The notes under the pieces were generated by a model. That model was not told the origin of the DNA. It saw only the letters and a list, made by a program, of their open reading frames with translations, and searched no databases. Source: a virus. From it: DNA of 64,000 bases. This document shows, one piece after another, positions 1 to 64,000 of the stretch; the first letter of the stretch is position 1, and every line of letters begins with the position of its first letter. Location: IMG/VR virus record IMGVR_UViG_3300025121_000023, positions 1-64,000 of that record. The stretch is one strand, 5' to 3'. The position numbers were made by a program, and so were the translations under genes.

Positions 1-29
1 AATCTATTTTTTTTAATTTTTTCTATCAT
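1..29 (-). CDS. Start of a gene running off the left edge (tentative)
   Basis: An ATG read on the minus strand at 29 opens a frame (MIEKIKKNR...) that stays open to the window edge. It fits the minus-strand gene order, but only nine codons are visible, so this is a weak call. Nothing else is recognisable between here and the next gene at 86. Confidence 0.3.
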
Positions 30-85
30 AATTGTTTGTATTTAGTTTATTTTAATATATTATATTTTTTATTATTTGTTTAATT

Positions 86-745
86 TTAAAAATTATTTAT
101 AATACTATGCACATCATTTTTACGTCTAAGAAAATTATATTTATAAACATTATTTTCATTAAGTAAGGTTCTTGCAAAATTAGCATCACGTTCATTAACT
201 AATAATCTATTCATATTTTCTAATTTATTATAAATACCATTTTCCATTAATAATGTTGATACTGTTAATAAACGATACATGGAAAATATTGCATTATCGT
301 ATTTTAACAAATTTGTTTCATAAATACATTCACCTTTATCAGTTAATTCTAAATTAGAAAATTTATTTTTATATTTTTGAATTTCTTTTTTAGCTTCATT
401 AAATTTTTCAGTATAATATAGTTTATCTTCTTTTACTTTTTCTTCAACTTTAGGTAGATGATTTATCCAACGTTCATATTCATTATAATTATCATCTTCA
501 TAAATTTCTATGTATTCTTTGTTCTTAATTTTTTCTATAAATTTTAAAGCCTTTGCTATATCCCAATCGATTATTTGACCAGTTTTAACATCAATTTCAA
601 ATTGTAATTCATCACTAGAAGAACAAATTGATAAATTTTCATAACCAGGTGAATAATTATCTTCGGCAAATATTATTTTATTGTTTTCTATTATTTCTGT
701 GCTAAATAAATCGTTATGTTTAGCATAAATTTTAATTTTTATCAT
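86..745 (-). CDS. Hypothetical protein, 219 aa
   Basis: Not recognised. The protein is soluble-looking, rich in Asn, Lys and Glu, with a helical charged segment around residues 95-135 (EEKVKEDKLYYTEKF...) that may be a short coiled coil. No signal peptide, membrane segment or metal-binding motif is visible. It starts at an ATG and is the last gene before the left edge on the minus strand, 27 nt downstream of the VWA/HExxH gene, so it may share that transcript. Confidence 0.7.
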   Translation of the reverse strand: MIKIKIYAKHNDLFSTEIIENNKIIFAEDNYSPGYENLSICSSSDELQFEIDVKTGQIIDWDIAKALKFIEKIKNKEYIEIYEDDNYNEYERWINHLPKVEEKVKEDKLYYTEKFNEAKKEIQKYKNKFSNLELTDKGECIYETNLLKYDNAIFSMYRLLTVSTLLMENGIYNKLENMNRLLVNERDANFARTLLNENNVYKYNFLRRKNDVHSIINNF

Positions 746-772
746 TTTTTAAATATTGTTTATTTTATATTT

Positions 773-2422
773 TTATCCATAAATTGAATTTTTTCTATCA
801 ATTTCTATACATTTAACTTTTCCTTTGGGATCATTATAAATAGGTGCTTTTCCAGTCGTTAATATAAGCACCTTATGTTTGCATTCACTAAAATCTAATT
901 TATCTGTGTAACCATCCGTTAAAATCAAGGAGTTGTATAAATGTAGTTTATTTACTGGATTATTAATATAAGTAACAGCAGGTTGTAAAACAGTTCCACC
1001 ACCACCTTTAATAATCATCTTTTGTAAATCTCTTTTAGTTTTAATATCTTCTACAAGTTTAACAACTGTATCAATTTGTATTAAATTAATATGAATATCA
1101 TTTTGGAAAATATATGATAATACGTGTTCAAAATCTCCACTCATAGAACCAGATGTATCTAAAATACAATTTATAACATTTTTATATTTTTTCTTTCCTT
1201 TTAATCCTTCGATATCTCTTCTATGTGGTTTTGTAATTGATTTCTTTTTGGTATTACCAAATATATGATGTGATATAGTTCTTTTAATTTCTTTTAAATA
1301 ATTTCTTTTTGATTTACGTAATTTATTTAAAATAGATTCAATTTCAGCGGACACTAAACCTCGATTTTTTAATCGTTGCATAAAATCTCCAATAATAGAT
1401 TTTCTAGCTGCTTCTGGTACATCATCGTCAATATGGCTATCTATTGTTACTTGATTACCATTTTCGAAACTATCAAAAATAGAATCTAATGATTGACATT
1501 CAACACCATTTTGTCCATTTTTACCATAAACTGGATTACCAAAGCTATCTACGAGCTTATCTGGTTGTTCTGTTGGTACTTTGTTTTCATTTTGATGATT
1601 ACCTTGTCCACTACCTTTACCTGGTTTATTTCCTTTCCCTGTGCCATTTCCTGACATATTTCCATTACCTGACATATTTCCATTACCTTGTGTTTCTATA
1701 GTGTTTTCTATACCTATTAAGTTATTTGGTAAATTTACATTTTGAAGACCTCTACGTTTTTTATATTCACTATATTTATCTTTCATCCATTCATATAAAT
1801 CCTCGAATATATGCAAACCTTTATATTCTATTGGAACAAATACACCCATATTTTTTGCATAATAAGGATTAGCAATAGGATTACCATTTTTATCAAGATA
1901 AGGTTTATTTGTTTCTTTATTTATAAGATATGGTTCTTTGTGTTTAGGAATAGCAACTTTATCTTTAGTCTTGTCATGTTTCATTATATCATCCCATATA
2001 ATTTGATTAATAATCATATCTTGTACAATATTAGAAAAATTCTTATTGTATATAATAGATCGTTTTGAATGATCAAATAATAAATGAAAATCTTCGTGTA
2101 ATAATAAAAATAATGCTTCTTCACTAGATAGGCTATCAACGAATTTTCTATTCCAATAGAAATTCATTCCTTCTTTACTAATATTTACACCACAGGTTGG
2201 AAGTGATGTAGTTTCATAAAAATTTATAAATGTATTAAATTCAGCATAATACGGGAGTGTATTAGATGATAGCAACATAACAATTGTTTTAATAAATGTT
2301 TGATGCTCACCTTTACGTGAAATAATTTGTTTAGCATTTGTAATGCTTTTTTCTTTTTTAGCAGTTTTATCTGGAATTAGTCTTTCGGTTGAAAGATCTT
2401 TTACTTTATCTATATCGTTCAT
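773..2422 (-). CDS. VWA-like protein with putative metallopeptidase domain (DUF2201-like)
   Basis: 549 aa. The N-terminal half has HEDFHLLFDH (residues 109-118), an HExxH motif with a further His at the spacing typical of the metallopeptidase-like domain that precedes VWA-like domains (DUF2201 family). Around residues 420-425 there is DTSGSMS, a MIDAS-type metal-site motif of von Willebrand A domains. Between them lies a Gly/Asn-rich low-complexity linker (about 245-280, repeats of GNGNMS). In bacteria such proteins usually work beside a MoxR-type AAA+ ATPase; none was seen here. Cellular role in the phage is unknown. Start ATG is clear. Confidence 0.8.
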   Translation of the reverse strand: MNDIDKVKDLSTERLIPDKTAKKEKSITNAKQIISRKGEHQTFIKTIVMLLSSNTLPYYAEFNTFINFYETTSLPTCGVNISKEGMNFYWNRKFVDSLSSEEALFLLLHEDFHLLFDHSKRSIIYNKNFSNIVQDMIINQIIWDDIMKHDKTKDKVAIPKHKEPYLINKETNKPYLDKNGNPIANPYYAKNMGVFVPIEYKGLHIFEDLYEWMKDKYSEYKKRRGLQNVNLPNNLIGIENTIETQGNGNMSGNGNMSGNGTGKGNKPGKGSGQGNHQNENKVPTEQPDKLVDSFGNPVYGKNGQNGVECQSLDSIFDSFENGNQVTIDSHIDDDVPEAARKSIIGDFMQRLKNRGLVSAEIESILNKLRKSKRNYLKEIKRTISHHIFGNTKKKSITKPHRRDIEGLKGKKKYKNVINCILDTSGSMSGDFEHVLSYIFQNDIHINLIQIDTVVKLVEDIKTKRDLQKMIIKGGGGTVLQPAVTYINNPVNKLHLYNSLILTDGYTDKLDFSECKHKVLILTTGKAPIYNDPKGKVKCIEIDRKNSIYG

Positions 2423-2502
2423 ACTTCGTATTTGTTTATATACAAAGTACTCAAAATAACTTAAAAATACAAATTATTTTGATATTATTTTAACAATTAT
2501 TT

Positions 2503-2778
2503 TTAAATATTATCTTCTTCTTCTTCTTCCTCAATTATATCTATTTTTCTAAAATCTAAAATAGTTTTATTAAAAAATCTTTTAGATTTTGGGGTTTTAA
2601 GTAATTCTATCAAATTAATAAACGCATATATTATGAAAAAAATTATCATAATTGCACCCAATAAAAAAGAAATAAGTATATCTTTAAAAGATATTGTTTC
2701 TCTTTCCATTATAGATCCTAAAATCAAAAATATTAATCCAATTACTAACCACAACAATATCCATAAAGTCCAATGCAT
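2503..2778 (-). CDS. Small membrane protein with acidic tail, 91 aa
   Basis: Two hydrophobic segments (about residues 3-22 and 34-58) indicate two membrane passes, followed by a cytoplasmic-looking tail ending in a run of six Glu and Asp. The arrangement and the LDFRK segment resemble the neighbouring 85-aa protein (LFDFRD, acidic tail), so the two are probably tandem paralogs. Function unknown. Confidence 0.65.
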   Translation of the reverse strand: MHWTLWILLWLVIGLIFLILGSIMERETISFKDILISFLLGAIMIIFFIIYAFINLIELLKTPKSKRFFNKTILDFRKIDIIEEEEEEDNI

Positions 2779-2797
2779 AATTTTTTATTTTTTAAAG

Positions 2798-3055
2798 TTA
2801 ATATCCATCATCTTCTTCTTGCTGATGTATTTCATAATTTTCGTCTTTATCTCTAAAATCAAATAATGTTATATTTTCTAAATAGCTTATTCCTTTTAAT
2901 GAAAAATAAACTAAAAAGCCAATACCTGTAAAACCCCCACATAATGTTAATCCTAATAGTTCTAGGACGGATATATTCTTTTTTTGATACTTTCGTATTG
3001 ATACTATTGATACAAACCCAATTGATAACCAATATAATATAAAAAATGCCCACAT
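2798..3055 (-). CDS. Small membrane protein with acidic tail, 85 aa
   Basis: Two hydrophobic segments (about residues 1-20 and 30-55) and an acidic C-terminus (QQEEDDGY). It lies 19 nt upstream of a similar two-pass protein and probably arose with it by tandem duplication. A second open frame overlapping most of this gene was judged a shadow because this frame has the paralog. Function unknown. Confidence 0.65.
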   Translation of the reverse strand: MWAFFILYWLSIGFVSIVSIRKYQKKNISVLELLGLTLCGGFTGIGFLVYFSLKGISYLENITLFDFRDKDENYEIHQQEEDDGY

Positions 3056-3074
3056 AATTTTTTAATTTAAAGAT

Positions 3075-3509
3075 TTACATAAAATTAACAATATCTCTCA
3101 TTGACAATGTTATATCTTTTGACCATTCACGAACTACAGTAATAGGTTTTTCTGTATAATTTATTTTAACTTTAAAGGAACCTTTAAAATGACCAATTGT
3201 TTTTGCTGCCATTTTATCATAAATATTTGAACTCTTAATGTCTTCGACATCTTCACTAACTTTTTCGATAATAATATCAGTCGGCATATATGCAATATTA
3301 AAATGCTTATATATGTTTTCTTCATCATCTACAATATCAATTAATTTTTTTACTGTTGCTTCATTTACATAGCCCAATATTGAATGTGAATAATAACCTC
3401 CACCGTTTTGTTTAATGAATTTCTTTTTTGCACCTTTTGCATTTTTAAGACTTGAAGCGAATTCTTCTACCGTGTAAGTGTTTCCTGGTATTAAAATAGT
3501 TTTTTTCAT
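3075..3509 (-). CDS. Hypothetical protein, 144 aa
   Basis: Not recognised. Basic N-terminal region (KNAKGAKKKFIK, about residues 22-33), then a mixed alpha/beta-looking sequence with no cysteine or metal motif. It sits between the small membrane proteins and pncB, about 35 nt after pncB's neighbour gap, and could be co-transcribed with pncB from the promoter at about 4752-4783. Confidence 0.65.
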   Translation of the reverse strand: MKKTILIPGNTYTVEEFASSLKNAKGAKKKFIKQNGGGYYSHSILGYVNEATVKKLIDIVDDEENIYKHFNIAYMPTDIIIEKVSEDVEDIKSSNIYDKMAAKTIGHFKGSFKVKINYTEKPITVVREWSKDITLSMRDIVNFM

Positions 3510-3544
3510 TTAGTAATAAATTTAATTTAAATAATATAGATGAA

Positions 3545-4723
3545 TTAATCAGTAATTCTTAATATTTTTTTACATAGATTAACTTCTTCAGCATTTCCAG
3601 TGTTTTTTCCTGGGTTATCAGATAATTTAATAGCGTAATTCCATTCACCATTAACTAATACTTCTGAAATTTTTATAACCATATTTAAAGGTTTAATACC
3701 ATAATCATTCGTTAAGTGTGTGCCGATCCCGAAACTACTTTTTATTTTTCCAACACAATATTCTTTTATTTCCGCTGCCTGGGTTACATTTAATCCATCA
3801 CTAAATATAATTGTTTTAGACGTTGGATCAATGCCTAGTTTTTTATAATGTGCAATAACTTTATCCACAAACTCAAATGGATCCCCCGAATCATGTCTTA
3901 CACTTGTGAAAAGAGATGCAAATTTGAAATTAAATGATTTCAAAAATACATCTAATGTGAATGTGTCTGGCAACACTGTTCCTAATAATCCATCACCATA
4001 TGTATCAAGCCACATATCCATTACCATTTTATTAGCCATTCTATAACCATATAGCGTTGCAAGTGTCATGATTAACTCATGTGCCATCGAACCAACACAA
4101 TTTACATTATATTTCATTGCAAAATGAACATTAGATGTTCCAACAAATACGTGTGTATTGTGTGTAGAATATAGACTAACTATTTTATCTTGACTTGCAT
4201 ATGATTTTCTACGTCTTGTTCCGAAATCAGCAAAATATGCATTATGCTTTTTCATTATTGATAACTTATGCAAATCATTATTAATAAAATCTACATCCCA
4301 AACATTAATGTCTTGTCCAGTTTCAATAAAGTATAATTGTGATATTAATGCCATTAAAGGGACTTCAAATAATATTGTTCTATACCAATAACCTTCAATT
4401 TCAATATTTAATTTATTATTTTCATCTAATGATACGTTAACTTCATTAGAATCGTATCTATAACCATAAAGGAAATCAACATATGTTGGTGGTAAGAAGT
4501 GTCCTAATTTATTATTTAAAAAATCTGCTTCGAGTTTAGTTAAAGCAAGTGTTTCCATAAGTTTTATTTCTTCCTTTAATTTAATATCGAATCCATCAGG
4601 AAAAGAAATTTGATTTCTATCTGTGAATTTATATTTAACTTTTAATCTAGGGAATAACTTAATAACTGCATTTTGCATACTATACTTGTAAAGGTCATTA
4701 TCGAGCATCGAACAGATAATCAT
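3545..4723 (-). CDS. pncB: Nicotinate phosphoribosyltransferase
   Basis: 392 aa, close to the usual length of bacterial PncB. It makes nicotinate mononucleotide from nicotinate and PRPP with ATP, the first committed step of Preiss-Handler NAD+ salvage. Seen: LLDNDLYKYSMQ-type N-terminus (DNDLYKYSMQ), FGTRRR (167-172), GSMAHE with His215 at the position of the phospho-histidine, VRHDSGDP (275-282), FSDGL (307-311), and FGIGTHLT plus LSDNPGK near the C-terminus. These match the nicotinate enzyme rather than the nicotinamide enzyme (NAMPT/NadV). It has its own host-type promoter. pncA and a nadD fusion lie within 4.5 kb on the same strand and prs is at 37-38 kb, which supports a working pathway. 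Confidence 0.93.
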   Translation of the reverse strand: MIICSMLDNDLYKYSMQNAVIKLFPRLKVKYKFTDRNQISFPDGFDIKLKEEIKLMETLALTKLEADFLNNKLGHFLPPTYVDFLYGYRYDSNEVNVSLDENNKLNIEIEGYWYRTILFEVPLMALISQLYFIETGQDINVWDVDFINNDLHKLSIMKKHNAYFADFGTRRRKSYASQDKIVSLYSTHNTHVFVGTSNVHFAMKYNVNCVGSMAHELIMTLATLYGYRMANKMVMDMWLDTYGDGLLGTVLPDTFTLDVFLKSFNFKFASLFTSVRHDSGDPFEFVDKVIAHYKKLGIDPTSKTIIFSDGLNVTQAAEIKEYCVGKIKSSFGIGTHLTNDYGIKPLNMVIKISEVLVNGEWNYAIKLSDNPGKNTGNAEEVNLCKKILRITD

Positions 4724-4751
4724 AATATTATATTTTTAAATTAATAATATA

Positions 4752-4783
4752 CAAATATACAAATAATTAATTTATAAACAAAA
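4752..4783 (-). promoter_or_regulatory. Host-type promoter upstream of pncB
   Basis: Minus-strand TTTTG, 19 nt, TATATTTG. This matches the Bacteroidota primary sigma consensus (TTTG, N19-20, TAnnTTTG) and lies about 30 nt before the pncB start. Confidence 0.6.
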
Positions 4784-4787
4784 CACT

Positions 4788-5123
4788 TTAACTTTTAATA
4801 AAATTTATACATGGTGATAATGTTTCTTTATAAAATTTTTGAACTACAGGTACATTTCCATTCAAATGTATCATTTTAAAAAAATATCTATCTTTAGTTT
4901 CAAATACTTCTGTTCCTATTCCAAGTTCTTTAAAACCATTATAACCAAAAACTTTATTAAGATGCCCAATTAAAATAGGTGTTTCTTCAATAGAAATTAA
5001 TTCTTCTTTAACTGGAATTAATTCTTCTTTTGGTAGTTTGATTATTAAATTAATAATATCTTGTACTATAGCATCATTGTTAATATTATAATTTTTTAAT
5101 ATTTTTTGTATTTTTGTTTTCAT
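4788..5123 (-). CDS. Hypothetical protein, 111 aa
   Basis: Not recognised. A helical, Glu/Lys-rich N-terminal half (LPKEELIPVKEELISIEE) precedes a more compact C-terminal half. The frame is also open from a GTG at 5138, but that would place the start inside a 14-bp palindrome; the ATG at 5123 is preferred. Confidence 0.6.
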   Translation of the reverse strand: MKTKIQKILKNYNINNDAIVQDIINLIIKLPKEELIPVKEELISIEETPILIGHLNKVFGYNGFKELGIGTEVFETKDRYFFKMIHLNGNVPVVQKFYKETLSPCINFIKS

Positions 5124-5130
5124 AATTTTA

Positions 5131-5146
5131 TGTTCCACGTGGAACT
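5131..5146. promoter_or_regulatory. parS-like palindrome, copy 1
   Basis: TGTTCCACGTGGAACT contains the perfect 14-bp palindrome GTTCCACGTGGAAC (5132-5145). It lies between two minus-strand genes. It matches the bacterial ParB-binding parS consensus (TGTTnCACGTGnAACA). A second, perfect 16-bp copy is at 34081-34096. It could instead be an operator for a phage or host regulator. Confidence 0.55.
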
Positions 5147-5151
5147 TTTAT

Positions 5152-5607
5152 TTATTGTGGTTGTAATTCTAATAATGCTAAATCAGTAATAAGTAATTCT
5201 AAAGTTGGTAATAATTTTGCATTTAAAGATGCAAAAACTCTTTCGGAACCTCGATATATAACTAAATTATCTAATTTTAATACGGTTCTATGTAAACCAC
5301 CTACTGTTACATGCATAGTTATATTTAATCCTTGTAGTTCCAATGAAAATTGTGTCGTATCATATCCTATTTTTTCTACATCTATTACAGTTTTATATGT
5401 AAAATGTAATTTATTATTATATGCTACAATATTTGACACATTTTTATTTTTTTGATATGCTTTTACAAGATCATCAATAGTAACACCGTTATAAAATATT
5501 TTAAATTTTAAATCTTTATCATTATATAAATCACTTGTAATATTTGTATGATTACAAGAAGTAAATAACATTAAAAAAGGTAATACTAAATAAATTATTT
5601 TTTTCAT
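5152..5607 (-). CDS. Putative lipoprotein, 151 aa
   Basis: The N-terminus MKKIIYLVLPFLMLFTSC is a classic type II signal peptide with a lipobox ending LFTSC (Cys18 would be lipidated). The mature part is beta-rich in appearance with no recognised domain. A phage lipoprotein could act at the membrane, for example in superinfection exclusion, but that is inference. Confidence 0.7.
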   Translation of the reverse strand: MKKIIYLVLPFLMLFTSCNHTNITSDLYNDKDLKFKIFYNGVTIDDLVKAYQKNKNVSNIVAYNNKLHFTYKTVIDVEKIGYDTTQFSLELQGLNITMHVTVGGLHRTVLKLDNLVIYRGSERVFASLNAKLLPTLELLITDLALLELQPQ

Positions 5608-5622
5608 TTTTATAAATTTTAG

Positions 5623-5850
5623 TTATACATTATATTGCTTAATTTGTTCGTCAGTAAAAATCATTCTGAAGTCAGAACGTCTTAATCTTAAACGACCATA
5701 ATATTGCATTGCAATACCTATAATATCAGTTCTCCATCTTATTCTTAGTTCAGTATTTTGATCTTCAAGAATTGCGCACCCAATAGCATTAGTCAAAATT
5801 CTTTTTTGTTGATCTTCATCTAATTTTTTAAATTTTCTAATTATAGGCAT
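5623..5850 (-). CDS. Hypothetical protein, 75 aa
   Basis: Not recognised. Strongly basic with an Arg-rich middle (RIRWRTD..., GRLRLRRSDF), which would suit nucleic-acid binding. It has its own near-perfect host-type promoter 23 nt upstream of the start codon, suggesting early expression; the downstream lipoprotein gene may be on the same transcript. Confidence 0.65.
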   Translation of the reverse strand: MPIIRKFKKLDEDQQKRILTNAIGCAILEDQNTELRIRWRTDIIGIAMQYYGRLRLRRSDFRMIFTDEQIKQYNV

Positions 5851-5872
5851 AATTAAATGTTATTCATTAGCA

Positions 5873-5904
5873 CAAAGATACGAATAAATATATAATTTAC
5901 AAAA
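5873..5904 (-). promoter_or_regulatory. Host-type promoter (best match in the window)
   Basis: Minus strand: TTTTG, exactly 19 nt, TATCTTTG, ending about 22 nt before the ATG at 5850. Matches both elements and spacing of the Bacteroidota primary sigma promoter. Confidence 0.7.
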
Positions 5905-5907
5905 TTA

Positions 5908-6453
5908 TTACCAATAAATATTGAAAGTGCAAGATTCTCCACCCATTAAACGAGTTTCTTTTGATTTATCTAAATAAACACCATAATCAATAGTGTCTAA
6001 TGGTTTATATTTACGAAGCATATATGTAATTATTCCTCTATCAAAATCTGATGGATAAGGGTTTTTACAAATCATAATCGCTTTTCTATGTTTTTCATCA
6101 AATCTAGTTAATTCATAATGTCCTATATTACCACCTTTATGATTTAAATGATATGAAATATCTATACTTTTTAAAGCACCTTGTAAATCATTAAAACCAT
6201 TAGACCATAATGCAGTTTTTGGTATTAATTTACCTATTAAGAAAAGAGTTGTTGTACCAATAGTTTCGTACATTTCTTTAAACGCATTTAACCAATCTTG
6301 TTGACTATACCATTTATTAATTTCAGGATTTATATTATATTTATTTAATATTTGTATTCTTTTATCTTTATTAGATGATAATATATTAACTACAGATAAT
6401 ATAGCCTCACCAGTAACTTTAACATCTTTATCAAACGCAATAAATTGTGCCAT
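5908..6453 (-). CDS. Hypothetical protein, 181 aa, possibly heme-NO-binding/4VR-like fold
   Basis: Not firmly recognised. The C-terminus GGESCTFNIYW and the preceding pattern (isolated helix with ETIGTTTLFLIGKLIP, then KSIDISYHLNHKGG) recall the SC-x-[FY]-x-[IV]-x-W endings of bacterial 4-vinyl-reductase/heme-NO-binding-like domains that sense small ligands. This is a weak, by-eye similarity. No membrane segment. Confidence 0.55.
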   Translation of the reverse strand: MAQFIAFDKDVKVTGEAILSVVNILSSNKDKRIQILNKYNINPEINKWYSQQDWLNAFKEMYETIGTTTLFLIGKLIPKTALWSNGFNDLQGALKSIDISYHLNHKGGNIGHYELTRFDEKHRKAIMICKNPYPSDFDRGIITYMLRKYKPLDTIDYGVYLDKSKETRLMGGESCTFNIYW

Positions 6454-6525
6454 TAAAATTTAATTATTTTTTATCTGTTTATATATAAATTATACAAACT
6501 ACAAAAAGCTTACCATTATTGGTAA

Positions 6526-6921
6526 TTAGTTAAAACTTAACATTAATTTTATATATTCGTCAAAGAAATTTTGCACAGAACCTAATGGTTTGCCATTTTC
6601 ATTTAATAAAATTTCTACGGAAGTACCTTTACCTTTTGCGCTGAATATGATAGCCTTACAACCATCACATTCAACTAACCAAGCATAATTATTATATTCA
6701 TAACGAAACATAAAATCTTGTTTACCCCATAATTCTTTGAATTCGTCAACTTTAGAAGATACTATTTTAGACATTTTTATAATTTCTTCTTCGGATCTAC
6801 TATCATATATTTTTCTTGTATATTCGCGAAAGCAATTAAAATTATCTATTCGTTTAGTAGGTATTAAACTATTTTTATATTTAAGTCCAAATCCTAAAGG
6901 AGCAACAATTTTATTAATCAT
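6526..6921 (-). CDS. Hypothetical protein, 131 aa
   Basis: Not recognised. Residues 75-110 hold a WLVECDGCKAIIFSAKGKG segment with one CxxC pair, too little for a zinc site alone. It lies between the 181-aa protein and pncA on the same strand, with 65-nt gaps on both sides. Confidence 0.65.
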   Translation of the reverse strand: MINKIVAPLGFGLKYKNSLIPTKRIDNFNCFREYTRKIYDSRSEEEIIKMSKIVSSKVDEFKELWGKQDFMFRYEYNNYAWLVECDGCKAIIFSAKGKGTSVEILLNENGKPLGSVQNFFDEYIKLMLSFN

Positions 6922-6986
6922 AGTATAATATTATTTTTCATTATATATTTATTTTAAAAATTACAAGTAGTTAAAAAAATAGAAAA

Positions 6987-7610
6987 TTAAATTATTTTAA
7001 CACCTAATTTTTTTAGTTCATCGATTATTTTAGGTTTATCATCATTATTTATAAATCGAATCGCATCTATGATAAAAGAAGTATCAAAATATTTAACAGC
7101 GTCTATTGCTGTATCTTTACAACAGTAATCTCCAGCCAATCCTGTAATGTGAACTTCTGTTACACCTTTCATTTGTAAAAATTCTAATAAACCATTTGAT
7201 TTATCAGGTAATCCACCAAATCCAGAATATGGATGAAAATTAGTATCTTCACCTTTACGGAAAATGAAGGTATTAGGAAGATCAAGATTTAAATCCTCGT
7301 GGAAACAGGCACCAACAGTATATTGAACACAATGATCAGGCCAAAGTGTATCTGTTAATCCATTTACTTCATAACTATCAAATGGATTTTTACCTGGATG
7401 TTGTGAAGCAAATGCTGTATGTTTACGCGGGTGCCAATCCATAGTGAATATAATAATATCATATCCACCTGATGCACCTAATTTATTTATTAATGGAATA
7501 ATTTTATCACCATCTTTTACTGCTAATGCACCACCTAATTTTTTTGCATAATCTTCAGGTGTAGCAGGCATAAAATCTTTTTGACAATCTACGTTTATTA
7601 ATGCTTTCAT
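6987..7610 (-). CDS. pncA: Nicotinamidase
   Basis: 207 aa, typical of PncA. It converts nicotinamide to nicotinate and ammonia, feeding PncB. Seen: VDCQKDF with catalytic Asp8; metal site MDWHPRKH (Asp58, His60, His64) and WPDHC (His93); FRKGED with catalytic Lys119; GLAGDYC with the nucleophile Cys163. All catalytic and metal positions of the family are present, so an active enzyme is expected. Nicotinamide is what NAD+-cleaving defence enzymes release, so this gene would allow recycling of that product. Confidence 0.92.
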   Translation of the reverse strand: MKALINVDCQKDFMPATPEDYAKKLGGALAVKDGDKIIPLINKLGASGGYDIIIFTMDWHPRKHTAFASQHPGKNPFDSYEVNGLTDTLWPDHCVQYTVGACFHEDLNLDLPNTFIFRKGEDTNFHPYSGFGGLPDKSNGLLEFLQMKGVTEVHITGLAGDYCCKDTAIDAVKYFDTSFIIDAIRFINNDDKPKIIDELKKLGVKII

Positions 7611-7621
7611 ATTATTTGTTT

Positions 7622-7774
7622 TTAATTTATTTTTAAATTTATATTTTCGCGAGTATCTAAAATACTTTTAATAATTTCTAAATAAGCTTCCCAATTTTTA
7701 AATATTTGTTTACTATCGATTTCATTAGGATTACATTCATAATTTTTTAGATTTACATAAATATTTTTTATCAT
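7622..7774 (-). CDS. Small hypothetical protein, 50 aa
   Basis: An ATG-started frame (MIKNIYVNLKNYECNPNEID...) ending TAA, overlapping the 3' end of the next upstream small gene in another frame. The tight overlap and phage-like composition favour a real gene. No motif recognised. Confidence 0.4.
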   Translation of the reverse strand: MIKNIYVNLKNYECNPNEIDSKQIFKNWEAYLEIIKSILDTRENINLKIN

Positions 7775-7856
7775 TTGATTTTCTACCACATTTACAAATG
7801 TAATCTGGATTTTTCTGCCTTTTTTTATTATTTTTTTTACATAATGTCTTTGCCAT
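7737..7856 (-). CDS. Tiny Cys-containing basic protein, 39 aa
   Basis: MAKTLCKKNNKKRQKNPDY then CKCGRKS...KKYLCK. Four cysteines, including a CxC-G knuckle, and many Lys suggest a small zinc-ribbon-like nucleic-acid-binding protein. It ends TGA and overlaps the 50-aa frame by 38 nt; it sits 11 nt downstream of the 66-aa membrane protein gene. Confidence 0.5.
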   Translation of the reverse strand: MAKTLCKKNNKKRQKNPDYICKCGRKSNDKKYLCKSKKL

Positions 7857-7867
7857 AATTATTTAAT

Positions 7868-8068
7868 TTATTCTTCAAAACCAGCCATAAATAATAAATA
7901 GAATCCATATCCTACATAAGTTGATAATAATAATAATAATATAATTAAAAATAATGGGTTTAATAATATGAACCAAAATATTGTTAATATTTTACCTAAT
8001 TTATCTTTTAATAAAGTATTAGGTAAAAAGAATACCCAATTTAATATAAATTTGCTTAAATTTTCCAT
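7868..8068 (-). CDS. Small membrane protein, 66 aa
   Basis: A single long hydrophobic stretch (about residues 27-60), possibly two tight passes. It starts 2 nt after the stop of the MazG-NadD fusion gene, so the two are translationally linked. Function unknown. Confidence 0.6.
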   Translation of the reverse strand: MENLSKFILNWVFFLPNTLLKDKLGKILTIFWFILLNPLFLIILLLLLSTYVGYGFYLLFMAGFEE

Positions 8069-8070
8069 AT

Positions 8071-9135
8071 TTATTTTACCTTAATCAAATCATTAGCAAA
8101 ATATGCACTTACTCTATCTTCTTTTCCATACGGTTTGAAATATAGTTGCCCATCATCTTTTTTGTATATTTTATGTTCACCATCTTTTTGAACATCTACA
8201 ATATCACCTTCTTTTAATTCTACTTCAAATTTATCATAACATTTTACATATTTATCTGTATAAAGTTTATTTTTATAAATATAACTTAATACTTTAGGAT
8301 GTAACATAGTATCTATTGCTTTAAATCTACATAAATTATCATTTTTTGTTAAATGAAATCTTATATCAGTAGATGATATTTCATCAATACTATTATCATT
8401 TTTTAAAAAAATGTGTGGTGGTTTTAAATACCAAACAACATTTTCATTTCTTTCAATACCTTTTCTTGGAACAACAACAAATCTAACCATTCTTTCAAGT
8501 TCTTGAAAATTAACCCACTTATCAAAACTGTTAGCGTTGTCCAATCCAATTATCATACTGAAGTTATATTTTCCTTCATATTCGGATTCTTCTTTAAGTC
8601 TTTTAAATAAATTAAAAGTTTCACCTGCTAACTTATTTTTTATTTCAAAATCACATACTTTAATTCGACCATCAACTTCTGCTGCTAATTTACACATTTC
8701 TAATCTATCATCAGGTGATTCCATATGTTTTCCTAACATATGAGAGTATGCGGGCATTAGCCACACTTCATCAAACATACCAGATGTATTTAATACAAAT
8801 TTAGCAAGTTCAATATGTGAATTATGAATAGGGTTAAAAGCGCCACCTAGGATAGCTACTTTTACTTTTCTTCCTAATGTTTTATATTGTAATGTACGTT
8901 TATTTATTTTGGTAATAGTGTTTTCAATTAATTCTTCGGCATCCCATTCACTTTCATTACATAATTGTAATAAAGATGATAGTAAATCACCAGCTTCTTC
9001 TTTAAGGTTTTTTACATCTTGCCATTTAATTAATTCTAAAAATTCATTTTGAATATCTAAAAGACGTTCTGATAATGGAGTATATCCGAAGTTTTCTTTA
9101 AATACATTATTTATTTTATTTTGTATTTCTTTCAT
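8071..9135 (-). CDS. nadD: MazG-like / nicotinate-nucleotide adenylyltransferase fusion
   Basis: 354 aa. Residues 1-85 resemble a MazG-type nucleotide pyrophosphohydrolase helix bundle (ERLLDIQNEFLELI then KEEAGDLLSSLLQL). Residues 90-290 are a NadD/NMNAT nucleotidyltransferase: GGAFNPIHNSH (97-107) is the (H/N)xGH ATP site and ISSTDIR is the conserved ISST-x-[IV]-R motif. NadD joins nicotinate mononucleotide with ATP to give nicotinate adenine dinucleotide. The last 60 residues (EGDIVDVQKDGEHKIYK...) look like a small beta-barrel add-on. Standalone NadD is about 190-215 aa, so this is a three-part fusion. Bifunctional NMN/NaMN specificity cannot be decided by eye. Confidence 0.88.
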   Translation of the reverse strand: MKEIQNKINNVFKENFGYTPLSERLLDIQNEFLELIKWQDVKNLKEEAGDLLSSLLQLCNESEWDAEELIENTITKINKRTLQYKTLGRKVKVAILGGAFNPIHNSHIELAKFVLNTSGMFDEVWLMPAYSHMLGKHMESPDDRLEMCKLAAEVDGRIKVCDFEIKNKLAGETFNLFKRLKEESEYEGKYNFSMIIGLDNANSFDKWVNFQELERMVRFVVVPRKGIERNENVVWYLKPPHIFLKNDNSIDEISSTDIRFHLTKNDNLCRFKAIDTMLHPKVLSYIYKNKLYTDKYVKCYDKFEVELKEGDIVDVQKDGEHKIYKKDDGQLYFKPYGKEDRVSAYFANDLIKVK

Positions 9136-9190
9136 ATATTTATAATTTTCATTAAAGATAATAAAAATAATCGTTTTAACCTAATTAATT

Positions 9191-9592
9191 TTAAAGCGTC
9201 CAAAAATTACCATACATATTTATATTATGATTTGATGTTATTCCTTTTTGCACGAATATATTCCAATTTTTACTCCAGGAATTAAGACAAAGATATAAAT
9301 CTTTTAAATATTTATATCTTTCAAATTCAGTATCAAAATTACATTTTATTTTATGTTCAGGTTTTAAAAAAGATTTTTCAGGAATTACAAAAGTTTTAGA
9401 ATATATTTCACCATTATCAAACGAGTATAATTTAAATCCATTTTCATCAGAATAATATACATTTTTATATTCATCAATAGAATCATATAAAAAATCATTA
9501 TCCCAAAAGTGAATTATTATTTCTAATGTATTATGTTTATTATATAATATAAATTCTAATATAAATTTATTCATTTTTTCATTACCGTTCAT
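9191..9592 (-). CDS. Hypothetical protein of the ERY-L paralog family, 133 aa
   Basis: Not recognised by function. The C-terminal segment FDTEFERYKYLKDLYLCL followed by a Trp-rich end recurs in three other genes of the window (40129, 40517 and 51666), defining a scattered paralog family with a beta-rich front half and one helix near the end. A single short gap separates it from the 60-aa gene. Confidence 0.65.
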   Translation of the reverse strand: MNGNEKMNKFILEFILYNKHNTLEIIIHFWDNDFLYDSIDEYKNVYYSDENGFKLYSFDNGEIYSKTFVIPEKSFLKPEHKIKCNFDTEFERYKYLKDLYLCLNSWSKNWNIFVQKGITSNHNINMYGNFWTL

Positions 9593-9596
9593 TTAC

Positions 9597-9779
9597 CTAT
9601 GAACTTTGATTATCGTTATATATTTCAATTTCGTCTTTTGTCATTGGAATAACCTTAAACATGAATGTCGCAGAACCTTGCTGTTTTATAAATGTCCAAC
9701 ATTCTTTTTCAGTTCCACTAAAACATTCTTGTTCCTCATCTACAGTATAAAGCAAATCTAATACTTTGTGTGTTTTCAT
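9597..9779 (-). CDS. Small hypothetical protein, 60 aa
   Basis: Acidic small protein (MKTHKVLDLLYTVDEEQECF...). No motif recognised. It ends 4 nt before the start-side neighbour and is compactly placed between two unknown genes. Confidence 0.55.
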   Translation of the reverse strand: MKTHKVLDLLYTVDEEQECFSGTEKECWTFIKQQGSATFMFKVIPMTKDEIEIYNDNQSS

Positions 9780-9798
9780 ATTTAATTTTTTTTTGTTA

Positions 9799-10515
9799 TT
9801 ATGCTACTTTTATAAATTGTTTAACAACTCCTGCAAAAATATCAGTTTTAAATACTTCAAGAACTTTTATAGTTATTTTTTTTCCTTTTGTTCTTTGTGC
9901 CTTTCCATTAATAACAGGCATAATGTATGGATACAATCCACTAACTTCTTTTCCATCAATACAAACAACACTTAATTCTATATAATTAAATATCGCATCT
10001 GTACATACATCATTATCATAAGAAATAAAACCATTTCTTGTAAATTCAATTTCAACAACATCATCTACTTTTAGTAAATTCTTGCTGTTAATTTCATCCT
10101 GTTTTGCTTTTTCGATTGCTTCAAAATGAGCAATATATTTTGGGTGATTAATAATGAATTTTGAAGTTTGTCCACCATAATTATTTGCACACCATAGGCA
10201 ATATTGAAAATCAATTTCTATCACTTCGTCAATTAATTTACCTGCATATTTACCACTCCAAAAATAACCTTCTGGTAAATCAAGTTTTTCATTACGAGTA
10301 AAAGAACTTGTACCTCTTAATTCAATATCGATTTCCACACCAGGATATAATGATTTTACTTTATTAATATCAGTAGAAACATTCTTAATGTAATAATACT
10401 TATGATCAACACCTGTTTGATGATGATTACCATAACTATCAGTTCGATATTGTTTTACTGCTTCATAATCCCAAAGGGTGTAAAATTGTGTAGCGAATCC
10501 AATTATTTTTTTCAT
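9799..10515 (-). CDS. Hypothetical protein, 238 aa
   Basis: Not recognised. Soluble, mixed composition, with FQYCLWCANNYGG in the middle and a Lys-rich KGKKITIKVLEVFK near the C-terminus. Upstream lies 128 bp without any gene in which I see no clear promoter or structure. Confidence 0.65.
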   Translation of the reverse strand: MKKIIGFATQFYTLWDYEAVKQYRTDSYGNHHQTGVDHKYYYIKNVSTDINKVKSLYPGVEIDIELRGTSSFTRNEKLDLPEGYFWSGKYAGKLIDEVIEIDFQYCLWCANNYGGQTSKFIINHPKYIAHFEAIEKAKQDEINSKNLLKVDDVVEIEFTRNGFISYDNDVCTDAIFNYIELSVVCIDGKEVSGLYPYIMPVINGKAQRTKGKKITIKVLEVFKTDIFAGVVKQFIKVA

Positions 10516-10643
10516 AATTTAGGATATTAATTATTCTGTAAAAGTAATACAAATAATTGTATTTTGCAAATATTTACTAATTCGTTTTTGGACCAATCAT
10601 AAGTTGCTAATTATTAATACATAAAATTAATAAAAAACAATAT

Positions 10644-10967
10644 TTAATCAAAGAAATCTTTTCTACGATCTATTACTTCTAATCTATCAACATACTTTTT
10701 AAGAATATCACCATGACAAAGTTCATTAGGGGTTGTATTAGTTTTACAAACACATCCAAGACGTTTATATTTTAATTCAGACAAAGAATTTAATAAATCT
10801 TCATTATTTAGCAAATATTTTTCAAATAATACTATTGCTTGTTTTCTATTATCCACTTTAAATTGTGCAAGTGTATTTTCTTTATGTGAATATGGATTAG
10901 ACCATTTTGAAGGACGGGTTATATCAATATCATATGAATCAGTATATTTATTTACAACTTCACACAT
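10644..10967 (-). CDS. DUF4326 domain protein, 107 aa
   Basis: The protein carries the DUF4326 hallmarks: IDITRPSKWSNPYS near residue 14-28 (family form [IV]-x-R-P-S-x-[WL]-[GS]-N-P[FY]) and CVCKTNTTPNELCHGDIL at 72-90 (family form C-x-C-K-x-x-x-CHGD). This domain is common in phages; its biochemistry is not established. It ends 1 nt before the 122-aa gene region begins. Confidence 0.75.
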   Translation of the reverse strand: MCEVVNKYTDSYDIDITRPSKWSNPYSHKENTLAQFKVDNRKQAIVLFEKYLLNNEDLLNSLSELKYKRLGCVCKTNTTPNELCHGDILKKYVDRLEVIDRRKDFFD

Positions 10968-10968
10968 T

Positions 10969-11337
10969 TTATTTTGAACTACTTTGTACCGATTTTTGAA
11001 CTAAAATAATATATTCCAAGAATGTTATAGGTATTTTGGATTCTTTAAAATTATCATCATACTTTAGAAGAAATAAATTACCTTCTTCGTCAATATCAGC
11101 AATAACATCATTACCATTTATATGATTTCTAAAATTAAGATTACCTGTACCGTTACTATATGTTTTTATTTCTAAATTTTCAATCATTCGAAATTTATCT
11201 TTTAATAAATTACCAATAATTTTTTCTTTTTCATATTTATCCTTTTTTTCTTTTTCTTTTTCTTTTTCCTTACTTAAAAAAAAGTTTAGTGGTTCATAAT
11301 AACCATTATCAAATGATCCTTCCCATATTTGTGACAT
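10969..11337 (-). CDS. Hypothetical protein with Lys/Glu repeat, 122 aa
   Basis: Not recognised. An EKEKEKEKKDKYEKEK stretch (about residues 24-39) forms a highly charged helix between a short N-terminal part and a beta-rich C-terminal half. The stop and the start of the DUF4326 gene nearly touch, so the two are likely co-translated. Confidence 0.6.
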   Translation of the reverse strand: MSQIWEGSFDNGYYEPLNFFLSKEKEKEKEKKDKYEKEKIIGNLLKDKFRMIENLEIKTYSNGTGNLNFRNHINGNDVIADIDEEGNLFLLKYDDNFKESKIPITFLEYIILVQKSVQSSSK

Positions 11338-11373
11338 AATTTCTATTTTATATATTTTAAATAATTTGTAGTA

Positions 11374-11751
11374 TTAATGTTTTTCAATCATAAATGTATA
11401 AGCCCAATTTTGTTTATAATCACACACCGGACAAACCCAACCATCTTTTGTTGCTATTAATGCTGTGCTATTAAAAGGTGTTTCTGGATAATTAATACCC
11501 CTTGCTATTTCTTTTTTCAAATATTCATCATAGTTTTCTCCTTTATGTTTTTTTTCAAACTCGAATTTTATATGAATATCATCACCTTGGTTTTGACAAG
11601 TAAACTCGTGAAATTTTCCACTAACTTGATAATTATTTAAATTCTTAACTTGTTCATCAGTAAATGGTGATTTAATATATTTTCCTATATTATCTTTAAC
11701 TCTCAAAATTTGATTATATTTTTCGAGAGTTGACTTTGATTTTGTATTCAT
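11374..11751 (-). CDS. Hypothetical protein with CPVC knuckle, 125 aa
   Basis: Not recognised. The C-terminus has GWVCPVCDYKQNW, half of a zinc knuckle, with another Cys at about residue 54 (FTCQNQGDD). May bind zinc as a dimer or with that Cys. Confidence 0.6.
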   Translation of the reverse strand: MNTKSKSTLEKYNQILRVKDNIGKYIKSPFTDEQVKNLNNYQVSGKFHEFTCQNQGDDIHIKFEFEKKHKGENYDEYLKKEIARGINYPETPFNSTALIATKDGWVCPVCDYKQNWAYTFMIEKH

Positions 11752-11831
11752 AATCAGGTATTTAATTATTTAAGTTTATATATAATAGTTATAAAACATT
11801 AAAACGATTTTATAACAAAGTATAAATTCAA

Positions 11832-12005
11832 TTAAAAATTATATTTAACTATTCTACTTTTTAAGAACTTCGTGATTTTCCTTGAACAAAATAATTGTTC
11901 AAACCAGTTTAGTTCCATTATAAACTTTTCAGCATCTATATACCTTTCCGTAAGTTGTTCCATTTTGTTCAATGAAAATTCTGCAATATTTTTTGTATTT
12001 TCCAT
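11832..12005 (-). CDS. Small hypothetical protein, 57 aa
   Basis: Starts MENTKNIAEFSLNKMEQL, a helical protein with a basic tail. The frame is open upstream to a TTG at 12035, but the ATG at 12005 is preferred because the TTG lies in the boundary of the cassette-like DNA at 12036. Confidence 0.5.
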   Translation of the reverse strand: MENTKNIAEFSLNKMEQLTERYIDAEKFIMELNWFEQLFCSRKITKFLKSRIVKYNF

Positions 12006-12049
12006 ATTATAATTTTTAACTAAATTTATACTCAACCGTTATAGGGCAT

Positions 12050-12232
12050 TTAATCCCACGGATTCTCACCAGTAATTTCGACAAACACATCCTTTAATTG
12101 CTTTACTTTTTCGGGCAAAGCAATACTAAGTTGTTCAACGTGCATTTGTGGTGGCAACGGCATCTTTAATGAGTGTGCAAGGTTGTCAAGCGAATCAATC
12201 AACTGACCAAGTGTTTCAAATTTATCTTCCAT
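12050..12232 (-). CDS. Hypothetical cassette-type protein, 60 aa
   Basis: Begins MEDKFETLGQLIDSLDNLAH and ends ENPWD. The frame also opens from an ATG at 12307, but that ATG lies inside the inverted repeat, so the ATG at 12232 is preferred. Codon use is less AT-biased than in neighbours (many GC-ending codons), in line with acquisition from elsewhere. Confidence 0.55.
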   Translation of the reverse strand: MEDKFETLGQLIDSLDNLAHSLKMPLPPQMHVEQLSIALPEKVKQLKDVFVEITGENPWD

Positions 12233-12260
12233 TGTAATTAAAATAAACGCCCTATAACAA

Positions 12261-12368
12261 CAAGTATAGCAAAGCAGGGGCGTGTTCTGTATGCTATCTG
12301 AGTGCATCTAATTTACTTCATCACGGCTCGACAGGTTAGCACTCTAAATCCCTGCCTTGCTATACTTG
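12261..12368. repeat. attC-like imperfect inverted repeat
   Basis: Arms 12261-12279 and 12350-12368 are 19 nt each with one mismatch (CAAGTATAGCAAAGCAGGG and its complement). The 70-nt interior has further short complementary pieces (GAGTGC/GCACTC). Outer flanks are CTATAAC on one side and GTTAGC on the other. The folded form would be a long stem like a gene-cassette attC site. Confidence 0.55.
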
Positions 12369-12381
12369 CAGCCGTTAGCAA

Positions 12382-12651
12382 CTATAATTTGCTTTTAAAT
12401 TCATCTACTAATTTAGTTTTGTACTCATCAGTAAATTTCATCTCGAATTTATCGGCATACCAAGTAATAAAAGCAAATAACAGTTCACTTCGTTTGCTAA
12501 CACATTGTATATCCAAATTTTTAACAAAAGTTAGTATGTTATTTTCAATTCCTAGCGTTTCACAAACTCTGTCATAAGCATCTGCCTTTGGTCGAACTTC
12601 TGTAATTAATTTTATCAGTTCTTTCTTTTTTAATTGTTCTAATGTTTTCAT
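12382..12651 (-). CDS. Hypothetical cassette-type protein, 89 aa
   Basis: Helical protein (MKTLEQLKKKELIKLITEVRPKAD...). Not recognised by function. Its stop is followed directly by GCTAACGG and the long inverted repeat, so it forms a gene-plus-hairpin unit. Confidence 0.6.
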   Translation of the reverse strand: MKTLEQLKKKELIKLITEVRPKADAYDRVCETLGIENNILTFVKNLDIQCVSKRSELLFAFITWYADKFEMKFTDEYKTKLVDEFKSKL

Positions 12652-12693
12652 CTCTTTTATTTTTTGTTAAAAATCAGTATATACAATCATACG

Positions 12694-12951
12694 TTAGCGG
12701 TCATTGCCGTAACACTCTTGTTTATATTGTTCCAATTTATCATACAGTACTTTAAATTGTGGTTGACCGTTATCAATTAGCCAATCAATAAAATGGTAAG
12801 TTGGGTTTATATATTTGCGAATTTTATCACCCATTGTATCAGGCAACGAACCGCTAACACCCAATAAATCCAATAAAAGCTTTCGTGCTTTATTGTCAGT
12901 TATAGTGCCTTGTTCAAGGTCTTGTGCTATTTTTGAAAGTTCTGTTTTCAT
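12694..12951 (-). CDS. Hypothetical cassette-type protein, 85 aa
   Basis: Contains DLEQGTITDNKARKLLLDLLGVSGS, a pattern I recall as frequent in small proteins of Bacteroidota genomes and their phages; function unknown. The stop is followed by CGCTAACG. The higher GC fits the surrounding insert. Confidence 0.6.
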   Translation of the reverse strand: MKTELSKIAQDLEQGTITDNKARKLLLDLLGVSGSLPDTMGDKIRKYINPTYHFIDWLIDNGQPQFKVLYDKLEQYKQECYGNDR

Positions 12952-12992
12952 AATCTTTTACTGTGTTTATTTTTAAAGTTAGAAGTAATAAA

Positions 12993-13277
12993 TCAAACTA
13001 CCATAGTGAAACTATCAGAAATCCAATTATCACCAACATATATTTCACTATCGAGTCCGTCAAATTCAACAATATTCGTACAGGTATAAATTTTATCTTC
13101 TTCCCAAAATTTACTATCTCTCATAATTTGTGTTGGTAATTTGACTTTGAATTTCTGACTTATTTTCGTAACCTTACCGTTTAATTTACTACTTCTAATA
13201 TCAGATATACTCAAGTTTTCTTGATATTCATTGAAACTTTGTATGTATTTATTATCTTTATTCTTCAACGTATTCAT
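12993..13277 (-). CDS. Hypothetical protein, 94 aa
   Basis: Not recognised. Beta-rich C-terminal half (IYTCTNIVEFDGLDSEIYVGDNWI). It begins 2 nt after the upstream 229-aa gene stops, so the two are probably coupled. Confidence 0.6.
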   Translation of the reverse strand: MNTLKNKDNKYIQSFNEYQENLSISDIRSSKLNGKVTKISQKFKVKLPTQIMRDSKFWEEDKIYTCTNIVEFDGLDSEIYVGDNWISDSFTMVV

Positions 13278-13279
13278 TT

Positions 13280-13969
13280 TTATTTAAAACCAAAATAGAA
13301 TTTAGGAATAACTTCTATTTTTAATCCTTTAAAATAGTCATTTCTAAATTCTTCAATTATTTTTTCATCTTGTGTTGCAAATACATAAAAACCATTTAGA
13401 AATATTTGAATTTTATCCTGATATTTATTCTTTAACGTTTCAATTAATTTATTAAATACGTATGTTGTATCATCTAATATTTCAGTAGTTTCTTTATCAA
13501 ATTTAACTTCTGGATATATTTTTATTACATCACCTATAAAAGTAGGATTAATAATAACGCCTTTAATTGTTTCAAAATAATCGTGGAATAAAGTTAGAAA
13601 TAATATTGTATTATCATTATAAGCTCTTATATTATGTATCACAAATCCTGGTTTATATCTAGTAATTATTTGATTTCTAACATAATTTATAATTTCATCT
13701 TTATTATAAATATGTTTAACAAAAACAGATATATTTAATAATTCTTTATAATTATGTTTATTAGGAATGATATCATTTAATAATAATGATAATTTTGTTT
13801 TTTCATTATCTGTAAATTTTTTTTCTTTATCAAATTCACCTTTTTTAATAATTTTATTCATAAGAACTTCGGCATCAATATTTGTAAGTTCGGGTTTAAT
13901 TCCTAACTTAGTCTCCATCATTTTTCTTATATTTTGATTTATTTGATATTTTTTTGTTGATTCATACAT
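13280..13969 (-). CDS. Hypothetical protein, 229 aa
   Basis: Not recognised. Alpha-rich N-terminal half, beta-looking C-terminal half ending in FYFGFK. No cysteine cluster, signal peptide or membrane segment. Confidence 0.65.
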   Translation of the reverse strand: MYESTKKYQINQNIRKMMETKLGIKPELTNIDAEVLMNKIIKKGEFDKEKKFTDNEKTKLSLLLNDIIPNKHNYKELLNISVFVKHIYNKDEIINYVRNQIITRYKPGFVIHNIRAYNDNTILFLTLFHDYFETIKGVIINPTFIGDVIKIYPEVKFDKETTEILDDTTYVFNKLIETLKNKYQDKIQIFLNGFYVFATQDEKIIEEFRNDYFKGLKIEVIPKFYFGFK

Positions 13970-13981
13970 ATTATTAAAATA

Positions 13982-14347
13982 TTACTCATTATTTGAATTT
14001 TTATAATTTTTTAAAAAATCCTTTTTATCTTTTGATAATTTTTCTAAACCGACTTTATTTATTTCATTTAATATATCATCTATATTATATTTAGGTGATT
14101 TATCAATTGTAATAGGATTTCGAATTAGTCTATGTTTTTTTGTAGTACTTTTAATTGTATTATCTGAAACTTTTCTATATATCTGTCTAAGTTGATCTTC
14201 ATTTAAATGTTTACTCATTTTAGATATTATAGATGTTCTTGATTTTACAGAAATCTTTAATTTTTTAATTTCATCTCTATTTTTTAATATAAAATAGCCC
14301 ATAACAAATATTACAATTATTATTAATGTTAATAACAAATTTTCCAT
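13982..14347 (-). CDS. Membrane-anchored protein with DUF6576-like tail, 121 aa
   Basis: One N-terminal membrane anchor (about residues 4-21) followed by a basic stretch. The C-terminal segment DDILNEINKVGLEKLSKDKK resembles the short helical tail (DEILDKIxKxGxxSLSxEEK) found on Bacteroidota rhomboid proteins (DUF6576). Here it is on its own, suggesting a host-derived interaction module. 7 nt after the HD gene. Confidence 0.55.
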   Translation of the reverse strand: MENLLLTLIIIVIFVMGYFILKNRDEIKKLKISVKSRTSIISKMSKHLNEDQLRQIYRKVSDNTIKSTTKKHRLIRNPITIDKSPKYNIDDILNEINKVGLEKLSKDKKDFLKNYKNSNNE

Positions 14348-14354
14348 TTTTAAA

Positions 14355-15203
14355 TTATTTATAAATTACTATTTGTTTTTCAGTTGGTTTAACCATTTCA
14401 ACAGGAATGAATACATCAAACCCATTATCATCTTCAAGATGATTAATATTTTCGGGGAATGTATATCTAAATTTATCTATCATATATACAAAGTTATTTC
14501 CATTCCATACTGCTACTTGTGCATTTCTACATTTACCATAATAATATTGTCCAGTTATTAAATCATTTTTCCTAATTATTCCTTTATTAAATAATTCTTT
14601 ATATAATTCACCAGGTATTGGTCTAGGTAATTTAATATTATGAACAGTTTCTTTATCAAATTTTTCTATATTATTATATGTAATTTCAAAATATTTTTCA
14701 TTTGTATTTGTGATATTTTCTAACTCTTCCCACATTTCACCATATTTTCCATTATAAAGTTTTTCTTTAAATAAAGGAAATTCTTTTTTATACATTTTAA
14801 ACATATTATAATTCCCATATGTTTTACTATATATCATATTAGATATTCTATCACATATTTTAACAAAGATAGCATAATCACATTCTTTTATTCCTTCGTA
14901 ATATTTATTATTGGATCTTTCTGATCTGTTTTTTCCTTTTTCATTGCTAACTCTATAAATTATATCAGCAATTTTTACTCCTAGTACCTGTTTTACACCA
15001 TTATAATTAACAGTTGGATCTTCAATTAAATCATGTCCCCAACATGCTTTAATAATAATATCGTGATATTCTTTTGGAATTAAATATAAATATTTTTTAG
15101 CAATTTTAACAACACCTTGTAAATGAACAATATAAGGCAATTCATCATATTTTTGATTAATATCAATATGCTTTTGTATAATCCATTTAATTTTATCATC
15201 CAT
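14355..15203 (-). CDS. HD-domain protein resembling (p)ppGpp hydrolases
   Basis: 282 aa. Residues 20-150 show the SpoT/MESH1 HD arrangement: YIVHLQGV (His27), WGHDLIED (His57, Asp58, Glu61, Asp62), NEKGKNR, and KICDRISNM (Asp118, Asn122). Such enzymes cleave (p)ppGpp-type alarmones. The C-terminal 100 residues (LPRPIPGELYKELF...) are an unrecognised extra domain. It could remove starvation alarmones or pyrophosphorylated toxic nucleotides during infection; other HD phosphohydrolase substrates are possible. Confidence 0.7.
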   Translation of the reverse strand: MDDKIKWIIQKHIDINQKYDELPYIVHLQGVVKIAKKYLYLIPKEYHDIIIKACWGHDLIEDPTVNYNGVKQVLGVKIADIIYRVSNEKGKNRSERSNNKYYEGIKECDYAIFVKICDRISNMIYSKTYGNYNMFKMYKKEFPLFKEKLYNGKYGEMWEELENITNTNEKYFEITYNNIEKFDKETVHNIKLPRPIPGELYKELFNKGIIRKNDLITGQYYYGKCRNAQVAVWNGNNFVYMIDKFRYTFPENINHLEDDNGFDVFIPVEMVKPTEKQIVIYK

Positions 15204-15237
15204 AATTTATCACTTTAATTATTGTTCATGTGATATT

Positions 15238-16197
15238 TTAAATACCTGTATTAGTTATTTTTTGTTTTGGTACAAATAACATTTTCTGTTGTTTTTTATA
15301 AGAAAAATCATTAAATCCGAAATTAGGATTCCTACCTTCATTAAATTTTCTAGTTGATTTAATACTTTCCCAATCTATTTTTACGAAAGCATCAGTCAAA
15401 TCTATAAGAAATTCTAAGTCTTGACATTCTGCATCAGAATGTGCTTTAAAATAACCAACAGAAATATTTGTACATTCATTAATACGGTCATCAAGAATAC
15501 GAGAATCAGTTGAACTACCAAAAGGATCAGGTGCAAACCAAAAACCAAATCGATTAAGTTTTCTACAAACTTCAGTAGCAAATTCATCAGAACAAGATCT
15601 TTTATATCTTTGGTGTGTAATAACTGAGTTATACCCCTTTCTATCCAAAGATATACATTTTGTTACATTTTTGAGGTCAGTATTTTCGAAAATACTATTA
15701 CGTAACTTTCCTGAACCAATTAAACCAACTTCTTCACCTCGAAATAAATAATATATACCAGGTTTTTTATATCTAATCATATCTAGGATAATAGCTACAC
15801 CTGCTTTATCATCAGCACCTAATGTAGTTTTACCGTCAGTTTTTACAAAATCACGAGTTTTAGAAAAAACGTGATTAACAATTTTACTTTTACCCCAATC
15901 CAATTTTAATTTTCTCATCCAATTATAACGTTTTGTAGTTAGAACTGTATCAGTATGGGCAGTAAACATTGTAGTAGGTGAAGTATTTTCTGCAGTATAA
16001 ATTACTCTATACAAGTTTCCATTATCATCGAATTTAAAATTATATTCGTTAATTAATTTTTGAATCATTAAAGGTTGTATATTAATATGTTCAGGTGAAC
16101 CGTATTTCATATTAGGATTAGATGGTGGATTATATTCAGAACCATAAGGATATGTTTTTGATGTTAACCACAAAAAATTACTTTCTACAAATTTCAT
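15238..16197 (-). CDS. M20/M28-like zinc aminopeptidase
   Basis: 319 aa. Di-zinc peptidase motifs in order: TAHTDTV (metal His, catalytic Asp), LGADDKAGVA (bridging Asp), FRGEEVGLIGS (catalytic and metal Glu), SLDRKG (metal Asp) and GYFKAHSDAE (metal His). This matches the M20/M28 clan. Substrate unknown; it may trim peptides produced by the Clp protease encoded next door, which is inference. It has a host-type promoter and follows the clpC terminator. Confidence 0.8.
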   Translation of the reverse strand: MKFVESNFLWLTSKTYPYGSEYNPPSNPNMKYGSPEHINIQPLMIQKLINEYNFKFDDNGNLYRVIYTAENTSPTTMFTAHTDTVLTTKRYNWMRKLKLDWGKSKIVNHVFSKTRDFVKTDGKTTLGADDKAGVAIILDMIRYKKPGIYYLFRGEEVGLIGSGKLRNSIFENTDLKNVTKCISLDRKGYNSVITHQRYKRSCSDEFATEVCRKLNRFGFWFAPDPFGSSTDSRILDDRINECTNISVGYFKAHSDAECQDLEFLIDLTDAFVKIDWESIKSTRKFNEGRNPNFGFNDFSYKKQQKMLFVPKQKITNTGI

Positions 16198-16226
16198 ATT
16201 ACATAAGTTTTAATTATTTACTTATA

Positions 16227-16259
16227 CAAAGATACAAATAAATTATTTATTAAACAAAA
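16227..16259 (-). promoter_or_regulatory. Host-type promoter for the M20/M28-like peptidase
   Basis: Minus strand: TTTTG, 20 nt, TATCTTTG, about 30 nt before the ATG. It directly follows the clpC terminator. Confidence 0.6.
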
Positions 16260-16287
16260 AAAGGGTGTTAAAAATTTAACACCCTTT
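16260..16287 (-). terminator. Intrinsic terminator after clpC
   Basis: Hairpin GGGTGTTAAA / TTTAACACCC with a 2-nt loop, followed on the minus strand by seven T residues. It separates clpC from the peptidase gene. Confidence 0.8.
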
Positions 16288-16317
16288 AAAAATACTTATT
16301 TAACGAAAAAATTAATC

Positions 16318-18747
16318 TTATGTGCTACTTTCATTAGCAGCTTCTAAACTTAATAGTTTTTGTTTTACTGAAAAATCTAATTCATCTTCAGTTTTAGATT
16401 TTGTCACTAAAATATGATCACCACTTTTGATGTCTTTAGTAATAATTCTGATGGAAATTTCATCTTGAATATATTTTTGAATTGCTCTTTTTAATGGTCT
16501 TGCTCCCATTTCAGCATCCCAACCTTTTTCAAGAATAAAATCCATTGAACTTTCATTCAATTCCATTGTAAGATTATTTTCAGATAATCTTTGATAGAAT
16601 TTACTTAATTCAATATTAATAATTGATTTAATGCTATTTTTTTCTAATGAATCGAAATATACCGTTTCATCAATTCTGTTAAGGAATTCTGGTGAAAATT
16701 TCTTTTTCAATTGTTTTTCGACAACAGCTTTAGATGAAGTTTTTTTATCAACACTAAAACCAACACCACCAATTTTTGATTCTCTTGAACCAACATTAGA
16801 AGTCATAATAATAACAGTATTTTTAAAATTAACTGTTCTACCTTTACTGTCAGTTAAAACACCATCATCAAATACTTGAAGAAGAATATTATATACATCA
16901 GTATGTGCTTTTTCTATTTCATCAAGAAGAATAATAGAATATGGTTTATTTTTAACAGCATCGGTTAATTGTCCACCTTCATCGTGTCCAATGTATCCAG
17001 GAGGTGCTCCAATTAATCTTGATACAGTATGTTTTTCCATATATTCACTCATATCGATACGTATCATATTATCTTCACTATTGAATAATAATTTTGTTAA
17101 TTCTTTAGCTAAATAAGTTTTACCAACACCAGTTGGTCCTAAGAATAAGAATGTTCCAATAGGTTTTTTAGTATCATTAAGACCTGCTTTATTTCTAAAA
17201 ATACATTTAGCAATTTTTTCAACAGCATTATCTTGTCCAACAATAACTGATTTAAGACTAGGAATCAAATTTGTAAGTTTTTCAGTATCATCATTTGAAA
17301 TATTTTCAGATGGAATACCAGTCATAACAGATATAACATTTGCTACATCTTCAACAGTTACTTCTTTCAGATTTTCTAATCTATTTTTATGAACATCATT
17401 TTTAATTTCATCGATTTCTGCTTGAATCATATCTTGTTTTTTCTTTAATTCCGCAGCTTCTTCAAATAATTGTTCTTTAACACTTGCGTCTTTTTTTGCA
17501 ATTATTTCAGAAAGTAAATTTTCTTTTTCAAGTAAATCAAAAGGAAGTCCAAGTTGAATTCTAACAGCGGCACCAACTTCATCTAAAGCATCAATTGCTT
17601 TATCAGGAAAATTACGATCAGTAATATAACGTTCAGATAATTTTAAACAAGCTTTAAGAACATCATCAGAATAACTAACCATGTGGTGTTTTTCATATTT
17701 AGGTCTTAAATTTAAAAGAATTTGATATGTTTCTTCTCTTGTAGGTTCAGATACCCTAATTTTTTGAAATCTACGATCAAGAGCACTATCTTTTTCGATT
17801 TTTTTATATTCTTTATTAGTCGTTGAACCGATACAACTAATTTCCCCCCTAGAAAGAGCTGGTTTAAGAATATTAGCAGCATCTAATGATCCACTAGCAC
17901 CACCCGCACCGACCATTGTATGAATTTCATCAATATAAAGAATTATATCATCTGATTCTTTTAATTCATCAACGATTTTTTTCATTCTTTCTTCGAATTC
18001 ACCACGATATTTAGTACCAGCAACAATAGAATTTAAATCTATTGATATAATTCTTTTATCATGTAATATATCTGGTGTTATTTTTTTAACAATGTCTTGG
18101 GCTAATCCTTCAACAATTGCTGTTTTACCAACCCCCGCTTCACCAATTAAAATTGGATTATTTTTCTTTCTACGTGAAAGAATTTGGGCAATACGTATTA
18201 ATTCTTTTTCTCTTCCAACAACAGGATCTAATTTATCATTAGCTGCTAATTCAGTTAAATCCGTGCCATACTCATCTAAAAGAGGAGTTTTAGTTTTTTT
18301 ATTAACTTTTGATTTTCCAGTTTCTTTTGGTTTTTCCATTTCAATCATTTTTAAGTAAATTTTTTCGAGTTCGTCATATCCTATGACATTAATTAATTTT
18401 GATCTTGTCATAGATAAAACTAAATGTTCAGTCCTAATGATATTAGAATTAAATTTAGTTGATTCTAATTCAGACTGTTTCATAATATTTTCAGCTTCTA
18501 ATGTTAATCTAGCTTTAATAAAATCTCTAGTATCTTCTTCAAGATCAATTTTTTTTGCATTATTAGAATATAAATCTAATAATTTTTCTTTCGCATCTTT
18601 TGTATCAATGATTTTTTTAAGTAACTTATAACCACCACTATTTTCATTTAATAATATACCTAATAATAAATGATTAGGCTCAATTATATTATTAGAGTAT
18701 TGTTTTGCAATGGTTAAAACACTTTTGAAATTTGATGAATATGCCAT
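16318..18747 (-). CDS. clpC: ClpC/ClpA-type AAA+ unfoldase (HSP100)
   Basis: 809 aa. An N-terminal Clp_N double repeat (about 1-140), two AAA+ modules with Walker A GEAGVGKT (about 203-210) and GPTGVGKT (about 535-542), Walker B and arginine-finger regions, and a short UVR-like middle segment (EEAAELKKKQDMIQAEI) as in ClpC rather than the long ClpB middle domain. A VGF loop (about residue 660, GGVGFSV) is the ClpP-docking loop of ClpC-type unfoldases. It would unfold substrates and feed them to ClpP. clpS lies just upstream and clpP at 31.6-32.4 kb. A weak promoter-like TAAATTTG is present at 18812-18819. Confidence 0.93.
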   Translation of the reverse strand: MAYSSNFKSVLTIAKQYSNNIIEPNHLLLGILLNENSGGYKLLKKIIDTKDAKEKLLDLYSNNAKKIDLEEDTRDFIKARLTLEAENIMKQSELESTKFNSNIIRTEHLVLSMTRSKLINVIGYDELEKIYLKMIEMEKPKETGKSKVNKKTKTPLLDEYGTDLTELAANDKLDPVVGREKELIRIAQILSRRKKNNPILIGEAGVGKTAIVEGLAQDIVKKITPDILHDKRIISIDLNSIVAGTKYRGEFEERMKKIVDELKESDDIILYIDEIHTMVGAGGASGSLDAANILKPALSRGEISCIGSTTNKEYKKIEKDSALDRRFQKIRVSEPTREETYQILLNLRPKYEKHHMVSYSDDVLKACLKLSERYITDRNFPDKAIDALDEVGAAVRIQLGLPFDLLEKENLLSEIIAKKDASVKEQLFEEAAELKKKQDMIQAEIDEIKNDVHKNRLENLKEVTVEDVANVISVMTGIPSENISNDDTEKLTNLIPSLKSVIVGQDNAVEKIAKCIFRNKAGLNDTKKPIGTFLFLGPTGVGKTYLAKELTKLLFNSEDNMIRIDMSEYMEKHTVSRLIGAPPGYIGHDEGGQLTDAVKNKPYSIILLDEIEKAHTDVYNILLQVFDDGVLTDSKGRTVNFKNTVIIMTSNVGSRESKIGGVGFSVDKKTSSKAVVEKQLKKKFSPEFLNRIDETVYFDSLEKNSIKSIINIELSKFYQRLSENNLTMELNESSMDFILEKGWDAEMGARPLKRAIQKYIQDEISIRIITKDIKSGDHILVTKSKTEDELDFSVKQKLLSLEAANESST

Positions 18748-18852
18748 ATCTTATTTTTTTTTTAATTTACTATATAATTTATATATTATTTTTTGATAAT
18801 TGTTTAAAAGTCAAATTTAATGCCAAATTTTAATTTTGACAATTTTGACATT

Positions 18853-19188
18853 TTAATCTTCTACTGTTGCTTCAATATTTCTTTTGTTTAATCCTTTTTT
18901 TAATTCCATCATATCTTCTCTCGAACCAGTTTTAGCAATAGCTTTTCCTTTTTCATGTGCTTCTAACATAACTTTCATAGATTCTTGATCAGATAAACCA
19001 CATATTTCATATAAAGCAACCATCACATATATCATATCATTTACATGATCATTCCAAAGAATTAATTTAGATTTACCTTCTTTTTCTGTATCAATACCCA
19101 TTTCATCTAACAACTTTGTTAAATCGTCAATTTTTGTATCGACATTATCAACTTCATTATTTATATTTTCCATTCTTTTGAAATCCAT
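18853..19188 (-). CDS. clpS: ClpS-like adaptor (N-degron recognition)
   Basis: 111 aa. After a helical N-terminal extension of about 35 residues, the sequence follows ClpS: SKLILWNDHVNDMIYVMVAL (ClpS: ...LHNDDYTPMEFVV), then GLSDQESMKVMLEAHEKGKA (ClpS: G-x-S-x-x-x-A-x-x-x-M-x-x-x-H-x-x-G) and a C-terminal strand region. In bacteria ClpS brings proteins with destabilising N-termini to ClpA/ClpC. The 105-bp spacing to clpC supports a functional pair. The usual ND-D binding-pocket pair is ND-H here, so specificity may differ. Confidence 0.85.
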   Translation of the reverse strand: MDFKRMENINNEVDNVDTKIDDLTKLLDEMGIDTEKEGKSKLILWNDHVNDMIYVMVALYEICGLSDQESMKVMLEAHEKGKAIAKTGSREDMMELKKGLNKRNIEATVED

Positions 19189-19224
19189 ATTTAATTTTTT
19201 ATAAAGGTAATTATTTTTTCCTAA

Positions 19225-19974
19225 TTATACAATTATTTTGAACTTTTTTTCTGAAAATTCAGATTTTCTTTTTAATCTAAAGTTGTTCATTTTTGCAAAT
19301 TGTAATTTTTCTTCATTATTACTGAAATTTTCTATACAAGTTTCACACATTCCATCATTTTTATCTCTTTCAACACTTTTATACATTTTACCACAACAAG
19401 AACATTTTTCAAATGATTTATAAGTACTTGCATTTGAATTATTATAATTTCTTGTTGTATATGTTGGCTGTTCACGTGTTGGTATTTCACTTTTTTCTAC
19501 TGTTTGCAATGTACCAGAAGGTGTAATTGGATTTGATTTTCTATTATAACAATTTTCAGCATCACTATTTATATTATTATATGTATTTTTTTGTGAACTT
19601 AAAGAATTAATACTATCAATTAATATTACATTTAAATCCTTATCAAATTTAACATATTTATCAGATATGATTTGAATTTTATTAATATCCATACTAGTTA
19701 ATGAAATAACATCAGAAACCATTGTAGGTAATTTACAAAAAATAGGTATATTAATTACACTTAATGGGACATAATTACCATTTTTTCCACTAAATGTATA
19801 TGCTCTTATATGTTCAATATTTTCGTCTAACGTATGTATATTTGTACAATAACTCATTTTATTAGATGGATTTATTTTAAAAAATGGACAAAAATTACAT
19901 TTATTCATATATAATATTCTTTTTTCTCCACTAATTTCGGTTACAATATAATGTCTACTACCTTTATCTAACAT
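19225..19974 (-). CDS. Zinc-finger protein, paralog 1, 249 aa
   Basis: Two cysteine clusters: an N-terminal CNFCPFFKINPSNKMSYC and a C-terminal CSCCGKMYKSVERDKNDGMC-ETC, followed by NNFRLKRKSEF. The upstream neighbour has the same layout (CNSC...C; CSLCGEDDKSVDRQ...MCDRC; NNFRLKRN), so they are tandem duplicates. A basic C-terminus after the zinc site suggests nucleic-acid binding. Not a named family to me. Confidence 0.7.
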   Translation of the reverse strand: MLDKGSRHYIVTEISGEKRILYMNKCNFCPFFKINPSNKMSYCTNIHTLDENIEHIRAYTFSGKNGNYVPLSVINIPIFCKLPTMVSDVISLTSMDINKIQIISDKYVKFDKDLNVILIDSINSLSSQKNTYNNINSDAENCYNRKSNPITPSGTLQTVEKSEIPTREQPTYTTRNYNNSNASTYKSFEKCSCCGKMYKSVERDKNDGMCETCIENFSNNEEKLQFAKMNNFRLKRKSEFSEKKFKIIV

Positions 19975-20696
19975 TTTTTTTAAGTTTTAATTCTTTAATA
20001 TATTTAAATTTGTTATGAGTAAAATCAATATTTCTTTTTAATCTGAAATTATTTATAAATGCTCTTTTTTTAGTTTTAATATCACTTAAATTCCAACACC
20101 TATCACACATACCAAAATGAATTTGTCTATCAACACTTTTATCATCTTCGCCACATAAACTACATCTTAATATATTACTGTTTAACTTAACATTTGATGT
20201 AGTTTTTTCATTTTTTCCCCAAGTATCCCAAGATTTTCTATAATCACTATCACTATCTCTATTATATAGTATATTACTTTTTTGTGTTTTTTCTATATTT
20301 TTTTTATCCCATATTAATGTATCAATATCAACATTAATTTTTTTAAAAGTTTCTGCATCATAAATTTTAATATCAATAGCAGTATCTTGATATGATATAT
20401 TAATACTATTGGGTGTTATTTTAAATACATCTTTACTAAAATAAGAATCAGATAATTTATCTGGTAATCCACACCATTTTGGTATAGGTAATACTTCAGT
20501 TATTTTTTTAGATGACGGTTTATATGTAGTAATATTTTTTTTAATAATATTGGTTATATTTAATTTATCTACATATTGTCTACATACAGAAGTATTTTCT
20601 TCTGGATAAAACTTCATTAAATTACAAGAATTACAAATTAACATTCTTTTTATAACAATATTATCATTGTGGTATGTTTTAATAAATCTTGGCATA
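19964..20696 (-). CDS. Zinc-finger protein, paralog 2, 243 aa
   Basis: Same plan as the next gene: N-terminal CNSCNLMKFYPEENTSVC, C-terminal CSLCGEDDKSVDRQ...MCDRC, then NNFRLKRNIDF and a Lys-rich end. The frame is open from a TTG at 20716 but that overlaps the promoter at 20714-20721; the ATG at 20696 (MPRFIKTYH) is preferred. It overlaps the downstream paralog by 11 nt. Confidence 0.7.
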
Positions 20697-20713
20697 AATA
20701 TTTTTATATCATA

Positions 20714-20745
20714 CAAAGATACTAAAAAATATTTATATTACAAAA
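20714..20745 (-). promoter_or_regulatory. Host-type promoter for the zinc-finger pair
   Basis: Minus strand: TTTTG, 19 nt, TATCTTTG, ending 17 nt before the preferred ATG. Confidence 0.6.
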
Positions 20746-20901
20746 TTATTTAATATCTGATTTATTATTTTTAGAATTTTCTGAATTTTTATATTTTTTC
20801 CATTCAGATTTAGAAACATATGTATACCATTTTTTTAAATAATCAAATTGTTCTTGTTCTTTTACTCTGATGATTTCATCACCTTTTTTCATTGTTTTCA
20901 T
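20746..20901 (-). CDS. Small hypothetical protein, 51 aa
   Basis: MKTMKKGDEIIRVKEQEQFDYL..., basic and Asn-rich at the end. ATG start, TAA stop; its 3' end overlaps the promoter of the zinc-finger genes by being adjacent to it. No motif recognised. Confidence 0.5.
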   Translation of the reverse strand: MKTMKKGDEIIRVKEQEQFDYLKKWYTYVSKSEWKKYKNSENSKNNKSDIK

Positions 20902-20989
20902 AATTTTTATTTAATATTTTTTAATTCGTGTTATTATGAAAATATAGATATATTATATTTTAAAAAATATATAAATCTTATATTGTCAT

Positions 20990-21169
20990 TTAACTAAAAA
21001 GCAACCCTGGTTTTTTATAACCTTCTTGTTGATATATTTCATTTAATTGTTCAATAGTTAATTTATCTTTATCCCATCCTTTTTCATTAACATATTTTTC
21101 TACAAATGTTTCTCTTAACATTTTTAAATCTTTTTCTGATAATCCAGTTTCTTTAATCATATCATTCAT
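20990..21169 (-). CDS. Small hypothetical protein, 59 aa
   Basis: MNDMIKETGLSEKDLKMLRE..., a helical protein with a helix-turn-helix-like front (GLSEKDLKMLRETFVEKYV) and KPGLLFS end. Too short to assign. Confidence 0.5.
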   Translation of the reverse strand: MNDMIKETGLSEKDLKMLRETFVEKYVNEKGWDKDKLTIEQLNEIYQQEGYKKPGLLFS

Positions 21170-21214
21170 ATTTAATTAATTATTTTTTATATATTATATA
21201 TATAATTTTTTATG

Positions 21215-21640
21215 TCAATAAATCAGATCAGCTAACTTTTTATCGACTATTATTCGTTCTAAAACATTATATTCTTTACCATAAAGAATTTTATTTATTT
21301 TTAATCTTCTTAAAAATAATGTATTATATTTTATATCTATTGTAGTATCCATCCAAGTTTTATTCGGATCAATATAAATTTCCATATTACTTATTCGACC
21401 TATTGAATATATCCCGCCATTAGTATTTAAAAGTGGAACTAGAAAACTTACAGAAAATTCACCGAAATCTTGGAATACTATACCTAAATGGGTATTTGTT
21501 ATTAAATCAACATTTACACAATTATACTTATTTAAATAATAAATAATTTTAGAATATATTTTTCTATTTAATGTATGTGTGCTATCAGCTATTGAATTTT
21601 TTGTTTCTAATATTTCATCATATGTAATTGTTTCAATCAT
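21215..21640 (-). CDS. Hypothetical protein, 141 aa
   Basis: Not recognised. Alternating beta-like segments, no cysteines of note. Ends TGA. 7 nt separate it from the HNH gene upstream, so both are probably on one mRNA. Confidence 0.6.
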   Translation of the reverse strand: MIETITYDEILETKNSIADSTHTLNRKIYSKIIYYLNKYNCVNVDLITNTHLGIVFQDFGEFSVSFLVPLLNTNGGIYSIGRISNMEIYIDPNKTWMDTTIDIKYNTLFLRRLKINKILYGKEYNVLERIIVDKKLADLIY

Positions 21641-21647
21641 AATTAAT

Positions 21648-22334
21648 TTATCTATTCATATTTAAAAAATCTACATTTGTAATAAAATTATTAAAAGATG
21701 TTCTAACAATCTTATTTGAATCATCTTTTAATGTTACAACATATTTAGTTTCAAAATCAATATCTATTCTAACGATTATATCAATAATAGAATATTCTGT
21801 TCCTACAGAAAATCCTTTTTGTTTTTTAACACAAATTAATTTATGTCCTTTTAACTTTAAAAGAATTCCTTTTATTTGTTGTGATAAAGATAGTAATTTA
21901 TTTTTAATATATTTACTTTTCATACTAAAATCTATGATATCATCTTCAGTATAATCTGCTTTTTGTTCATTGCAATATTTACACAATAATTGATAATTAC
22001 TGATATCGTTTTTACCACCTTTGCTTTTAGGATAAATATGATCTATTGTAAACATATGGATTTGTTCACCAACTTTGCTATATAAATCTAAATGCCATCG
22101 ATTAGATTTATCTTTTCCAGATGCAAAATATTGAGATTCTAAATTACATGCTTGACAGTTTTTACCATCTCTATCAATTATTTCTTTTAGTATACTTACT
22201 CTTGTAAGTGAATCTTTAAAATCTTTTTCGTGGAATATTATTTTATCCGGAATAGTATTATTTTTTATATTTTCAAATATTTCTTCAATTGTATATTCTT
22301 TATAAATTTCATAACCGTGATTATATTTTGACAT
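21648..22334 (-). CDS. HNH endonuclease-like protein, 228 aa
   Basis: Residues 60-120 hold CQACNLE, then FTIDHIYPKSKGGKNDISN and LLCKYCNEQKAD: the DH...N...N/H core of HNH nucleases with two CxxC zinc pairs. The C-terminal 100 residues are unassigned. Phage HNH proteins are often homing endonucleases or act on phage or host DNA; which applies cannot be told. Confidence 0.8.
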   Translation of the reverse strand: MSKYNHGYEIYKEYTIEEIFENIKNNTIPDKIIFHEKDFKDSLTRVSILKEIIDRDGKNCQACNLESQYFASGKDKSNRWHLDLYSKVGEQIHMFTIDHIYPKSKGGKNDISNYQLLCKYCNEQKADYTEDDIIDFSMKSKYIKNKLLSLSQQIKGILLKLKGHKLICVKKQKGFSVGTEYSIIDIIVRIDIDFETKYVVTLKDDSNKIVRTSFNNFITNVDFLNMNR

Positions 22335-22400
22335 ATATTTTTCTTCATTTCTTTTTTTTAATTATATTTACATATATCCTATTGTTACTAAATAGTTTAA

Positions 22401-22430
22401 AAAAAAGGAAGTTGATTAACTTCCTTTTTT
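22401..22430 (-). terminator. Intrinsic terminator after the M23 peptidase gene
   Basis: Stem GGAAGTT/AACTTCC (22407-22424) with a 4-nt loop, flanked by A and T runs so that it works on the minus strand (T run) and possibly on both strands. Confidence 0.75.
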
Positions 22431-22437
22431 AATAGTT

Positions 22438-23271
22438 TTATTTTAATGCTAATTTTTTATCATAATATATAAATAAATTTGGATCGACTGGTCTGTTATT
22501 AACCAATATTTCATAATGTAAATGTGGTCCTGTTGATAAACCAGTATTACCAACCCATCCTATTAAATCACCTTTTTTAACTTTTTGATTTATATTTACA
22601 TTAAATGAATATAAATGAGCATAAACTGTTTTATATCCATATCCGTGTTCAATAACTATTCTATTACCATAACCTTTTTTAGATTTAACTTTTTTTATAA
22701 TTATACCGTTTGCTGATGCATAAATAGGTGTTTTCATATCTGCTGATATATCTATACCCTCGTGAAAAATCCATTTATTAAATATTGGATGTTTTCTATA
22801 TCCAAATTCGTCTGATATTTCTTTTAAATATGCTAAAGATATTGGATTTATATTTGGAATACTTTTTATAGAATCCCACATCACATCAATAGTTTTTGTA
22901 TATTTTGAATATTTATCATTTTGATCATTATAATATGTAGTTAAATCTTCAATATTATATTCAGTTAAATTTACATAATTTGTATCAGTTGATATATTTA
23001 ATGCTTGTTGAATAATATGTTCTTCTTTTTTTTTCATTTCTTTTAATTCATTAGTTATAAATTTTCTTAATGAATCATTTTCTTTTTGAATTTGTTCTGT
23101 TTTTTTAATTAGTTCTGAATTAATAATTGATGGTGCTGTACTTGAAAAAGATACAAATAATATAAAGAAAATTACAATGGCTGATAAAATATATCTTGTG
23201 TGTAACTTTGTAACTAATTTGTTCTTATCAAATAAATAAACATCTTTTTTAATAATTTTTAAATTTGACAT
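22438..23271 (-). CDS. Membrane-anchored M23 (LytM-type) peptidase
   Basis: 277 aa. One N-terminal membrane segment (about 28-48), a helical stalk (KKTEQIQKENDSLRKFI...), then an M23 domain: FHEGIDISAD (zinc His and Asp), KTVYAHL and GPHLHYEI (catalytic and zinc His). It would cut peptide cross-links in peptidoglycan from the periplasmic side. In this phage it may serve lysis, or cell-shape remodelling as in its bacterial relatives. Terminator follows; a 550-bp gene-free stretch precedes it. Confidence 0.85.
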   Translation of the reverse strand: MSNLKIIKKDVYLFDKNKLVTKLHTRYILSAIVIFFILFVSFSSTAPSIINSELIKKTEQIQKENDSLRKFITNELKEMKKKEEHIIQQALNISTDTNYVNLTEYNIEDLTTYYNDQNDKYSKYTKTIDVMWDSIKSIPNINPISLAYLKEISDEFGYRKHPIFNKWIFHEGIDISADMKTPIYASANGIIIKKVKSKKGYGNRIVIEHGYGYKTVYAHLYSFNVNINQKVKKGDLIGWVGNTGLSTGPHLHYEILVNNRPVDPNLFIYYDKKLALK

Positions 23272-23637
23272 AATTTATTATTTTTTTTTCTAGGCTAAAT
23301 TATTGAAAATGATTTTTACAATAAAAAATAGTTTTCATCTGAACTCCTTATTTAATAAAGGGTTTAGTACTATTCGCCGTTATTTTTATAATACTCTGAT
23401 TTATATATTTTATAGGTATAAATCAAAGAAAATGTATTAACTTATTGATAATTAATAACTTGTATTTTTTAATAAAAAATAGATTTTTTAAAATATTATT
23501 TCGTTATATTTAAAAAAAAATTAAAAATGTGTTTGTTTTTTATTTAAAATGATGATAATTTTTGTAAAATTCTTTATAAATCGGCGTATATATTTAAATA
23601 TGATTTTTGTTTTTTCTTATTTTTTAGCCAATTTCTT

Positions 23638-23664
23638 TTATATAATTGATTATCAATTATATAA
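23638..23664. repeat. 27-bp perfect palindrome
   Basis: Arms of 13 nt (TTATATAATTGAT / ATCAATTATATAA) around a central T, in the gene-free stretch between the M23 peptidase and sigma factor genes. Candidate protein-binding site. Confidence 0.6.
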
Positions 23665-23792
23665 TTTTTTAATTTATATTTATTCTAAATAATAATAAGA
23701 ATATAAATATTTATAAAACGGACTTTTTAAAAAAAATATCTAATTTTATGAATTTAATGCAATTTAGGTTATTTTATGAATTTGATTAAATG

Positions 23793-23819
23793 AAAAAATC
23801 GGGATTAACCCGATTTTTT
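23793..23819 (-). terminator. Intrinsic terminator after the sigma factor gene
   Basis: AAAAAATCGGG, short loop, CCCGATTTTTT. The stem and T run follow the sigma factor stop codon directly. Confidence 0.8.
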
Positions 23820-23821
23820 GT

Positions 23822-24673
23822 TTAGTCTAAACCATTTTCTTCGAAATATTTAAATTTCTTTTTAACAATTGCCGATATTAATTGTCTACCTTTACTGATT
23901 TGTGATTTAATAGTTGATAAGTTAGTAGTAGTCCTATATGTTCCTGATATTTTATCGTTTGATATAACTTCTACTTTATTAATATTTTCAATAATATTTT
24001 TATCGAATTTGAATCGTTCACCTGGTTTTACTTCCATTTGAATTTGTTCCGTATCATCATATGTAAAATTTATATAACAATCTTTTTCTCCATTATTTTC
24101 GATAACTATATCTAAAAAATCTGTAGGTGATGGCATTTCTTTTTTATCAGTTTTCATATCGATATTATAATCTTTTGTGCATAATTCTGCAATTTCTAGA
24201 TATGGTCTATTTTCCAATTCACGCATATACATTACACGTTTATATTTTTCTGGCAAACTCATTATAGCATCTCTTACAAGTTCTGCTTTTTTAATTATTA
24301 ATGCATCATGATCTGTGTCATTTTTATCTTCAATATTTGAATGGGGTACAATATTTTTAAGATTTAAATTATCAGAATATTCTTTATCTAATGAAAAAAC
24401 CATCATTCTTTTTCTGTCTTTAAAATCTTTTTTAACTAAATTTTCACCAATTTTATAAATCCAGGTATGAACTTGTGATCGTTCAATATCATAATTTCCT
24501 ATTTTTAATAATGCTTGTGTGAATGCATCATCGGCAAAATCCTCTGCCTTTTCTTGGTCTCGTGTAAATTTAGTTAAATACCATACTAATTTAGGTTTAT
24601 ATTTATGATAAAATAGTTCAAACGGTTGTCCGGTTACTTCTTCAAAATTTTTTGATAGTTGTGTTTTTTGCAT
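23822..24673 (-). CDS. ECF-like sigma factor with an insertion in region 4
   Basis: 283 aa. Region 2 is clear: FELFYHKYKPKLVWYL, DQEKAEDFADDAFTQALLKIG, VHTWIYKIGENLVKKDFKDRKR (about 18-90). Region 4 starts normally (SLPEKYKRVMYMRELENRPYLEIAELC, 139-165), is interrupted by about 80 residues (168-247) of beta-rich sequence, and resumes with the recognition-helix part NLSTIKSQISKGRQLI (251-266). Typical ECF factors are about 160-200 aa, which accounts for the insertion. It probably redirects host RNA polymerase to a phage promoter class, for example genes lacking host-type promoters. No host-type promoter was seen upstream of it. Confidence 0.82.
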   Translation of the reverse strand: MQKTQLSKNFEEVTGQPFELFYHKYKPKLVWYLTKFTRDQEKAEDFADDAFTQALLKIGNYDIERSQVHTWIYKIGENLVKKDFKDRKRMMVFSLDKEYSDNLNLKNIVPHSNIEDKNDTDHDALIIKKAELVRDAIMSLPEKYKRVMYMRELENRPYLEIAELCTKDYNIDMKTDKKEMPSPTDFLDIVIENNGEKDCYINFTYDDTEQIQMEVKPGERFKFDKNIIENINKVEVISNDKISGTYRTTTNLSTIKSQISKGRQLISAIVKKKFKYFEENGLD

Positions 24674-24751
24674 AAAATTTAAGGTTTTTTTAATTTTCAG
24701 TTTAACGTATATTTAAGTAATACATTATATATTAAAAAATTAAAAAAGTTT

Positions 24752-24792
24752 AAAAAAAACGAACAATTTTTTTAAATTGTTCGTTTTTTTTT
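24752..24792. terminator. Strong hairpin terminator after the 758-aa gene
   Basis: Long stem AACGAACAATTT / AAATTGTTCGTT flanked by eight A and eight T residues, so it can end transcription on the minus strand and would also stop plus-strand reads. Confidence 0.8.
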
Positions 24793-24812
24793 ATAATTAT
24801 AAAAATTAATGA

Positions 24813-27089
24813 TTATGTTCTTCTTCTTCTTCTACTATAATACCTTCTATTTACATGATGTGTTAAATCATATACATTTACTGGTCTAACTACTGGTCTA
24901 TCTTCTAGTCTATCTTCTGGTCTAACTTCTGGTCTAACTTCTGGTCTAACTTCTAGTCTAACTATATGTGTTAAATCATATGGATTAATATTTACTGGTC
25001 TATCTTCTGGTCTATTTTCTATTTCCATTATATCATCTTCTATTCTATCTACTGGTCTAACTTCTGGTCTAGCATCTGGACTAACTACTTCTGGACTAGC
25101 TTCTGAAAGATAAGGACTATAATTTGTCGTAGTATCTCTAAATATCGTTATGTATCCTGTTGATGAAATTTGATATATAGTACCATTATCGAAATAAACG
25201 ACAGTATCACCATTATGCATTGGACTTCTTTGTATAATATTAGCATTAATTGGTCTATTTAATACTATTATATTTCCAGTTTGTGCAATTTCATATATAG
25301 CTCCATTATCATAATATTCAATAACATCACCATTACTATTTCTATTTCTTCGTATAATATTAGCAATAATTGGTCTACTATCTTGACTTTGATTATTACT
25401 ATTTGAAGTTGTTCCTGTTAAAACTTGATTATCTACTCCTTGTGTTATATCATCACCACTTATATCAACACCACTTATATCAATTTCTGAATTTATAGAT
25501 CTTGATGATGCAGATTGAATTGTAAAATTAAAATCATTAAAATCTTGTAATTGTACACCAAGCCTATCAAGAGTATTTCTAACAACTACTGATCTATCAG
25601 AAGTAGGTACAGTACGTGATAATCCAATTACATTAAATGGATTACTTCCCATACTTGATATATTTCTTCTTCTTTGTGGTTGTTGGTCTAAAACAGGATT
25701 TAAATGTTTTGAAATTTGTTCCCTATAATCATAATATTTAGGTGTTTCACCTTTTCCATCCCATACTATTTTAAATAAATTCCCATTTTTTTCTTCAAAA
25801 AATTTACCAATTAATCTTCTATGAATTAATACTTTTTCTTTTTTATTTTTATCAAGATAAGCAATTTTAGAACTTTCTTTAAAAATCCAACTATTCATAT
25901 ATTCAGAAAAAATACAATAATCTCTTAAGAAATATATTTTCTTATTAATGACTTGTGTTTCTACAATTCTATTACTACCACGAGTAGCAAATTCTCCACC
26001 TGTATTATGAACATATATTTGATCACCATCACGAACATAATCATTATCAATCGAACAATAAATAGCTTCTGATCTTAAAATTTCACGATTATATAACTGA
26101 CTAAAAATCATATCACGATCTTCATATTCGACTAAATAATTACCTTGGTAATCCATTAAATGTAAATATGGTTTTTTTCTTAACAAATCACCATTATTAC
26201 ATAGTACTCCAGTAGTTGGATTAAATACAGATAATGTATCCAAATATGGATATTTTTTAAAATTATAATTTTTTAATCTAACTTCCATATATATCTTTTC
26301 CCAAGAAAGTACGTTATTATTTCTAGTATCAACAATTGGTTGTGACCAACCATATGTTTGACGATATTTATGTAACCATCCACGTTCTTTTGCATAATCT
26401 TTAAATAATTCAATATCAAAATCATTAACAGAATATATTCTATCCATTAATATTCTATCCATATTGTCTAGATACCAAATTAAAGCTCTTGCTTTAATTT
26501 TTCCTTCATCATCTTTTAAAATAAGCATATTAACTTTATCTTCATTTAATGCATACATTTTAAGAAAATTACTTGCCTTATCGTGTCGCATACAAGATTT
26601 ACCTAATGATGTTTCTTCATTAGCAAATCTAGTGTGTTGTTTATAGTTATACCATTTTACAAGAGTAGATCCTTTTACTTCCGAAAAATTTTTATAATTA
26701 ACTTTTTTATTTCTTTCTTTTTTAAAAATATTAACAAATGTTTCTATATCATATGGTGTTCCTGTATAGTTATCACCTTTTGGCATATTAATAGGATATC
26801 TATCTTTGAAAATTAATTTAATAATTTTTCCAATTCTCATTTCTGATCTTTTTTCAACCCAAGCACGTGAATTACATGTATCAAGATTTTCATCCATTAA
26901 TTCAATTAATTTATTTGAATAAATAAATGTAACACTATCTTCTTCATCACCAAAATCAAGATAAGATATGACAGTATTAGTTTTCCATCTTATCATTTCT
27001 GATAACTCATATGATATTTGATGATTCATTCTACTCAACAACTCTATTAATCTTTGGGATGCGATCATAGATATTTTTTCTCTTCGCAT
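24813..27089 (-). CDS. Large protein of a three-member phage family, with repeat tail, 758 aa
   Basis: Residues 1-300 align by eye with the proteins at 46610 and 47853: MRIGKIIKLIF, a KGSTLVKWYN segment, LGKSCM (Cys), FLKMYALNEDKVNMLILKD-type strands, KARALIWYL and DRIYSVND, then PYLDTL. No catalytic family was recognised. The C-terminal 200 residues are low-complexity with short repeats (RPEVRPEV, EDRPVVRP) and end in RRRRRT, a basic tail unique to this member. It has its own host-type promoter and a strong terminator, so it is a stand-alone early-type gene. Confidence 0.75.
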   Translation of the reverse strand: MRREKISMIASQRLIELLSRMNHQISYELSEMIRWKTNTVISYLDFGDEEDSVTFIYSNKLIELMDENLDTCNSRAWVEKRSEMRIGKIIKLIFKDRYPINMPKGDNYTGTPYDIETFVNIFKKERNKKVNYKNFSEVKGSTLVKWYNYKQHTRFANEETSLGKSCMRHDKASNFLKMYALNEDKVNMLILKDDEGKIKARALIWYLDNMDRILMDRIYSVNDFDIELFKDYAKERGWLHKYRQTYGWSQPIVDTRNNNVLSWEKIYMEVRLKNYNFKKYPYLDTLSVFNPTTGVLCNNGDLLRKKPYLHLMDYQGNYLVEYEDRDMIFSQLYNREILRSEAIYCSIDNDYVRDGDQIYVHNTGGEFATRGSNRIVETQVINKKIYFLRDYCIFSEYMNSWIFKESSKIAYLDKNKKEKVLIHRRLIGKFFEEKNGNLFKIVWDGKGETPKYYDYREQISKHLNPVLDQQPQRRRNISSMGSNPFNVIGLSRTVPTSDRSVVVRNTLDRLGVQLQDFNDFNFTIQSASSRSINSEIDISGVDISGDDITQGVDNQVLTGTTSNSNNQSQDSRPIIANIIRRNRNSNGDVIEYYDNGAIYEIAQTGNIIVLNRPINANIIQRSPMHNGDTVVYFDNGTIYQISSTGYITIFRDTTTNYSPYLSEASPEVVSPDARPEVRPVDRIEDDIMEIENRPEDRPVNINPYDLTHIVRLEVRPEVRPEVRPEDRLEDRPVVRPVNVYDLTHHVNRRYYSRRRRRT
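24880..25090 (-). repeat. Short tandem repeats encoding the PEVRP/EDRP tail
   Basis: Plus-strand units of the form CTTCTGGTCTAA / CTTCTAGTCTAA recur many times with small variations, at 12-15 nt spacing, inside the 3' part of the 758-aa gene. They keep the reading frame and encode Arg-Pro-Glu/Asp-Val/Asp repeats. Confidence 0.7.
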
Positions 27090-27132
27090 TGTTTATGTTT
27101 TTTAAAATTTATATTAAGTTTACTATTATATA

Positions 27133-27164
27133 CAAATATAACAATTTTTATATCAAAAACAAAT
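27133..27164 (-). promoter_or_regulatory. Host-type promoter for the 758-aa gene
   Basis: Minus strand: ATTTG, 19 nt, TATATTTG, about 44 nt upstream of the ATG. Confidence 0.5.
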
Positions 27165-27730
27165 TATATTGTACTTTTTTTATTTGGTATTTTAACTATT
27201 TTTTTTCCAACATTTTCAATAAGTTCTTCTATTGAAATAGGTTTATAGTTTAATAATTCAACACCCACATTTACAGATCTTCCTGGATTTTTCATATCAA
27301 AATCAATTGAATTATTATGAGTATGTCCATGTACGTGAATAGAACCTTTCCACATTCTATTCCAAGAATATATAGGATAATGAAATAAAATCATATCATA
27401 TATTTCATTTTTATATTCATATGGAAATCTATAATAATCTTTAACCCATTCAAATCTATCTTTAAATCTATCAATAAGTTTAATTTTATCGTGATTTCCA
27501 TTAATTAAATAGATTTTTCCATTTAATCTTTCTAAAATTTCTCCAAACAATCGAGGATTAATTTTATAAGACATATCACCTAAGTGATATACTTCATCAT
27601 CTTCACCTACTACAGAATTCCACATTTCAATCATATATTCATTCATTTCATGAATACTTTCAAATGGTCTTTGTGTATTCTTTATAATTCCACCATGACC
27701 CCAATGATGATCTGCTATTAAATATTTCAT
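27164..27730 (-). CDS. Calcineurin-like metallophosphoesterase
   Basis: 188 aa from the ATG at 27730 (a TTG two codons upstream is less likely). Motifs: IADHHWGHGG (D-x-H-x-x-H form), YHLGDMSY (GDxx), INGNHDK (GNHD), FHYPIYSW, HVHGHTHN (GHxH). All metal ligands of the family are present. Phage members of this group are phosphodiesterases or phosphatases of uncertain substrate. A TATATTTG lies at 27734-27741 but without a clear partner element. Confidence 0.85.
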   Translation of the reverse strand: MKYLIADHHWGHGGIIKNTQRPFESIHEMNEYMIEMWNSVVGEDDEVYHLGDMSYKINPRLFGEILERLNGKIYLINGNHDKIKLIDRFKDRFEWVKDYYRFPYEYKNEIYDMILFHYPIYSWNRMWKGSIHVHGHTHNNSIDFDMKNPGRSVNVGVELLNYKPISIEELIENVGKKIVKIPNKKSTI

Positions 27731-27794
27731 ATACAAATATAATTTAAAAATTTCAATTAAAAAAATTAATCAAAATAAATTTAATATATACTAT

Positions 27795-28451
27795 ATGAAA
27801 TATATTCAAAAGTTTGAAAAATTTAATATAAATAGTGATTATTTTTTATTAAGAAAAATAATTAAAGATGTTAAATTAGATTTTTATAGTATATTAAAAT
27901 ATCAATTAGCTATAATAAATATCAATTTAATTATATCAAAATTAATAAATAATGAATCAAATTATAATACACTTTTATTAACTATCTGTGCAATATCTAT
28001 ACTCACTAGGGAAAATAAAGATAAAATTAAAACGTTATTTAATTTTGCATTAGAAAAAGGAATTACAGAAGAAGAAATAAATGATGTTATTAATAAAATA
28101 AATCTGTTATTGGAATTATTTACTTCAGTTGCTAAACAATTTGATAAAAATATTTCAACAGTAAATAAAATGATACGTAATATATCCATTCTAATACCTT
28201 TTTTAAGCGTTTTAAAGGACTTAATTAATAATGAACTAGTAGATGTTCAATGGTTTAATAATGGTTCAGATAATCTTAAAAAAAGTATAGGGCTAGATAA
28301 ATATAAAAGAATCATTGAACGATTAATGCATAAAATAATAATAATAATAAGTTCAACTGATAAATTTCAGAATGTAGAAAATGTTAAACCTTTATTAGCA
28401 CAGGATGAATTAAAATCTCCTATGTACAAAAAAATTAAACCATATATTTAA
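27795..28451 (+). CDS. Hypothetical plus-strand protein, 218 aa
   Basis: Starts MKYIQKFEKFN, a basic-aromatic N-terminal peptide resembling those of other plus-strand genes in the window, but without the following N-E pair. The rest is helical (KLINNESNYNTLLLTICAISILT...), with possible weak membrane association. It starts the only plus-strand run in the middle of the window, divergent from the phosphoesterase gene. Confidence 0.65.
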   Translation: MKYIQKFEKFNINSDYFLLRKIIKDVKLDFYSILKYQLAIININLIISKLINNESNYNTLLLTICAISILTRENKDKIKTLFNFALEKGITEEEINDVINKINLLLELFTSVAKQFDKNISTVNKMIRNISILIPFLSVLKDLINNELVDVQWFNNGSDNLKKSIGLDKYKRIIERLMHKIIIIISSTDKFQNVENVKPLLAQDELKSPMYKKIKPYI

Positions 28452-28453
28452 AA

Positions 28454-28720
28454 ATGAAACATCTTAAAAAATTTGAAAATTATATTCAAAAGTCAGAAAA
28501 TTATAAAAGTTTAGTTAATGAATTTTATGATGAAACAGAACTAATATATAAAACTACAGAACAGATAATAAGGGAAGATATTAAAAAATATTTAAAATAT
28601 AATTATTCAGATACATATATTGAAGCAGCATTATACGGAAAATATAAATATGCTTATTCAATGGAAGATATTAATTCATTAATAGAAGAAGAAAGAAGAA
28701 ATATGGATTTGGTGGATTAA
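28454..28720 (+). CDS. Hypothetical plus-strand protein, 88 aa
   Basis: Starts MKHLKKFENYIQKSE, again the Lys/Phe-rich N-terminal peptide, then an acidic helical protein. 2 nt after the previous stop, so co-translated. The host-type promoter of the next genes overlaps its 3' end. Confidence 0.65.
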   Translation: MKHLKKFENYIQKSENYKSLVNEFYDETELIYKTTEQIIREDIKKYLKYNYSDTYIEAALYGKYKYAYSMEDINSLIEEERRNMDLVD

Positions 28721-28739
28721 ATTATTATTCGTATCTTTG
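28708..28739 (+). promoter_or_regulatory. Host-type promoter on the plus strand
   Basis: TTTG, 20 nt, TATCTTTG, about 22 nt before the ATG at 28762. The only plus-strand copy of the consensus recognised, driving a run of tiny genes. Confidence 0.6.
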
Positions 28740-28761
28740 TGGTGAATTTAAAATAAATATT

Positions 28762-28908
28762 ATGGAACTTACTGTTCTATATAAAAAACTAAATAATTTA
28801 TTAGACTTATAGGAACGTAGGGATTTAACAACCAAAGAAGAAATTGAATTAAATAAGCTTAAAAAACAAAGAAATAAACAAGATCCAGATTGGTTTTTAA
28901 AACTTTAA
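28762..28908 (+). pseudogene. 48-codon frame interrupted by one TAG
   Basis: ATG at 28762 reads MELTVLYKKLNNLLDL, then TAG at 28810-28812, then in the same frame ERRDLTTKEEIELNKLKKQR...DPDWFLKL and TAA at 28906-28908. The part after the TAG is protein-like and continuous with the part before. It is either a nonsense mutation, a readthrough product or two fragments. It follows a good promoter. Confidence 0.5.
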
Positions 28909-28919
28909 TTAAAAATATT

Positions 28920-29051
28920 ATGAAAATAAAACATCAAGCTCCACATATAGATAAAATAAAACATTTAGATGTTGAAGATAGAAAATCTATTAAAAGTTAT
29001 AATAATACCCGAAAACGTAAAATTAGAAAACTTAAAAAAGTAGAAAAATAA
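28920..29051 (+). CDS. Tiny basic protein, 43 aa
   Basis: MKIKHQAPHIDKIKHL... ending RKRKIRKLKKVEK. Highly basic C-terminus, as in small nucleic-acid-binding or host-takeover proteins. 2 nt before the next ATG. Confidence 0.5.
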   Translation: MKIKHQAPHIDKIKHLDVEDRKSIKSYNNTRKRKIRKLKKVEK

Positions 29052-29052
29052 A

Positions 29053-29229
29053 ATGGAAGAAAAAAATATTAATTTTTGGGATGAATTAGATAGAAAATTT
29101 AGAAGATTACAAAAACTTCTTGAATGGAAAATTGATGGACAATTTCAACACGGAATTGCACCTGGTTTGTACCCTTCTTTAACACCTGAAAGAATAGAAA
29201 AATTATATAATGTGAGTTTTGGTAATTAA
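29053..29229 (+). CDS. Small hypothetical protein, 58 aa
   Basis: MEEKNINFWDELDRKFRRLQ then LLEWKIDGQF and GLYPSLTPERIEKLYN. Helical, not recognised. Part of the same tiny-gene run. Confidence 0.5.
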   Translation: MEEKNINFWDELDRKFRRLQKLLEWKIDGQFQHGIAPGLYPSLTPERIEKLYNVSFGN

Positions 29230-29240
29230 AAATTATAAAT

Positions 29241-29495
29241 ATGGAAAATTCAGATATTCAAAAATTAGCGGAAGAATTAAAAAAAGGAGAAAAAAAAGAA
29301 GATCCCTTTATTTCTAAAAACGTATGGCTTAATCGAATAGGTCTTATAATTTTAGTTGCTGGAATGTTTCCAGAATTATTGAATTTATATTCACACGAAT
29401 TTTATCAAATATTTAGATGGTGTGTTTATTTAGCTGCCGCAACCTGGATATTTAAAATTATTAAATCAGAAATCAAATCATTTTGGAACTCATAA
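29241..29495 (+). CDS. Small membrane protein, 84 aa
   Basis: Charged N-terminus (LAEELKKGEKKEDPF) and two hydrophobic segments (about 31-48 and 57-75). The last gene of the plus-strand run, followed by a terminator. Function unknown. Confidence 0.6.
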   Translation: MENSDIQKLAEELKKGEKKEDPFISKNVWLNRIGLIILVAGMFPELLNLYSHEFYQIFRWCVYLAAATWIFKIIKSEIKSFWNS

Positions 29496-29539
29496 AGTAG
29501 GGATTTATATTTGAAATATGATCTACCCCGATCCCTATG

Positions 29540-29565
29540 AAAAGTCGCTCAACAGCGGCTTTTTT
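29540..29565 (+). terminator. Terminator after the plus-strand run
   Basis: AAAAGTCGCT, CAAC loop, AGCGGCTTTTTT. One G-T pair in the stem. It overlaps the 3' end of the convergent GNAT pseudogene, so it may serve both directions. Confidence 0.75.
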
Positions 29566-29979
29566 ATTTTTTATACCATTTTGTAATTTGATTACTTTCT
29601 ACAAATCCTATTTTTTCAACAAAATTCATAGCTATGTCATCTTCTATATGACAACACAATTCAGTACAATTCCATTCTGGATGTATATTTATTATGTGAT
29701 TTACTATTTTTTTCCCTATTCCTTTTTTTCTGTATTGATTTTTCTGTATTGATCATCTATACATATTAATTCTATATATCCCCACGTAAAATGATTAAAA
29801 TACAAAATAAATCCTGTAATTTTCATATCAGTAATATGAACATATGAACTATTATTTTCTATATATTTTTCAAAATCATATGATGTATTTTTTACTTCTT
29901 TTATCATATTTTTAATTGTAATCTGATTGTATAAATAAAGAATATCAGGTATATCATTAATATTTGATTTTCTAATCAT
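29564..29979 (-). pseudogene. GNAT acetyltransferase broken by a 14-nt duplication
   Basis: The first 76 codons (MIRKSNINDIPDILYLYN...ELICIDDQYRK) are a GNAT N-terminal half. A direct duplication of CAATACAGAAAAAT (about 29729-29756) shifts the frame to an early stop. Without one copy the frame reads on as QYRKKGIGKKIV (the GNAT acetyl-CoA loop) through EWNCTELC...EKIGFVESNQ to a TAA at 29564, giving a full acetyltransferase of about 133 aa. It is therefore recently broken, or contains a sequencing error. Confidence 0.75.
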
Positions 29980-29983
29980 TAAT

Positions 29984-30358
29984 CTATTGCAATATTTTTT
30001 TTATTTTTTTCTCCCTTAGAAATATTTTAACATCATCATAATATTGAATATGAGTTGCAACTATATTAAATTTAACTTTATAATTTAAATTATTAATAGT
30101 ATAAGATTCTATAATAGGATTTTTAAACACGATAATTAAATCTTCACCGATTAATTGAATTTCATCAGTAGATTTATCTATATTAAATTTTACATATAAT
30201 TCAGTAATATAATTTATAACAGAAGTAGATGAATAACAATCAATTACTAAGTTATTTTTTATTCTATTTTTTGAGTAAGCATATCCATCTTCAAATTTAG
30301 CATTTTCTAATTCTACAATTTTATCATTACATATTAATAAAGTTATATTAGGTTCCAA
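29984..30358 (-). CDS. Hypothetical protein, 124 aa
   Basis: Not recognised. Starts at a TTG (no usable ATG nearby), beta-rich, ends in a basic KKIKKILQ. 4 nt upstream of the GNAT pseudogene. Confidence 0.55.
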   Translation of the reverse strand: MEPNITLLICNDKIVELENAKFEDGYAYSKNRIKNNLVIDCYSSTSVINYITELYVKFNIDKSTDEIQLIGEDLIIVFKNPIIESYTINNLNYKVKFNIVATHIQYYDDVKIFLREKKIKKILQ

Positions 30359-30457
30359 AAAATAATAATTCTTTTTTAAGATATATTTTAAAAAGAAATT
30401 AAAGTTTAATATATAAAGAAAAATGAATATTAATAAATGAAAAAGATTATAATATTA

Positions 30458-31561
30458 TTAATTATTTTTATTTAAAAAATCTTTCCAACCTTTCCAACCC
30501 CTATCTTTTTTATTATAATAATTTTCTGGATGATTTGGTATAATTTCTGGTATTTTATTATTTTTGGCATTCAACATCCATTCTTTTTTGCTTTTGATAT
30601 TAATTTTTTCTTTAATATATTTTTTAGATTCTTCATATGATATATAATTTTCAGCTATTTTATTATCTCGAACTTTATTAGTTCCTAAAAAATCACCCAT
30701 ACTAATCCACCCATTATTTTTATATGTTGAAGATGGTGTTAAAGGTATATTTAAATTTTCTATAACTTTTTTATTATATTTTCTCCATTCCGATCTACTT
30801 TTAATATTTAATGGTTTAATAAGTTTTTTAGCTTCTTCATATGAAACAAAATTTTTATTTTTATGTGCTAATCTGTTAGTTCCTAAAAAATCACCCCAAC
30901 TAACCCATCCTCTATTTTTATTAGCATAAAATCTATCTGGTCTATTTGGAATAGTTTCTGGTATTTCATTATTTTTTAGTTTCATTTTCCATTCTTCAAT
31001 AGTATTAGCTATTATATAATTTTTAATATAATTCTTAGCTTCATTGTATGATATATATTTTTCTACTATTTTGTTATCTTGAATTTTATTGGTCCCTAAA
31101 AAATCCCCCCAACTAATCCAACCATTATTTTTAAATGTTATATTAGGGTTAAATGGTAAATTATATTTATTTTTAATATTTTTATGATTTTTTTCCCAAT
31201 CGTTTCCACTTTTAATATTTAAACGATGTGCTATTTTTTTTGCATCTTCATAAGAAATTGTATATAATAATCCGTGACCTCCATCACCACCACCAGTATG
31301 ATTAGTTAAATTCGGTAATTTTTTAATCCAATATTTTTCTTTTTCTATCCAATCATTATTATTACATTTTTCTAATATTTTAATTTTTATTTGATTACCT
31401 TTTTTCAATTCTTTTCGTATCCAATTATGTTTATATGTTTTACAATTTCTAATAGTATCACTTAAATGTTCATATAATCTCTTTTCTAAATTATTAGTTT
31501 TTCCGACATATCGTATATCATTATCCATATTAGTATACAACCCATAAATATACATTGTCAT
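30458..31561 (-). CDS. GIY-YIG endonuclease with four integrase-type repeats
   Basis: 367 aa. Residues 1-85 are a GIY-YIG domain: YIYGLYTN (GLY for GIY), IRYVGKTNNLEKRLYEHL (YVG for YIG, followed by the catalytic Arg) and a Glu near 75. The rest has four repeats of about 65 residues, each ending in a GW-[IVK]-[SG]-[WMG]-[GK]-DFLGTN type motif after an SYEEAKKYIK-like helix. Such repeats occur in large-virus and phage proteins and may bind DNA. Probably a homing endonuclease. Confidence 0.78.
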   Translation of the reverse strand: MTMYIYGLYTNMDNDIRYVGKTNNLEKRLYEHLSDTIRNCKTYKHNWIRKELKKGNQIKIKILEKCNNNDWIEKEKYWIKKLPNLTNHTGGGDGGHGLLYTISYEDAKKIAHRLNIKSGNDWEKNHKNIKNKYNLPFNPNITFKNNGWISWGDFLGTNKIQDNKIVEKYISYNEAKNYIKNYIIANTIEEWKMKLKNNEIPETIPNRPDRFYANKNRGWVSWGDFLGTNRLAHKNKNFVSYEEAKKLIKPLNIKSRSEWRKYNKKVIENLNIPLTPSSTYKNNGWISMGDFLGTNKVRDNKIAENYISYEESKKYIKEKINIKSKKEWMLNAKNNKIPEIIPNHPENYYNKKDRGWKGWKDFLNKNN

Positions 31562-31599
31562 AATTATTTTGATTTGTTTATACTGGTATATATAAAAAT

Positions 31600-31632
31600 A
31601 AAAAGCCCACTTTATATAAAGCGGGCTTTTTA
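31600..31632 (-). terminator. Terminator after clpP
   Basis: AAAAAGCCC-CTTTA-TA-TAAAG-GGGCTTTTT hairpin with one internal mismatch. Lies between the clpP stop and the GIY-YIG gene. Confidence 0.8.
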
Positions 31633-31649
31633 TTTAAATTAATTATATT

Positions 31650-32381
31650 TTAATTACCTTCTTCACCAATAATTGTGTCAATTGCTCCTTTTTCACCATA
31701 TTCTTTTGCTTCAAATGAAGTCAACCAAAAATCTCGTTCTGCATCAATTTTAACTTGTTCTAATGATTGCCCACATTTGTCAGCAATAATTCCATTAGTT
31801 TCTTCTTTAAATCTTTGAATCTGTTTATATCTAATTCCGATATCTGTTGCTTGTGAATGACCTATTGTAGCAAGAGGTTGATGCAACATTAAACGACTAT
31901 GTTTTAAAGCTGATCTTTTAATGCCATTGATAGATAAAATAAATGCCATACTAGCTGCCATTCCAGTCACAAGTGTATTAACATCTGGTTTAATGAAATC
32001 CATAGTGTCAAATATTGAGTATCCAGCTACAATCGAACCTCCTCCTGAGTTAATATACAAGTCAATTGGTTTTTCGCTATCTTGAGATGCTAGGAACAAT
32101 AATTGAGCAGTAACGATATTACTAACAGTATCATCTATTCCTGTTCCAAGGAAAATTATACGGTCTATCATCAATCTACTGAACACATCCAACTGTGTTA
32201 TGTTCATTGGTCTTTCCTCGATAATTGAAGGGTTAATATGACCAGAAACTCTAGCTCTATTCTGTATATCTAGGTGGTCATATGCTTTATTTTGGAAATC
32301 TATATAATCACCCATAGCTATTCCACTAATACCTTTATCTTTACGAAAAAGGTTAAAGTCGTGTTCGAAATTTTCTCTCAT
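31650..32381 (-). CDS. clpP: ClpP serine peptidase
   Basis: 243 aa; the family core is about 190-200, so there is an N-terminal extension of about 45 residues (possibly a propeptide). Catalytic triad present: Ser144 in GMAASMA, His167 in LMLHQP, Asp217 in ERDFWLT. Also YINSGGGSIVAG, typical of the family. It should form the two-ring chamber that degrades substrates delivered by ClpC. A host-type promoter lies upstream. Confidence 0.93.
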   Translation of the reverse strand: MRENFEHDFNLFRKDKGISGIAMGDYIDFQNKAYDHLDIQNRARVSGHINPSIIEERPMNITQLDVFSRLMIDRIIFLGTGIDDTVSNIVTAQLLFLASQDSEKPIDLYINSGGGSIVAGYSIFDTMDFIKPDVNTLVTGMAASMAFILSINGIKRSALKHSRLMLHQPLATIGHSQATDIGIRYKQIQRFKEETNGIIADKCGQSLEQVKIDAERDFWLTSFEAKEYGEKGAIDTIIGEEGN

Positions 32382-32434
32382 AATTAGTTTAATTTAAGTT
32401 AATACTGTTATTTGTCTATTTTAATAATTAACAT

Positions 32435-32466
32435 CTAAGATAGTAATTTTTTTTTAATTTACAAAA
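32435..32466 (-). promoter_or_regulatory. Host-type promoter for clpP (one mismatch)
   Basis: Minus strand: TTTTG, 19 nt, TATCTTAG. The spacing is exact; the second element differs by one base from TATCTTTG. Confidence 0.45.
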
Positions 32467-32479
32467 AAAATCACTTTAT

Positions 32480-33565
32480 TTAACATTTAAAATTATTTTG
32501 TTTAGATAATTTTTCTAATAATTCTTTTTCTTTATCTGTTATTTCATTAGGAACACCAACACTTATATAGATTAATTCATCACCTAATGTTCCTCCTTGA
32601 TCTGATAAACCTTTTTTCTTTAATCTTAATACTTCACCATTTTTAGTATGAGGTTTAATATTTATTATAGCCTCATTATCTAATGTTGGAATATTAATTT
32701 TTCCACCTAAGATAATTTTAGTTATTGGTAATTCTAATTTATAAATTATATTATTACCACTTCTTTCAAAATGTTTATGTTTAATTACATTTACAAATAC
32801 TATTAAATCACCGTTAATACCGTTATTTCCTGGTCGTTCAGGTGCATGTCCTTTATTATGAACTTGAAATTTACTTCCATCTTCAACACCTTTTGGTATT
32901 TTAATAACTAATTCTGTTTCAGAATTTTCAACTCCATTTCCATTGCATTTTTTACAAGAATTTATTATAATTATTCCTAATCCTTTACATTGATCACAAG
33001 TAGTTGTAGTTGACATAGTTCCTATTGGTGTATGTCTAGTTACCTGTATAATACCGTTTCCATTACATTTAGAACATTGTTTAGTATCACCACCAAATCC
33101 ATCACAACTTGAACAACCGATATTTCTATTATATTTAACAGTTTTTTCTAAACCATCTCTGACATTTATTAAAGTCAAATCTATTTTAATTTGAATATTT
33201 TGTCCTTTAAATTTTCTTTGACCACTTCTATTATTTCCACCAAACCCACCAAATGTATTAAATATATCATTTATATTAAATCCACCACCAAATGGTTGAC
33301 TACCAAATCCACTAAACCCACCGAATCCACCACTACCAAAAGGATTTCCTTCTGCTGTTCCGTATTGATCAAAATTACTTCGTTTATTATCATCTGATAA
33401 TATTTCATATGCTTCTGATACTTCTTTGAATTTTTCTTCTGCTTCTGGATTATTTGGATTTTTATCAGGATGATATTGAACAGCTTTTTTTCTATAAGCT
33501 TTTTTTATTTCATCTTTAGTTGCAGTTTTATCTATATCTAGTATATTGTAATAATCTTTTGCCAT
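32480..33565 (-). CDS. dnaJ: DnaJ/Hsp40 co-chaperone (class A)
   Basis: 361 aa with the full class A layout: J-domain with QYHPDKNP (HPD), a Gly/Phe-rich linker ([15 protein letters not shown]), four zinc repeats ([32 protein letters not shown]) and the substrate-binding C-terminal region. It would stimulate host DnaK or act as a holdase. No DnaK or GrpE in the window. Its 5' leader contains a 108-nt inverted-repeat structure. Confidence 0.95.
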
Positions 33566-33589
33566 TGTTTATATTGTTTTAAAAAAATT

Positions 33590-33697
33590 GGTAGATAAAA
33601 AATAATCCCGATAATATTCTCCATTAAGAAGTTTGACCGTTGCAATTGCGGTATTTATCATGTTATACTTCTAAACAACTTTTCTTTTTTATCTACC
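33590..33697 (-). ncRNA. Candidate structured leader RNA upstream of dnaJ
   Basis: A 13-bp perfect inverted repeat (GGTAGATAAAAAA at 33590-33602, TTTTTTATCTACC at 33685-33697) encloses about 80 nt that contains a second nested stem (AGAAGT/ACTTCT around ACCG-CGGT). No open frame. A TATATTTG is present just upstream on the minus strand (33713-33720). It could be a heat- or ligand-responsive leader, a small RNA, or a miniature mobile element. Confidence 0.45.
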
Positions 33698-33777
33698 TTA
33701 CTTTTGGTATGTCAAATATAATACCAATTTACATTATATGCTATTTTGTCAGTTTTGTTTATAATTTTTAATATATA

Positions 33778-34068
33778 TTAATTGTATTTAAGTATTTCTT
33801 TTATATCTTCAGGATATTTATTTTCAGCAATAATATATTTATTAAATGCATTTAAACTAGTTACACCTAACATTTCATCATTATCACTATAAACAGTAAT
33901 TTCAAAACAAGTTATAATATATTTTACACCTTTATAACTAAGATCATATTGTAATTTTGTACAATCATCATATAAATTTTCAAAGGTAGTTATTTTACCT
34001 TTTCTCATAGTTATTATACTATTAGGTATATTTTTTGTTTCACCGACTATTTTTAATAAATAATACAT
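33778..34068 (-). CDS. Hypothetical protein, 96 aa
   Basis: Not recognised. Beta-rich small protein with no zinc motif or membrane segment. It lies 28 nt downstream of the parS-like palindrome. Confidence 0.6.
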   Translation of the reverse strand: MYYLLKIVGETKNIPNSIITMRKGKITTFENLYDDCTKLQYDLSYKGVKYIITCFEITVYSDNDEMLGVTSLNAFNKYIIAENKYPEDIKEILKYN

Positions 34069-34080
34069 TTCATATTTTTT

Positions 34081-34096
34081 TGTTCCACGTGGAACA
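34081..34096. promoter_or_regulatory. parS-like palindrome, copy 2
   Basis: TGTTCCACGTGGAACA is a perfect 16-bp palindrome between two minus-strand genes. It is the same core as the copy at 5131-5146 and matches the ParB-binding parS consensus. No ParB gene is in the window. Confidence 0.6.
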
Positions 34097-34097
34097 A

Positions 34098-34409
34098 TTA
34101 ACTAAAAATTTCAAGTTTTTCATCTACCCAAGAACGTCTCCATCTTAACCAAGGATTTTCGAATGATAAATTATCATTAAATTTAACTATACGTTTAAAT
34201 TGAAGCCTAGATGTTACTACATATTTATTTAACCAACAAAAATGTTTCATAATAACAACAGGTATAATAGGAAATATTGTTCTTCTATATATACGACTAG
34301 TTATTTTAATTTCATAATGTCGATGTGGATGAATATTAATATCATTTGAATCTATTGTTTCTATAATAGTAAATTCTTCTCCACCTATTCTAAATTTTTC
34401 TTTTGCCAT
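34098..34409 (-). CDS. Hypothetical protein, tandem paralog A, 103 aa
   Basis: Similar to the next gene upstream: both have [EF]F-x-II-E-[ST], IFPI-x-P, a conserved W, RL, and a Trp-rich end (LRWRRSWVDE). Basic and Trp-rich. Function unknown. Confidence 0.6.
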   Translation of the reverse strand: MAKEKFRIGGEEFTIIETIDSNDINIHPHRHYEIKITSRIYRRTIFPIIPVVIMKHFCWLNKYVVTSRLQFKRIVKFNDNLSFENPWLRWRRSWVDEKLEIFS

Positions 34410-34449
34410 ATTAGTAATTTATAAATAATTGATATGATCTATCCATATC

Positions 34450-34749
34450 TTAAATCATATCAATTATTTCTTCTGATAACCATTCATATTTCCACTTACC
34501 CCAATATTTACGATATGTCCACTCATCATTGAAATATTGTTTACGTAATATATAAAGTCTATAAACAATTATGCATTTTTTAAACCAACGAAATTTTCCA
34601 CCTATATGTATTGGAAAAATAGGATATACTTCTTTTTTGATAATTTTATTAGTTTTTTTAACTTCAAATTCATTATCTCCTTCTATATCATTAGAAACAA
34701 AAGATTCAATTATATCAAATATATATCCATTAAATTTAAATTTTTCCAT
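34450..34749 (-). CDS. Hypothetical protein, tandem paralog B, 99 aa
   Basis: Paralog of the 103-aa protein next to it (YPIFPIHIGGKFRWFKK; WGKWKYEWLSEE). Trp-rich basic C-terminus suggests nucleic acid or membrane-surface binding; not recognised. Confidence 0.6.
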   Translation of the reverse strand: MEKFKFNGYIFDIIESFVSNDIEGDNEFEVKKTNKIIKKEVYPIFPIHIGGKFRWFKKCIIVYRLYILRKQYFNDEWTYRKYWGKWKYEWLSEEIIDMI

Positions 34750-34770
34750 CAGTATATTTTTAAATTTGTT

Positions 34771-35373
34771 TTACATTCCACCAAACATTATTGCATAAGC
34801 AATTCCAAATTGTCCAACAAATAATAACATATATAGAAATTTAACAAAAGCATCACCATCATAATCAACAGGTTTAATTATTTCATATTCTATATTTGTA
34901 TCCCATAATCTTCGTATTAGTGGTACTTTTGTTTTAGCTATTTTTTTAATACCAAATTGGTTTTTATAAAAAATTGGAAGAGATATTGAACATATTATTA
35001 TGAGTAAAATACCTATTATAATTCTAACAGCATCCTTACCCATTACTTTCCAGGCTATTAAATACATTGTGAATTTTCCTACATTTGTACCACTGAATTC
35101 AACAGCAACATCTTTAACTGCAAATAATCCTTCTCTGATTACTGAACCAATTTCACTACCAACACCTACCCATTTACCATAATGTGATATTTTATCTTCC
35201 AACATTTTCAATTCTTTTTCAGCTTTAATTTTAGCTAATTGATCAGGTGTTAAATCACTTTCATTTACAGTAATTGTTTTTTCGGGAACCACTGTTGTTT
35301 GTGCATTTGCACTTGGACAACAAGATAATGCAATCATTAAAATTGCAAATAAAATAAATCCTAATTTTTTCAT
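34771..35373 (-). CDS. Membrane protein with signal peptide, 200 aa
   Basis: N-terminal signal peptide (about 1-25, ending ANAQ; a lipobox-like ALSC is an alternative), a charged helical segment (DQLAKIKAEKELKMLEDKI), and membrane segments at about 117-137 and 178-196. Function unknown; a host-type promoter precedes it. Confidence 0.7.
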   Translation of the reverse strand: MKKLGFILFAILMIALSCCPSANAQTTVVPEKTITVNESDLTPDQLAKIKAEKELKMLEDKISHYGKWVGVGSEIGSVIREGLFAVKDVAVEFSGTNVGKFTMYLIAWKVMGKDAVRIIIGILLIIICSISLPIFYKNQFGIKKIAKTKVPLIRRLWDTNIEYEIIKPVDYDGDAFVKFLYMLLFVGQFGIAYAIMFGGM

Positions 35374-35418
35374 TTTGTGTTTAATTTAAGTTAATATAAG
35401 TATTTAAAAATTATTATA

Positions 35419-35450
35419 CAAAGATATAATAAAATATTTTATAAACCAAA
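35419..35450 (-). promoter_or_regulatory. Host-type promoter for the 200-aa membrane protein
   Basis: Minus strand: TTTGG, about 19-20 nt, TATCTTTG, 45 nt upstream of the ATG. Confidence 0.6.
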
Positions 35451-35460
35451 TTAAAAAATA

Positions 35461-36675
35461 TCAAATTTGATATATTGGACAAGCAATCCCACAAGTTTTA
35501 TTATTAATAGTTATATTAGCAAAATCCCTTGTTTTTTTAGCTAACCAAACATCTTTCATAAAATTATCAATTTCTAAAACATTTATTCCTTCAGACCAAT
35601 CTCCTGGTGCATTTTTTACATTTTCTGAAAAGCTACATGGATAAAAAAAACCTAATGAGTTGATATATAATGAGTTTAATGTACTTTCACAACTCTCTGT
35701 ATATTTTTCTATATTTTTTGCATTTGGTCTTGATTGTATCACTTTTACGAATTTTGGTTGAGTGCAAGAGTCAAATCCAATAGGAATATTATTATTTAAT
35801 GCATAATCTACAATATTTTTAAATTTTTCATTACTTAATATCGAATATGCATTATCAACTGATCGACCTTTTTTCTTAAGACTTAAAAATACCAGGGCGT
35901 TAAGTGATTTTAATCTTGAATCAGTTTTTATATCTTTCATTAATTTAAATGCATTATCATATGTTTCTGTTGATAACATATAATGAATATTGCATTGTTT
36001 CATTCCTCTATTTGTCAATTCTTTTATAGCATTGTATGTTAAATTTTTATTATAAAAACTAACAGCGACTGCACCCATTGTAGATGCTAATTTATCAAAT
36101 AATTCAGGTGCCATACGATCACCATTTATTGTTACATTAGGAATTACACCATTATTTCTACAATAATTAAATATTTCCCACATATCAGGGTTTGCATCTA
36201 TATCCGTAATTCCAAAAGCAATCTGAGTTATAGTTGGAATTAATTTATTAAATAATTTTTTAAATGTATCTAATGACATATTACCTTCACCATTTATTTG
36301 AGGATGGTTAGATTTATAACAAAAAGAACAAGGTCCTATTCCTTTTACCCCATGACAAGATGTACTCAACTCTATATCAGCAATTTCTGGTAAAAATTGA
36401 TACATATTTCCATCGGTTTCTAAGTCCATTAAAAATTCTTTTAAATCGATCTTACCAAAAAAATCAGTCCAAATTTTATAAATCATTAAACTTGCACCAC
36501 TTACTATTTTTGGTTTTTCTGTACCTTTTCTATTTCCCCATCTAACAAAAAATCCGTCTTTCTTATTAAAAAAAAAATTATAATCATCTGATTTAAATAG
36601 TTTATATTTATCAGTATCTATAACTATACCGACAGAACCATCTATCATAGTTATTTCGTTTGTTATAATTTTCAT
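35461..36675 (-). CDS. Radical-SAM-like protein with unusual cysteine spacing
   Basis: 404 aa. STSCHGVKGIGPCSFCYK (Cys107, 116, 119) is a CX8CX2C cluster where radical SAM enzymes usually have CX3CX2C. It is followed by barrel-like alternation (ITQIAFGITDIDANPDMWEIF, VIPNVTINGDRM, GAVAVSFYN) and by C-terminal YPCSFSE and CGIACPIY cysteines, as in SPASM-type auxiliary clusters. Substrate unknown; candidates are peptide or nucleotide modification. The upstream neighbour starts 1 nt before. Confidence 0.75.
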   Translation of the reverse strand: MKIITNEITMIDGSVGIVIDTDKYKLFKSDDYNFFFNKKDGFFVRWGNRKGTEKPKIVSGASLMIYKIWTDFFGKIDLKEFLMDLETDGNMYQFLPEIADIELSTSCHGVKGIGPCSFCYKSNHPQINGEGNMSLDTFKKLFNKLIPTITQIAFGITDIDANPDMWEIFNYCRNNGVIPNVTINGDRMAPELFDKLASTMGAVAVSFYNKNLTYNAIKELTNRGMKQCNIHYMLSTETYDNAFKLMKDIKTDSRLKSLNALVFLSLKKKGRSVDNAYSILSNEKFKNIVDYALNNNIPIGFDSCTQPKFVKVIQSRPNAKNIEKYTESCESTLNSLYINSLGFFYPCSFSENVKNAPGDWSEGINVLEIDNFMKDVWLAKKTRDFANITINNKTCGIACPIYQI

Positions 36676-36676
36676 T

Positions 36677-36982
36677 TTAATATCCTAAATATGGTAAACT
36701 TAAAATTCGTTTAATATTATAACCATTAAAAGGCCATTCTTCATTACAATGTGTTTGTATGAAATAATTTTTTTCCTGATTTGGAAATGTGCCATTTTCA
36801 TATTTATGAATAAAAGATGTAATTTTATCTGCTATTTCCCAATCATACCCATCAACTCCTCTAGGATTAGCAAATGCTTCATTTATTGTAGTTATTATAA
36901 AATCATAATGACACATATCTAATAATACAAAATGAATTTCATCACCCGATTCGTGCCAAGTTACTAAAAAATATTCTTTCAT
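36677..36982 (-). CDS. Hypothetical protein, 101 aa
   Basis: Not recognised. Aromatic-rich, with FLVTWHESGDEIHF at the start. Ends 1 nt before the radical-SAM-like gene, so the two are probably co-translated. Confidence 0.6.
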   Translation of the reverse strand: MKEYFLVTWHESGDEIHFVLLDMCHYDFIITTINEAFANPRGVDGYDWEIADKITSFIHKYENGTFPNQEKNYFIQTHCNEEWPFNGYNIKRILSLPYLGY

Positions 36983-37004
36983 AATTTTTTTTTTACAAAT
37001 TTAA

Positions 37005-37199
37005 TTAAATATATTCTATTTTTTCAATAATAGTAAAATTTGCAGGATATAAACTTATGGTTTCTCCATCTTCATCTAAAAATATAATTGATGAATTTTC
37101 AATAATATAATTATATGCTTCTAACATATCAATGTAATATTGACGTTCATATTCATCACTATTACTAGGGTATAATATTTTTAAATGATATTTTTTCAT
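37005..37199 (-). CDS. Small hypothetical protein, 64 aa
   Basis: Not recognised (MKKYHLKILYPSNSDEYERQ...). It lies 11 nt downstream of prs and is probably in its transcript. Confidence 0.55.
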   Translation of the reverse strand: MKKYHLKILYPSNSDEYERQYYIDMLEAYNYIIENSSIIFLDEDGETISLYPANFTIIEKIEYI

Positions 37200-37210
37200 A
37201 TATATAAATT

Positions 37211-38155
37211 TTACATTGCACCAAAAATATCTCTACTAATAGATTGCCCACTTGCAATTCTTTTAATTGCTTGTGCAAGTAATTCATCAGTAGATAATAC
37301 TATTATTTTTTTACTTAGTTCTGATTGAATAGGAATAGTATCAGTAACTATCAATTCATCTAATTTAGAATTATTAATATTATCATAAGCATTTCCTGAT
37401 AATATAGGATGTGTTATAAGAGCCCTAACTGATTTAGCACCACTATTCATAACTAAATCAGCAGCTTTACAAATTGTTCCAGCAGAATCAATGATATCAT
37501 CAATAAAGAAAACATCTTTGCCTTTTACATCACCGATAAGTTTCATTTTAGATACATCTCCATTAGTACCTCTTTCTTTATGAACAAGTACTAAATCAGT
37601 ATCAAATGCATTTGAATAACGACTTGCTCTTTTTGAACCTCCTACATCTGGTGATGCAAAAACCATATTATCAATAGAAAAATTTTCTCTAAGATAAGGA
37701 ATAAATATAAAACTTGAACTTAAATGATCTACTGGAATATCAAAAAATCCTTGAATTTGATCAACATGTAAATCAATTGTTATAACTCTATCAGCACCAG
37801 AAGCAGTTATTAAATTGGTCATTAATTTAGCTGATACCGGAACACGTGGTTCGTCTTTTCTATCTTGTCTAGCGTATCCAAAATAAGGAATAACGGCACA
37901 AATTTTTCTTGCAGATGCTCTTTTAGCAGCATCTAACATTAAAAATAATTCAATCAGATTATCACTACTTGGATTAGTAGATTGAATTATAAATATTTTT
38001 TTCTCTCTTACTGTTTCACCAAAACGAACTTTAATTTCACCATCACTAAATTTTTTAATACTGATATTATTTAATGTTTTTTTATCAGAATATTTTTCTA
38101 CTACTTTTTTAGCTAGTTTTTTAGATGCTGTTCCAGAAAAAATTTTTATACTCAT
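37211..38155 (-). CDS. prs: Ribose-phosphate pyrophosphokinase (PRPP synthase)
   Basis: 314 aa, the usual class I length. Motifs: FSDGEIKV, YFGYARQDRKDEPRVPVSAK (ATP site), TIDLHVDQIQGFF, SPDVGGSKRA, VHKERG, and the PRPP loop FIDDIIDSAGTI. It makes PRPP from ribose 5-phosphate and ATP. PRPP is the co-substrate of PncB, so it should support the phage NAD+ salvage route as well as nucleotide synthesis. It is a standard Prs by eye; whether it could act like the ADP-ribose pyrophosphorylating enzyme of NARP1 cannot be excluded. Confidence 0.93.
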   Translation of the reverse strand: MSIKIFSGTASKKLAKKVVEKYSDKKTLNNISIKKFSDGEIKVRFGETVREKKIFIIQSTNPSSDNLIELFLMLDAAKRASARKICAVIPYFGYARQDRKDEPRVPVSAKLMTNLITASGADRVITIDLHVDQIQGFFDIPVDHLSSSFIFIPYLRENFSIDNMVFASPDVGGSKRASRYSNAFDTDLVLVHKERGTNGDVSKMKLIGDVKGKDVFFIDDIIDSAGTICKAADLVMNSGAKSVRALITHPILSGNAYDNINNSKLDELIVTDTIPIQSELSKKIIVLSTDELLAQAIKRIASGQSISRDIFGAM

Positions 38156-38168
38156 AGTTTTTATTTAT

Positions 38169-38435
38169 TTATTTATATTTATTAATTCTTCTTGGTGTAT
38201 AATCAGGTGCTATTGGTTTATTTTCTGTTAACATATCCCAAGATATTCCCCAATTATCTAATCTTGGTAATAATTTATTTTTATCAACATAATAAGGATA
38301 TGGTGTACCAATGTATTTATTCATACGTATATTCCAACCAGCTTGTATTTTGTGAAACCCCAACCCCCAATCTTCACCAAATTCTTTTATAAATTCAGTT
38401 TCAGTTTTAAATCTATATGGATAATGTTCTGTCAT
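38169..38435 (-). CDS. YPYRFKT-array protein 1, 88 aa
   Basis: Member of a tandem family: N-terminal YPYRFKTETEFIKEFGEDW, then an IGTPYPYY segment, W-[GS]-ISWDMLTENKP and C-terminal PDYTPRR. Function unknown. Its start overlaps the stop of copy 2 by 4 nt (ATGA). Confidence 0.7.
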   Translation of the reverse strand: MTEHYPYRFKTETEFIKEFGEDWGLGFHKIQAGWNIRMNKYIGTPYPYYVDKNKLLPRLDNWGISWDMLTENKPIAPDYTPRRINKYK

Positions 38436-38704
38436 TTCTTTCTTCTTGGTGTATAATCAGGTGTAATTGGTTTATTTTCTGTTAACATATCCCATGATAT
38501 TGACCAACCATCAAAACTTGGTAATCTTGTAAATGGTATTTCTAATCTATCGACATAATAATAAGGATATGGAATGCCAAATAAATAATTCATTTTTGGT
38601 ATTGCCCAATCAACAGTACCTCTTCTACCAATATTCCAATTTTCACCAAATTCTTCTATAAATTCAGCTTCAGTTTTAAATCTATATGGATAATGTTCTG
38701 TCAT
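38432..38704 (-). CDS. YPYRFKT-array protein 2, 90 aa
   Basis: Same layout (YPYRFKTEAEFIEEFGENW, FGIPYPYY, ISWDMLTENKP, PDYTPRRKK). A host-type promoter lies just upstream. Confidence 0.7.
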   Translation of the reverse strand: MTEHYPYRFKTEAEFIEEFGENWNIGRRGTVDWAIPKMNYLFGIPYPYYYVDRLEIPFTRLPSFDGWSISWDMLTENKPITPDYTPRRKK

Positions 38705-38739
38705 TTTATTATATTATCTAAGTTTTTAAAATAATTTTG

Positions 38740-38771
38740 TAAAGATACAAATTTATTATTATTATTACAAA
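38740..38771 (-). promoter_or_regulatory. Host-type promoter for array copies 1-2
   Basis: Minus strand: ATTTG, 20 nt, TATCTTTA, 36 nt before the ATG of copy 2. One mismatch to the second element. Confidence 0.5.
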
Positions 38772-38803
38772 TATAACCTATATTATGTATAATTACGTGT
38801 TCT

Positions 38804-39229
38804 TTATATCCAGTTTTCACCAAATTCTTTTATAAATTCAGCTTTAGTTTTAAATCTATATTGATAATGTTCTTTTATTTTTTTTCTTCTTGGTGTATAA
38901 TCAGGTATATTTGGTAGAATAGTAATATCTAAAAAAAACATTTCAAAACCCATATCATCTCTTAACAATGACCACCAAGGTTCATTTATATTATGTTTAT
39001 ATTTTTCTATAATAGTTAAAGATTTATCTATATTTCTATATAGAAAAGTATTTGAATCTCGTTGCCAAGCAAACTTATAAACTTTAAAATAGTAAGTGCT
39101 TTTAACTAAACTTTCAGCATTTTTAAATAATCTAACTTTGTCTCCTACAAAATATTTAGGTAATTCCCAACCATTTATATCAACTAATTGTCTTATTTTT
39201 TCGTTATCTCTATCTCGTAAATTTAACAT
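38804..39229 (-). CDS. YPYRFKT-array chimera (copy 3), 141 aa
   Basis: Residues 1-110 are a different sequence (MLNLRDRDNEKIRQLVDING...) that ends in the shared tail IPDYTPRRKK; the frame then runs on into KEHYQYRFKTKAEFIKEFGENW, the beginning of a further family member that has lost its start and stops at once. This is a recombination scar showing unequal crossing-over in the array. Confidence 0.65.
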   Translation of the reverse strand: MLNLRDRDNEKIRQLVDINGWELPKYFVGDKVRLFKNAESLVKSTYYFKVYKFAWQRDSNTFLYRNIDKSLTIIEKYKHNINEPWWSLLRDDMGFEMFFLDITILPNIPDYTPRRKKIKEHYQYRFKTKAEFIKEFGENWI

Positions 39230-39312
39230 TTTATTTTTGGGTTTATAATATAGTACTCTTTCTTTTACACCATATTTTAAAATATTTTCTATTATATCTA
39301 ATTCATTAATAT

Positions 39313-39355
39313 ATCATATTATCAAATCTAATAACTATATTCTTGATAATATGAT
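39313..39355. repeat. 13-bp inverted repeat at the 3' end of array copy 4
   Basis: ATCATATTATCAA (39313-39325) and TTGATAATATGAT (39343-39355) are perfect complements with a 17-nt loop; the right arm overlaps the last codons of copy 4. Could protect the mRNA 3' end; it has no T run. Confidence 0.5.
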
Positions 39356-39621
39356 GTATTATGTTTATCATTTCTTTTTCTTCTTGGTGTATAATCAGGT
39401 GCTATTGGTTTATTTTCTGTTAACATATCCCAAGATATTGTCCAATAACTTAAACTCTGTAATAATTTATTTTCATCAACATAATAAGGATATGGAATGC
39501 CAAATAAATAATCCATATCGTTATTCCAACCAGATCTTATTTTTTGAAATCTCCAGCGTTCACCAAATTCTTTTATGAATTCAGCTTCAGTCTTAAATCT
39601 ATATGGATAATGTTCTGTCAT
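39328..39621 (-). CDS. YPYRFKT-array protein 4, 97 aa
   Basis: Same layout (YPYRFKTEAEFIKEFGERW, FGIPYPYY, ISWDMLTENKP, PDYTPRRKR) with a divergent 12-residue tail. Overlaps copy 5 by 4 nt. Confidence 0.7.
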   Translation of the reverse strand: MTEHYPYRFKTEAEFIKEFGERWRFQKIRSGWNNDMDYLFGIPYPYYVDENKLLQSLSYWTISWDMLTENKPIAPDYTPRRKRNDKHNTSYYQEYSY

Positions 39622-39872
39622 TTCTTTTTTCTTCTTGGTGTATAATCAGGTTTAATTTCTGTTAACATATTCCAAGATATTGACCAACCATCTAATCTTG
39701 ATAACATTTTATTATTTTTATTAACAAAATAAGGATATGGTGTACCAAAAAGATTATTCATTTTTGGTATTGCCCAATCAACACGACCACCTTTATTGAT
39801 ATTCCAATTTTTACCAAATTCTTTTATGAATTCAGCTTCAGTCTTAAATCTATATGGATAATGTTCTGTCAT
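39618..39872 (-). CDS. YPYRFKT-array protein 5, 84 aa
   Basis: Same layout (YPYRFKTEAEFIKEFGKNW, FGTPYPYF, SISWNMLTE-KPDYTPRRKKK); a few residues are missing before PDYTPRR relative to the others. Overlaps copy 6 by 4 nt. Confidence 0.7.
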   Translation of the reverse strand: MTEHYPYRFKTEAEFIKEFGKNWNINKGGRVDWAIPKMNNLFGTPYPYFVNKNNKMLSRLDGWSISWNMLTEIKPDYTPRRKKK

Positions 39873-40126
39873 TTCTTTTTTCTTCTTGGTGTATAATCAG
39901 GTTCAGTTGGTTTATTTTCTGTTAACATATCCCAAGATATTGACCAACCATTTAATTTTGGTAATAATTTATTTTTATCAACAAAATAAGGATATGAAAT
40001 GCCAAATAAATAATCCATACTTGATATCCAATCAACACGACCACCTTTATTGATATTCCAATTTTTACCAAATTCTTTTATGAATTCAGCTTCAGTTTTA
40101 AATCTATATGGATAAGGTTCTTTCAT
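39869..40126 (-). CDS. YPYRFKT-array protein 6, 85 aa
   Basis: Start ATG at 40126 (MKEPYPYRFKTEAEFIKEFG) is preferred to the TTG at 40144 because it matches its paralogs. Same layout, ending PDYTPRRKKK. It begins the array on the minus strand. Confidence 0.7.
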   Translation of the reverse strand: MKEPYPYRFKTEAEFIKEFGKNWNINKGGRVDWISSMDYLFGISYPYFVDKNKLLPKLNGWSISWDMLTENKPTEPDYTPRRKKK

Positions 40127-40128
40127 AT

Positions 40129-40515
40129 TTAGTATAATGTCCAATTATTTTTATAATACAATAATGTATTATCTTTGAAATTAATATTTTCATAATAAAA
40201 ATGACTAGAAAGTGAAAGTTCTTTTAATGTTTTACTAAATTTTAAAAGTGTTTTATATCTTTCTTTTTCATTTCTAAATACATATGAACATACATTGTTT
40301 CCTTCTGGTTTTTTAGGAAAAATAAATGCATTTGGTGTAAATACTGGCCAAAGACCTTTTTTAATACTAAAAAAATTTTTATAACTATAAAAAATAATAT
40401 CATTATAATAATCAATCAATTTATTATGTGCTTTTATGAATGTAATTTTAATAGCTAATTCACCAATTAATTCTACTTTAATAGATAATTTTATATTTGA
40501 AGATAAATCAGGCAT
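40129..40515 (-). CDS. Hypothetical protein of the ERY-L family, 128 aa
   Basis: Paralog of the next gene: FRNEKERYKTLLKF near residue 85 and a C-terminal NNWTLY. Beta-rich front. 2 nt before the array. Confidence 0.65.
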   Translation of the reverse strand: MPDLSSNIKLSIKVELIGELAIKITFIKAHNKLIDYYNDIIFYSYKNFFSIKKGLWPVFTPNAFIFPKKPEGNNVCSYVFRNEKERYKTLLKFSKTLKELSLSSHFYYENINFKDNTLLYYKNNWTLY

Positions 40516-40516
40516 A

Positions 40517-40909
40517 TTAATATACTATCCAATTATTATTTAAATATTTAATTTTGTTATTATCATATACTTTATTAATCAATTTAAAATGATCAGAATA
40601 TGAAAATTCTAATAATGCTTTATTTAATCTTACAAGTGTTCTATATCTTTCATCTTCATTTCTAAATACATATGATGATACTCTATTACTATTATTATAA
40701 GATGGTATTGTAAGTCTAGTTGGAGTTATTAACGTTAAATATGAGCTTTTTGTAAAAGTAAATATTTGTTCTTTACTATAAAAAAATGAATCATCAACAC
40801 AACTCAATATATTAGGATGAACTTTGACAAATTTTAATTTTATACTTTTTTGACCGATAAGTTTTATTCTTAAAATCATTTTAATATTTTTATATTCACT
40901 ACCAATCAT
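40517..40909 (-). CDS. Hypothetical protein of the ERY-L family, 130 aa
   Basis: Adjacent paralog of the 128-aa protein: ...SSYVFRNEDERYRTLVRLNKAL and NNWIVY at the end; also like the proteins at 9191 and 51666. Function unknown. Confidence 0.65.
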   Translation of the reverse strand: MIGSEYKNIKMILRIKLIGQKSIKLKFVKVHPNILSCVDDSFFYSKEQIFTFTKSSYLTLITPTRLTIPSYNNSNRVSSYVFRNEDERYRTLVRLNKALLEFSYSDHFKLINKVYDNNKIKYLNNNWIVY

Positions 40910-40924
40910 ATCACTTATTTATAA

Positions 40925-41260
40925 TTATTTTAAATTATCAATTTTTTTAAAATCTTTTTCATCAACTTCACTTGACCAAACACTATGTAAATACCAAAAA
41001 GGTTTACATAAATGAATTATATTATCACATTTATCATCCATAAAAAATATTTCTTTTTTTACTAGACTTTCAACAACTTTTTCGGATTTATTTTTAGATA
41101 TTTGTATTTTATCAGCAATGTCAACAATACTTATATTACTTGTTCCAGGATCACCATATAATTCAGATATTAAGGCAAATAGAACTTCTTTTTCTATTTT
41201 AGATATTTCTAATGATTTTATATAAGGTTTACTTATATTTCCGTCGTATCCTATTGGCAT
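40925..41260 (-). CDS. Winged-helix-like protein, paralog A, 111 aa
   Basis: Residues 18-85 read like a MarR-type winged helix: ISKIEKEVLFALISELYG, VDIADKIQISKNKSEKVVESLVKKEIFF, then a wing-like strand. Paralog of the following gene, so likely a duplicated transcription regulator pair. No conserved ligand site seen. Confidence 0.65.
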   Translation of the reverse strand: MPIGYDGNISKPYIKSLEISKIEKEVLFALISELYGDPGTSNISIVDIADKIQISKNKSEKVVESLVKKEIFFMDDKCDNIIHLCKPFWYLHSVWSSEVDEKDFKKIDNLK

Positions 41261-41263
41261 AAT

Positions 41264-41560
41264 TTATAAATTTGTAATTATTATTTTATCTTCTTCTATC
41301 ATTTCATTTTTCCATTCTGGATGCAAATACCAAAAAGAATTATTTAAATATATGCAATCTTGATATTCATTTTCACCCACTACTATTACTTCTTTTTTAC
41401 ATAACGAACCAATTACACCTTTAACTTGATTATTAGACATATCTAATTCATTAGCTATTTCTTTAACACCTACATCACTAAATCCAGGTTCAGCATATAA
41501 ATTATTAATTAAAGAAAATAATATCTTTTTTTCTAAATCAGTTAATGTTATGTTTTTCAT
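41264..41560 (-). CDS. Winged-helix-like protein, paralog B, 98 aa
   Basis: LEKKILFSLINNLYAEPGFSD, VKEIANELDMSNNQVKGVIGSL, CIYLNNSFWYLHPEW: the same plan as its neighbour (FWYLHSVW). Putative DNA-binding regulator. Its start abuts the 166-aa gene stop (1-nt overlap). Confidence 0.65.
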   Translation of the reverse strand: MKNITLTDLEKKILFSLINNLYAEPGFSDVGVKEIANELDMSNNQVKGVIGSLCKKEVIVVGENEYQDCIYLNNSFWYLHPEWKNEMIEEDKIIITNL

Positions 41561-42060
41561 TATAAATTATCTATTTGATTTTGTATATTTTTTAATTTTT
41601 CTATAAATTCATTTAATACGTCATATATTAGTTGATATGCATCTTTATTAACTTTCATTAATTCTTTAACTTTTTCTATTTCTTTATATTTTGCTTCTAA
41701 TGAAGTGTGTATATAAAGTCCTAAATCGTTTTTTCTTTTTCTGTTTTGAAATTTAGTATTATAGAAATGTTTACAATATTCTAAACAATTACTTGGTAAA
41801 ATAAATTCATTAAACTTATGTCCAAGATATAATCTACTACAAAAATCAGAATGACTATTTGATGTTATTTGCGTTCCTTCTTGTTCAAGAAGATTATATT
41901 TTTCTTTTAATTTTAAAAATTTAACACTATAATTTTGTTGTCTATTATAAGCAAGTCCAACATGTATTTCTTTAACAGGATAAGGAGTATAATTAGAAAG
42001 TTTGTATATGACATAAACTTTATCAGTTATTCTATAAAAATATAATGGTTTGGTTCTCAT
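41560..42060 (-). CDS. Hypothetical protein with coiled-coil tail, 166 aa
   Basis: Not recognised. Aromatic N-terminal half; the last 50 residues (SLEAKYKEIEKVKELMKV...EFIEKLKNIQNQIDNL) look like a coiled coil for oligomerisation. Confidence 0.6.
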   Translation of the reverse strand: MRTKPLYFYRITDKVYVIYKLSNYTPYPVKEIHVGLAYNRQQNYSVKFLKLKEKYNLLEQEGTQITSNSHSDFCSRLYLGHKFNEFILPSNCLEYCKHFYNTKFQNRKRKNDLGLYIHTSLEAKYKEIEKVKELMKVNKDAYQLIYDVLNEFIEKLKNIQNQIDNL

Positions 42061-42073
42061 AATTTAAATATTT

Positions 42074-42346
42074 TTATTGTGATTGTCTTATTTCGGTTTG
42101 AAAAATAGTTTCTAATTCTGGTACAGGTGCGCCGTTATTTAACATTCCATTATCGTCACCCCATCCCATCGGCTTACTATAATATTCCAACGGTCCGCCA
42201 ATTCTATGATCATCTGGATAAGTATTCCAACTAATTGTATGAAAATCTGTATACATAATACATTCTTTTCTTATATAATCTATTCCATTATGATTGATTA
42301 TATCAATCCATTCTGTTTTGAAATATTCTATACCGTTTCTTATCAT
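42074..42346 (-). CDS. Hypothetical protein, 90 aa
   Basis: Not recognised (FKTEWIDIINHNGIDYIRKE...). No motif. It lies 2 nt after the next gene's stop. Confidence 0.55.
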   Translation of the reverse strand: MIRNGIEYFKTEWIDIINHNGIDYIRKECIMYTDFHTISWNTYPDDHRIGGPLEYYSKPMGWGDDNGMLNNGAPVPELETIFQTEIRQSQ

Positions 42347-42348
42347 AA

Positions 42349-42651
42349 TTATATAGTTTCTAGTTCTTGTAATTGTTTATTAAATTCATAATATTTATCA
42401 ATTGCTTCTTTAGATTGAATAATAGATACTGTTAAAAATCCTTTTTTAATTCCACCTATTCCAAAATACTTTAATCTTGGAATTTCCCAATATCCTTCTG
42501 CGCCAACTGGAATATAACTATTTCTTACAATTTCAAATCCTCTATATTCAATAACTCTGTCATAAGCTTTAATTTCAGTACGTCTTGAACCTTCGTAACG
42601 ATCAAAATCTTTAAGTTTTTCTATGTTTTTAAGATCAAATCTTTTTATCAT
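42349..42651 (-). CDS. Hypothetical protein, 100 aa
   Basis: Not recognised. Starts MIKRFDLKNIEKLKDFDRY; helical end KYYEFNKQLQELETI. First gene of an operon headed by a good host-type promoter. Confidence 0.55.
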   Translation of the reverse strand: MIKRFDLKNIEKLKDFDRYEGSRRTEIKAYDRVIEYRGFEIVRNSYIPVGAEGYWEIPRLKYFGIGGIKKGFLTVSIIQSKEAIDKYYEFNKQLQELETI

Positions 42652-42668
42652 ATCTGTATAATTTGATA

Positions 42669-42700
42669 CAAAGATACGAAAAATTATTTATTTGACAAAA
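42669..42700 (-). promoter_or_regulatory. Host-type promoter for the 42-41 kb operon
   Basis: Minus strand: TTTTG, exactly 19 nt, TATCTTTG, 18 nt before the ATG at 42651. The -33 element overlaps the end of the next gene. Confidence 0.65.
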
Positions 42701-42893
42701 TTTTAATTTTTTTAGTTCTTAAACATTGTGAACAATATAAATAATTTTTTTCTGTTATATACCAACCATCAGGTATTGGAATAGAATTATTAAATATATC
42801 TATTTCACTAATATGTTTAAAATCAGCAAAATTTTCAAATAAAACAATAATATTACAATTATCACATACAACTGATCTTAAATTAAATCCCAT
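42684..42893 (-). CDS. Small zinc-ribbon-like protein, 69 aa
   Basis: Two CxxC pairs (CDNCN near residue 10, CSQCLRTKK near 54) form a plausible four-Cys zinc site, with a basic end. It overlaps the upstream gene by 11 nt. Confidence 0.6.
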   Translation of the reverse strand: MGFNLRSVVCDNCNIIVLFENFADFKHISEIDIFNNSIPIPDGWYITEKNYLYCSQCLRTKKIKILSNK

Positions 42894-43203
42894 TGTTATT
42901 AATATTTTTAATTACATGATTTAATTTTTTTCTTCTAAAATATTCATCACTATAAATATATATATTGAATGTTTTACCATCTTCTATTTCTATAAAGTCT
43001 GATATATATAAATTAAATTTTTTAAATAGCTCTACCTTGAATGCATCAAATTTTAATAAATCCATAGAATTACCTAAAATAAATACTGATATACATCTAA
43101 ATTCAGTATCTGTTATAAAATGAGTTTTAACAATATATTTAGTTTTTTCAATATGATCATTTATTAATTTATTTATATCATATATAATATATTCTATATC
43201 CAT
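42883..43203 (-). CDS. Hypothetical protein, 106 aa
   Basis: Not recognised. Mixed alpha/beta with RRKKLNHVIKN near the end. 3 nt downstream of kptA. Confidence 0.55.
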   Translation of the reverse strand: MDIEYIIYDINKLINDHIEKTKYIVKTHFITDTEFRCISVFILGNSMDLLKFDAFKVELFKKFNLYISDFIEIEDGKTFNIYIYSDEYFRRKKLNHVIKNINNNGI

Positions 43204-43206
43204 AAA

Positions 43207-43743
43207 TTATTCAAATTTAATATATTCAGAAGGAATATAATCAGTTAACCAAACTTTATTTTCTGAAATGTAAAACTTATAACCGTCTTGATACATTTTT
43301 TCAGTATCAATAATTAATATAATAGGTTCTTCATTTTTAGAATGTCTTAAACCAACATTACGTGCTGTAGATTTATTATCAGACAAATGAATATATTTTC
43401 TACTCATCTTCTTTAATCCTTTAAGATAAATGTCTTTAATATTTTCTTTTTTTGTACCATGAAATAAAATTTTTGGAGGAATAGATTCCGGAAAATCTAT
43501 ATTAACAAATTCTAAAGAATGTCCTTGATTCGCTCTTATTTTTGAACCATCTTCGTTATAAACAAATCTTTGTTTATCATTCGTTAAAACTATTTCATTT
43601 AATGTTAATTTATCTATTTTTAATTTAATTAGTAATGTTTTTACATCAACCCAACCCTGGGCATCCATTTCTAAATTTTCGTTATTGTGTCGTAATAAGT
43701 AAGATATCTTTCTTCCTATATTTAATAAATTTTGTTCTTTCAT
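43207..43743 (-). CDS. kptA: RNA 2'-phosphotransferase (Tpt1/KptA family)
   Basis: 178 aa, the usual KptA size. Motifs: GRKISYLLRH (first catalytic Arg), GWVDVKTLL, IRANQGHS (second Arg, His), LFHGT, and RKYIHLSDN with VWLTDYIPSEYI. It removes an internal 2'-phosphate from RNA using NAD+, giving ADP-ribose 1'',2''-cyclic phosphate and nicotinamide. The nicotinamide could be recycled by the phage PncA. Next to a nucleotidyltransferase, so an RNA (tRNA) repair role is plausible. Confidence 0.9.
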   Translation of the reverse strand: MKEQNLLNIGRKISYLLRHNNENLEMDAQGWVDVKTLLIKLKIDKLTLNEIVLTNDKQRFVYNEDGSKIRANQGHSLEFVNIDFPESIPPKILFHGTKKENIKDIYLKGLKKMSRKYIHLSDNKSTARNVGLRHSKNEEPIILIIDTEKMYQDGYKFYISENKVWLTDYIPSEYIKFE

Positions 43744-43756
43744 AATGCAAATTTAA

Positions 43757-44416
43757 TTAAAATTTTTCTAATTCAACTTTGAAATCTTTTATATTCAGGT
43801 TGTTATTTGAATTGTCATATGTTTCTTCATCTAATATTTCTGTCCATTCTGAACCTAAATTTTTTATTCTTTGTATAACTCTTTTGGAATCATACATTAT
43901 TCCATTTGGGTAAATTTTATATTTTTTGTTTTGGCAATGTATAATAGAATTAGGTTTACTTTCATATAAATTTTTACCGTTAAAAAATACTCCACTCGAT
44001 GATAAATCTACATTTACTAATAAATTAAAAAATGCTTTAATCATTCTATCTTGTCTTAGTTTTTCATCTTTACAAAATGGTATATATGGTGTTATAAGTT
44101 GAACAATGTGACTATTTTTATTAATATAATTTAAAGGTTGAAAAATAAATTTAATATCTTTATACATTTTATATATATGTGGATTAAAAAAAGGTATTTG
44201 TCTATATCCTTGTCTTTCAAGAATAATCATAGCAGCTTTTTTAGATTGTGGTAAACATAATATATCAACATCATTTATTTTATAAGGTTGTCCAGAAATA
44301 ATATCTCTTAATGCACCACCAAATACTACTAAATAATCGGTACAAAAAAATAAATAAGAACTATTAAATTCTAAATATTCATCTAAATTTTTTTGTATAA
44401 ATTCTGTAGTTATCAT
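43757..44416 (-). CDS. Nucleotidyltransferase-like protein (PolA/CCA head type)
   Basis: 219 aa. LVVFGGALRDIISGQPYKINDVDILCLP carries the GG-x-[LA]-RD and D-x-D metal pattern of the pol-beta-type head of CCA-adding enzymes and poly(A) polymerases. The rest is divergent and lacks the usual C-terminal tRNA-binding helices. Beside kptA it may act in RNA end processing; substrate not known. It overlaps the upstream gene by 4 nt. Confidence 0.68.
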   Translation of the reverse strand: MITTEFIQKNLDEYLEFNSSYLFFCTDYLVVFGGALRDIISGQPYKINDVDILCLPQSKKAAMIILERQGYRQIPFFNPHIYKMYKDIKFIFQPLNYINKNSHIVQLITPYIPFCKDEKLRQDRMIKAFFNLLVNVDLSSSGVFFNGKNLYESKPNSIIHCQNKKYKIYPNGIMYDSKRVIQRIKNLGSEWTEILDEETYDNSNNNLNIKDFKVELEKF

Positions 44417-44886
44417 TTATTTATTAATTTATCAATTTTTAATCTTCGTAAATAACCTGACATAAAGTCATCTTTATTAATGATATTATCATCTATATGA
44501 ATTATACATTCCATCTTAGGTTTACAAATATTTATGTATCCTGTTCCTAATTTACAAGCATCGTAATAATCTCTATCGTCTATTAGTTTTTCTTTATTAG
44601 GGCAATTTTTTTTACAAAATTCTTCTAATTTATATTTTTCTTGTCTTTTAATATGTAAAACTTTGGATTCTCGATGTGTTATATTCAATGATATATCAGT
44701 ACATTGAATATTTTTAACAACTATATCATTTTCGATATCTTTCATTATATAACCATAACCATCTTCTCCATCAATTATAAATAAATGACCTTTTGTAAAT
44801 ATACCGTAAGATATTCCAATATCTTTTAATAATATTACAACATCATTTTTTTTATATGTATTTAGATAATCATTAGGAATAAACAT
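44413..44886 (-). CDS. Hypothetical protein, 157 aa
   Basis: Not recognised. Several scattered cysteines (KKNCPNKE, DACKLG, NICKPKMEC) may form a metal site. ATGA overlap with the nucleotidyltransferase start and a 1-nt contact with the gene upstream indicate one transcript. Confidence 0.58.
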   Translation of the reverse strand: MFIPNDYLNTYKKNDVVILLKDIGISYGIFTKGHLFIIDGEDGYGYIMKDIENDIVVKNIQCTDISLNITHRESKVLHIKRQEKYKLEEFCKKNCPNKEKLIDDRDYYDACKLGTGYINICKPKMECIIHIDDNIINKDDFMSGYLRRLKIDKLINK

Positions 44887-45296
44887 TATTTTAAATTTTT
44901 AATAATTATATTTATTTTCTTTTTGCGTAAATAATTAAGTTTAAATTTCTGATAATCTTTAGGTTTAGGTGTTCCCCAAAAATGACCATCTTCTTCAAAT
45001 ATAATTTTATCAATATTAAATTTAACTTCATTTTCTAAAAAAGCTTTCATATCAAAATTATCCATAAATGTATATAAATGTAGTGAAATTTCATCTTCAA
45101 TTACATTCCAATCTTCATAGTATTCATATAAAAATACATCAAAATCTTTACTATTTTTTATAGATTCTTTATCAACTTTTTTAGCAATTTCAATATGATT
45201 TTTAATCATATCTATTTGTAAATCAGTTAAATATTCTTTTAAAATAATAAAACTACTTGAACTACTATTACTTACAAATCCACTTCTAATTTTCAT
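44886..45296 (-). CDS. Hypothetical protein with MKIRxGFVSNSSSSSF N-terminus, 136 aa
   Basis: Begins MKIRSGFVSNSSSSSFII, an N-terminal signature I recall in many small phage and bacterial proteins of unknown function. The C-terminal half is acidic, with a Lys-rich end. Start overlaps the stop of the 58-aa gene. Confidence 0.65.
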   Translation of the reverse strand: MKIRSGFVSNSSSSSFIILKEYLTDLQIDMIKNHIEIAKKVDKESIKNSKDFDVFLYEYYEDWNVIEDEISLHLYTFMDNFDMKAFLENEVKFNIDKIIFEEDGHFWGTPKPKDYQKFKLNYLRKKKINIIIKNLK

Positions 45297-45462
45297 TTTT
45301 TTCTTCTATTGTAAAATATTCTTGTATAGAATCATCTTCTAATATCAAATATGATTGCATTGTTAAATAATTCCAGGAAAATTTTTCTGTTTCTCGTTTA
45401 GTATCTTCCATGCAAAGATGTTCATCATCTTCTGTATATTTTAATTTATAATTTATTTTCAT
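45286..45462 (-). CDS. Small acidic protein, 58 aa
   Basis: MKINYKLKYTEDDEHLCMED... ending EEKNEN with a TAG stop that overlaps the next gene's ATG region by 11 nt. Acidic. Its use of TAG as stop shows that TAG is probably not reassigned in this phage. Confidence 0.5.
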   Translation of the reverse strand: MKINYKLKYTEDDEHLCMEDTKRETEKFSWNYLTMQSYLILEDDSIQEYFTIEEKNEN

Positions 45463-45584
45463 ATTTTTATATATTTATTTAATGGTTGTTAACTTTTACT
45501 ATAGTTATTTTATCTAATCAATTTGTCTTTTTATTCTTAGTTTAGCTGATTCGGAATTTATTGGTAATAATTTATATTTTATAT

Positions 45585-45824
45585 CTACCATGAAATTGTT
45601 GAACGATATTCATCGTCATCTATTTTGTATCCACGTTCGATAAGAATATTATAAATAGCTGGAAATCGGGATATTAAAATATAAAAACAAGTATATGAAA
45701 AATGACCTTCATCCGCTCTTGATTTAATATTGTTAATTATGGATTTAAAATAGAATTTTTCTAATTTTTTTTGCACAATTGGTTGTTTTTTTTCTGCCAA
45801 TTTTCTTGCTTCTTTTGCATTCAT
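45585..45824 (-). CDS. Hypothetical protein, 79 aa
   Basis: Not recognised. MNAKEARKLAEKKQPIVQKKL front helix, a single Cys, TAG stop. Touches the next gene by 1 nt. The 120 bp downstream to 45462 shows no gene. Confidence 0.55.
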   Translation of the reverse strand: MNAKEARKLAEKKQPIVQKKLEKFYFKSIINNIKSRADEGHFSYTCFYILISRFPAIYNILIERGYKIDDDEYRSTISW

Positions 45825-46048
45825 TATTCAAAAATTTTATTAGTTAATAATTCGTATGTATCTTTTAAGTCATTAATATCATTTAATGTTTTAATATATT
45901 CAGTATCACCATATACTTCATAAAATGATGAAAGTATACATAATTTTTGATAAAATTTAACTTCATATTCAAAATATCCATCATACCAAGTATTTTCATC
46001 ATATTTAAAAAATGTATTTTGATTATTTAATTCTATTTTTTTTAACAT
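45824..46048 (-). CDS. Hypothetical protein, 74 aa
   Basis: Not recognised (MLKKIELNNQNTFFKYDENT...). Acidic, helical C-terminal half. Its stop overlaps the 79-aa gene start. Confidence 0.55.
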   Translation of the reverse strand: MLKKIELNNQNTFFKYDENTWYDGYFEYEVKFYQKLCILSSFYEVYGDTEYIKTLNDINDLKDTYELLTNKIFE

Positions 46049-46084
46049 CGATTTTTTATTTTTTTATTATAGAAATTATTAAAT

Positions 46085-46333
46085 TTACCACCCCAAACAG
46101 TGTTCTTTTCTATTTAAATATTTTGAATATAAATCTAAAATTTCATTTAATTCGTTTTCATCTATGCCTTTGTCTAATAATTTATTTTTGAACATTAAAT
46201 ATTTATATTCTTCAGGATACATAGTTTTTTCAAATTGTTCTCCAGTTGATTTTTCAACAATAACTCTTAAAAACCCATATTTTGTGGGGGTTTTAAGTTC
46301 TTTTTCACCTTCTAATATTTTTATTATTTTCAT
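46085..46333 (-). CDS. Hypothetical protein, 82 aa
   Basis: Not recognised. Ends GIDENELNEILDLYSKYLN-RKEHCLGW; EF-hand-like or helical hairpin look. ATGA overlap with the 69-aa membrane gene. Confidence 0.55.
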   Translation of the reverse strand: MKIIKILEGEKELKTPTKYGFLRVIVEKSTGEQFEKTMYPEEYKYLMFKNKLLDKGIDENELNEILDLYSKYLNRKEHCLGW

Positions 46334-46539
46334 AAATATAAAATGCTTAATGTTGATATTAATAACGTTAAACTAATTGATAATAATACACTTATTACAA
46401 TAATTTTATCAATTTGTTTATTAAAATAATATTCTGAATTATCTGTTTTAATTTCTTTTTTAATTGTATTTATTGACTTATTGTACAACAATATTGTTAA
46501 TATCATGATTATTATACTTATTGATACTATGAAAATCAT
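46330..46539 (-). CDS. Small membrane protein, 69 aa
   Basis: Two hydrophobic segments (about 1-18 and 48-68) separated by a charged loop. Head gene of a short operon with its own host-type promoter. Confidence 0.6.
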   Translation of the reverse strand: MIFIVSISIIIMILTILLYNKSINTIKKEIKTDNSEYYFNKQIDKIIVISVLLSISLTLLISTLSILYL

Positions 46540-46571
46540 AATTTATATTTTTTGGTTAAAATTATCACTTA

Positions 46572-46603
46572 CAAATATAGTAAATAAAAATTATTTTTCA
46601 AAA
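46572..46603 (-). promoter_or_regulatory. Host-type promoter for the 69-aa membrane protein
   Basis: Minus strand: TTTTG, 19 nt, TATATTTG, 32 nt before the ATG. Confidence 0.5.
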
Positions 46604-46609
46604 TATTAT

Positions 46610-47875
46610 TCATCTATATTTTTCTTTTAATATTATTTTACCGTTTATTTTTTCGGTTTTTTCTTCTAACTCTGAATTAGGAATCCAACCATGAAAATCA
46701 TCATTCTTATTAATATATGTGCAGTCATCTTTAAGTCTATATTTATCACCATTTCTCCAATCACGTGTTCCAACACTACAATATATAAAATTAGTATCGA
46801 TATCTGATATCCATCTTTTATAAAAATCTGACCATTTAGCATTTGATGTACCACCACCAGCATCATTTAATAATATATCTTCACCATTTTCACCATTTTT
46901 ATAATTAGACAATTTATTTAATGTGTAATTATAATATTTTAATGTATCTAAATACGGGAAATATGTATGTGGTTTTATTCCTATAACTTCTAAACGCGGA
47001 TATTTATCTTTTAAACCTTTTCCACTAATTTCATTTTCTCCTGTACTTTGATGTTTTTTCCAAAACCAATCATTTTGTTTAGCATATTCAATAAATAAAT
47101 CGATTATGTGTGGTTTTTGATAATAAATTCTATCTAAAAAAAATCTTCCATTAAATTGACCACTAAGTTCCCAAACTAATGCCCTAGCTACTATTCTTTC
47201 TCTATTTTCATTTTCAAATAAAATTAATAATCGAACTTTAGGTGAATTTATAGCATAAAATTCTAAGTAATCATTGCAACCATAAGACATACATGACTGA
47301 TTTAATACTGTTTTATTACCGTTAAGTGCATAATGTTTTTGATCATACCACTTTATTATATCTTTACCTGATACTATTTCAAATAAATTATCTGTATTAT
47401 TTAACATTAAAGTATAATTAGATTTATAAAGATTAACAAAAGTTTCAATAGAGTCATATGATCCATTATCTGGGAATCTATCTTTATATAATTTTTTAAC
47501 TAATTTTCCAATTTTCATTTTTGATCTATATTTATCCCATAATTTATTTTTATCATCACGAATAATTTCATAAAAATCTTCGTCATATATTGTTTTAGTT
47601 TTATCTTCATTTTCATAATAATTATTAATATAATCAATTAATTTTGGCGAACTAGTAAAACTAATCATATCATTTTCATCGGTTATATCAATTAAAGTAA
47701 ATGGTTGATTAGAATATGTAGAAATTATCATTCTACTAGCAATTGGATGATCAATACTTTCAATTAAATATCTAAATTTAGCACTAAAAACAAGTTGTAA
47801 ATTTCCTGTATTATTAACCAATAATTCAAATAATTTATCTATGATAAATTCGTTATGTGTTTTTATTAATTTCAT
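46610..47875 (-). CDS. Protein of the three-member SCM family, 421 aa
   Basis: Paralog of the 758-aa and 525-aa proteins: MKIGKLVKKLY, KDIIKWYDQKHYAL, LNQSCMSYG, FYAINSPKVRLLILFEN, IVARALVWEL, FLDRIYYQKPH, then PYLDTLKYYN. No catalytic family recognised. The ATG at 47875 is chosen over a TTG at 47887; it overlaps the next gene by 23 nt. Confidence 0.68.
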   Translation of the reverse strand: MKLIKTHNEFIIDKLFELLVNNTGNLQLVFSAKFRYLIESIDHPIASRMIISTYSNQPFTLIDITDENDMISFTSSPKLIDYINNYYENEDKTKTIYDEDFYEIIRDDKNKLWDKYRSKMKIGKLVKKLYKDRFPDNGSYDSIETFVNLYKSNYTLMLNNTDNLFEIVSGKDIIKWYDQKHYALNGNKTVLNQSCMSYGCNDYLEFYAINSPKVRLLILFENENRERIVARALVWELSGQFNGRFFLDRIYYQKPHIIDLFIEYAKQNDWFWKKHQSTGENEISGKGLKDKYPRLEVIGIKPHTYFPYLDTLKYYNYTLNKLSNYKNGENGEDILLNDAGGGTSNAKWSDFYKRWISDIDTNFIYCSVGTRDWRNGDKYRLKDDCTYINKNDDFHGWIPNSELEEKTEKINGKIILKEKYR

Positions 47876-49430
47876 TATATTTGTCAATATCTTCTTTTTT
47901 TACATCATTAAAGTAATAATCACCTTTATATTTATAATAATCATCAGTTGGATCATCCTCATAACTAACTATAAATTTTTGTTTACTATAATCTTTATAG
48001 ATTTTAATATGATTTTTTATATCTACATAAGTAAACAATCTATCTGAATATATACTATCTTCTATTTTAAGCCATTCGTCTGAGAAATTATTATAAACCC
48101 AACCATGATATGGATGTAATCTAACTTTTAATACCCAATCTTTATATTTTTCTATATATTCTGATTCGTTTTTTTGTATCCAAGAATCATGATATTTTGA
48201 TTTAACAAAATATTTATCTATATTATCTTTATGTGTATATCTATGATTAATACTAATATGAACTGCATCTATTTTTTTAATCCATTCATTATTTATAAAA
48301 TCTATAATCCATTCTTTATCAGTCGTTACAAAAACTTGGTTATATCTCTTAGAATATCTTATATTACTTTGACCATATGTATCCCATAATGGTGTATATT
48401 TATTAGATTGTATATGGTTATTATTGTTTGTTAATATCCCGTCATATGGATTATAATTATATAATGTATCTAGAAATGGAAATTGTAATTCATCTGGTTT
48501 AGGGCATTTAATACCTTTAACGACCATTTTAATTTCTACTGATTTATCTTTTTCATAACCATATATAGGACAATCTTCATCACTATTTTGTCTACTTTTA
48601 TGTAAATATCCATTTGATTTAATATATGATAAAAATTTAATTAAATGATTATTTGAATTATAATATATTCTATCTACAAAATATTTATTTTTAACTTGTT
48701 TATCATTTATTTCAGAAAGTTTCCATATTAAAGCTCTACCATCTATTTTACTTTTATCTTTTTCATTATGTAAAATTATCAGTCGTACTGTAGGTGAATT
48801 TATAGCATAAAATTTTAAAAATCCACTACACATAGCTTTATTCATACAAGAATTTGTTAATGGTGTATTTATATCAAAATATGCAATTTGATTTTTATTA
48901 TAATAATGCACAATATCATCACCTTGTACTATTTCGAATAAATCATAATCTTTTGTTAATACAGTGGCATACATGTCCATAAATGATTGTATATCATTAT
49001 CTGGATATCCGTTTGGTTTAAATTCATTAGGAAATAATTTATTTATTAATTTACCTATTTTTATTTTTATTTTATATTTTTTTAATTCATTTTCATAGAA
49101 ATTGATATAGCTTTTAATAGTATAATTATTATAATTATTAATTTTATTAATATCATTGTGTATAATATCTATAATTTTATTAGATGTAATAAAAGATAAT
49201 TTATCTTTTTCGTCATAAATAACATCTAACATCGTTTCTTTTTTATATTCTTCTTCTTTTGATGTTTTTAATAATTTATATGCAATTGGATGTATTATTT
49301 CTTTTAAAATTGCTTTTAAATTATCTGATAAATAAAAAGGTAAAGCACCATCTTTTATTGATAAATCATCAGAATAATATTCTAATATTTTATCTATTCT
49401 ATAATCATCAAAATATTTTATTATTTTCAT
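47853..49430 (-). CDS. Protein of the three-member SCM family, 525 aa
   Basis: Same conserved blocks as its neighbour: IKIGKLINKLF, GDDIVHYYNKNQIAY, LTNSCMNKA, FYAINSPTVRLIILHN, IDGRALIWKL, FVDRIYYNSN, PFLDTLYNYNP, with a longer C-terminus rich in Tyr/Trp/Asp. A tandem duplicate of the 421-aa gene. Confidence 0.68.
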   Translation of the reverse strand: MKIIKYFDDYRIDKILEYYSDDLSIKDGALPFYLSDNLKAILKEIIHPIAYKLLKTSKEEEYKKETMLDVIYDEKDKLSFITSNKIIDIIHNDINKINNYNNYTIKSYINFYENELKKYKIKIKIGKLINKLFPNEFKPNGYPDNDIQSFMDMYATVLTKDYDLFEIVQGDDIVHYYNKNQIAYFDINTPLTNSCMNKAMCSGFLKFYAINSPTVRLIILHNEKDKSKIDGRALIWKLSEINDKQVKNKYFVDRIYYNSNNHLIKFLSYIKSNGYLHKSRQNSDEDCPIYGYEKDKSVEIKMVVKGIKCPKPDELQFPFLDTLYNYNPYDGILTNNNNHIQSNKYTPLWDTYGQSNIRYSKRYNQVFVTTDKEWIIDFINNEWIKKIDAVHISINHRYTHKDNIDKYFVKSKYHDSWIQKNESEYIEKYKDWVLKVRLHPYHGWVYNNFSDEWLKIEDSIYSDRLFTYVDIKNHIKIYKDYSKQKFIVSYEDDPTDDYYKYKGDYYFNDVKKEDIDKYNEINKNT

Positions 49431-49468
49431 TAATGAAATTCATTTTTTTTTATATTATAAATTATTTT

Positions 49469-50905
49469 TTAGTCACTTGTTTTTACTCTTGGTACCATTT
49501 GTTTTGCAACTTCTGCACCTAATAAATCATATAATATTGATGTTTCGTTTGCTTGTCCTTTTTTACCTTCTCCACCAGCTTGATTAATAAATACTTCTGG
49601 CCATTTTGTATTTGCTAAGTTTTTAGAAACAGCATTTTGAATATCAAATGTCCATTTCATTTTTTCTTGAGGTGTTAAACCAGCACTTACAAGTTTTTGA
49701 TTTTCATAAGCTTGTGCGTCAGCAGCAACTTTTTTAGATTTTGCATCAATAACTGCTTTATCAAATAGTGTTTTTGATTCAGTTAAAGCGAATATGGCAA
49801 CTTTAGCATTTGTTTCCGCAGTAATAGTTTTTTCTATTTGTAGTTTTTCTAATCTAGCTTGTTCTCCTGCTTTATTAGCTTCACCTTCTTCATATAAACG
49901 TTTTCTATTATATACCGCTTTTTCTGCCATTTGTTTTTCTAATTGTGTAGCAGCAACTTGCTCTTTTTGTTTATCTAAACGTTCATCAAATTTATCTTCC
50001 CAATCAATTTTATTAACAACGGCAAGAATAACTTTTAATCCATATACATCTCTTAATGATTCACCAGTTCTAACAGGTTCTAAAACTCCTTGTGAATTTT
50101 TAGCATATTTAATTTTATATTTTTTTCTTTCTCCGTTAGAATTATCATTTACTGTTCGTGTTTTACCAAGTTTACCAATAGTATCAGCATCTTGATGATT
50201 TGACACTTCTTCTAATTCATACATACCATTTTCTAATTGATCTGCAAATGCTCTATCAAATTCAGCAGAAGCACCAGCAATATAATCTTGAGCTGACATA
50301 AGTTTAGCAGTATTTTTTAAAACAGCATCTCTAAATGGTATAATACGAGAATATACAAGATTACGTTCAGAACGATTATCTGTTGCAACTTTTAAGAATT
50401 TAGATTCGTGTTCAATGTTTATACTAATAACAACTGTATTAGCTACATCACCTTTTACAGCATCATTAAATTCTCGTTCAGTAGATTTAACAATATAAGT
50501 ATATTCTGATTCTTGTTTTATTTCTGTTTCAGGTAAAACATCTTTAATAGATATTTGATGTGAAATATCAATCAATCTACCCCACCATTTTGTTTTAATA
50601 CCTTGTGACATAACAGGTTTAGCAGTACCCCATAAGTATTGAACAGCATAAGCTTTTCCAGGTTGTGCATAAAAGAAAGCACCAGGTATTGCTAGAACAA
50701 ACAATCCAATTAGAAATATACCTAGTGATTTTTTCCAAGTAAAATTTAACAAAAAATCAGGAGATTTGCGAGCTACTAATTTATTAATCATTTGATTGTT
50801 TCTACCTAAAGATTGTTGTACAACATCTTCTCGATGTAAAAAGGGTTTCATAACTAATGTTGCAATAGATAAAAGCAACAAAATAATTCCAATAAGTGTA
50901 ATCAT
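49469..50905 (-). CDS. SPFH/prohibitin-like membrane protein
   Basis: 478 aa. Two membrane segments (about 1-20 and 58-80), an SPFH-like beta/alpha region (about 85-290, including ERNLVYSRIIPFRDAVLKN), then a long Glu/Ala/Lys coiled coil (LDKQKEQVAATQLEKQMAEKA...) and a C-terminal tail. Such proteins form membrane rings and scaffolds (HflK/C, flotillin). In this phage it may protect or reorganise the host membrane; its exact job is unknown. Confidence 0.75.
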   Translation of the reverse strand: MITLIGIILLLLSIATLVMKPFLHREDVVQQSLGRNNQMINKLVARKSPDFLLNFTWKKSLGIFLIGLFVLAIPGAFFYAQPGKAYAVQYLWGTAKPVMSQGIKTKWWGRLIDISHQISIKDVLPETEIKQESEYTYIVKSTEREFNDAVKGDVANTVVISINIEHESKFLKVATDNRSERNLVYSRIIPFRDAVLKNTAKLMSAQDYIAGASAEFDRAFADQLENGMYELEEVSNHQDADTIGKLGKTRTVNDNSNGERKKYKIKYAKNSQGVLEPVRTGESLRDVYGLKVILAVVNKIDWEDKFDERLDKQKEQVAATQLEKQMAEKAVYNRKRLYEEGEANKAGEQARLEKLQIEKTITAETNAKVAIFALTESKTLFDKAVIDAKSKKVAADAQAYENQKLVSAGLTPQEKMKWTFDIQNAVSKNLANTKWPEVFINQAGGEGKKGQANETSILYDLLGAEVAKQMVPRVKTSD

Positions 50906-51014
50906 AATTTTTATTTGTTTTTAATTAATACTAATTTAATGTTTTTTATTTTATAATTTAATAGATATTAATCTATTAAGGAGAATCTTTATTTCTATAT
51001 TTTTTCGGCATATA

Positions 51015-51377
51015 TTAATGTTTAAATTTATTAAAATTGGCAATTCTTTGTATTTGTTCACCAGTAAAACCAGCTTTTACTAATGCTTTTCTAAATGGTT
51101 TCCATACATTTTGTATTTGTGGTTCACCATTAGAAAAACCAGTATAATCAAATGTTCCCCATCGTTGAACTACAGCTTTAGTTCTTCTGACTAATTTTTC
51201 ATTATCCTGAATTAATTTAGCCATTGATGTAGCACTTGATTCAAATGGTGATCCATTTCCAAAAGAAGTACTTTTTTGCCAAGCTAACCCTTCAGCTCTT
51301 TCAATATCTTTATTAGTTGGCACCAAAATATCAACATCTATATCACAAGCTTTAAGCTTTACTTTTGTTGTAGACAT
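51015..51377 (-). CDS. Hypothetical protein, 120 aa
   Basis: Not recognised. Begins MSTTKVKLKACDIDVDILVP; helical later half (KLIQDNEKLVRRTKAVV). Fewer rare codons and a more even amino acid mix than its neighbours. Confidence 0.6.
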   Translation of the reverse strand: MSTTKVKLKACDIDVDILVPTNKDIERAEGLAWQKSTSFGNGSPFESSATSMAKLIQDNEKLVRRTKAVVQRWGTFDYTGFSNGEPQIQNVWKPFRKALVKAGFTGEQIQRIANFNKFKH

Positions 51378-51381
51378 AATT

Positions 51382-51662
51382 TTAATATTTAAGTTGTTCT
51401 ATTTTCTTTTGAATATGTTTTATTTTTTTTGCTTTATTTCTATAAAAATCAGATACATATTGTTTATAAAACCTTTGTTCATCTGAATTATTTGATATAG
51501 CTAAATAAGATATATGATTAGGTATTTCCTCATCTTGTGTATTATAAAGTTGTTTTTTATAATACTTTATTGATTTACGTAATCTCCAATAACGTTTTGT
51601 AAATACTTTATTGATTTACGTAATCTCCAATAACGTTTTGTAAATATTCTAAATATTTTCAT
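51382..51662 (-). pseudogene. 79-aa gene broken by a 41-bp tandem duplication
   Basis: With one copy of the 41-bp unit removed, the frame reads MKIFRIFTKRYWRLRKSIKYYKKQ... to ...KKIEQLKY and a TAA at 51382 without interruption (79 aa). With both copies, it stops after about 32 codons. Basic protein of unknown function, apparently recently inactivated. Confidence 0.7.
51562..51643. repeat. 41-bp perfect tandem duplication
   Basis: Unit at 51562-51602 repeated at 51603-51643 (starts ATACTTTATTGATTTACGTA). It causes the frameshift in the 79-aa gene. Confidence 0.85.
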
Positions 51663-51665
51663 TTT

Positions 51666-52076
51666 TTATAAATTTCCAATTATCCATTCATCACCAATCA
51701 TTTCTAAACATGATTCTCTATCATCATTAAACCCATGCCAATTATTTGCCCATTCTTTTAATGATAGATATAATTTTTTTAAATAATCATATCTATCATC
51801 ATCATTTTTAAATTTTTTTTCTACTTCACTTCCCATATTATCAAAAGTAGGAATATAAAAATAATCTACTCTATTAATAATACTTCCAGATACATAGAAT
51901 TTACTTACAGCAATATTTAACCTTTCTTTCGATGTGTATTTTTCTTCATAATTACTATCAAAATCATATTCAAATCTTTTATCTTTTTCTATAAATTTAA
52001 TTTTAATTAAATTTACAACATCTCCGTTATTGATTATATTAAGTAATCTTATTTTTAATTTTAATTTTATTTTCAT
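51666..52076 (-). CDS. Hypothetical protein of the ERY-L family, 136 aa
   Basis: Contains FKNDDDRYDYLKKLYLSLKEW, then ANNWHGF and EMIGDEWIIG. Paralog of the proteins at 9191, 40129 and 40517. Function unknown. Confidence 0.65.
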   Translation of the reverse strand: MKIKLKLKIRLLNIINNGDVVNLIKIKFIEKDKRFEYDFDSNYEEKYTSKERLNIAVSKFYVSGSIINRVDYFYIPTFDNMGSEVEKKFKNDDDRYDYLKKLYLSLKEWANNWHGFNDDRESCLEMIGDEWIIGNL

Positions 52077-52121
52077 AATAGTTTGTAAATGTATAAATTA
52101 TTTTTTATATTTCCTAATTTA

Positions 52122-52403
52122 TCATTTTTTTTCTAAATATCCTAATTTCATTAGTTTTATAACACCATCATTAATTTCAGATTTTGTTAAAGTAAATCCA
52201 GAATATTCAAATTCGTTTTCGATTGCATCATATAAAATATCATCTAATTGAAAACGTTCAGCTATATTTCCATCAATCCATCCACATAATAATGATAATA
52301 ATTTAATGTGATTTTTTGTTCTTTTATTCCAATTATCTAAATCATCACTTAGTGGGAACAAATCATTATGTTCTTCATATTTATCTGTTAATCCAAAATA
52401 CAT
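52122..52403 (-). CDS. Hypothetical protein, 93 aa
   Basis: Not recognised. Ends LTKSEINDGVIKLMKLGYLEKK, which looks like the end of a winged helix, but the rest does not support an assignment. Host-type promoter upstream. Confidence 0.58.
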   Translation of the reverse strand: MYFGLTDKYEEHNDLFPLSDDLDNWNKRTKNHIKLLSLLCGWIDGNIAERFQLDDILYDAIENEFEYSGFTLTKSEINDGVIKLMKLGYLEKK

Positions 52404-52436
52404 ATAATAATTTTAATTTTATTTTAAAATCAGATA

Positions 52437-52468
52437 CAAAGATATAATTAATATTTTAAACCACCAAA
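52437..52468 (-). promoter_or_regulatory. Host-type promoter for the 93-aa gene
   Basis: Minus strand: ATTTG, 20 nt, TATCTTTG, 33 nt before the ATG. It lies in the divergent gap before the plus-strand endonuclease-like gene. Confidence 0.6.
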
Positions 52469-52511
52469 TCTTTTTACCTTTTTGACCATCAAATTTTTAT
52501 ATATAGATAAT

Positions 52512-53270
52512 ATGGTAGTTAGTGAAACAGTTGAAATAAATATTGAACGTAGAAATATAACTTTTTATAGAAAATTAGGCTATGAGTTAAAAGTTGGAAC
52601 AAAATTAGTAATTCCAGTTAATCAATTAATGATAGGCGCTAAAAATAAAATAAAAATATTTTGTGATATATGTAATATACATTTTTATGTAGTATATAAA
52701 GATTATTTAAATTCTAATAAAAACCATAATTTTGATGTGTGTAATAAATGTAAATTTGAAAAAATTAAAATAACTAATAATAAAAAATATGGGTGTGATT
52801 CACCATTACAAAATAATAAAATATTACAAAAATTTATTGAAACTAATAATAAAAAATATGGTGGAAATTCTTCTAGTAATAGCCAAAAAGTATTAGATAA
52901 ACAAAGAAAAACTAGAATTAAAAATAAAATAGAAATACCATCTGATATACCTATTGGAGAATTTAAAAAATATAGAAACAGAGTAGATACATTTACTAAT
53001 AAAAATAAAAAAGAATTATTTAATAGTTGGAATGGTTATGATTTTTATGATGGAGAATATATTAAAGATAATCTTAAATTACATTTTAATGGTAAAAATT
53101 ATCCTACAATAGAACATAAAACATCTGTATTTTATGGATTTATGAATAAAATATCTGAAGAAGAAATATCCAAATTAGAAAATCTGGCTATTACTAAAAA
53201 AAGTATAAATAGTTCAAGAGGAAATAAAAATTTTGATTTATTCAGAGAAAGTTTTAATAAAATTATTTAA
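52512..53270 (+). CDS. Putative homing-endonuclease-like protein, 252 aa
   Basis: A zinc site (CDICN at about 54, CNKC at about 77), two copies of a [KN]KYG-x-x-S-[SP] motif (KKYGCDSPLQNN and KKYGGNSSSNSQ) typical of modular homing endonucleases, and a C-terminal block with YDGEYIKDNLKL, YPTIEHKTSVFYGF and ITKKSINSSRGNK like an HNH-type catalytic domain. Start ATG 52512 is used; a TTG at 52482 also opens the frame. It is an isolated plus-strand gene whose 3' end overlaps the convergent ligase gene by 33 nt, as expected for an inserted selfish gene. Confidence 0.68.
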   Translation: MVVSETVEINIERRNITFYRKLGYELKVGTKLVIPVNQLMIGAKNKIKIFCDICNIHFYVVYKDYLNSNKNHNFDVCNKCKFEKIKITNNKKYGCDSPLQNNKILQKFIETNNKKYGGNSSSNSQKVLDKQRKTRIKNKIEIPSDIPIGEFKKYRNRVDTFTNKNKKELFNSWNGYDFYDGEYIKDNLKLHFNGKNYPTIEHKTSVFYGFMNKISEEEISKLENLAITKKSINSSRGNKNFDLFRESFNKII

Positions 53271-54464
53271 GTATTCTTGATATTCTAACTCATTTGGAGA
53301 TTTTGTAATTACCCGAATTAATTGTGGAATAATTTCTCCCTTCTTCGCTATTTCTACTGTACAACCAGGATATACTTTATTTTCTATAATCCAACCTAAA
53401 TTATGTAAACTTGCTCTTTTAACTATTGTGCCATCTAATTCAGTTGGATGAAATAAAGCTATAGGGGTAAGTTCACCATCTTTACCTAAATTCCATATAA
53501 TATCATTTATAACTGTTTCTACTTTATTAGGTACAAATTTAACTGCACAAGCCCAATGAGGATGATGATTATTTTCACCTAATTCTTTCCAATATTTAGG
53601 TGGAAAATTTAATACTATACCATCTAAAGCATATTCACAATTAGCTCTATATTCTTTAAATTTAGGATAAATTTCATTAAAAAAATGATTAAAATTGGTA
53701 GTTTCTAATGAAAATATATCACCAAATCCAATACTTTTAAGAGTATCTAATTGATTTTCTGGTCTAATAATTGTATCACCATCAAATATATCCATTCTAA
53801 AAGCAACAAAGCTCATATCATTAATAATTTCGGTAGGAACACCATCTGGTGTATTTAAAATTCCAGCTAACCAATTACGAGGATTATCAACTTTATTTGG
53901 GTTTGAATATTTTTCTTCCCATATAGCAGTAGGTATAATTACTTCACCTCTAATAACTACTTTTTTAAATACTTTGTATTTATCAGGTAATGTATTAGGA
54001 ACTAATAATTTGATTTTTTCTGTTCGGTCTAAACCGCCACCTTCTTCTTCATTACCACGTGTTAAGGCAATATATAAGCATCCATAGTGGTAATTAATTT
54101 CCATAGAGTTTCCATCAAGTTTAGGTGTGCAAGTTATTATAGGATTTACTACTTTATTAAAAAAGTTTTTAATATCAATAGGATATAATTCTTCATCAAC
54201 AGGTTGAGTAACCTGATATTTTTTTAATGATTGCATTGGAAAGGTATGATGAAAACGTAATTCACGTTCACCTATTTTTAATTCTTCTACTAAATTATAT
54301 TTTGCAAGAATTTCAAGAGATGGACAATCTATAATATTAGGTATTAAAGAACCCATTTCTCGAAGTTCGTTTTCTAATGTATCATAAACAGAATCAGATA
54401 CTTCTGTTTTACCATTGTAATACAGATATTTCCATTTTAATAGAATTTTTTCCTTTTCGTACAT
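53238..54464 (-). CDS. ligA: NAD-dependent DNA ligase, minimal form
   Basis: 408 aa against about 670 for bacterial LigA. Present: the NMN-binding Ia part (YYNG...VSDSVYD, 16-27), adenylation motif TPKLDGNS (Lys115), TRGNEEEGG, VIRGEV, and an OB-fold start (GELTPIALFHPTELDG, RASLHNL, GCTVEIAKKGEIIP). It ends there: the zinc finger, HhH and BRCT domains are absent. It seals nicks in DNA and consumes NAD+. A host-type promoter lies upstream. Confidence 0.9.
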   Translation of the reverse strand: MYEKEKILLKWKYLYYNGKTEVSDSVYDTLENELREMGSLIPNIIDCPSLEILAKYNLVEELKIGERELRFHHTFPMQSLKKYQVTQPVDEELYPIDIKNFFNKVVNPIITCTPKLDGNSMEINYHYGCLYIALTRGNEEEGGGLDRTEKIKLLVPNTLPDKYKVFKKVVIRGEVIIPTAIWEEKYSNPNKVDNPRNWLAGILNTPDGVPTEIINDMSFVAFRMDIFDGDTIIRPENQLDTLKSIGFGDIFSLETTNFNHFFNEIYPKFKEYRANCEYALDGIVLNFPPKYWKELGENNHHPHWACAVKFVPNKVETVINDIIWNLGKDGELTPIALFHPTELDGTIVKRASLHNLGWIIENKVYPGCTVEIAKKGEIIPQLIRVITKSPNELEYQEYLNNFIKTFSE

Positions 54465-54488
54465 TATTTAATTGATTAAAAATTATTT

Positions 54489-54536
54489 TACAAAGATATA
54501 ATAAATTTCTTAAACAACAAGATTATTGAAGTTTTA
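54489..54536. repeat. 48-bp promoter repeat, copy A
   Basis: 48 bp identical except for one base to 55215-55262. It contains the full host-type promoter and 15 bp more. The copy lies upstream of ligA. Confidence 0.8.
54491..54522 (-). promoter_or_regulatory. Host-type promoter for ligA
   Basis: Minus strand: TTG, about 19 nt, TATCTTTG, 27 nt before the ligA ATG. Confidence 0.6.
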
Positions 54537-55193
54537 TGAATTTTTTTTTAATAGCTGATTAGTTATAATATTTATGAATTTTTTTATACCAACTGGTTCA
54601 TATTGATAAATATCATTAAATATATCACTAGAATCATTAATATCTATAAGATAAAAAGTAGGACCACCACCTTCATCGGTAATTGCATCAAAATTAAATT
54701 TAACTGTTTTATCACCTAAATCGATTTCAGTTTTATATCCAATAGTCCATTTTATGCCATTACGATTCATAACATCTTTACCTTCTAACGTAATTGCATT
54801 ACCATTATGAGGAAGATAATTAATATCAAAACCAGCATCCAAAATAGATTTTGAAATAGAACCAACAAATCTATTATCGAGTTTTTTATTACAAAGATAA
54901 GATAATTTATCAGAAAATTTATTTGGGACAGAATTTTCATCAAAAGTTATTTGAATTTCTTCTGTAGTTGCACCTAAAGTTAAAGCTTTATTTCCAAAAT
55001 CAGAAAAAGAACCACTATATTTTTTCCATTTTTCATTATAATTAAGATTAAGACTATTAAGTTTTAATCCACTAACAAATCTAGCAATAGCTTTGTTTTT
55101 GTCTTTTATCATTTTTGCAACTAATTCACCATTTTCATTTTTTAATGATAAATTCAACATACGGTTCCAATCTTTATCTATTATTTTCACCAT
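54534..55193 (-). CDS. Hypothetical protein, 219 aa
   Basis: Not recognised. Beta-rich with TDEGGGPTFYLIDINDSSD in the C-terminal part. Promoter nearly identical to that of ligA, so the two genes should be expressed together. Confidence 0.62.
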   Translation of the reverse strand: MVKIIDKDWNRMLNLSLKNENGELVAKMIKDKNKAIARFVSGLKLNSLNLNYNEKWKKYSGSFSDFGNKALTLGATTEEIQITFDENSVPNKFSDKLSYLCNKKLDNRFVGSISKSILDAGFDINYLPHNGNAITLEGKDVMNRNGIKWTIGYKTEIDLGDKTVKFNFDAITDEGGGPTFYLIDINDSSDIFNDIYQYEPVGIKKFINIITNQLLKKNS

Positions 55194-55214
55194 AATATAA
55201 TATTTTAATTTGAG

Positions 55215-55262
55215 TACAAAGATATAATAAATTTCTTAAACAACAAAATTATTGAAGTTTTA
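55215..55262. repeat. 48-bp promoter repeat, copy B
   Basis: Duplicate of 54489-54536 with one mismatch; upstream of the 219-aa gene. Confidence 0.8.
55217..55248 (-). promoter_or_regulatory. Host-type promoter for the 219-aa gene
   Basis: Minus strand: TTTTG, 19 nt, TATCTTTG, 23 nt before the ATG at 55193. Confidence 0.65.
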
Positions 55263-55326
55263 AATTATTTTTAAATGTTGTATATCAAGAACAGGGACTA
55301 TACATAAAAGTATTATAAGTTAATAT

Positions 55327-56460
55327 TTAATTAATTCCGAAATATCCTTTTAAAGCTTTTTTACCTTCTTCTTCCATAATATTTATAATTCTTCTATTAT
55401 TTTCTAATATTATAATATTTAAATAATAAAGAATTTTAATAAATTTATCTAATTCACTTGTAGTTATTTTTGCACCACTTAATTCAGATAATTCTACAAT
55501 TGTATTTGTAGTAGGAATTCTATCACCTTTTTGTTTAACTTTACCATAAATTAATTCTAATAAGAAATTAAATTTATGCCATTTTCTAAATTCGGGAGTA
55601 CTAATAATAGTATCTTCATATTCTAATATGACTTTATAATCATAAAATTTATCAAAATAAATACCTAACATAATTATAATTTCTATTGCACTTGAAATTA
55701 AAATTAATGCCCAAATATTTGTTTTATTTTCTTCTACACTTGATTCTAATTTAGTAGTTTCAGTTTGAATAATTCTGTTAGCATCAGAATCTCTTCTATC
55801 TTCGTAACTTCTGATTAATGCATTGTTATTATCTATTTTAATATTATTAGCACTTATTAAATTGGTATATTTAGTTTTATAATTAGTTTTAGATGCTTGA
55901 TTTGAATAATCAGTATTTTGTTCATTTAATAATTTATTTTCATCCATTAAAGGTTTAATATATTGTTCAAAATAAAATGTATTTATTGAATCTACTTTCG
56001 TATTTATTTTATTTTCTGTTGTAGTTTTAAATACTTCTTGATTATCAACAAATCGTTTAGCACCATTTAAACTAAAATAAAAAGAACCTAATACAAGTAT
56101 TGATACACCTATTAAAAACCCTACCATAGAAGATTTAAATAAATCAAATCCTCGTTTAATAAATTCAAGACTAAACATCCCAAATACAAATCTTTTTAAT
56201 AATTCAAACATTGTTAAAAAAAATATTATTCCAAATGTTATAAAAATACTATTACTAATATCATTAAATGAACTAAAAAATATGGCTTGTAAAAAGAAAA
56301 AAGCAAGAAATACAGATACACCGTTACCAAACCAAGAAAACCAATATAAAAATTTATCTACCCATTTAAATCTTTCTGAATAACTCTTTACTAACGTTCT
56401 ACTTTTTAACTCGATATATTTATCGAAATTTATTTTTGATTTGTTTATATTGTCAAACAT
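55327..56460 (-). CDS. Polytopic membrane protein with coiled coil, 377 aa
   Basis: Four hydrophobic segments (about 36-58, 68-90, 108-130 and 244-265), a long polar helical loop between the third and fourth (EVFKTTTENKINTKVDSIN..., with coiled-coil character), and a C-terminal domain with GAKITTSELDKFIKILYYL, reminiscent of winged-helix regions. Function unknown. Confidence 0.65.
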   Translation of the reverse strand: MFDNINKSKINFDKYIELKSRTLVKSYSERFKWVDKFLYWFSWFGNGVSVFLAFFFLQAIFFSSFNDISNSIFITFGIIFFLTMFELLKRFVFGMFSLEFIKRGFDLFKSSMVGFLIGVSILVLGSFYFSLNGAKRFVDNQEVFKTTTENKINTKVDSINTFYFEQYIKPLMDENKLLNEQNTDYSNQASKTNYKTKYTNLISANNIKIDNNNALIRSYEDRRDSDANRIIQTETTKLESSVEENKTNIWALILISSAIEIIIMLGIYFDKFYDYKVILEYEDTIISTPEFRKWHKFNFLLELIYGKVKQKGDRIPTTNTIVELSELSGAKITTSELDKFIKILYYLNIIILENNRRIINIMEEEGKKALKGYFGIN

Positions 56461-56513
56461 ATGTATTTTTATTTTATTTTAATTATGTATTTTATATAGT
56501 TCTGTATTTTGAT

Positions 56514-57853
56514 GACAAATAATGACATCTGATACATTTTTTTCCTAATTCAACGACAAAACTATTGTTTCATCTCCAAAGGCGTTAATTTGGGTGAACT
56601 CGACCCTATTTATTTTATCATCTTTAATTGATTTCAATCTTATACCTTCATTTTTAATGTTTATTGCTGCGTTTAAATCCCTGTTTAGTACAGAATTGCA
56701 TTTTGAACAAGTCCATTCTCTATCTTTCATAGTTAATTTATCATTTTTAACTCCACAACAACTACATTTTTTTGATGATGGAAAAAATCTATCAATTTGT
56801 ATTACTTCTCTATCATACCATATAGCTTTGTATTCTAAAATTGTTTTAAATTTATTTAATGATAATTCTTGAATTGATTTAGCTAAATGATGATTTTTTA
56901 ACATTCCACTTACATTTAAGTCTTCAATAACTATAGTTTGGTTTTCTCTAAGTAATTGATTAACTACACTATGTAAATAGTTTTCTTTTATATTTGTTAT
57001 TTTTTCATGATATTTTGATAATTTTATCCTTATTTTTTGTTTATTTTTTGAACCTTTTTGTTTTCGTGAAAGCAACTGATTTAACCTTTTAAGTTTTTTT
57101 TCATTATTTCTAGTTGATTTTATATTTTTAAATACTTGGTTATCAGATGATACGATAAAATCTTTTATACCTAAATCAATACCTATAATATTATTTTTAG
57201 GTTTTTGTAATATTTTATTTGGCTTATCAATTAAAATGCTAAAATAATATTTATTTGATTTAGTTTTAGTTAATGTACCAGATTTAATTAAATATTTATT
57301 TTTATTTAAATAAATTTCATCTTGTCTTGAACATTTAAAATGAATATCTTTTAATGGTCTAATTATATTTATTCGATTTCCATTGATTTTACCGATGGCA
57401 TCAACAGGAAATCTACAAGATTGTTTGTTGTGTTTTGATTTAAATTTTGGAAATCCATTACCATTACTAAAAAATGATTTATAAGCAATATCTAAATTAA
57501 CTAAACTCTGTTGTAAAACCTTTGAATGGCTATCTTTTAACCAATTAAATTCTTCGATTGCTTTTAAATTAGTTAAATATTTTCCTGTTTCTACAAAAGA
57601 AACTGATTTTTTATGATTATTATATTGATCAATTTTATGAGCTAAACAATTGTTATAAACAAATCTGGATGATCCAATTAATTTATTCACATAAATTGTT
57701 TGTTCATTATTTAAATATAATCTTGTTTTTATTGCTTTTAACATTTTTAAATTATTGTTAGTTTTTTACTTACATTATATATTAAATAAAAAATATGATA
57801 TTTTTCCATTTTAAAAAAGTGATTATAATTGACAATATTTTACATTATTTGTC
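56514..57853 (-). mobile_element. Solitary TnpB element (IS200/IS605 type, IS1341-like)
   Basis: A tnpB gene with no tnpA nearby. An 11-bp inverted pair GACAAATAATG (56514-56524) and CATTATTTGTC (57843-57853) flanks it on both sides, about 30 nt beyond the 3' end and 100 nt beyond the 5' end. These may mark the element ends or be chance in AT-rich DNA. The guide (omega) RNA would be expected at the 3' end of tnpB, that is near 56514-56650. Confidence 0.5.
56545..57744 (-). CDS. tnpB: TnpB RNA-guided nuclease (IS605 OrfB)
   Basis: 399 aa, full length. RuvC-type catalytic residues: Asp in GIDLGIKD (about 188), Glu in VIEDLNVSG (about 271), Asp in NRDLNAAINI (about 355), plus the CSCCG...CSKC zinc ribbon. 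The N-terminal helix-turn region LKAIKTRLYLNNEQ is also typical. An active nuclease is therefore likely. In phages such genes act as selfish elements or in inter-phage competition. Confidence 0.92.
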   Translation of the reverse strand: MLKAIKTRLYLNNEQTIYVNKLIGSSRFVYNNCLAHKIDQYNNHKKSVSFVETGKYLTNLKAIEEFNWLKDSHSKVLQQSLVNLDIAYKSFFSNGNGFPKFKSKHNKQSCRFPVDAIGKINGNRINIIRPLKDIHFKCSRQDEIYLNKNKYLIKSGTLTKTKSNKYYFSILIDKPNKILQKPKNNIIGIDLGIKDFIVSSDNQVFKNIKSTRNNEKKLKRLNQLLSRKQKGSKNKQKIRIKLSKYHEKITNIKENYLHSVVNQLLRENQTIVIEDLNVSGMLKNHHLAKSIQELSLNKFKTILEYKAIWYDREVIQIDRFFPSSKKCSCCGVKNDKLTMKDREWTCSKCNSVLNRDLNAAINIKNEGIRLKSIKDDKINRVEFTQINAFGDETIVLSLN

Positions 57854-57964
57854 GTTAAAAAATATAAATATACTTAATACTTTTTACTTATATATTTATT
57901 ATAATAAATAGTTTATTTAAAAACAATTTTTTTATATATAATTAATATAAAACTAAATATATAG
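57754..57964. promoter_or_regulatory. Intergenic region between tnpB and the plus-strand late-type genes
   Basis: About 220 bp with no frame of note. It holds the putative TnpB element boundary and the leader for the plus-strand LRR gene. TATAAATA (57863-57870) resembles the T4 late promoter, but such strings are common by chance here, and no host-type promoter was found on the plus strand. Confidence 0.3.
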
Positions 57965-58483
57965 ATGAAAAAATTTAAGGAATTTATTAACGAAAATATA
58001 AAAAGTATACTAAAAGGTAAATCTGATGAAGATGTTATTGAACAATTAAAAAAATTAGATAATAATGAAAGAATTCAAAAAATAATTGAATTACAGTCAT
58101 ATTGGGAATTATTACCAAGAGATTTAAAAGGAGTTTGTATTTTTTTTGGAGATTTAATATTAAATGGTGATGAAGGTCATAATAAATTAGAATTTTTACC
58201 ACCCGATTTTATTGTTACTGGTGATTTAGATGTTAGTTATAATGAAATTAGATATTTACCAAAAAACTTGATAGTTAAGGGTGATTTGGATTGTACAGAT
58301 AATCAATTAACTGAAATACCAAAAGATTTAATTGTTGGTGGTATTTTATATATAGAATATAATTATATAAAGGAAATACCAGAAACTATAAATGCTAGTG
58401 CAATTATATGTAGTAGACAAGACTTAGTACCTAAAAAAAAGGTAAAAAAACCAAAAAATTTTACAGGAAAATTTATTAATTAA
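57965..58483 (+). CDS. LRR-like protein with capsid-targeting-like N-terminus, 172 aa
   Basis: N-terminus MKKFKEFINENIKSILKGKSDEDVIEQLKKL: the first dozen residues resemble the T4 capsid-targeting peptide MKTYQEFIAE, followed by a K-[SG]-x-E-D-[VI] segment shared with two other genes. After about residue 70 there are leucine-rich-like strands (DLDVSYNEIRYLPKNLIVKG, DLDCTDNQLTEIPKDLIVGG). Possibly an internal head protein ejected into the host. The link to T4 is by eye. Confidence 0.72.
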   Translation: MKKFKEFINENIKSILKGKSDEDVIEQLKKLDNNERIQKIIELQSYWELLPRDLKGVCIFFGDLILNGDEGHNKLEFLPPDFIVTGDLDVSYNEIRYLPKNLIVKGDLDCTDNQLTEIPKDLIVGGILYIEYNYIKEIPETINASAIICSRQDLVPKKKVKKPKNFTGKFIN

Positions 58484-58485
58484 TT

Positions 58486-59082
58486 ATGAAAAATTACAAA
58501 CAATTCAACGAAAACAAATTGCCTAAAATAAAAAAAGGTATTAAAGAAATATTAAAACCATTTAAAGAAAATGAAATTGATATATTTGATACATTTAATT
58601 TAGATAAACAAAATTTTAATATAAAAGATTATATAGAAAATCTGTATAATAATGCCGATTTTAATCATAAAATAGAAAAAAAAGGTTTAAAAAAAGGAAA
58701 ACTTCAAGATACTAAATATAATGAAGTATTACTATATGATAGATATGTTCTTAGATTTTTCTTTATTTATAAAAAAGATGCAATCGAAATTGAAGAACCT
58801 AAATTTATTTTAGTTCAATATTATGATAAGAAAAAAAATATATTAAGTTCAATTAAATTATATAAAAATAAAAACAATACCCAAGATTTCTATGAAGATT
58901 TAACTGATGCTACTATCGAAATTGAAAAAGGTGATGATAATTTTATTTATAAAACATCTAATTCTGGAAATAATTGGGAATTAAAAAATCCAAAAGATGT
59001 CCAAGGTGATTTTAAAGACTCATTAGATAAAACAGAAATTAAAAAAATATTAAAAGACAAAAATACAAAAGTGAGTAAATGA
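58486..59082 (+). CDS. Plus-strand protein with MKNYKQFNE N-terminus, 198 aa
   Basis: Begins MKNYKQFNENKLPKIKK, a related but shorter N-terminal peptide. The remainder is Lys-rich with no recognised domain. It starts 2 nt after the LRR gene stop, so it is in the same transcript. Confidence 0.65.
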   Translation: MKNYKQFNENKLPKIKKGIKEILKPFKENEIDIFDTFNLDKQNFNIKDYIENLYNNADFNHKIEKKGLKKGKLQDTKYNEVLLYDRYVLRFFFIYKKDAIEIEEPKFILVQYYDKKKNILSSIKLYKNKNNTQDFYEDLTDATIEIEKGDDNFIYKTSNSGNNWELKNPKDVQGDFKDSLDKTEIKKILKDKNTKVSK

Positions 59083-59137
59083 AAAAAAAATTTAAATTCA
59101 TTTTAATATAAATTAAAAAACAAAAAAAGATAAATAG

Positions 59138-59581
59138 ATGGAATCCAAAAATAATTATAAATATATTGTTATAAATATACCTACAGTAAATTTTGAAAAT
59201 CGTTTATATACAACAAATAAATTAGTTAAAATAATTCGAATGTTATATAAAAACAATATTCTAATATGGAATTTTAATGAAAATACTAATGTTGATAATT
59301 GGGTAAGACTTTCTTTAATTGATTTGGATGAAGATAGATATATTATAGATGAAATGAATATAAAAAATACAGATGATATAGCATTTTTTGAAAAATATCC
59401 CGTTTATATATATATTAACTTATATATAAATGATTTGTGGTATGATTATGATTATGACTATCAAAGGGAGGATGATCCACACGTTTATTCAAATGTAGAT
59501 ATAAGAGATTTTAAAAGTATAATAGAAACTGGTAAAATACCAATTAAACCCGATTATTCACCAAGGAAATATAGGGTTTAA
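59138..59581 (+). CDS. Plus-strand protein with PDYSPRK tail, 147 aa
   Basis: Not recognised by function. The end FKSIIETGKIPIKPDYSPRKYRV matches the tail motif PDY-[TR]-PRR of the tandem array and of the 371-aa gene. Tyr/Asp-rich middle. No capsid-like N-terminus. Confidence 0.62.
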   Translation: MESKNNYKYIVINIPTVNFENRLYTTNKLVKIIRMLYKNNILIWNFNENTNVDNWVRLSLIDLDEDRYIIDEMNIKNTDDIAFFEKYPVYIYINLYINDLWYDYDYDYQREDDPHVYSNVDIRDFKSIIETGKIPIKPDYSPRKYRV

Positions 59582-59589
59582 TTGTTAGT

Positions 59590-60045
59590 TCATCCAGTAA
59601 TATCTTTAATTTCTTTTTTAGAATCTCTATCTTTGATATAATTTCTTTTATCTGCAACCTTTCTACCTTTTGCTAATGCTATTTCCATTTTAAAAAACCC
59701 TTTATCGTTAGTATAAAGTTTCAATGGAACAATAGATAAACCTTTTTCTTCAATTTCAATTTTTAGTTTAAGCAATTGCTTTTTATGTAATAATAATTTT
59801 CTATCCCTTATAGGATCAACATTATTATAAGAACCTTCTTCTAATATAGATATATTCATACCTTTAATAAATAATTCATTATCGATAAAAATACAATATG
59901 TACCGTTTATGTTAACTTTATTATCTCTTACTGATTTAACTTCTGTGCCTGTTAAAACAATACCAGCTTCGATTTTATTTATAATTTCAAAATCAAAATA
60001 TGCTCGTTTATTTTTAAATGTACTTGTTAATTTTTTCTTTTTCAT
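59590..60045 (-). CDS. smpB: SmpB, tmRNA-binding protein
   Basis: 151 aa. Clear SmpB: NKRAYFDFEIINKIEAGIVLTGTEVKSVR, NGTYCIF, RDRKLLLHKKQLLKL, KGLSIVPLKLYTNDKGFFKMEIALAKGRK and DKRNYIKDRD. It would bind tmRNA and start rescue of stalled ribosomes. The C-terminal tail after KREI is short (DITG), so its A-site-entering helix may be altered. No tmRNA gene was recognised in the window, so it presumably uses host tmRNA. It is a minus-strand gene inside a plus-strand block. Confidence 0.93.
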   Translation of the reverse strand: MKKKKLTSTFKNKRAYFDFEIINKIEAGIVLTGTEVKSVRDNKVNINGTYCIFIDNELFIKGMNISILEEGSYNNVDPIRDRKLLLHKKQLLKLKIEIEEKGLSIVPLKLYTNDKGFFKMEIALAKGRKVADKRNYIKDRDSKKEIKDITG

Positions 60046-60380
60046 TATTTTCCTGGGATTACATAAAGTTCAATAGTGGATACTTGTTTTAATAAATTGA
60101 AAAATTCTTCTCTATATTCATAACTAATACTTTCTAAAGTAGAAGGTAATTCATTACCATTAAGAGGAATATATACATATCCTTTTGTAAATGGTTTATC
60201 TTTAATATTTACAGAATATACTATGACACCTATCGCATCTGTATTATATTTAGCACTTACACCATTAACAGTAAAGGTTAGTGATTTTTCAGTCTTTACT
60301 ACTATTATAGTATCTAATATATTTACTTCATTATGATCAATTACGTGTTCATGTGGTTTATTAAAAATTATCTTTTTCAT
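60045..60380 (-). CDS. Hypothetical protein, 111 aa
   Basis: Not recognised. Beta-rich (KSLTFTVNGVSAKYNTDAIGVIVYS...). The stop overlaps the smpB start by one base, so the two are co-translated. A TATATTTG lies upstream at 60404-60411 without a clear -33 element. Confidence 0.6.
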   Translation of the reverse strand: MKKIIFNKPHEHVIDHNEVNILDTIIVVKTEKSLTFTVNGVSAKYNTDAIGVIVYSVNIKDKPFTKGYVYIPLNGNELPSTLESISYEYREEFFNLLKQVSTIELYVIPGK

Positions 60381-60466
60381 TCTTGTTTATTATTTTTTAA
60401 TTACAAATATAATAAATATATTGTAATTTACTATATTTGTTTATATAATTTTATATATATTATATT

Positions 60467-61303
60467 ATGAGTGTAAAAAGTTTTAAAAATTTTGTAAATG
60501 AAAATATTAAAGATCTACTAGTTGGTAAATCATCAGAAGATATTAAAAATCAACTTAAAGGTAAATCTTTTTCAGAAATATTGAATTTAACAAAGAAGTA
60601 TAATATTTATTTTATGGATTTTTTTACAAAAAAAGAACTTAAAGATATTTTTAAAGATTGTTCATTTAAAGAAATTTATGATCAAATAAGATTTAATGGT
60701 GATATAGAAAATATATTTACAAGAGATGAAATAAAAGAATTATTAAAAAAAGATGTACTTAGTAGCACTACTACATATCTTCATAATTACGATTTAAAAT
60801 TAAATAATTTATTTACAAAAGAAGAAGTAAGAGAATTATTAAAAAAAAATAAATGGTATGATGTATTTAAATTTTTAAAAGATAATGATAAATCGTACAA
60901 AGAATATTTATCAAAAAATGATATAATTGAATTAGCTGAAAACCGTTTTGGCAAAAAAATACATAATATATTTGATTTAATCAATATTATGTTTTATAAC
61001 GGAAATATAAATATATTTGACATATTCACAAAAGAAGAAATAAAAAAAGAGTTAGATAAAATATATTTTTATTATCATAATGATATTATAAAAATGTATA
61101 AATTGCCGTTTGATTTAGTATATCCTACAAAAGAACAATTAATTGATTTAATACAAAGATTTTATTATGAAGAAAAAAATATAAGTCGTAATCAAATTAA
61201 CAATTATTTAAATCAATTTAATATTGATTTAGATAATCCAAAGTATTTAAATATATCTAAATTAGAAAAAGATGTACAAAAAAATCGTAATGAAGTTAAA
61301 TAA
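60467..61303 (+). CDS. Plus-strand repeat protein with capsid-targeting-like N-terminus, 278 aa
   Basis: N-terminus SVKSFKNFVNENIKDLLVGKSSEDIKNQL, matching the LRR gene peptide (NENIK-[SD]-[IL]-L-x-GKS-x-ED). It then has about five helical repeats of the form FTKEE-[IV]-[KR]-ELLKK. Candidate internal head or ejected protein; repeats suggest protein-protein contacts. Confidence 0.7.
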   Translation: MSVKSFKNFVNENIKDLLVGKSSEDIKNQLKGKSFSEILNLTKKYNIYFMDFFTKKELKDIFKDCSFKEIYDQIRFNGDIENIFTRDEIKELLKKDVLSSTTTYLHNYDLKLNNLFTKEEVRELLKKNKWYDVFKFLKDNDKSYKEYLSKNDIIELAENRFGKKIHNIFDLINIMFYNGNINIFDIFTKEEIKKELDKIYFYYHNDIIKMYKLPFDLVYPTKEQLIDLIQRFYYEEKNISRNQINNYLNQFNIDLDNPKYLNISKLEKDVQKNRNEVK

Positions 61304-61388
61304 GAATTAGTATAAGGTGCTGTTATGAAAGGAAATTTTGTAAATTAAGAAAATTTATATATAGTTATAGAAATAAATAAAATTAGAT

Positions 61389-62249
61389 ATGAAAAGATTA
61401 AAAAAATTCAAACAATTTATAACAGAAGATGTAGATATTACAGCACAAGATTTAAAACATCCAGTTGATGAACCTATACAACAAGGTATTCCAACATCTC
61501 AAATGCAAGTACAAGGTCAACCAATACAAAATCAACCACAAGTACAACCACAAATGCCTATACAACCTAAAAAATTAACATTGGATAAATATCGTAATAT
61601 GATAGATTATACATTGTTAAAGGATAATGTAAGTAAAGAATTATTACAAAATTTTATAGAAGAAGCAATTCGACAAAAATTTTATGCTATTTGTATATTA
61701 CCTAAGTATGTGGCTGATGCTGAATTTATTATTGATGATAGAAATTTAAAAATAGTCACTGTTATAGATTATCCAAATGGAACAGCAACAGCAAACGAAA
61801 AATTAGTAGAAACTACTGAAGCATTAGCAGATGGTGCAACCGAAATTGATATGGTTATGGATTTTAAAGCATTGAAAGATGCTTATTTAGATGAAAATGA
61901 AGAATCACAAGAATCTACATATCAAATATTACAAAAAGAAATAAAAACTGTCGGTGATGAATGTCATAGAAACGGTGCCATATTAAAAGTTATTGTAGAA
62001 GCAGAATTATTAACATTAGAAGAATTAGCAAAAGCTTGTGAATTAGTTACCAATGGTGGTGCTGATTTTATAAAAACATCAACAGGAACTAATAATAAAC
62101 CAGTAGAATTAGTTAAAGTAAAAGAAATGAGAAGATTATTACCTGATTATGTTAAAATTAAAATATCGGGTGGTGTAAGGACATTACAACAATGTGAAGA
62201 TTTTTATCAATATATTGATAGAATAGGTACATCTATTATTTTAAAGTAG
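61389..62249 (+). CDS. deoC: Deoxyribose-phosphate aldolase with capsid-targeting-like N-terminus
   Basis: 286 aa; DeoC is usually about 220-260. Residues 1-12 (MKRLKKFKQFITE) look like the targeting peptide; 38-60 is a Gln/Pro-rich linker (QVQGQPIQNQPQVQPQ); 64-286 is a complete DeoC: LDKYRNMIDYTLLK, EIDMVMDF (Asp154), GGADFIKTSTG (Schiff-base Lys229), KIKISGGVRT (Lys258). It splits 2-deoxyribose 5-phosphate to glyceraldehyde 3-phosphate and acetaldehyde. Stop is TAG, with TAA a few codons later. An enzyme carried in the virion would be unusual; that part is inference. Confidence 0.88.
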   Translation: MKRLKKFKQFITEDVDITAQDLKHPVDEPIQQGIPTSQMQVQGQPIQNQPQVQPQMPIQPKKLTLDKYRNMIDYTLLKDNVSKELLQNFIEEAIRQKFYAICILPKYVADAEFIIDDRNLKIVTVIDYPNGTATANEKLVETTEALADGATEIDMVMDFKALKDAYLDENEESQESTYQILQKEIKTVGDECHRNGAILKVIVEAELLTLEELAKACELVTNGGADFIKTSTGTNNKPVELVKVKEMRRLLPDYVKIKISGGVRTLQQCEDFYQYIDRIGTSIILK

Positions 62250-62290
62250 TTATTAAATTAAATATATATTACAAAATGAATTGTATTTAA

Positions 62291-63406
62291 ATGAGTAGAG
62301 TATTAGTAATTGTTGATGTTCAAAAAGAATTTGATGATTTTATCCAACGTGATTTAGTAGATGAATTATATGATTATGCAGAAAAATTTGAAAAAGTATA
62401 TCAGATATGGGATTCTAATAAAAATCAAATAAAACCAACTTATGAATTTCCTAACCAGGTTAAATCAGTTAAAAAGAAATTCGGTAGAAACCATTTTAAT
62501 AATAAAGTCCAAAAATTTACACAAGATATTGAAGATGTATCTAAAGAAGGTACTACTTTTAAATTAACAAAAGGAAATGGATATATTATTAGAGTAGATA
62601 ACAATCATCAATGGTTTTATGTTAATCCAGAAATTACCGATTTAATTGAAGAATTAAAAGATGATGAAGTTGTTTTAGTTGGTGGTGCTGATGGTGAATG
62701 TCTTGAAGATGTTAAAGTAGCATTTGAAGCTTTTGGATTAAATTATAGAATTAATAAAAAATATGTTTATAGTGCCAAAACAGATAAAAATGATACGATT
62801 AAAGATAATATTAGTGAAGCTAAAAAACAAAAATTTGAATATGATGAAATTTGTTATAAAGTTCAAGATCAAGAAGATGAAGATTTTATTAAATCATATT
62901 TAACAACACAAGGGTATGATTATACAGGACTTAATTCAATACATACAAAACCATATTATTTATTTGTTGATATTAAAAAAGGTAATTTAACACATGATAC
63001 TATACATAGTCTTGATAGGCTTGGTGGTTTAATTAATTATACAAAAGAATATGAATATAGTATATATCCAGTAGTTTTTGATAGATCTAGTTTTAGTACT
63101 TTTAGAGGTATTATAGAATATGGAGAAATAATACCAGATTATAGACCAAGAAGAAAACTTAATGAATCTATAAAAGATATTTTAAAAGGAAAATCAAAAG
63201 AAGATATTGAAAATGCTATGGAAGATTTATTAACTAAAATAACTGATGAAGCAATAGAATTATTTCCGAAAAAATTTACTGAATGGACAGATACATATAA
63301 ATATTTTGAAAAATATAGAGATATAATAAAAAAATACATATTACAAAGTTATACTATTAGTAATGTTATTTATTATATTGTTAATGGATACGCAGAAAAA
63401 AAATAA
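62291..63406 (+). CDS. Composite protein: isochorismatase-like domain plus PDYRPRR and NESIK modules, 371 aa
   Basis: Residues 1-170 resemble a degenerate cysteine hydrolase of the isochorismatase/nicotinamidase fold: VLVIVDVQKEFDD (Asp8) and VVLVGGADGECLEDVKVAFEAFG (Cys in the nucleophile position). No clear catalytic Lys or metal His is seen, so activity is doubtful. Residues about 195-290 end FRGIIEYGEIIPDYRPRRK, the shared tail motif. Then LNESIKDILKGKSKEDIENAMEDL repeats the segment found at the N-terminus of the LRR and repeat genes, here in the interior. The whole looks assembled from modules used elsewhere in this genome. Confidence 0.65.
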   Translation: MSRVLVIVDVQKEFDDFIQRDLVDELYDYAEKFEKVYQIWDSNKNQIKPTYEFPNQVKSVKKKFGRNHFNNKVQKFTQDIEDVSKEGTTFKLTKGNGYIIRVDNNHQWFYVNPEITDLIEELKDDEVVLVGGADGECLEDVKVAFEAFGLNYRINKKYVYSAKTDKNDTIKDNISEAKKQKFEYDEICYKVQDQEDEDFIKSYLTTQGYDYTGLNSIHTKPYYLFVDIKKGNLTHDTIHSLDRLGGLINYTKEYEYSIYPVVFDRSSFSTFRGIIEYGEIIPDYRPRRKLNESIKDILKGKSKEDIENAMEDLLTKITDEAIELFPKKFTEWTDTYKYFEKYRDIIKKYILQSYTISNVIYYIVNGYAEKK

Positions 63407-63436
63407 ATTTCATTTTGAAAACTTTCTTTGGAATGT

Positions 63437-64000
63437 TTAATTAAAAGTAATATTCGAAAATAAATTTTTCTTTTCTACCGATAATATTCTATCAAATATT
63501 TTAGAATCAACATCTTCTAATCCATGATGCATTAGAATTAAATTTATTTTATTTTCAATTGAAAAGTCTTTTAACAAATCTAATATTAAACTAATATAAT
63601 CTTTATTAATTGAGTTAAATACTTCATCCATAAATAATATATTTATATTTTTAATTTCTCTTACTAATTTAATATAAGATATAGCAATACAAATATTTAC
63701 CATTTTCATTTCACCAGTAGATTCAGTTTCCGGATTTATTAATTCTCCTCTATCATATATATCAGCATCAAAATTATCATTCAAATGAACAGTATAAGGA
63801 AAGTTTATTTTTTCTAATAATTCGGTTAATGTTTTATTGATAGGTGGTATTAAAGAAGCTATAATAGATTTTCTTGCACCATTATCACCTAATATTTTAG
63901 ATAATTCTGTTAATGTATTAATTTCTTTTTTTATTAATTCTAATCTATTTAACTTTTCTTTTTTATTTTCTAATAATTTTTTACCTTTTAATTTTAATTC
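63437..64000 (-). CDS. Rad50/SbcC-like ATPase (T4 gp46-like), C-terminal part, partial
   Basis: The frame runs from the right edge to a stop at 63437 (about 187 aa visible). The edge part is a coiled coil (ELKLKGKKLLENKKEKLNRLELIKKEINTL), then EST-GEMKMVNICIAIS (ABC signature-like region) and INILFMDEVFNSIN (Walker B with catalytic Glu) and MHHG (H-loop region). This is the C-terminal half of an SMC-like recombination nuclease subunit. The N-terminal Walker A and its nuclease partner lie outside the window. A TTG within the frame at 63784 is not the real start. Confidence 0.8.
   Translation of the reverse strand, partial: ELKLKGKKLLENKKEKLNRLELIKKEINTLTELSKILGDNGARKSIIASLIPPINKTLTELLEKINFPYTVHLNDNFDADIYDRGELINPETESTGEMKMVNICIAISYIKLVREIKNINILFMDEVFNSINKDYISLILDLLKDFSIENKINLILMHHGLEDVDSKIFDRILSVEKKNLFSNITFN

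Follow-up and report, generated by a model that had tools for sequence, protein, structure and literature searches.

NAD+ depletion is a major form of bacterial defence, and NADases release nicotinamide, which is the substrate of PncA. Li et al. (2024, Microbiome 12:268) reportedly described jumbo phages that have full NAD+ sets of the salvage or Preiss-Handler kind, together with NAD+-consuming enzymes, so that a phage Preiss-Handler route is not newly discovered here but falls within a class of NAD+-making giant phages that was reported before. NARP1 (Adps and Namat) is a phage NAD+ reconstitution system acting as counter-defence (PMC12774641, PMC13232231), which starts from ADP-ribose and nicotinamide, whilst NARP2 and the KVP40-type set of NadV with NadM/NadR salvage NAD+ from nicotinamide by NAMPT, without deamidation (PMC9503650, PMC7824862). 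These two surveys of phage NAD+ salvage do not mention PncA, PncB or NadE. The cultured jumbo phage Agrobacterium phage Atu_ph07 has an annotated PncB (PMC6102473), and LR756501 is a 735-kb huge phage (Al-Shayeb et al. 2020, PMC7162821).

The window analysed here, 64,000 nucleotides of an IMG/VR virus record, probably holds most of a phage-borne Preiss-Handler NAD+ salvage module; we call it most of the module, and not a complete pathway, because NadE is missing from the record. Judged by gene content such a module exists in phages, and the window shares NAD+ synthesis enzymes with the huge phages of Li et al. 2024, but is without NadE. Like NARP2 and the KVP40-type set it would start from nicotinamide, but with PncA, PncB and NadD in place of NAMPT. 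The third route put forward in an earlier note on this DNA therefore stands as a deamidating branch distinct from NARP1 and NARP2, but not as a novelty.

Gene assignments in the NAD+ cluster

The pncB, pncA, mazG-nadD and prs open-reading frames all lie on the minus strand, begin with ATG and are free of internal stops (Table 1), and family models, matches to solved structures and signature residues of all four enzymes bore out the earlier note's description of a full-length PncB, a complete set of PncA catalytic residues, NadD motifs and a class I Prs.

Table 1 Predicted genes of the NAD+ module and other NAD-linked genes in the window (G001, a syntenic IMG/VR record)
Feature	Position	Strand	Evidence
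PncB, nicotinate phosphoribosyltransferase (nicotinate + PRPP -> NaMN)	3545..4723	-	TIGR01514, PRK05321, PDB 2im5, His215
PncA, nicotinamidase (nicotinamide -> nicotinate)	6987..7610	-	PRK11609 below cut-off, PDB 2wt9, catalytic and metal residues
MazG-NadD fusion	8071..9135	-	PF03819, PF01467, TIGR00482, model and fold search
DUF4326 protein, possible associate	10644..10967	-	PF14216 E 6e-16; 56% identical in G001
Prs, ribose-phosphate diphosphokinase (PRPP supply)	37211..38155	-	TIGR01251; 70% identical, order kept in G001
KptA/Tpt1-type RNA 2'-phosphotransferase, likely NAD+ consumer	43207..43743	-	PF01885 E 5e-45; 57% identical in G001
Short NAD+-dependent DNA ligase (adenylation and OB domains), likely NAD+ consumer	53238..54464	-	PF01653 E 4e-28, PF03120 E 3e-21

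PncB (392 aa) scored above the cut-off of both nicotinate phosphoribosyltransferase models (TIGR01514, 407 bits against 269.6; PRK05321, 420 bits against 379), which confirms the family as the earlier note had asked, and the closest solved structure is the nicotinate phosphoribosyltransferase 2im5 (E 3e-101). H215-E216, which lies at the position of the phosphorylated, catalytic histidine of the family, is invariant across four phage homologues. A phage-NAMPT profile matched only this open-reading frame, at 60 bits compared with 407 for the nicotinate enzyme, and neither a second NAMPT/Namat-like frame in the record nor a separate NAMPT in the record and 43 related records was found; apparent NAMPT matches in the related records were rejected as cross-matches to PncB only. 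The NAMPT/NadV that defines NARP2 thus appears to be lacking.

PncA (207 aa) retains the catalytic residues D8, K119 and C163 and the metal residues D58, H60 and H93, all invariant across phage homologues, and matches the nicotinamidase 2wt9 at E 4e-36. Profiling was less clear-cut than for PncB: its own PRK11609 score of 127 bits is under the equivalog cut-off of 174, whereas its homologue in the syntenic record G001 (50% identity) reaches 194 bits. PncA is therefore the predicted nicotinamidase of the pathway.

The nadD frame had been described as a fusion with a partner left unnamed; the NadD part was confirmed, and the partner is an N-terminal MazG domain (PF03819, E 9e-8). MazG-like sequence occupies residues 1-88 and NadD, the nicotinate-nucleotide adenylyltransferase, about 90-293, followed by a low-confidence C-terminal extension at about 295-354. 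The NadD domain scored 119 bits with TIGR00482 over residues 92-292 (cut-off 112), also matched PF01467, and carries the motifs GGAFNPIHNSH, GLDNANSFDKW and SSTDIR. An AlphaFold model of the fusion (modelling covered sequences of the window and IMG/VR) gave TM-scores of 0.82–0.89 by target length against solved NadD structures, and together these results predict the NaMN adenylyltransferase step, although sequence cannot decide between NaMN and NMN as the preferred substrate. In the MazG part, E31, E46, E47 and D50 are invariant in 12 fusions and E34 is kept in most (Glu in the window, His in two of the 12 and in LR756501), so that the acidic ExxE...ExxD motif, the putative metal-binding site of a MazG pyrophosphohydrolase, is present.

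Prs (314 aa; TIGR01251, 339 bits against 113) falls into class I of the PRPP synthetases by NCBIfam models, and no Adps was recognised here. As it lies 28 kb from the NAD+ cluster, we can only infer that it belongs to the module (prs of LR756501 lies 18 kb from its pncB). It could provide PRPP, as the earlier note's own PRPP supply supposed, but it could instead serve nucleotide synthesis. The DUF4326 domain has been placed in NAD+/ADP-ribose networks (PMC7824862). In the ligase frame, the TIGR00575 match ends at position 381 of 652.

Five small open-reading frames between pncB and pncA had no match in eight related loci. Scans for promoters (79 sites, fewer than the 98.6 in shuffled sequence), terminators (3 against 1.5) and Rfam RNAs, including an NAD+ riboswitch, revealed no regulatory element.

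If these genes are expressed and their products active during infection, PncA would deamidate nicotinamide to nicotinate, PncB would condense nicotinate with PRPP, some of it made by the phage's own Prs, into NaMN, and the fusion's NadD domain would adenylate NaMN to NaAD, which NadE, either the host's or one on an unsequenced part of the phage genome, would amidate to NAD+. The net effect would be an NAD+ pool refilled from nicotinamide freed by host defence NADases or by phage NAD+ users. Our guess is that the MazG domain acts as an NTP/dNTP pyrophosphohydrolase next to the NadD step, which releases PPi.

The gene set in related phages and the place of NadE

The gene set is conserved well beyond the window. 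In the IMG/VR record G001, pncB, pncA, MazG-NadD and prs occur in the same inverted order, sharing 64, 50, 60 and 70% identity respectively, with nucleotide differences most numerous at third codon positions, a conservation that rules out chance. A search for close relatives returned none with the PncB sequence alone and 143 with an alignment as the query. Of the loci around 80 phage pncB genes, 67 had one or more partners (pncA, nadE or nadD) no further than about 10 kb away, and every one of the 126 such neighbours was on the pncB strand. LR756501 encodes PncA, PncB, MazG-NadD and Prs, 46, 45, 56 and 52% identical to those of the window, and shares a homologous polymerase and virion block with the source record. 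It differs in additionally having NadE, PnuC, NadR and a TonB-dependent receptor, and in that its MazG-NadD sits in the virion block, outside its NAD cluster. Atu_ph07 is more distant (PncB 31% identical, PncA-like and NadD-like matches weak), but here we found in it a full-length glutamine-dependent NadE (PRK13981, 557 bits against a cut-off of 479), which the paper describing the phage does not mention (PMC6102473).

The new element here is the MazG-NadD fusion. It was detected in about 15 virus records, counted with a MazG-only profile since an iterated MazG profile had drawn in NadD too, and in none of the cellular-genome matches listed. Matches to PF01467 are only an upper bound for NadD, because that in LR756500 is CoaD.

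The earlier note had not recognised NadE in the window, and its suggestion to search further gave no match in the whole 112,560-base record; the record therefore does not appear to encode the last step of the pathway. Reliance on the host for NadE, which the note had offered, is not established, because what was sequenced is almost certainly part of a larger genome and most relatives have the gene (36 of 47 PncB-bearing virus records). A protein resembling class II synthetases, encoded at 69985-70908 of the record, was rejected as a NadE substitute because LR756501 has a 62% homologue as well as NadE.

With 48 of its 145 open-reading frames matching the complete 735-kb LR756501, and with no end repeats, the record is almost certainly a fragment of a related huge-phage genome. 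There is roughly an even chance that the missing part carries the phage's own NadE, which would make the pathway complete and host-independent: in LR756501, NadE sits with pncB at a distance of about 400 kb from MazG-NadD, and the two nearest relatives by MazG-NadD, L116 and L182, encode NadE and PncA in the same cluster. Against this, NadE is not in the 94-kb G001, the nearest syntenic record, and this branch may therefore have lost it.

Possible roles in metabolic supply or counter-defence, and origin

What advantage the module would bring can be read in two ways, which fit the data equally well. It may quite conceivably serve mainly to feed phage NAD+ consumers and redox needs in a long infection, namely the LigA-type ligase, KptA RNA repair and nucleotide metabolism; both the ligase and KptA are encoded on the record, and according to a 2026 review jumbo phages probably carry NAD+ genes in order to supply resources for DNA synthesis (PMC13282480). 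The ligase is not a general reason, however, because no more than 14 of 44 related records have it and LR756501 lacks it.

A counter-defence role is plausible, and it is possible, if somewhat doubtful, that the module is kept mainly for this, restoring the NAD+ that Thoeris-, Sir2- or TIR-type NADases have cleaved, with a function analogous to that of NARP1 and NARP2. The nicotinamide that such enzymes free would feed PncA, NARP1 offers a described precedent, and macro-domain genes lie in this neighbourhood in some relatives. But none of the cluster's genes was recognised as linked to defence (PADLOC, which models defence and not counter-defence, had no match for six proteins tested), compared with NARP1 the deamidating route is longer and it requires a host or unseen NadE, and ordinary metabolic supply would account for the module too.

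Bacterial contamination or recent host passengers are a very improbable origin: some INPHARED matches are indeed bacterial contigs mislabelled as phage, but the record is syntenic with G001 and homologous with the curated 735-kb phage genome, it also encodes a virion structural protein and a DNA polymerase of family B, and the top plasmid-borne PncB is only 45% identical compared with 64% in G001. The pncB/pncA matches in Acinetobacter phage MD-2021a were discarded as contamination, given their bacterial operon content (hut, rib and glm genes), and NadD/PncA matches in Listeria and Enterococcus 'phages', which are unannotated contigs, were left out as suspected contamination.

In relatives, outside the window, a phage-encoded TonB-dependent receptor is paired with PnuC and NadR. 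A wider and rather speculative picture, which we hold to be unlikely as it stands, is that the NAD+ supply line of huge phages is modular, in many cases complete, and includes a phage-specific MazG-NadD, to which relatives of the window phage add this outer-membrane receptor, PnuC and NadR to import an NAD+ precursor, so that the infected envelope would scavenge precursor and the cell would resist NAD+-depleting defence. The fusion is a distinctive marker and raises a directly testable enzymatic question. In surveys of phage NAD+ restoration the focus has been on direct nicotinamide routes, yet the deamidating route is frequent among huge phages, which in many cases have their own NadE, and catalogues of counter-defence that start from NARP1, NARP2 and NadV/NadM/NadR therefore miss a large class.

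Identity and linkage of the four genes

All four genes lie where the earlier note had placed them, each on the minus strand (see table), and they are correctly read as enzymes, both real and well conserved. The predicted PncB exceeds the TIGR01514 equivalog cut-off (407 bits vs. 269.6), also passes the PncB subfamily model in a profile search, and has a nicotinate phosphoribosyltransferase (2im5) as its best solved relative; Prs passes its profile models. PncA missed the PRK11609 cut-off (127 vs. 174), but the catalytic triad (D8, K119, C163) and metal ligands (D58, H60, H93) are all there, and the homologue in G001, a related 94 kb IMG/VR record syntenic with the window, passes (194).

G001 keeps pncB, pncA, MazG-NadD and prs in the same (inverted) order at 64, 50, 60 and 70% identity, third codon positions having changed more than first or second, and the five small open-reading frames that separate pncB from pncA in the window had no match in eight related loci. 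When IMG/VR was searched with an alignment, 143 stretches encoding PncB came up; 80 loci among them were retained, some from near-duplicate records. Within ~10 kb of pncB, PncA was encoded in 55 of the 80, NadE in 47 and both together in 35, all four genes were found at 16 loci, and the pncB strand was common to every partner gene (126/126, near-duplicates included). Among 50 whole records searched, an isochorismatase/PncA-family gene was present in 31, as was a NadD-superfamily nucleotidyltransferase, the latter count being an upper bound because some members are CoaD. No separate NAMPT was found in 44 records, where the phage-NAMPT profile matched PncB open-reading frames only.

Positions of genes in the window, the whole IMG/VR record and related records or loci (L-numbers, G047, G048)
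Gene	Source	Position	Strand	Remarks
pncB	window	3545-4723	minus	
pncA	window	6987-7610	minus	
MazG-NadD fusion	window	8071-9135	minus	354 residues; MazG domain N-terminal, then NadD; profile matches
prs	window	37211-38155	minus	
MazG-NadD	LR756501	30866		adjoins homologue of record ORF 101603-102376
MazG-NadD	G047	49686		as above
MazG-NadD	G048	35096		as above
TonB-dependent receptor	L116	11174-13132	same as neighbour	beside PnuC and/or NadR
TonB-dependent receptor	L182	7436-9565	same as neighbour	as above
TonB-dependent receptor	L005	15037-17193	same as neighbour	as above
TonB-dependent receptor	L207	9995-13631	same as neighbour	as above
TonB-dependent receptor	L222	14980-18574	same as neighbour	as above
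TonB-dependent receptor	L223	14986-23938	same as neighbour	as above
Macro domain (ADP-ribose processing)	L116	13329-13808		near NAD cluster
Macro domain	L182	10875-11351		as above
Macro domain	L035	14746-15276		as above
Macro domain	L052	6825-7316		as above
Macro domain	L076	12744-13325		as above
TnpB-like, IS200/IS605-type	window	56545-57744		by eye; 57% identical in G001
371-aa protein	window	62291-63406		N-terminal part isochorismatase-like by eye (VDVQKEF, GGADGEC)
Class II aminoacyl-tRNA-synthetase-like core	record (L001:6985-7908)	69985-70908		PF00152
B-family DNA polymerase	record (L002:5573-7087)	84573-86087		504 aa; exonuclease and first part of polymerase domain only
Multi-copy zinc-ribbon-like and endonuclease-like families	record	65578-66681, 71207-73243, 74154-75800, 82986-84581, 104588-106129		
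NadE	Atu_ph07 (MF403008)	100831-101658		full-length, glutamine-dependent

The MazG-NadD fusion

AlphaFold modelled the fusion as two confidently predicted domains and a tail of low confidence. In Foldseek the NadD portion matched NadD enzymes of solved structure (TM-scores 0.82–0.89 by target length). Residues E31, E46, E47 and D50 of the MazG domain showed no variation across 12 fusions. Besides LR756501, a related complete 735 kb phage, ~14 distinct IMG/VR records carry the fusion; in LR756501, G047 and G048 its gene lies within the virion block, outside the NAD cluster. MazG and NadD are separate genes with a four-base overlap in three records (L189-L191), which are probably near-identical to each other, given their equal match statistics. 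One scan of cellular genomes had no MazG-NadD fusion among the matches listed and at least two NadD-only matches, and no description of the architecture was found in the literature searched. The fusion enzyme is a new element, and the breadth of linkage shown here is also new.

NadE and the extent of the record

The earlier note recognised no NadE in the window, and there is none in the whole 112,560-base record, nor in G001. LR756501 encodes one (TIGR00552, 214 bits), as do LR756500, LR756511, MT835470 and Atu_ph07. NadE is also encoded in L116 and L182, where the MazG-NadD proteins share 64 and 66% identity with that of the window. In all, 37 of 50 whole records searched had NadE, as did 36 of the 47 that had been selected for their PncB. 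The window phage may therefore complete the route with its own NadE, or borrow that of its host.

Terminal repeats are absent from the record, 48 of its 145 predicted open-reading frames match LR756501 (41 match G001), its B-family DNA polymerase is 56% identical to that of LR756501, and its 92-107 kb block is collinear with LR756501 14-36 kb. The record therefore most probably represents one part of a far larger genome, so a gene missing from it may lie elsewhere in that genome; the largest manually curated complete genome of Al-Shayeb et al. is a 735 kb phage (PMC7162821). The low G+C (23%) and A-rich leaders, with no clear Shine-Dalgarno sequence, weakly fit a Bacteroidota-like host.

The polymerase of the record may be split over two genes; matches in LR756501 and G047 are equally long (513 aligned residues). 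The 371-aa protein matches no Pfam or NCBIfam model and shares 46% identity over 170 aa with LR756501 at a site ~6 kb from prs in that phage. The synthetase-like protein, whose counterparts in LR756501 and G047 are 62 and 68% identical to it, may be an asparagine synthetase or an enzyme derived from AsnRS. The multi-copy families, common to the record, G001 and other relatives, look by eye like homing or VSR-type mobile endonucleases. We rejected 'Acinetobacter phage MD-2021a' (INPHARED CAKLQH020000008.1, L008) as a source of phage pncB, as the neighbours of the gene are bacterial; it is probably a bacterial contig under a phage label, and inflates tallies of phage pncB and pncA.

Possible precursor import and possible uses of the set

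In these enzyme families, PncA converts nicotinamide to nicotinate, PncB uses PRPP to form NaMN, NadD yields NaAD and NadE yields NAD+. The predicted PncA, PncB and NadD part of the fusion encoded in the window would carry out the first three steps, and a NadE, its gene not seen in the record, the fourth. The earlier note had presented this as a third route beside NARP1 and NARP2. NARP1 consists of Adps and Namat (PMC12774641, PMC13232231), and surveys by Iyer, Aravind and colleagues name only NadV, NadM and NadR (PMC9503650, PMC7824862). By title and abstract, no paper in the literature searched, which did not extend to Li et al. 2024, describes 'Preiss-Handler' in phages. Li et al. reportedly found complete salvage or Preiss-Handler sets in 174 of 668 gut jumbo phages, which are said to encode many NAD+-consuming enzymes besides; by that account the route is already known in kind, and the window set is ordinary in kind.

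A TonB-dependent receptor is also encoded in six NadR-bearing loci of the data set. Searching with the receptor alone gave 26 IMG/VR loci, 21 of them not seeds, and 19 of these 21 had NadR and/or PnuC within 10 kb on the same strand, mostly directly downstream. Receptor, PnuC and NadR occur together in LR745206, LR756502 and the Lak phages, and a receptor beside PnuC and/or NadR was also noted in huge phages of 634–735 kb. The LR745206 receptor was named SusC, with carbohydrate uptake proposed (PMC9723777); its PnuC/NadR neighbourhood suggests instead that the phage receptor imports an NAD+ precursor. All three genes are absent from the window record (112,560 bases).

The set may serve to resist NADase defences, as the earlier note proposed, and it fits equally well that it supplies NAD+ consumers which the phage itself encodes. 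The record does encode an NAD+-dependent ligase and KptA, but the ligase is present in only 14 of 44 related records and is therefore not the general reason for the set. The NadE of the cultured Agrobacterium jumbo phage Atu_ph07 goes unmentioned in that phage's own paper, and Atu_ph07 offers a workable model in which to test NAD+ synthesis by a phage.

Follow-up and report, generated by a model that had tools for sequence, protein, structure and literature searches.

The window analyzed here, a 64,000-nucleotide stretch of viral DNA (positions 1 to 64,000 of IMG/VR record IMGVR_UViG_3300025121_000023), raises the question of why three plus-strand genes between positions 57,965 and 62,249 open with a similar short peptide. 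A sequence-only reading took this shared N-terminus for a T4-type capsid-targeting propeptide, which would mark a protein for packaging into the head, cutting, and ejection at infection, and we hold that account to be probably correct, at a rough probability of 0.74. In T4 IPIII, residues 4 and 7 matter for targeting and residues 8 and 10 for processing (available part of PMC9026906). The peptide MKTYQEFIAE, said by the same reading to begin the T4 internal proteins and Alt, is found at the start of IPII and IPIII as translated from NC_000866; for Alt, the same partial source gives a lost propeptide of only 7 residues. The tagged genes of the window are these:

57965..57994 (+), tag MKKFKEFINE, in length and register that of T4 MKTYQEFIAE; predicted cut after E10 (translation, pattern test)
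57965..58483 (+), 172-aa protein, leucine-rich-repeat-like past the tag by eye; no Pfam match
60467..60502 (+), tag MSVKSFKNFVNE; predicted cut after E12 (translation, pattern test)
60467..61303 (+), 278-aa protein behind the tag, family not assigned; Pfam match below cut-off only
61389..61427 (+), tag MKRLKKFKQFITE on DeoC; predicted cut after E13 (translation, pattern test, comparison with LR756501)
61428..61589 (+), Gln/Pro-rich linker from tag to enzyme, not kept in LR756501 (alignment)
61590..62234 (+), deoxyribose-phosphate aldolase domain (DeoC), residues 68-282 (TIGR00126, PF01791, PDB)

The translated N-termini, MKKFKEFINENIK (57965), MSVKSFKNFVNENIK (60467), and MKRLKKFKQFITED (61389), confirm the positions and strand first proposed. 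Their tags span the first 10, 12, and 13 residues, within the 10- to 20-residue span of T4-type capsid-targeting sequences, and all three contain the aromatic-x-x-aromatic arrangement of T4 targeting positions 4 and 7 together with the aliphatic residue and Glu of processing positions 8 and 10. The 61389 ORF scores 164.7 bits against TIGR00126 (cut-off 117.3), also matches PF01791, and finds 27 distinct PDB sequences at E<=1e-10. Its DFIKTSTG aligns to DFVKTSTG of PDB 6d33 and fits the motif D-F-[VI]-K-T-S-T-G, the lysine of which we take to be the active-site lysine. The DeoC homologue in LR756501, a 735-kb relative, reaches 240.9 bits against TIGR00126 and is also tagged. Used as bait in viral contigs, DeoC led to no confirmed relative and matched 0 of 14 scaffold-bearing contigs; the DNA polymerase, as bait for relatives, gave no match.

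Three weaker N-termini named alongside these are present as described, and all lie outside the strict pattern; none has the aliphatic-plus-Glu arrangement at the processing positions. They are listed with an untagged neighbor of DeoC:

58486..58512 (+), MKNYKQFNE, a form shorter by one residue and without the aliphatic residue
28454..28720 (+), N-terminus MKHLKKFENYIQ, of the K-x-F-E class
27795..28451 (+), N-terminus MKYIQKFEKFN, fitting neither the strict pattern nor the K-x-F-E class
62291..63406 (+), isochorismatase-like ORF, named by eye (no Pfam, PHROGs, or NCBIfam match), with no N-terminal tag

The LR756501 homologue of 58486 (W01_476705) has the full pattern, MRIKGYNKFVKED, behind an internal Met at residue 25 of the ORF, and so counts as tagged only if translation begins there. 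Some homologues of 27795 in relatives are tagged (W01_685640, G010_193921), as is the LR756501 homologue of 62291 (MKVIKFSDYLKES; 46% identity over 170 aa). The K-x-F-E class is strongly enriched in relatives and shows no enrichment in the window's record (2/145, p 0.39).

The strict pattern was defined as [FYW]xx[FYW][ILVM]xE inside the first 25 residues, with internal 25-residue windows as background; ORFs cut at 20-kb stretch borders were lost from the counts in all genomes. Across the window's whole record (112,560 bases, 145 ORFs counted), the pattern stands at the N-terminus of 8 of 145 ORFs, beyond the interval in which it was first noticed, compared with 4 of 1,074 internal windows (p 1e-5) or, under another tiling, 8 of 960 (p 4e-4). 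Five of these genes are on the plus strand and three on the minus strand, so the 57965-62249 interval holds only part of the set. The motif is specific, as controls with D or K for E, with the spacing changed by -1 or +1, or with E one residue later gave 0-2 of 145 and no excess.

The same enrichment is found in relatives of the window's phage, uncultured huge phages among them. In LR756501, 60 of 980 ORFs carry the strict tag versus 42 of 7,183 internal windows (p 6e-30). Replacing the Glu there abolishes the excess, most of which also goes when the spacing is altered, with two controls mildly raised (spacing one shorter, 12/980, p 0.007; E one later, 13/980, p 0.001). The first 400 kb, to which these counts are confined, gave 21/545 tagged ORFs against 18/3,912 internal windows in LR745206 (634 kb), 20/511 against 23/3,893 in LR756500, and 21/459 against 27/4,090 in G010; G011 gave 11/332 against 16/2,672. 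Some internal counts for these four, and in later tests, omit protease-like ORFs. The K-for-E control was mildly raised in LR745206 (9/545, p 0.005), and none of the six tag-enriched genomes showed a significant rise in the D-for-E control. The relative G006 has the strict tag on 0 of 312 ORFs, and there is little or no excess in G001 (1/91) or G004 (4/134, p 0.06). The strict tag is borne by 3-6% of ORFs and looser forms by 7-15%, against a background of about 3% for the looser forms. The first aromatic falls at residues 4-8 in 102 of 117 N-terminal matches. At columns left unconstrained by the pattern, N-terminal matches from seven genomes also differ from internal ones, column 3 being E/D/Q/N in 83/117 versus 35/136 and column 6 being N, A, or K in 79/117 versus 41/136. 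In T4, 2 of the 65 ORFs at 60-109 kb match, and these are ipII and ipIII, too few for significance (p 0.15); IPI as translated lies outside the strict pattern. The first 100 kb of crAss001 have 0 of 100 ORFs tagged.

Relatives encode a prohead protease, a portal, and a major head protein of T4 type. The protease was located via gene order, tblastn, and PHROGs. Matches to the head maturation protease phrog_207 have E 5e-27 and 4e-30, those to the major head protein phrog_138 have E 1e-22 and 1e-30, and the protease compares with T4 gp21 at an hhalign probability of 91. In four huge phages, the prohead protease carries 10-12 tandem 14-residue repeats (YSEYIAENLDKNIA) with the same pattern as the tags. 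In the repeat count over 55 viral loci, 19 yielded no protease ORF under the pattern used and were omitted. The protease-repeat protein is present in both LR756501 and LR745206, the latter ORF having been lost from the genome counts at a 20-kb border and read from L064. In LR756501 it holds 14 pattern matches, more than any other among 1,614 six-frame ORFs, with 7 in the next and at most 2 in the others. A profile built from the repeats, at a score of at least 6, picked 12/775 N-termini versus 28/6,116 internal windows (repeats included) in LR756501 and 1/122 N-termini in the window's record; it finds few tags, so the likeness is one of pattern and not of exact residues. This repeat-only profile was rejected as a tag finder, being too strict and weak in signal. 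ORFs adjoining the scaffold at the 55 viral loci showed no tag enrichment (5/437 vs. 32/3,777).

The gp21-like protease sought in the same genome was not found in the window's record. No gp21-type protease, portal, terminase, or complete head gene was detected in its 112 kb, gp23 is represented by a 92-residue stretch of likeness only, and the G006 terminase and huge-phage head proteins used as queries found neither gene. Pfam gp21 (PF03420) had no match in this record or in 10 records, but it had none in any control either; gp23 (PF07068) had no match in this record and sub-cut-off matches in 4 of the 10 (G002, G004, G005, and G006). The record is probably a fragment of a larger genome, and we infer that the window's phage has a protease and scaffold, and that the repeats are the scaffold.

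Conservation of the T4 functional positions, the T4-type head genes of relatives, and the many unrelated proteins bearing the tag uphold the sequence-only reading in part, and from them we infer packaging. During prohead assembly, the first 10-13 residues would bind the scaffolding core, so that the protein is carried inside the head; cleavage after the Glu by the prohead protease would then release the mature protein, which would be ejected alongside the DNA upon infection. In this lineage (relatives of 634-735 kb phages), the core probably includes the protease-fused repeat region with its 14-residue units. These repeats carry the same aromatic-x-x-aromatic-aliphatic-x-Glu pattern, so that a tag would in effect be a detached repeat unit docking among its like. 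A bolder version for the largest phages, which we put a little short of even odds, is that the tag is a detached copy of the scaffold's 14-residue repeat, cargo poses as scaffold, one protease cuts both at the same site, and tens of proteins are injected.

Alternatively, the N-terminus may direct proteins elsewhere (a phage nucleus, the membrane, or a replication site) or act as a degradation or translation-start signal, which we consider unlikely. Metabolic enzymes that bear the tag, for instance DeoC, could reside in the cytoplasm. Matches resembling ordinary cytoplasmic enzymes, assigned by eye, include a DnaB-like helicase in LR756501 and a thymidylate synthase in G010, whose tags are probably chance matches. 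A second element also accompanies some tags:

57995..58036 (+), GKS/PKS module NIKSILKGKSDEDV downstream of the tag (alignment); on many other proteins and also internal
60503..60544 (+), GKS/PKS module NIKDLLVGKSSEDI (alignment)
63161..63196 (+), internal GKS/PKS copy NESIKDILKGKS in the isochorismatase-like ORF 62291 (residue 291)

That this element occurs internally, and without a tag on the G006 helicase (194397, MGMTDILKPKSKDEL), would suit another target. It was first read as part of the tag, which was ruled out since the two are separable in relatives, and it is therefore not counted as packaging evidence; at LR756501 gene starts, the PKS element is found in 0 of 980 although there are 60 tags. 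Against another target stand the match to the mapped targeting and processing positions of T4, the need for Glu, the recurrence of the pattern in the prohead-protease-fused repeats, and the T4 control, which picks internal proteins only.

It is also conceivable, though very improbable, that the tags are duplication remnants, one ancestral gene having been copied with only its start staying alike and serving no targeting function. Paralogues do exist, as along most of its length the 57965 ORF shares 40% identity with the ORF at record position 88216 and 37% with that at 87713, and a single family contributes 20 of the 141 tagged proteins of six genomes. However, the tag is portable. Compared by blastp (E 1e-3), the parts behind it sort into 97 families with no similarity to one another, the 8 in the window's record into 8, and DeoC is tagged in two phages though the linker is not kept. 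Conservation on homologues is partial; the cross-genome homologue is tagged in 197/464 pairs for tagged proteins versus 268/3,609 for untagged ones, pairs that are not independent. Tagged proteins reach 663 residues and include enzymes. The Pfam scan took in 115 sequences (112 of 113 tagged ORFs, one from G011 being left out and LR756500 absent, plus three from the window), and 25 of 42 families are among the matches listed. Chance in an AT-rich genome (G+C 23%) rich in K, F, N, I, and E is scarcely credible and is refuted for the whole set by shuffled N-termini (0.55% vs. 5.5% observed; internal windows 0.4-0.8%) and by an equally strong signal in relatives of 31-32% G+C; about one in eight of the record's tags may be a chance match.

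The capsid-targeting account draws on a likeness to T4 in which 10-20 N-terminal residues, with aromatics at the targeting positions and an aliphatic residue and Glu at the processing positions, are borne by unrelated proteins, and a T4-type protease is found in relatives of the window's phage. The T4 internal set consists of three IPs and Alt (PMC9026906, in part), whereas the six tag-enriched records here hold 8-60 strict tags, and inspection of T4 gp22 by eye revealed no repeats of 14 residues. Giant phages of the phiKZ/SPN3US type also eject many head proteins, which a T4-related protease cleaves after Glu, but their propeptides are mostly far longer than 10-20 residues, several exceeding 100 (PMC5694885, available sections), whereas the tags here are short. 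The same sections, from 2017, report the counterpart of the T4 scaffold as unconfirmed for SPN3US; the protease-fused repeats of the huge phages would, if the account is true, supply one for giant phages. Among the papers listed for the subjects of capsid targeting, the prohead protease, and huge or mega phages, none states such a tag code in its title or the opening of its abstract, nor do the available parts of PMC7162821, PMC12363816, and PMC9723777 mention it.

Within the Mahaphage clade (634-735 kb), LR756501 shares homologues of DeoC, 101603, and 62291 with the window's record, and LR745206 shares those of 89291 and 90678; the record is a 112-kb piece in which no terminase, portal, or complete head gene was found, so its membership is only a candidate one. 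To our knowledge, the cargo that huge uncultured phages inject into hosts is not known. A readable tag, if true, would let each such genome be read as a catalog of candidate injected effectors, and the injected cargo of a huge phage would run to tens of different proteins, metabolic enzymes included, that can be read from sequence alone. In T4, the injected internal proteins are first-response counter-defenses, IPI acting against GmrSD and IPIII being needed on strain ECOR17 (available part of PMC9391042).

The injected set would also include a large family, that of 47853, with a possible acetyltransferase-like core. Its predicted structure has a mean pLDDT of 50.7 and a pTM of 0.51. Most of the 50 PDB matches listed for it are acetyltransferases, none below E 6e-3, and its matches among viral predicted structures are uncharacterized phage proteins. 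Searches by sequence gave neither an acetyltransferase family in Pfam (E up to 1) nor a plausible relative in the PDB, so the acetyltransferase-like core is no more than a hint.

The tagged genes had further been described as a late set on the opposite strand. A minority-strand bias is present in the window's record (5/8 tagged vs. 23/137 other genes, p 0.007) and in LR756501 (35/60 vs. 290/920, p 5e-5), but it is absent in LR745206, G010, and G011 and not significant in LR756500 (p 0.09). Nor do the upstream regions of tagged genes show a clear excess of the T4 late promoter TATAAATA in the six genomes (1/8 vs. 7/137 in the window's record; 2/20 vs. 16/491 in LR756500). In the window's record only, AATAAATA lies upstream of 4/8 tagged genes versus 13/137 others.

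An N-terminal peptide resembling that of T4 internal proteins, which the sequence-only reading took to mark cargo packed in the head, is present on the genes where that reading placed it. The record runs to 112,560 bases, the window being its first 64,000 and the remainder having been obtained as three stretches. A strict pattern, [FYW]xx[FYW][ILVM]xE, was derived from the T4 peptide MKTYQEFIAE and three strong window cases, and was counted in the first 25 residues of all ORFs of at least 60 residues, taken as a non-overlapping set with mechanical starts. Internal 25-residue windows of the same proteins, shuffled N-termini, replacement of Glu by Asp or Lys, and spacing altered by one served as controls. 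The tag begins 8 of the record's 145 proteins versus 4 of 1,074 internal windows (8/960 when windows are tiled from residue 50) and 0.55% of shuffled N-termini. The listing called for earlier, made over this record, holds these eight strict cases, about one of which may be due to chance:

ORFs with the strict tag (start positions, record coordinates): 57965, 60467, 61389, 77654, 86478, 90678, 97160, 102393

Three of the eight were used to define the pattern; the tests in other genomes do not depend on these. Searches of viral contigs gave the relatives G001 and G002, then G004, G005, and G006, while tblastn with the G006 portal and the G006 homologue of ORF 89291 reached huge uncultured phages of 462-735 kb. 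A 2020 study (PMC7162821) groups its largest genomes (634, 636, 642, and 735 kb) with the Lak phages in a single Mahaphage clade, for which Bacteroidetes hosts are predicted. In the 735-kb phage LR756501, the strict tag begins 60 of 980 proteins versus 42 of 7,183 internal windows (p 6e-30); the controls over the same 980 gave 3 for Asp, 6 for Lys, 12 and 5 for spacing one shorter and one longer, and 13 for Glu one residue later. Counts against internal windows were 21/545 versus 18/3,912 in LR745206, 20/511 versus 23/3,893 in LR756500, and 21/459 versus 27/4,090 in G010 (first 400 kb of each), and 11/332 versus 16/2,672 in G011. Other relatives gave 3/83 (G005, p 0.006), 4/134 (G004, p 0.06), 1/91 (G001), and 0/312 (G006), and the first 100 kb of crAss001 gave 0/100. 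The two matches among 65 ORFs at 60-109 kb of T4 are ipII and ipIII; T4 IPI, beginning MKTFKEFTSTTT, falls outside the strict pattern. The pattern is a genuine, selective, and portable N-terminal signal, of a kind already known in T4. What did not turn up in the literature searched is its scale in huge phages, its occurrence on enzymes like deoxyribose-phosphate aldolase (DeoC), and its match to the protease-fused repeats described below.

Among the tagged proteins, 61389 is a DeoC (TIGR00126, 164.7 bits; cut-off 117.3) whose domain, at residues 68-282, is preceded by a 54-residue Gln/Pro-rich linker. LR756501 encodes a DeoC of 42% identity that begins MVKNFDKFVREA and has a different linker. 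The neighbouring isochorismatase-like 62291 is without an N-terminal tag; its LR756501 homologue begins MKVIKFSDYLKES, and those of LR745206, G010, and G011 begin with a K-x-[FY]-E form. By eye, ORF 57965 resembles leucine-rich repeats; its identity to 88216 (MKTFKQYNES) is 40% and to 87713 (MIKTYKQYNES) 37%, and both of these carry a form shorter by one residue. Family searches with 60467 gave no recognised family. Adjoining the tagged 90678, 89291 begins MKKLKRFNELFEA, not a strict match; the LR745206 homologues of 89291 and 90678 begin MRFLKKFEKFNEEF (a variant) and MKNFKDFMNEE, and other homologues of 89291 begin MKSFDKFINEE (G010), MKIKDFEKFLLEE (G011), and MKRVKESLNLFEAE (G006, a variant). 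A Pfam scan of 115 tagged proteins gave matches to DeoC, PPK2, GH108, methyltransferases, GNAT, and NUDIX, among others; those to thymidylate synthase and DnaB are likely chance hits.

When the first 30 residues were dropped, 141 tagged proteins of six genomes fell into 97 families. Cross-genome homologues were tagged in 197 of 464 pairs for tagged proteins versus 268 of 3,609 for untagged ones, pairs that are non-independent because one family has 20 members, and the strict tag is missing from more than half of tagged proteins' homologues. Probably the largest tagged family, which matches no Pfam family, comprises 47853, 46610, 24813, 75835, and 77654. A low-confidence model for this family (pLDDT 50.7) weakly matches acetyltransferase folds, which is a hint at most. 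Members measure about 350-750 residues; C, R, W, and D-R-x-Y are invariant across 19 aligned sequences, and huge phages contain dozens of homologues, of which many are tagged.

Paralogous members of the 47853 family
Window 24813-27089, minus strand
Window 46610-47887, minus strand
Window 47853-49430, minus strand
L009 (record beyond the window) 11835-13667, plus strand
L009 13654-15237, plus strand

A second class, K-x-[FY]-E-[NSADE], into which MKHLKKFENYIQ from the earlier reading falls, is enriched in G010 (39/459), G011 (31/332), LR745206 (32/545), LR756501 (39/980), LR756500 (16/511), and G006 (10/312); in the record it is not significant (2/145). Its Asp version shows no enrichment and its Lys version is somewhat enriched in LR745206, LR756500, G010, and G011. 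Since it also matches 3 of 65 ORFs in the T4 stretch, this class is less specific. Strict, short, and K-x-F-E forms together account for 12% of N-termini in both the record and LR756501, and for 15% in both G010 and G011, over an internal background of about 3%.

An element N-[IV]-K-[DS]-[IL]-L-x-[GP]-K-S (alignment A1) comes after several of the tags. It begins 27 of 312 ORFs in the 260-kb relative G006, including a helicase (MGMTDILKPKSKDEL; phrog_2488, E 5e-110), lies inside other proteins (62291, residue 291), and begins 0 of 980 in LR756501, so it is a separate thing and is not counted as evidence for packaging. In the same G006 ORFs (L027-L039), [IV]-L-K-P-K-[ST]-x-[ED] forms its core on many unrelated proteins.

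We put the probability that the tag is a T4-type capsid-targeting propeptide, its best account, at roughly three in four. The gp21-like prohead protease expected on that account was not found in the 112,560-base record, nor were a portal and a complete head gene. Next after the portal of LR756501 comes a protein whose N-terminal portion is a head maturation protease (phrog_207, E 5e-27; 4e-30 in LR745206), and a major head protein (phrog_138) comes after it; alignment of the protease profile with T4 gp21 has a probability of 91 (E 1e-6). By analogy with these relatives, the record's virus would have its own protease and scaffold. Head-like fragments were also seen: a window ORF of 141 residues (21215-21640, minus), 92 of them about 30% identical to a stretch in the C-terminal region of LR756501's major head protein, is far too short to be one; small separate ORFs resemble prohead protease pieces (L013 2264-2701; L044 12735-13103) or, by eye, a piece of major head protein (L063 4689-7214); and a protease-like stretch in G006, a metagenomic record, is split over two frames (L059 2440-3000, about 186440-187000).

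The middle of the LR756501 protease protein holds tandem 14-residue units such as YSEYIAENLDKSID, with 12 in register there, 11 each in LR745206 and LR756502, and 10 in LR756504; those of LR756500 are looser. Because they are fused to the protease, we infer that they act as scaffold. A query that included the repeats located relatives of this protein at 55 viral loci; 36 of these yielded an ORF by pattern, and all 36 carry 7-13 units. Selection of 133 distinct units fixed columns 1, 4, 5, and 7, with Tyr at 1 (97%) and at 4; the free columns show Glu at 3 (80%), Ala at 6 (95%), Asn commonest at 8, and Leu or Val at 9. Over 1,614 six-frame LR756501 ORFs, this protein leads with 14 pattern matches, followed by a single ORF with 7; no other exceeds 2. 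Our reading is that the tag is a detached scaffold unit. Tags mostly carry Phe in column 4 and Asn in column 6, positions held by Tyr and Ala in the repeats, and a profile made solely from repeats recovers few tags; the resemblance thus lies in the pattern. Tags and repeats could also have grown alike independently, shaped by a shared protease and a shared binding partner. ORFs near the scaffold at the 55 loci show no tag enrichment (5/437 versus 32/3,777). A 1,691-residue LR756501 protein (L072 1458-6533, minus) holds seven FV[KN]Y[IL]xE units spaced by about 60 residues.

The propeptide reading had come with tagged genes on the strand opposite to the rest, as a late set. That bias holds in the record and LR756501, is absent in LR745206, G010, and G011, and is not significant in LR756500; no clear late-promoter motif was seen upstream of tagged genes.

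Elsewhere in the window, a NAD salvage set (3545-4723, 6987-7610, and 37211-38155, minus) includes nicotinate phosphoribosyltransferase (TIGR01514, 407 bits), a nicotinamidase-like protein (127 bits, under the cut-off of 174), and PRPP synthetase (402 bits). An IS605 OrfB/TnpB-kind transposase, named by eye, lies at 56545-57744 (minus), and 59590-60045 (minus) is a phage-encoded SsrA-binding protein, SmpB (TIGR00086, 178 bits against a cut-off of 119).
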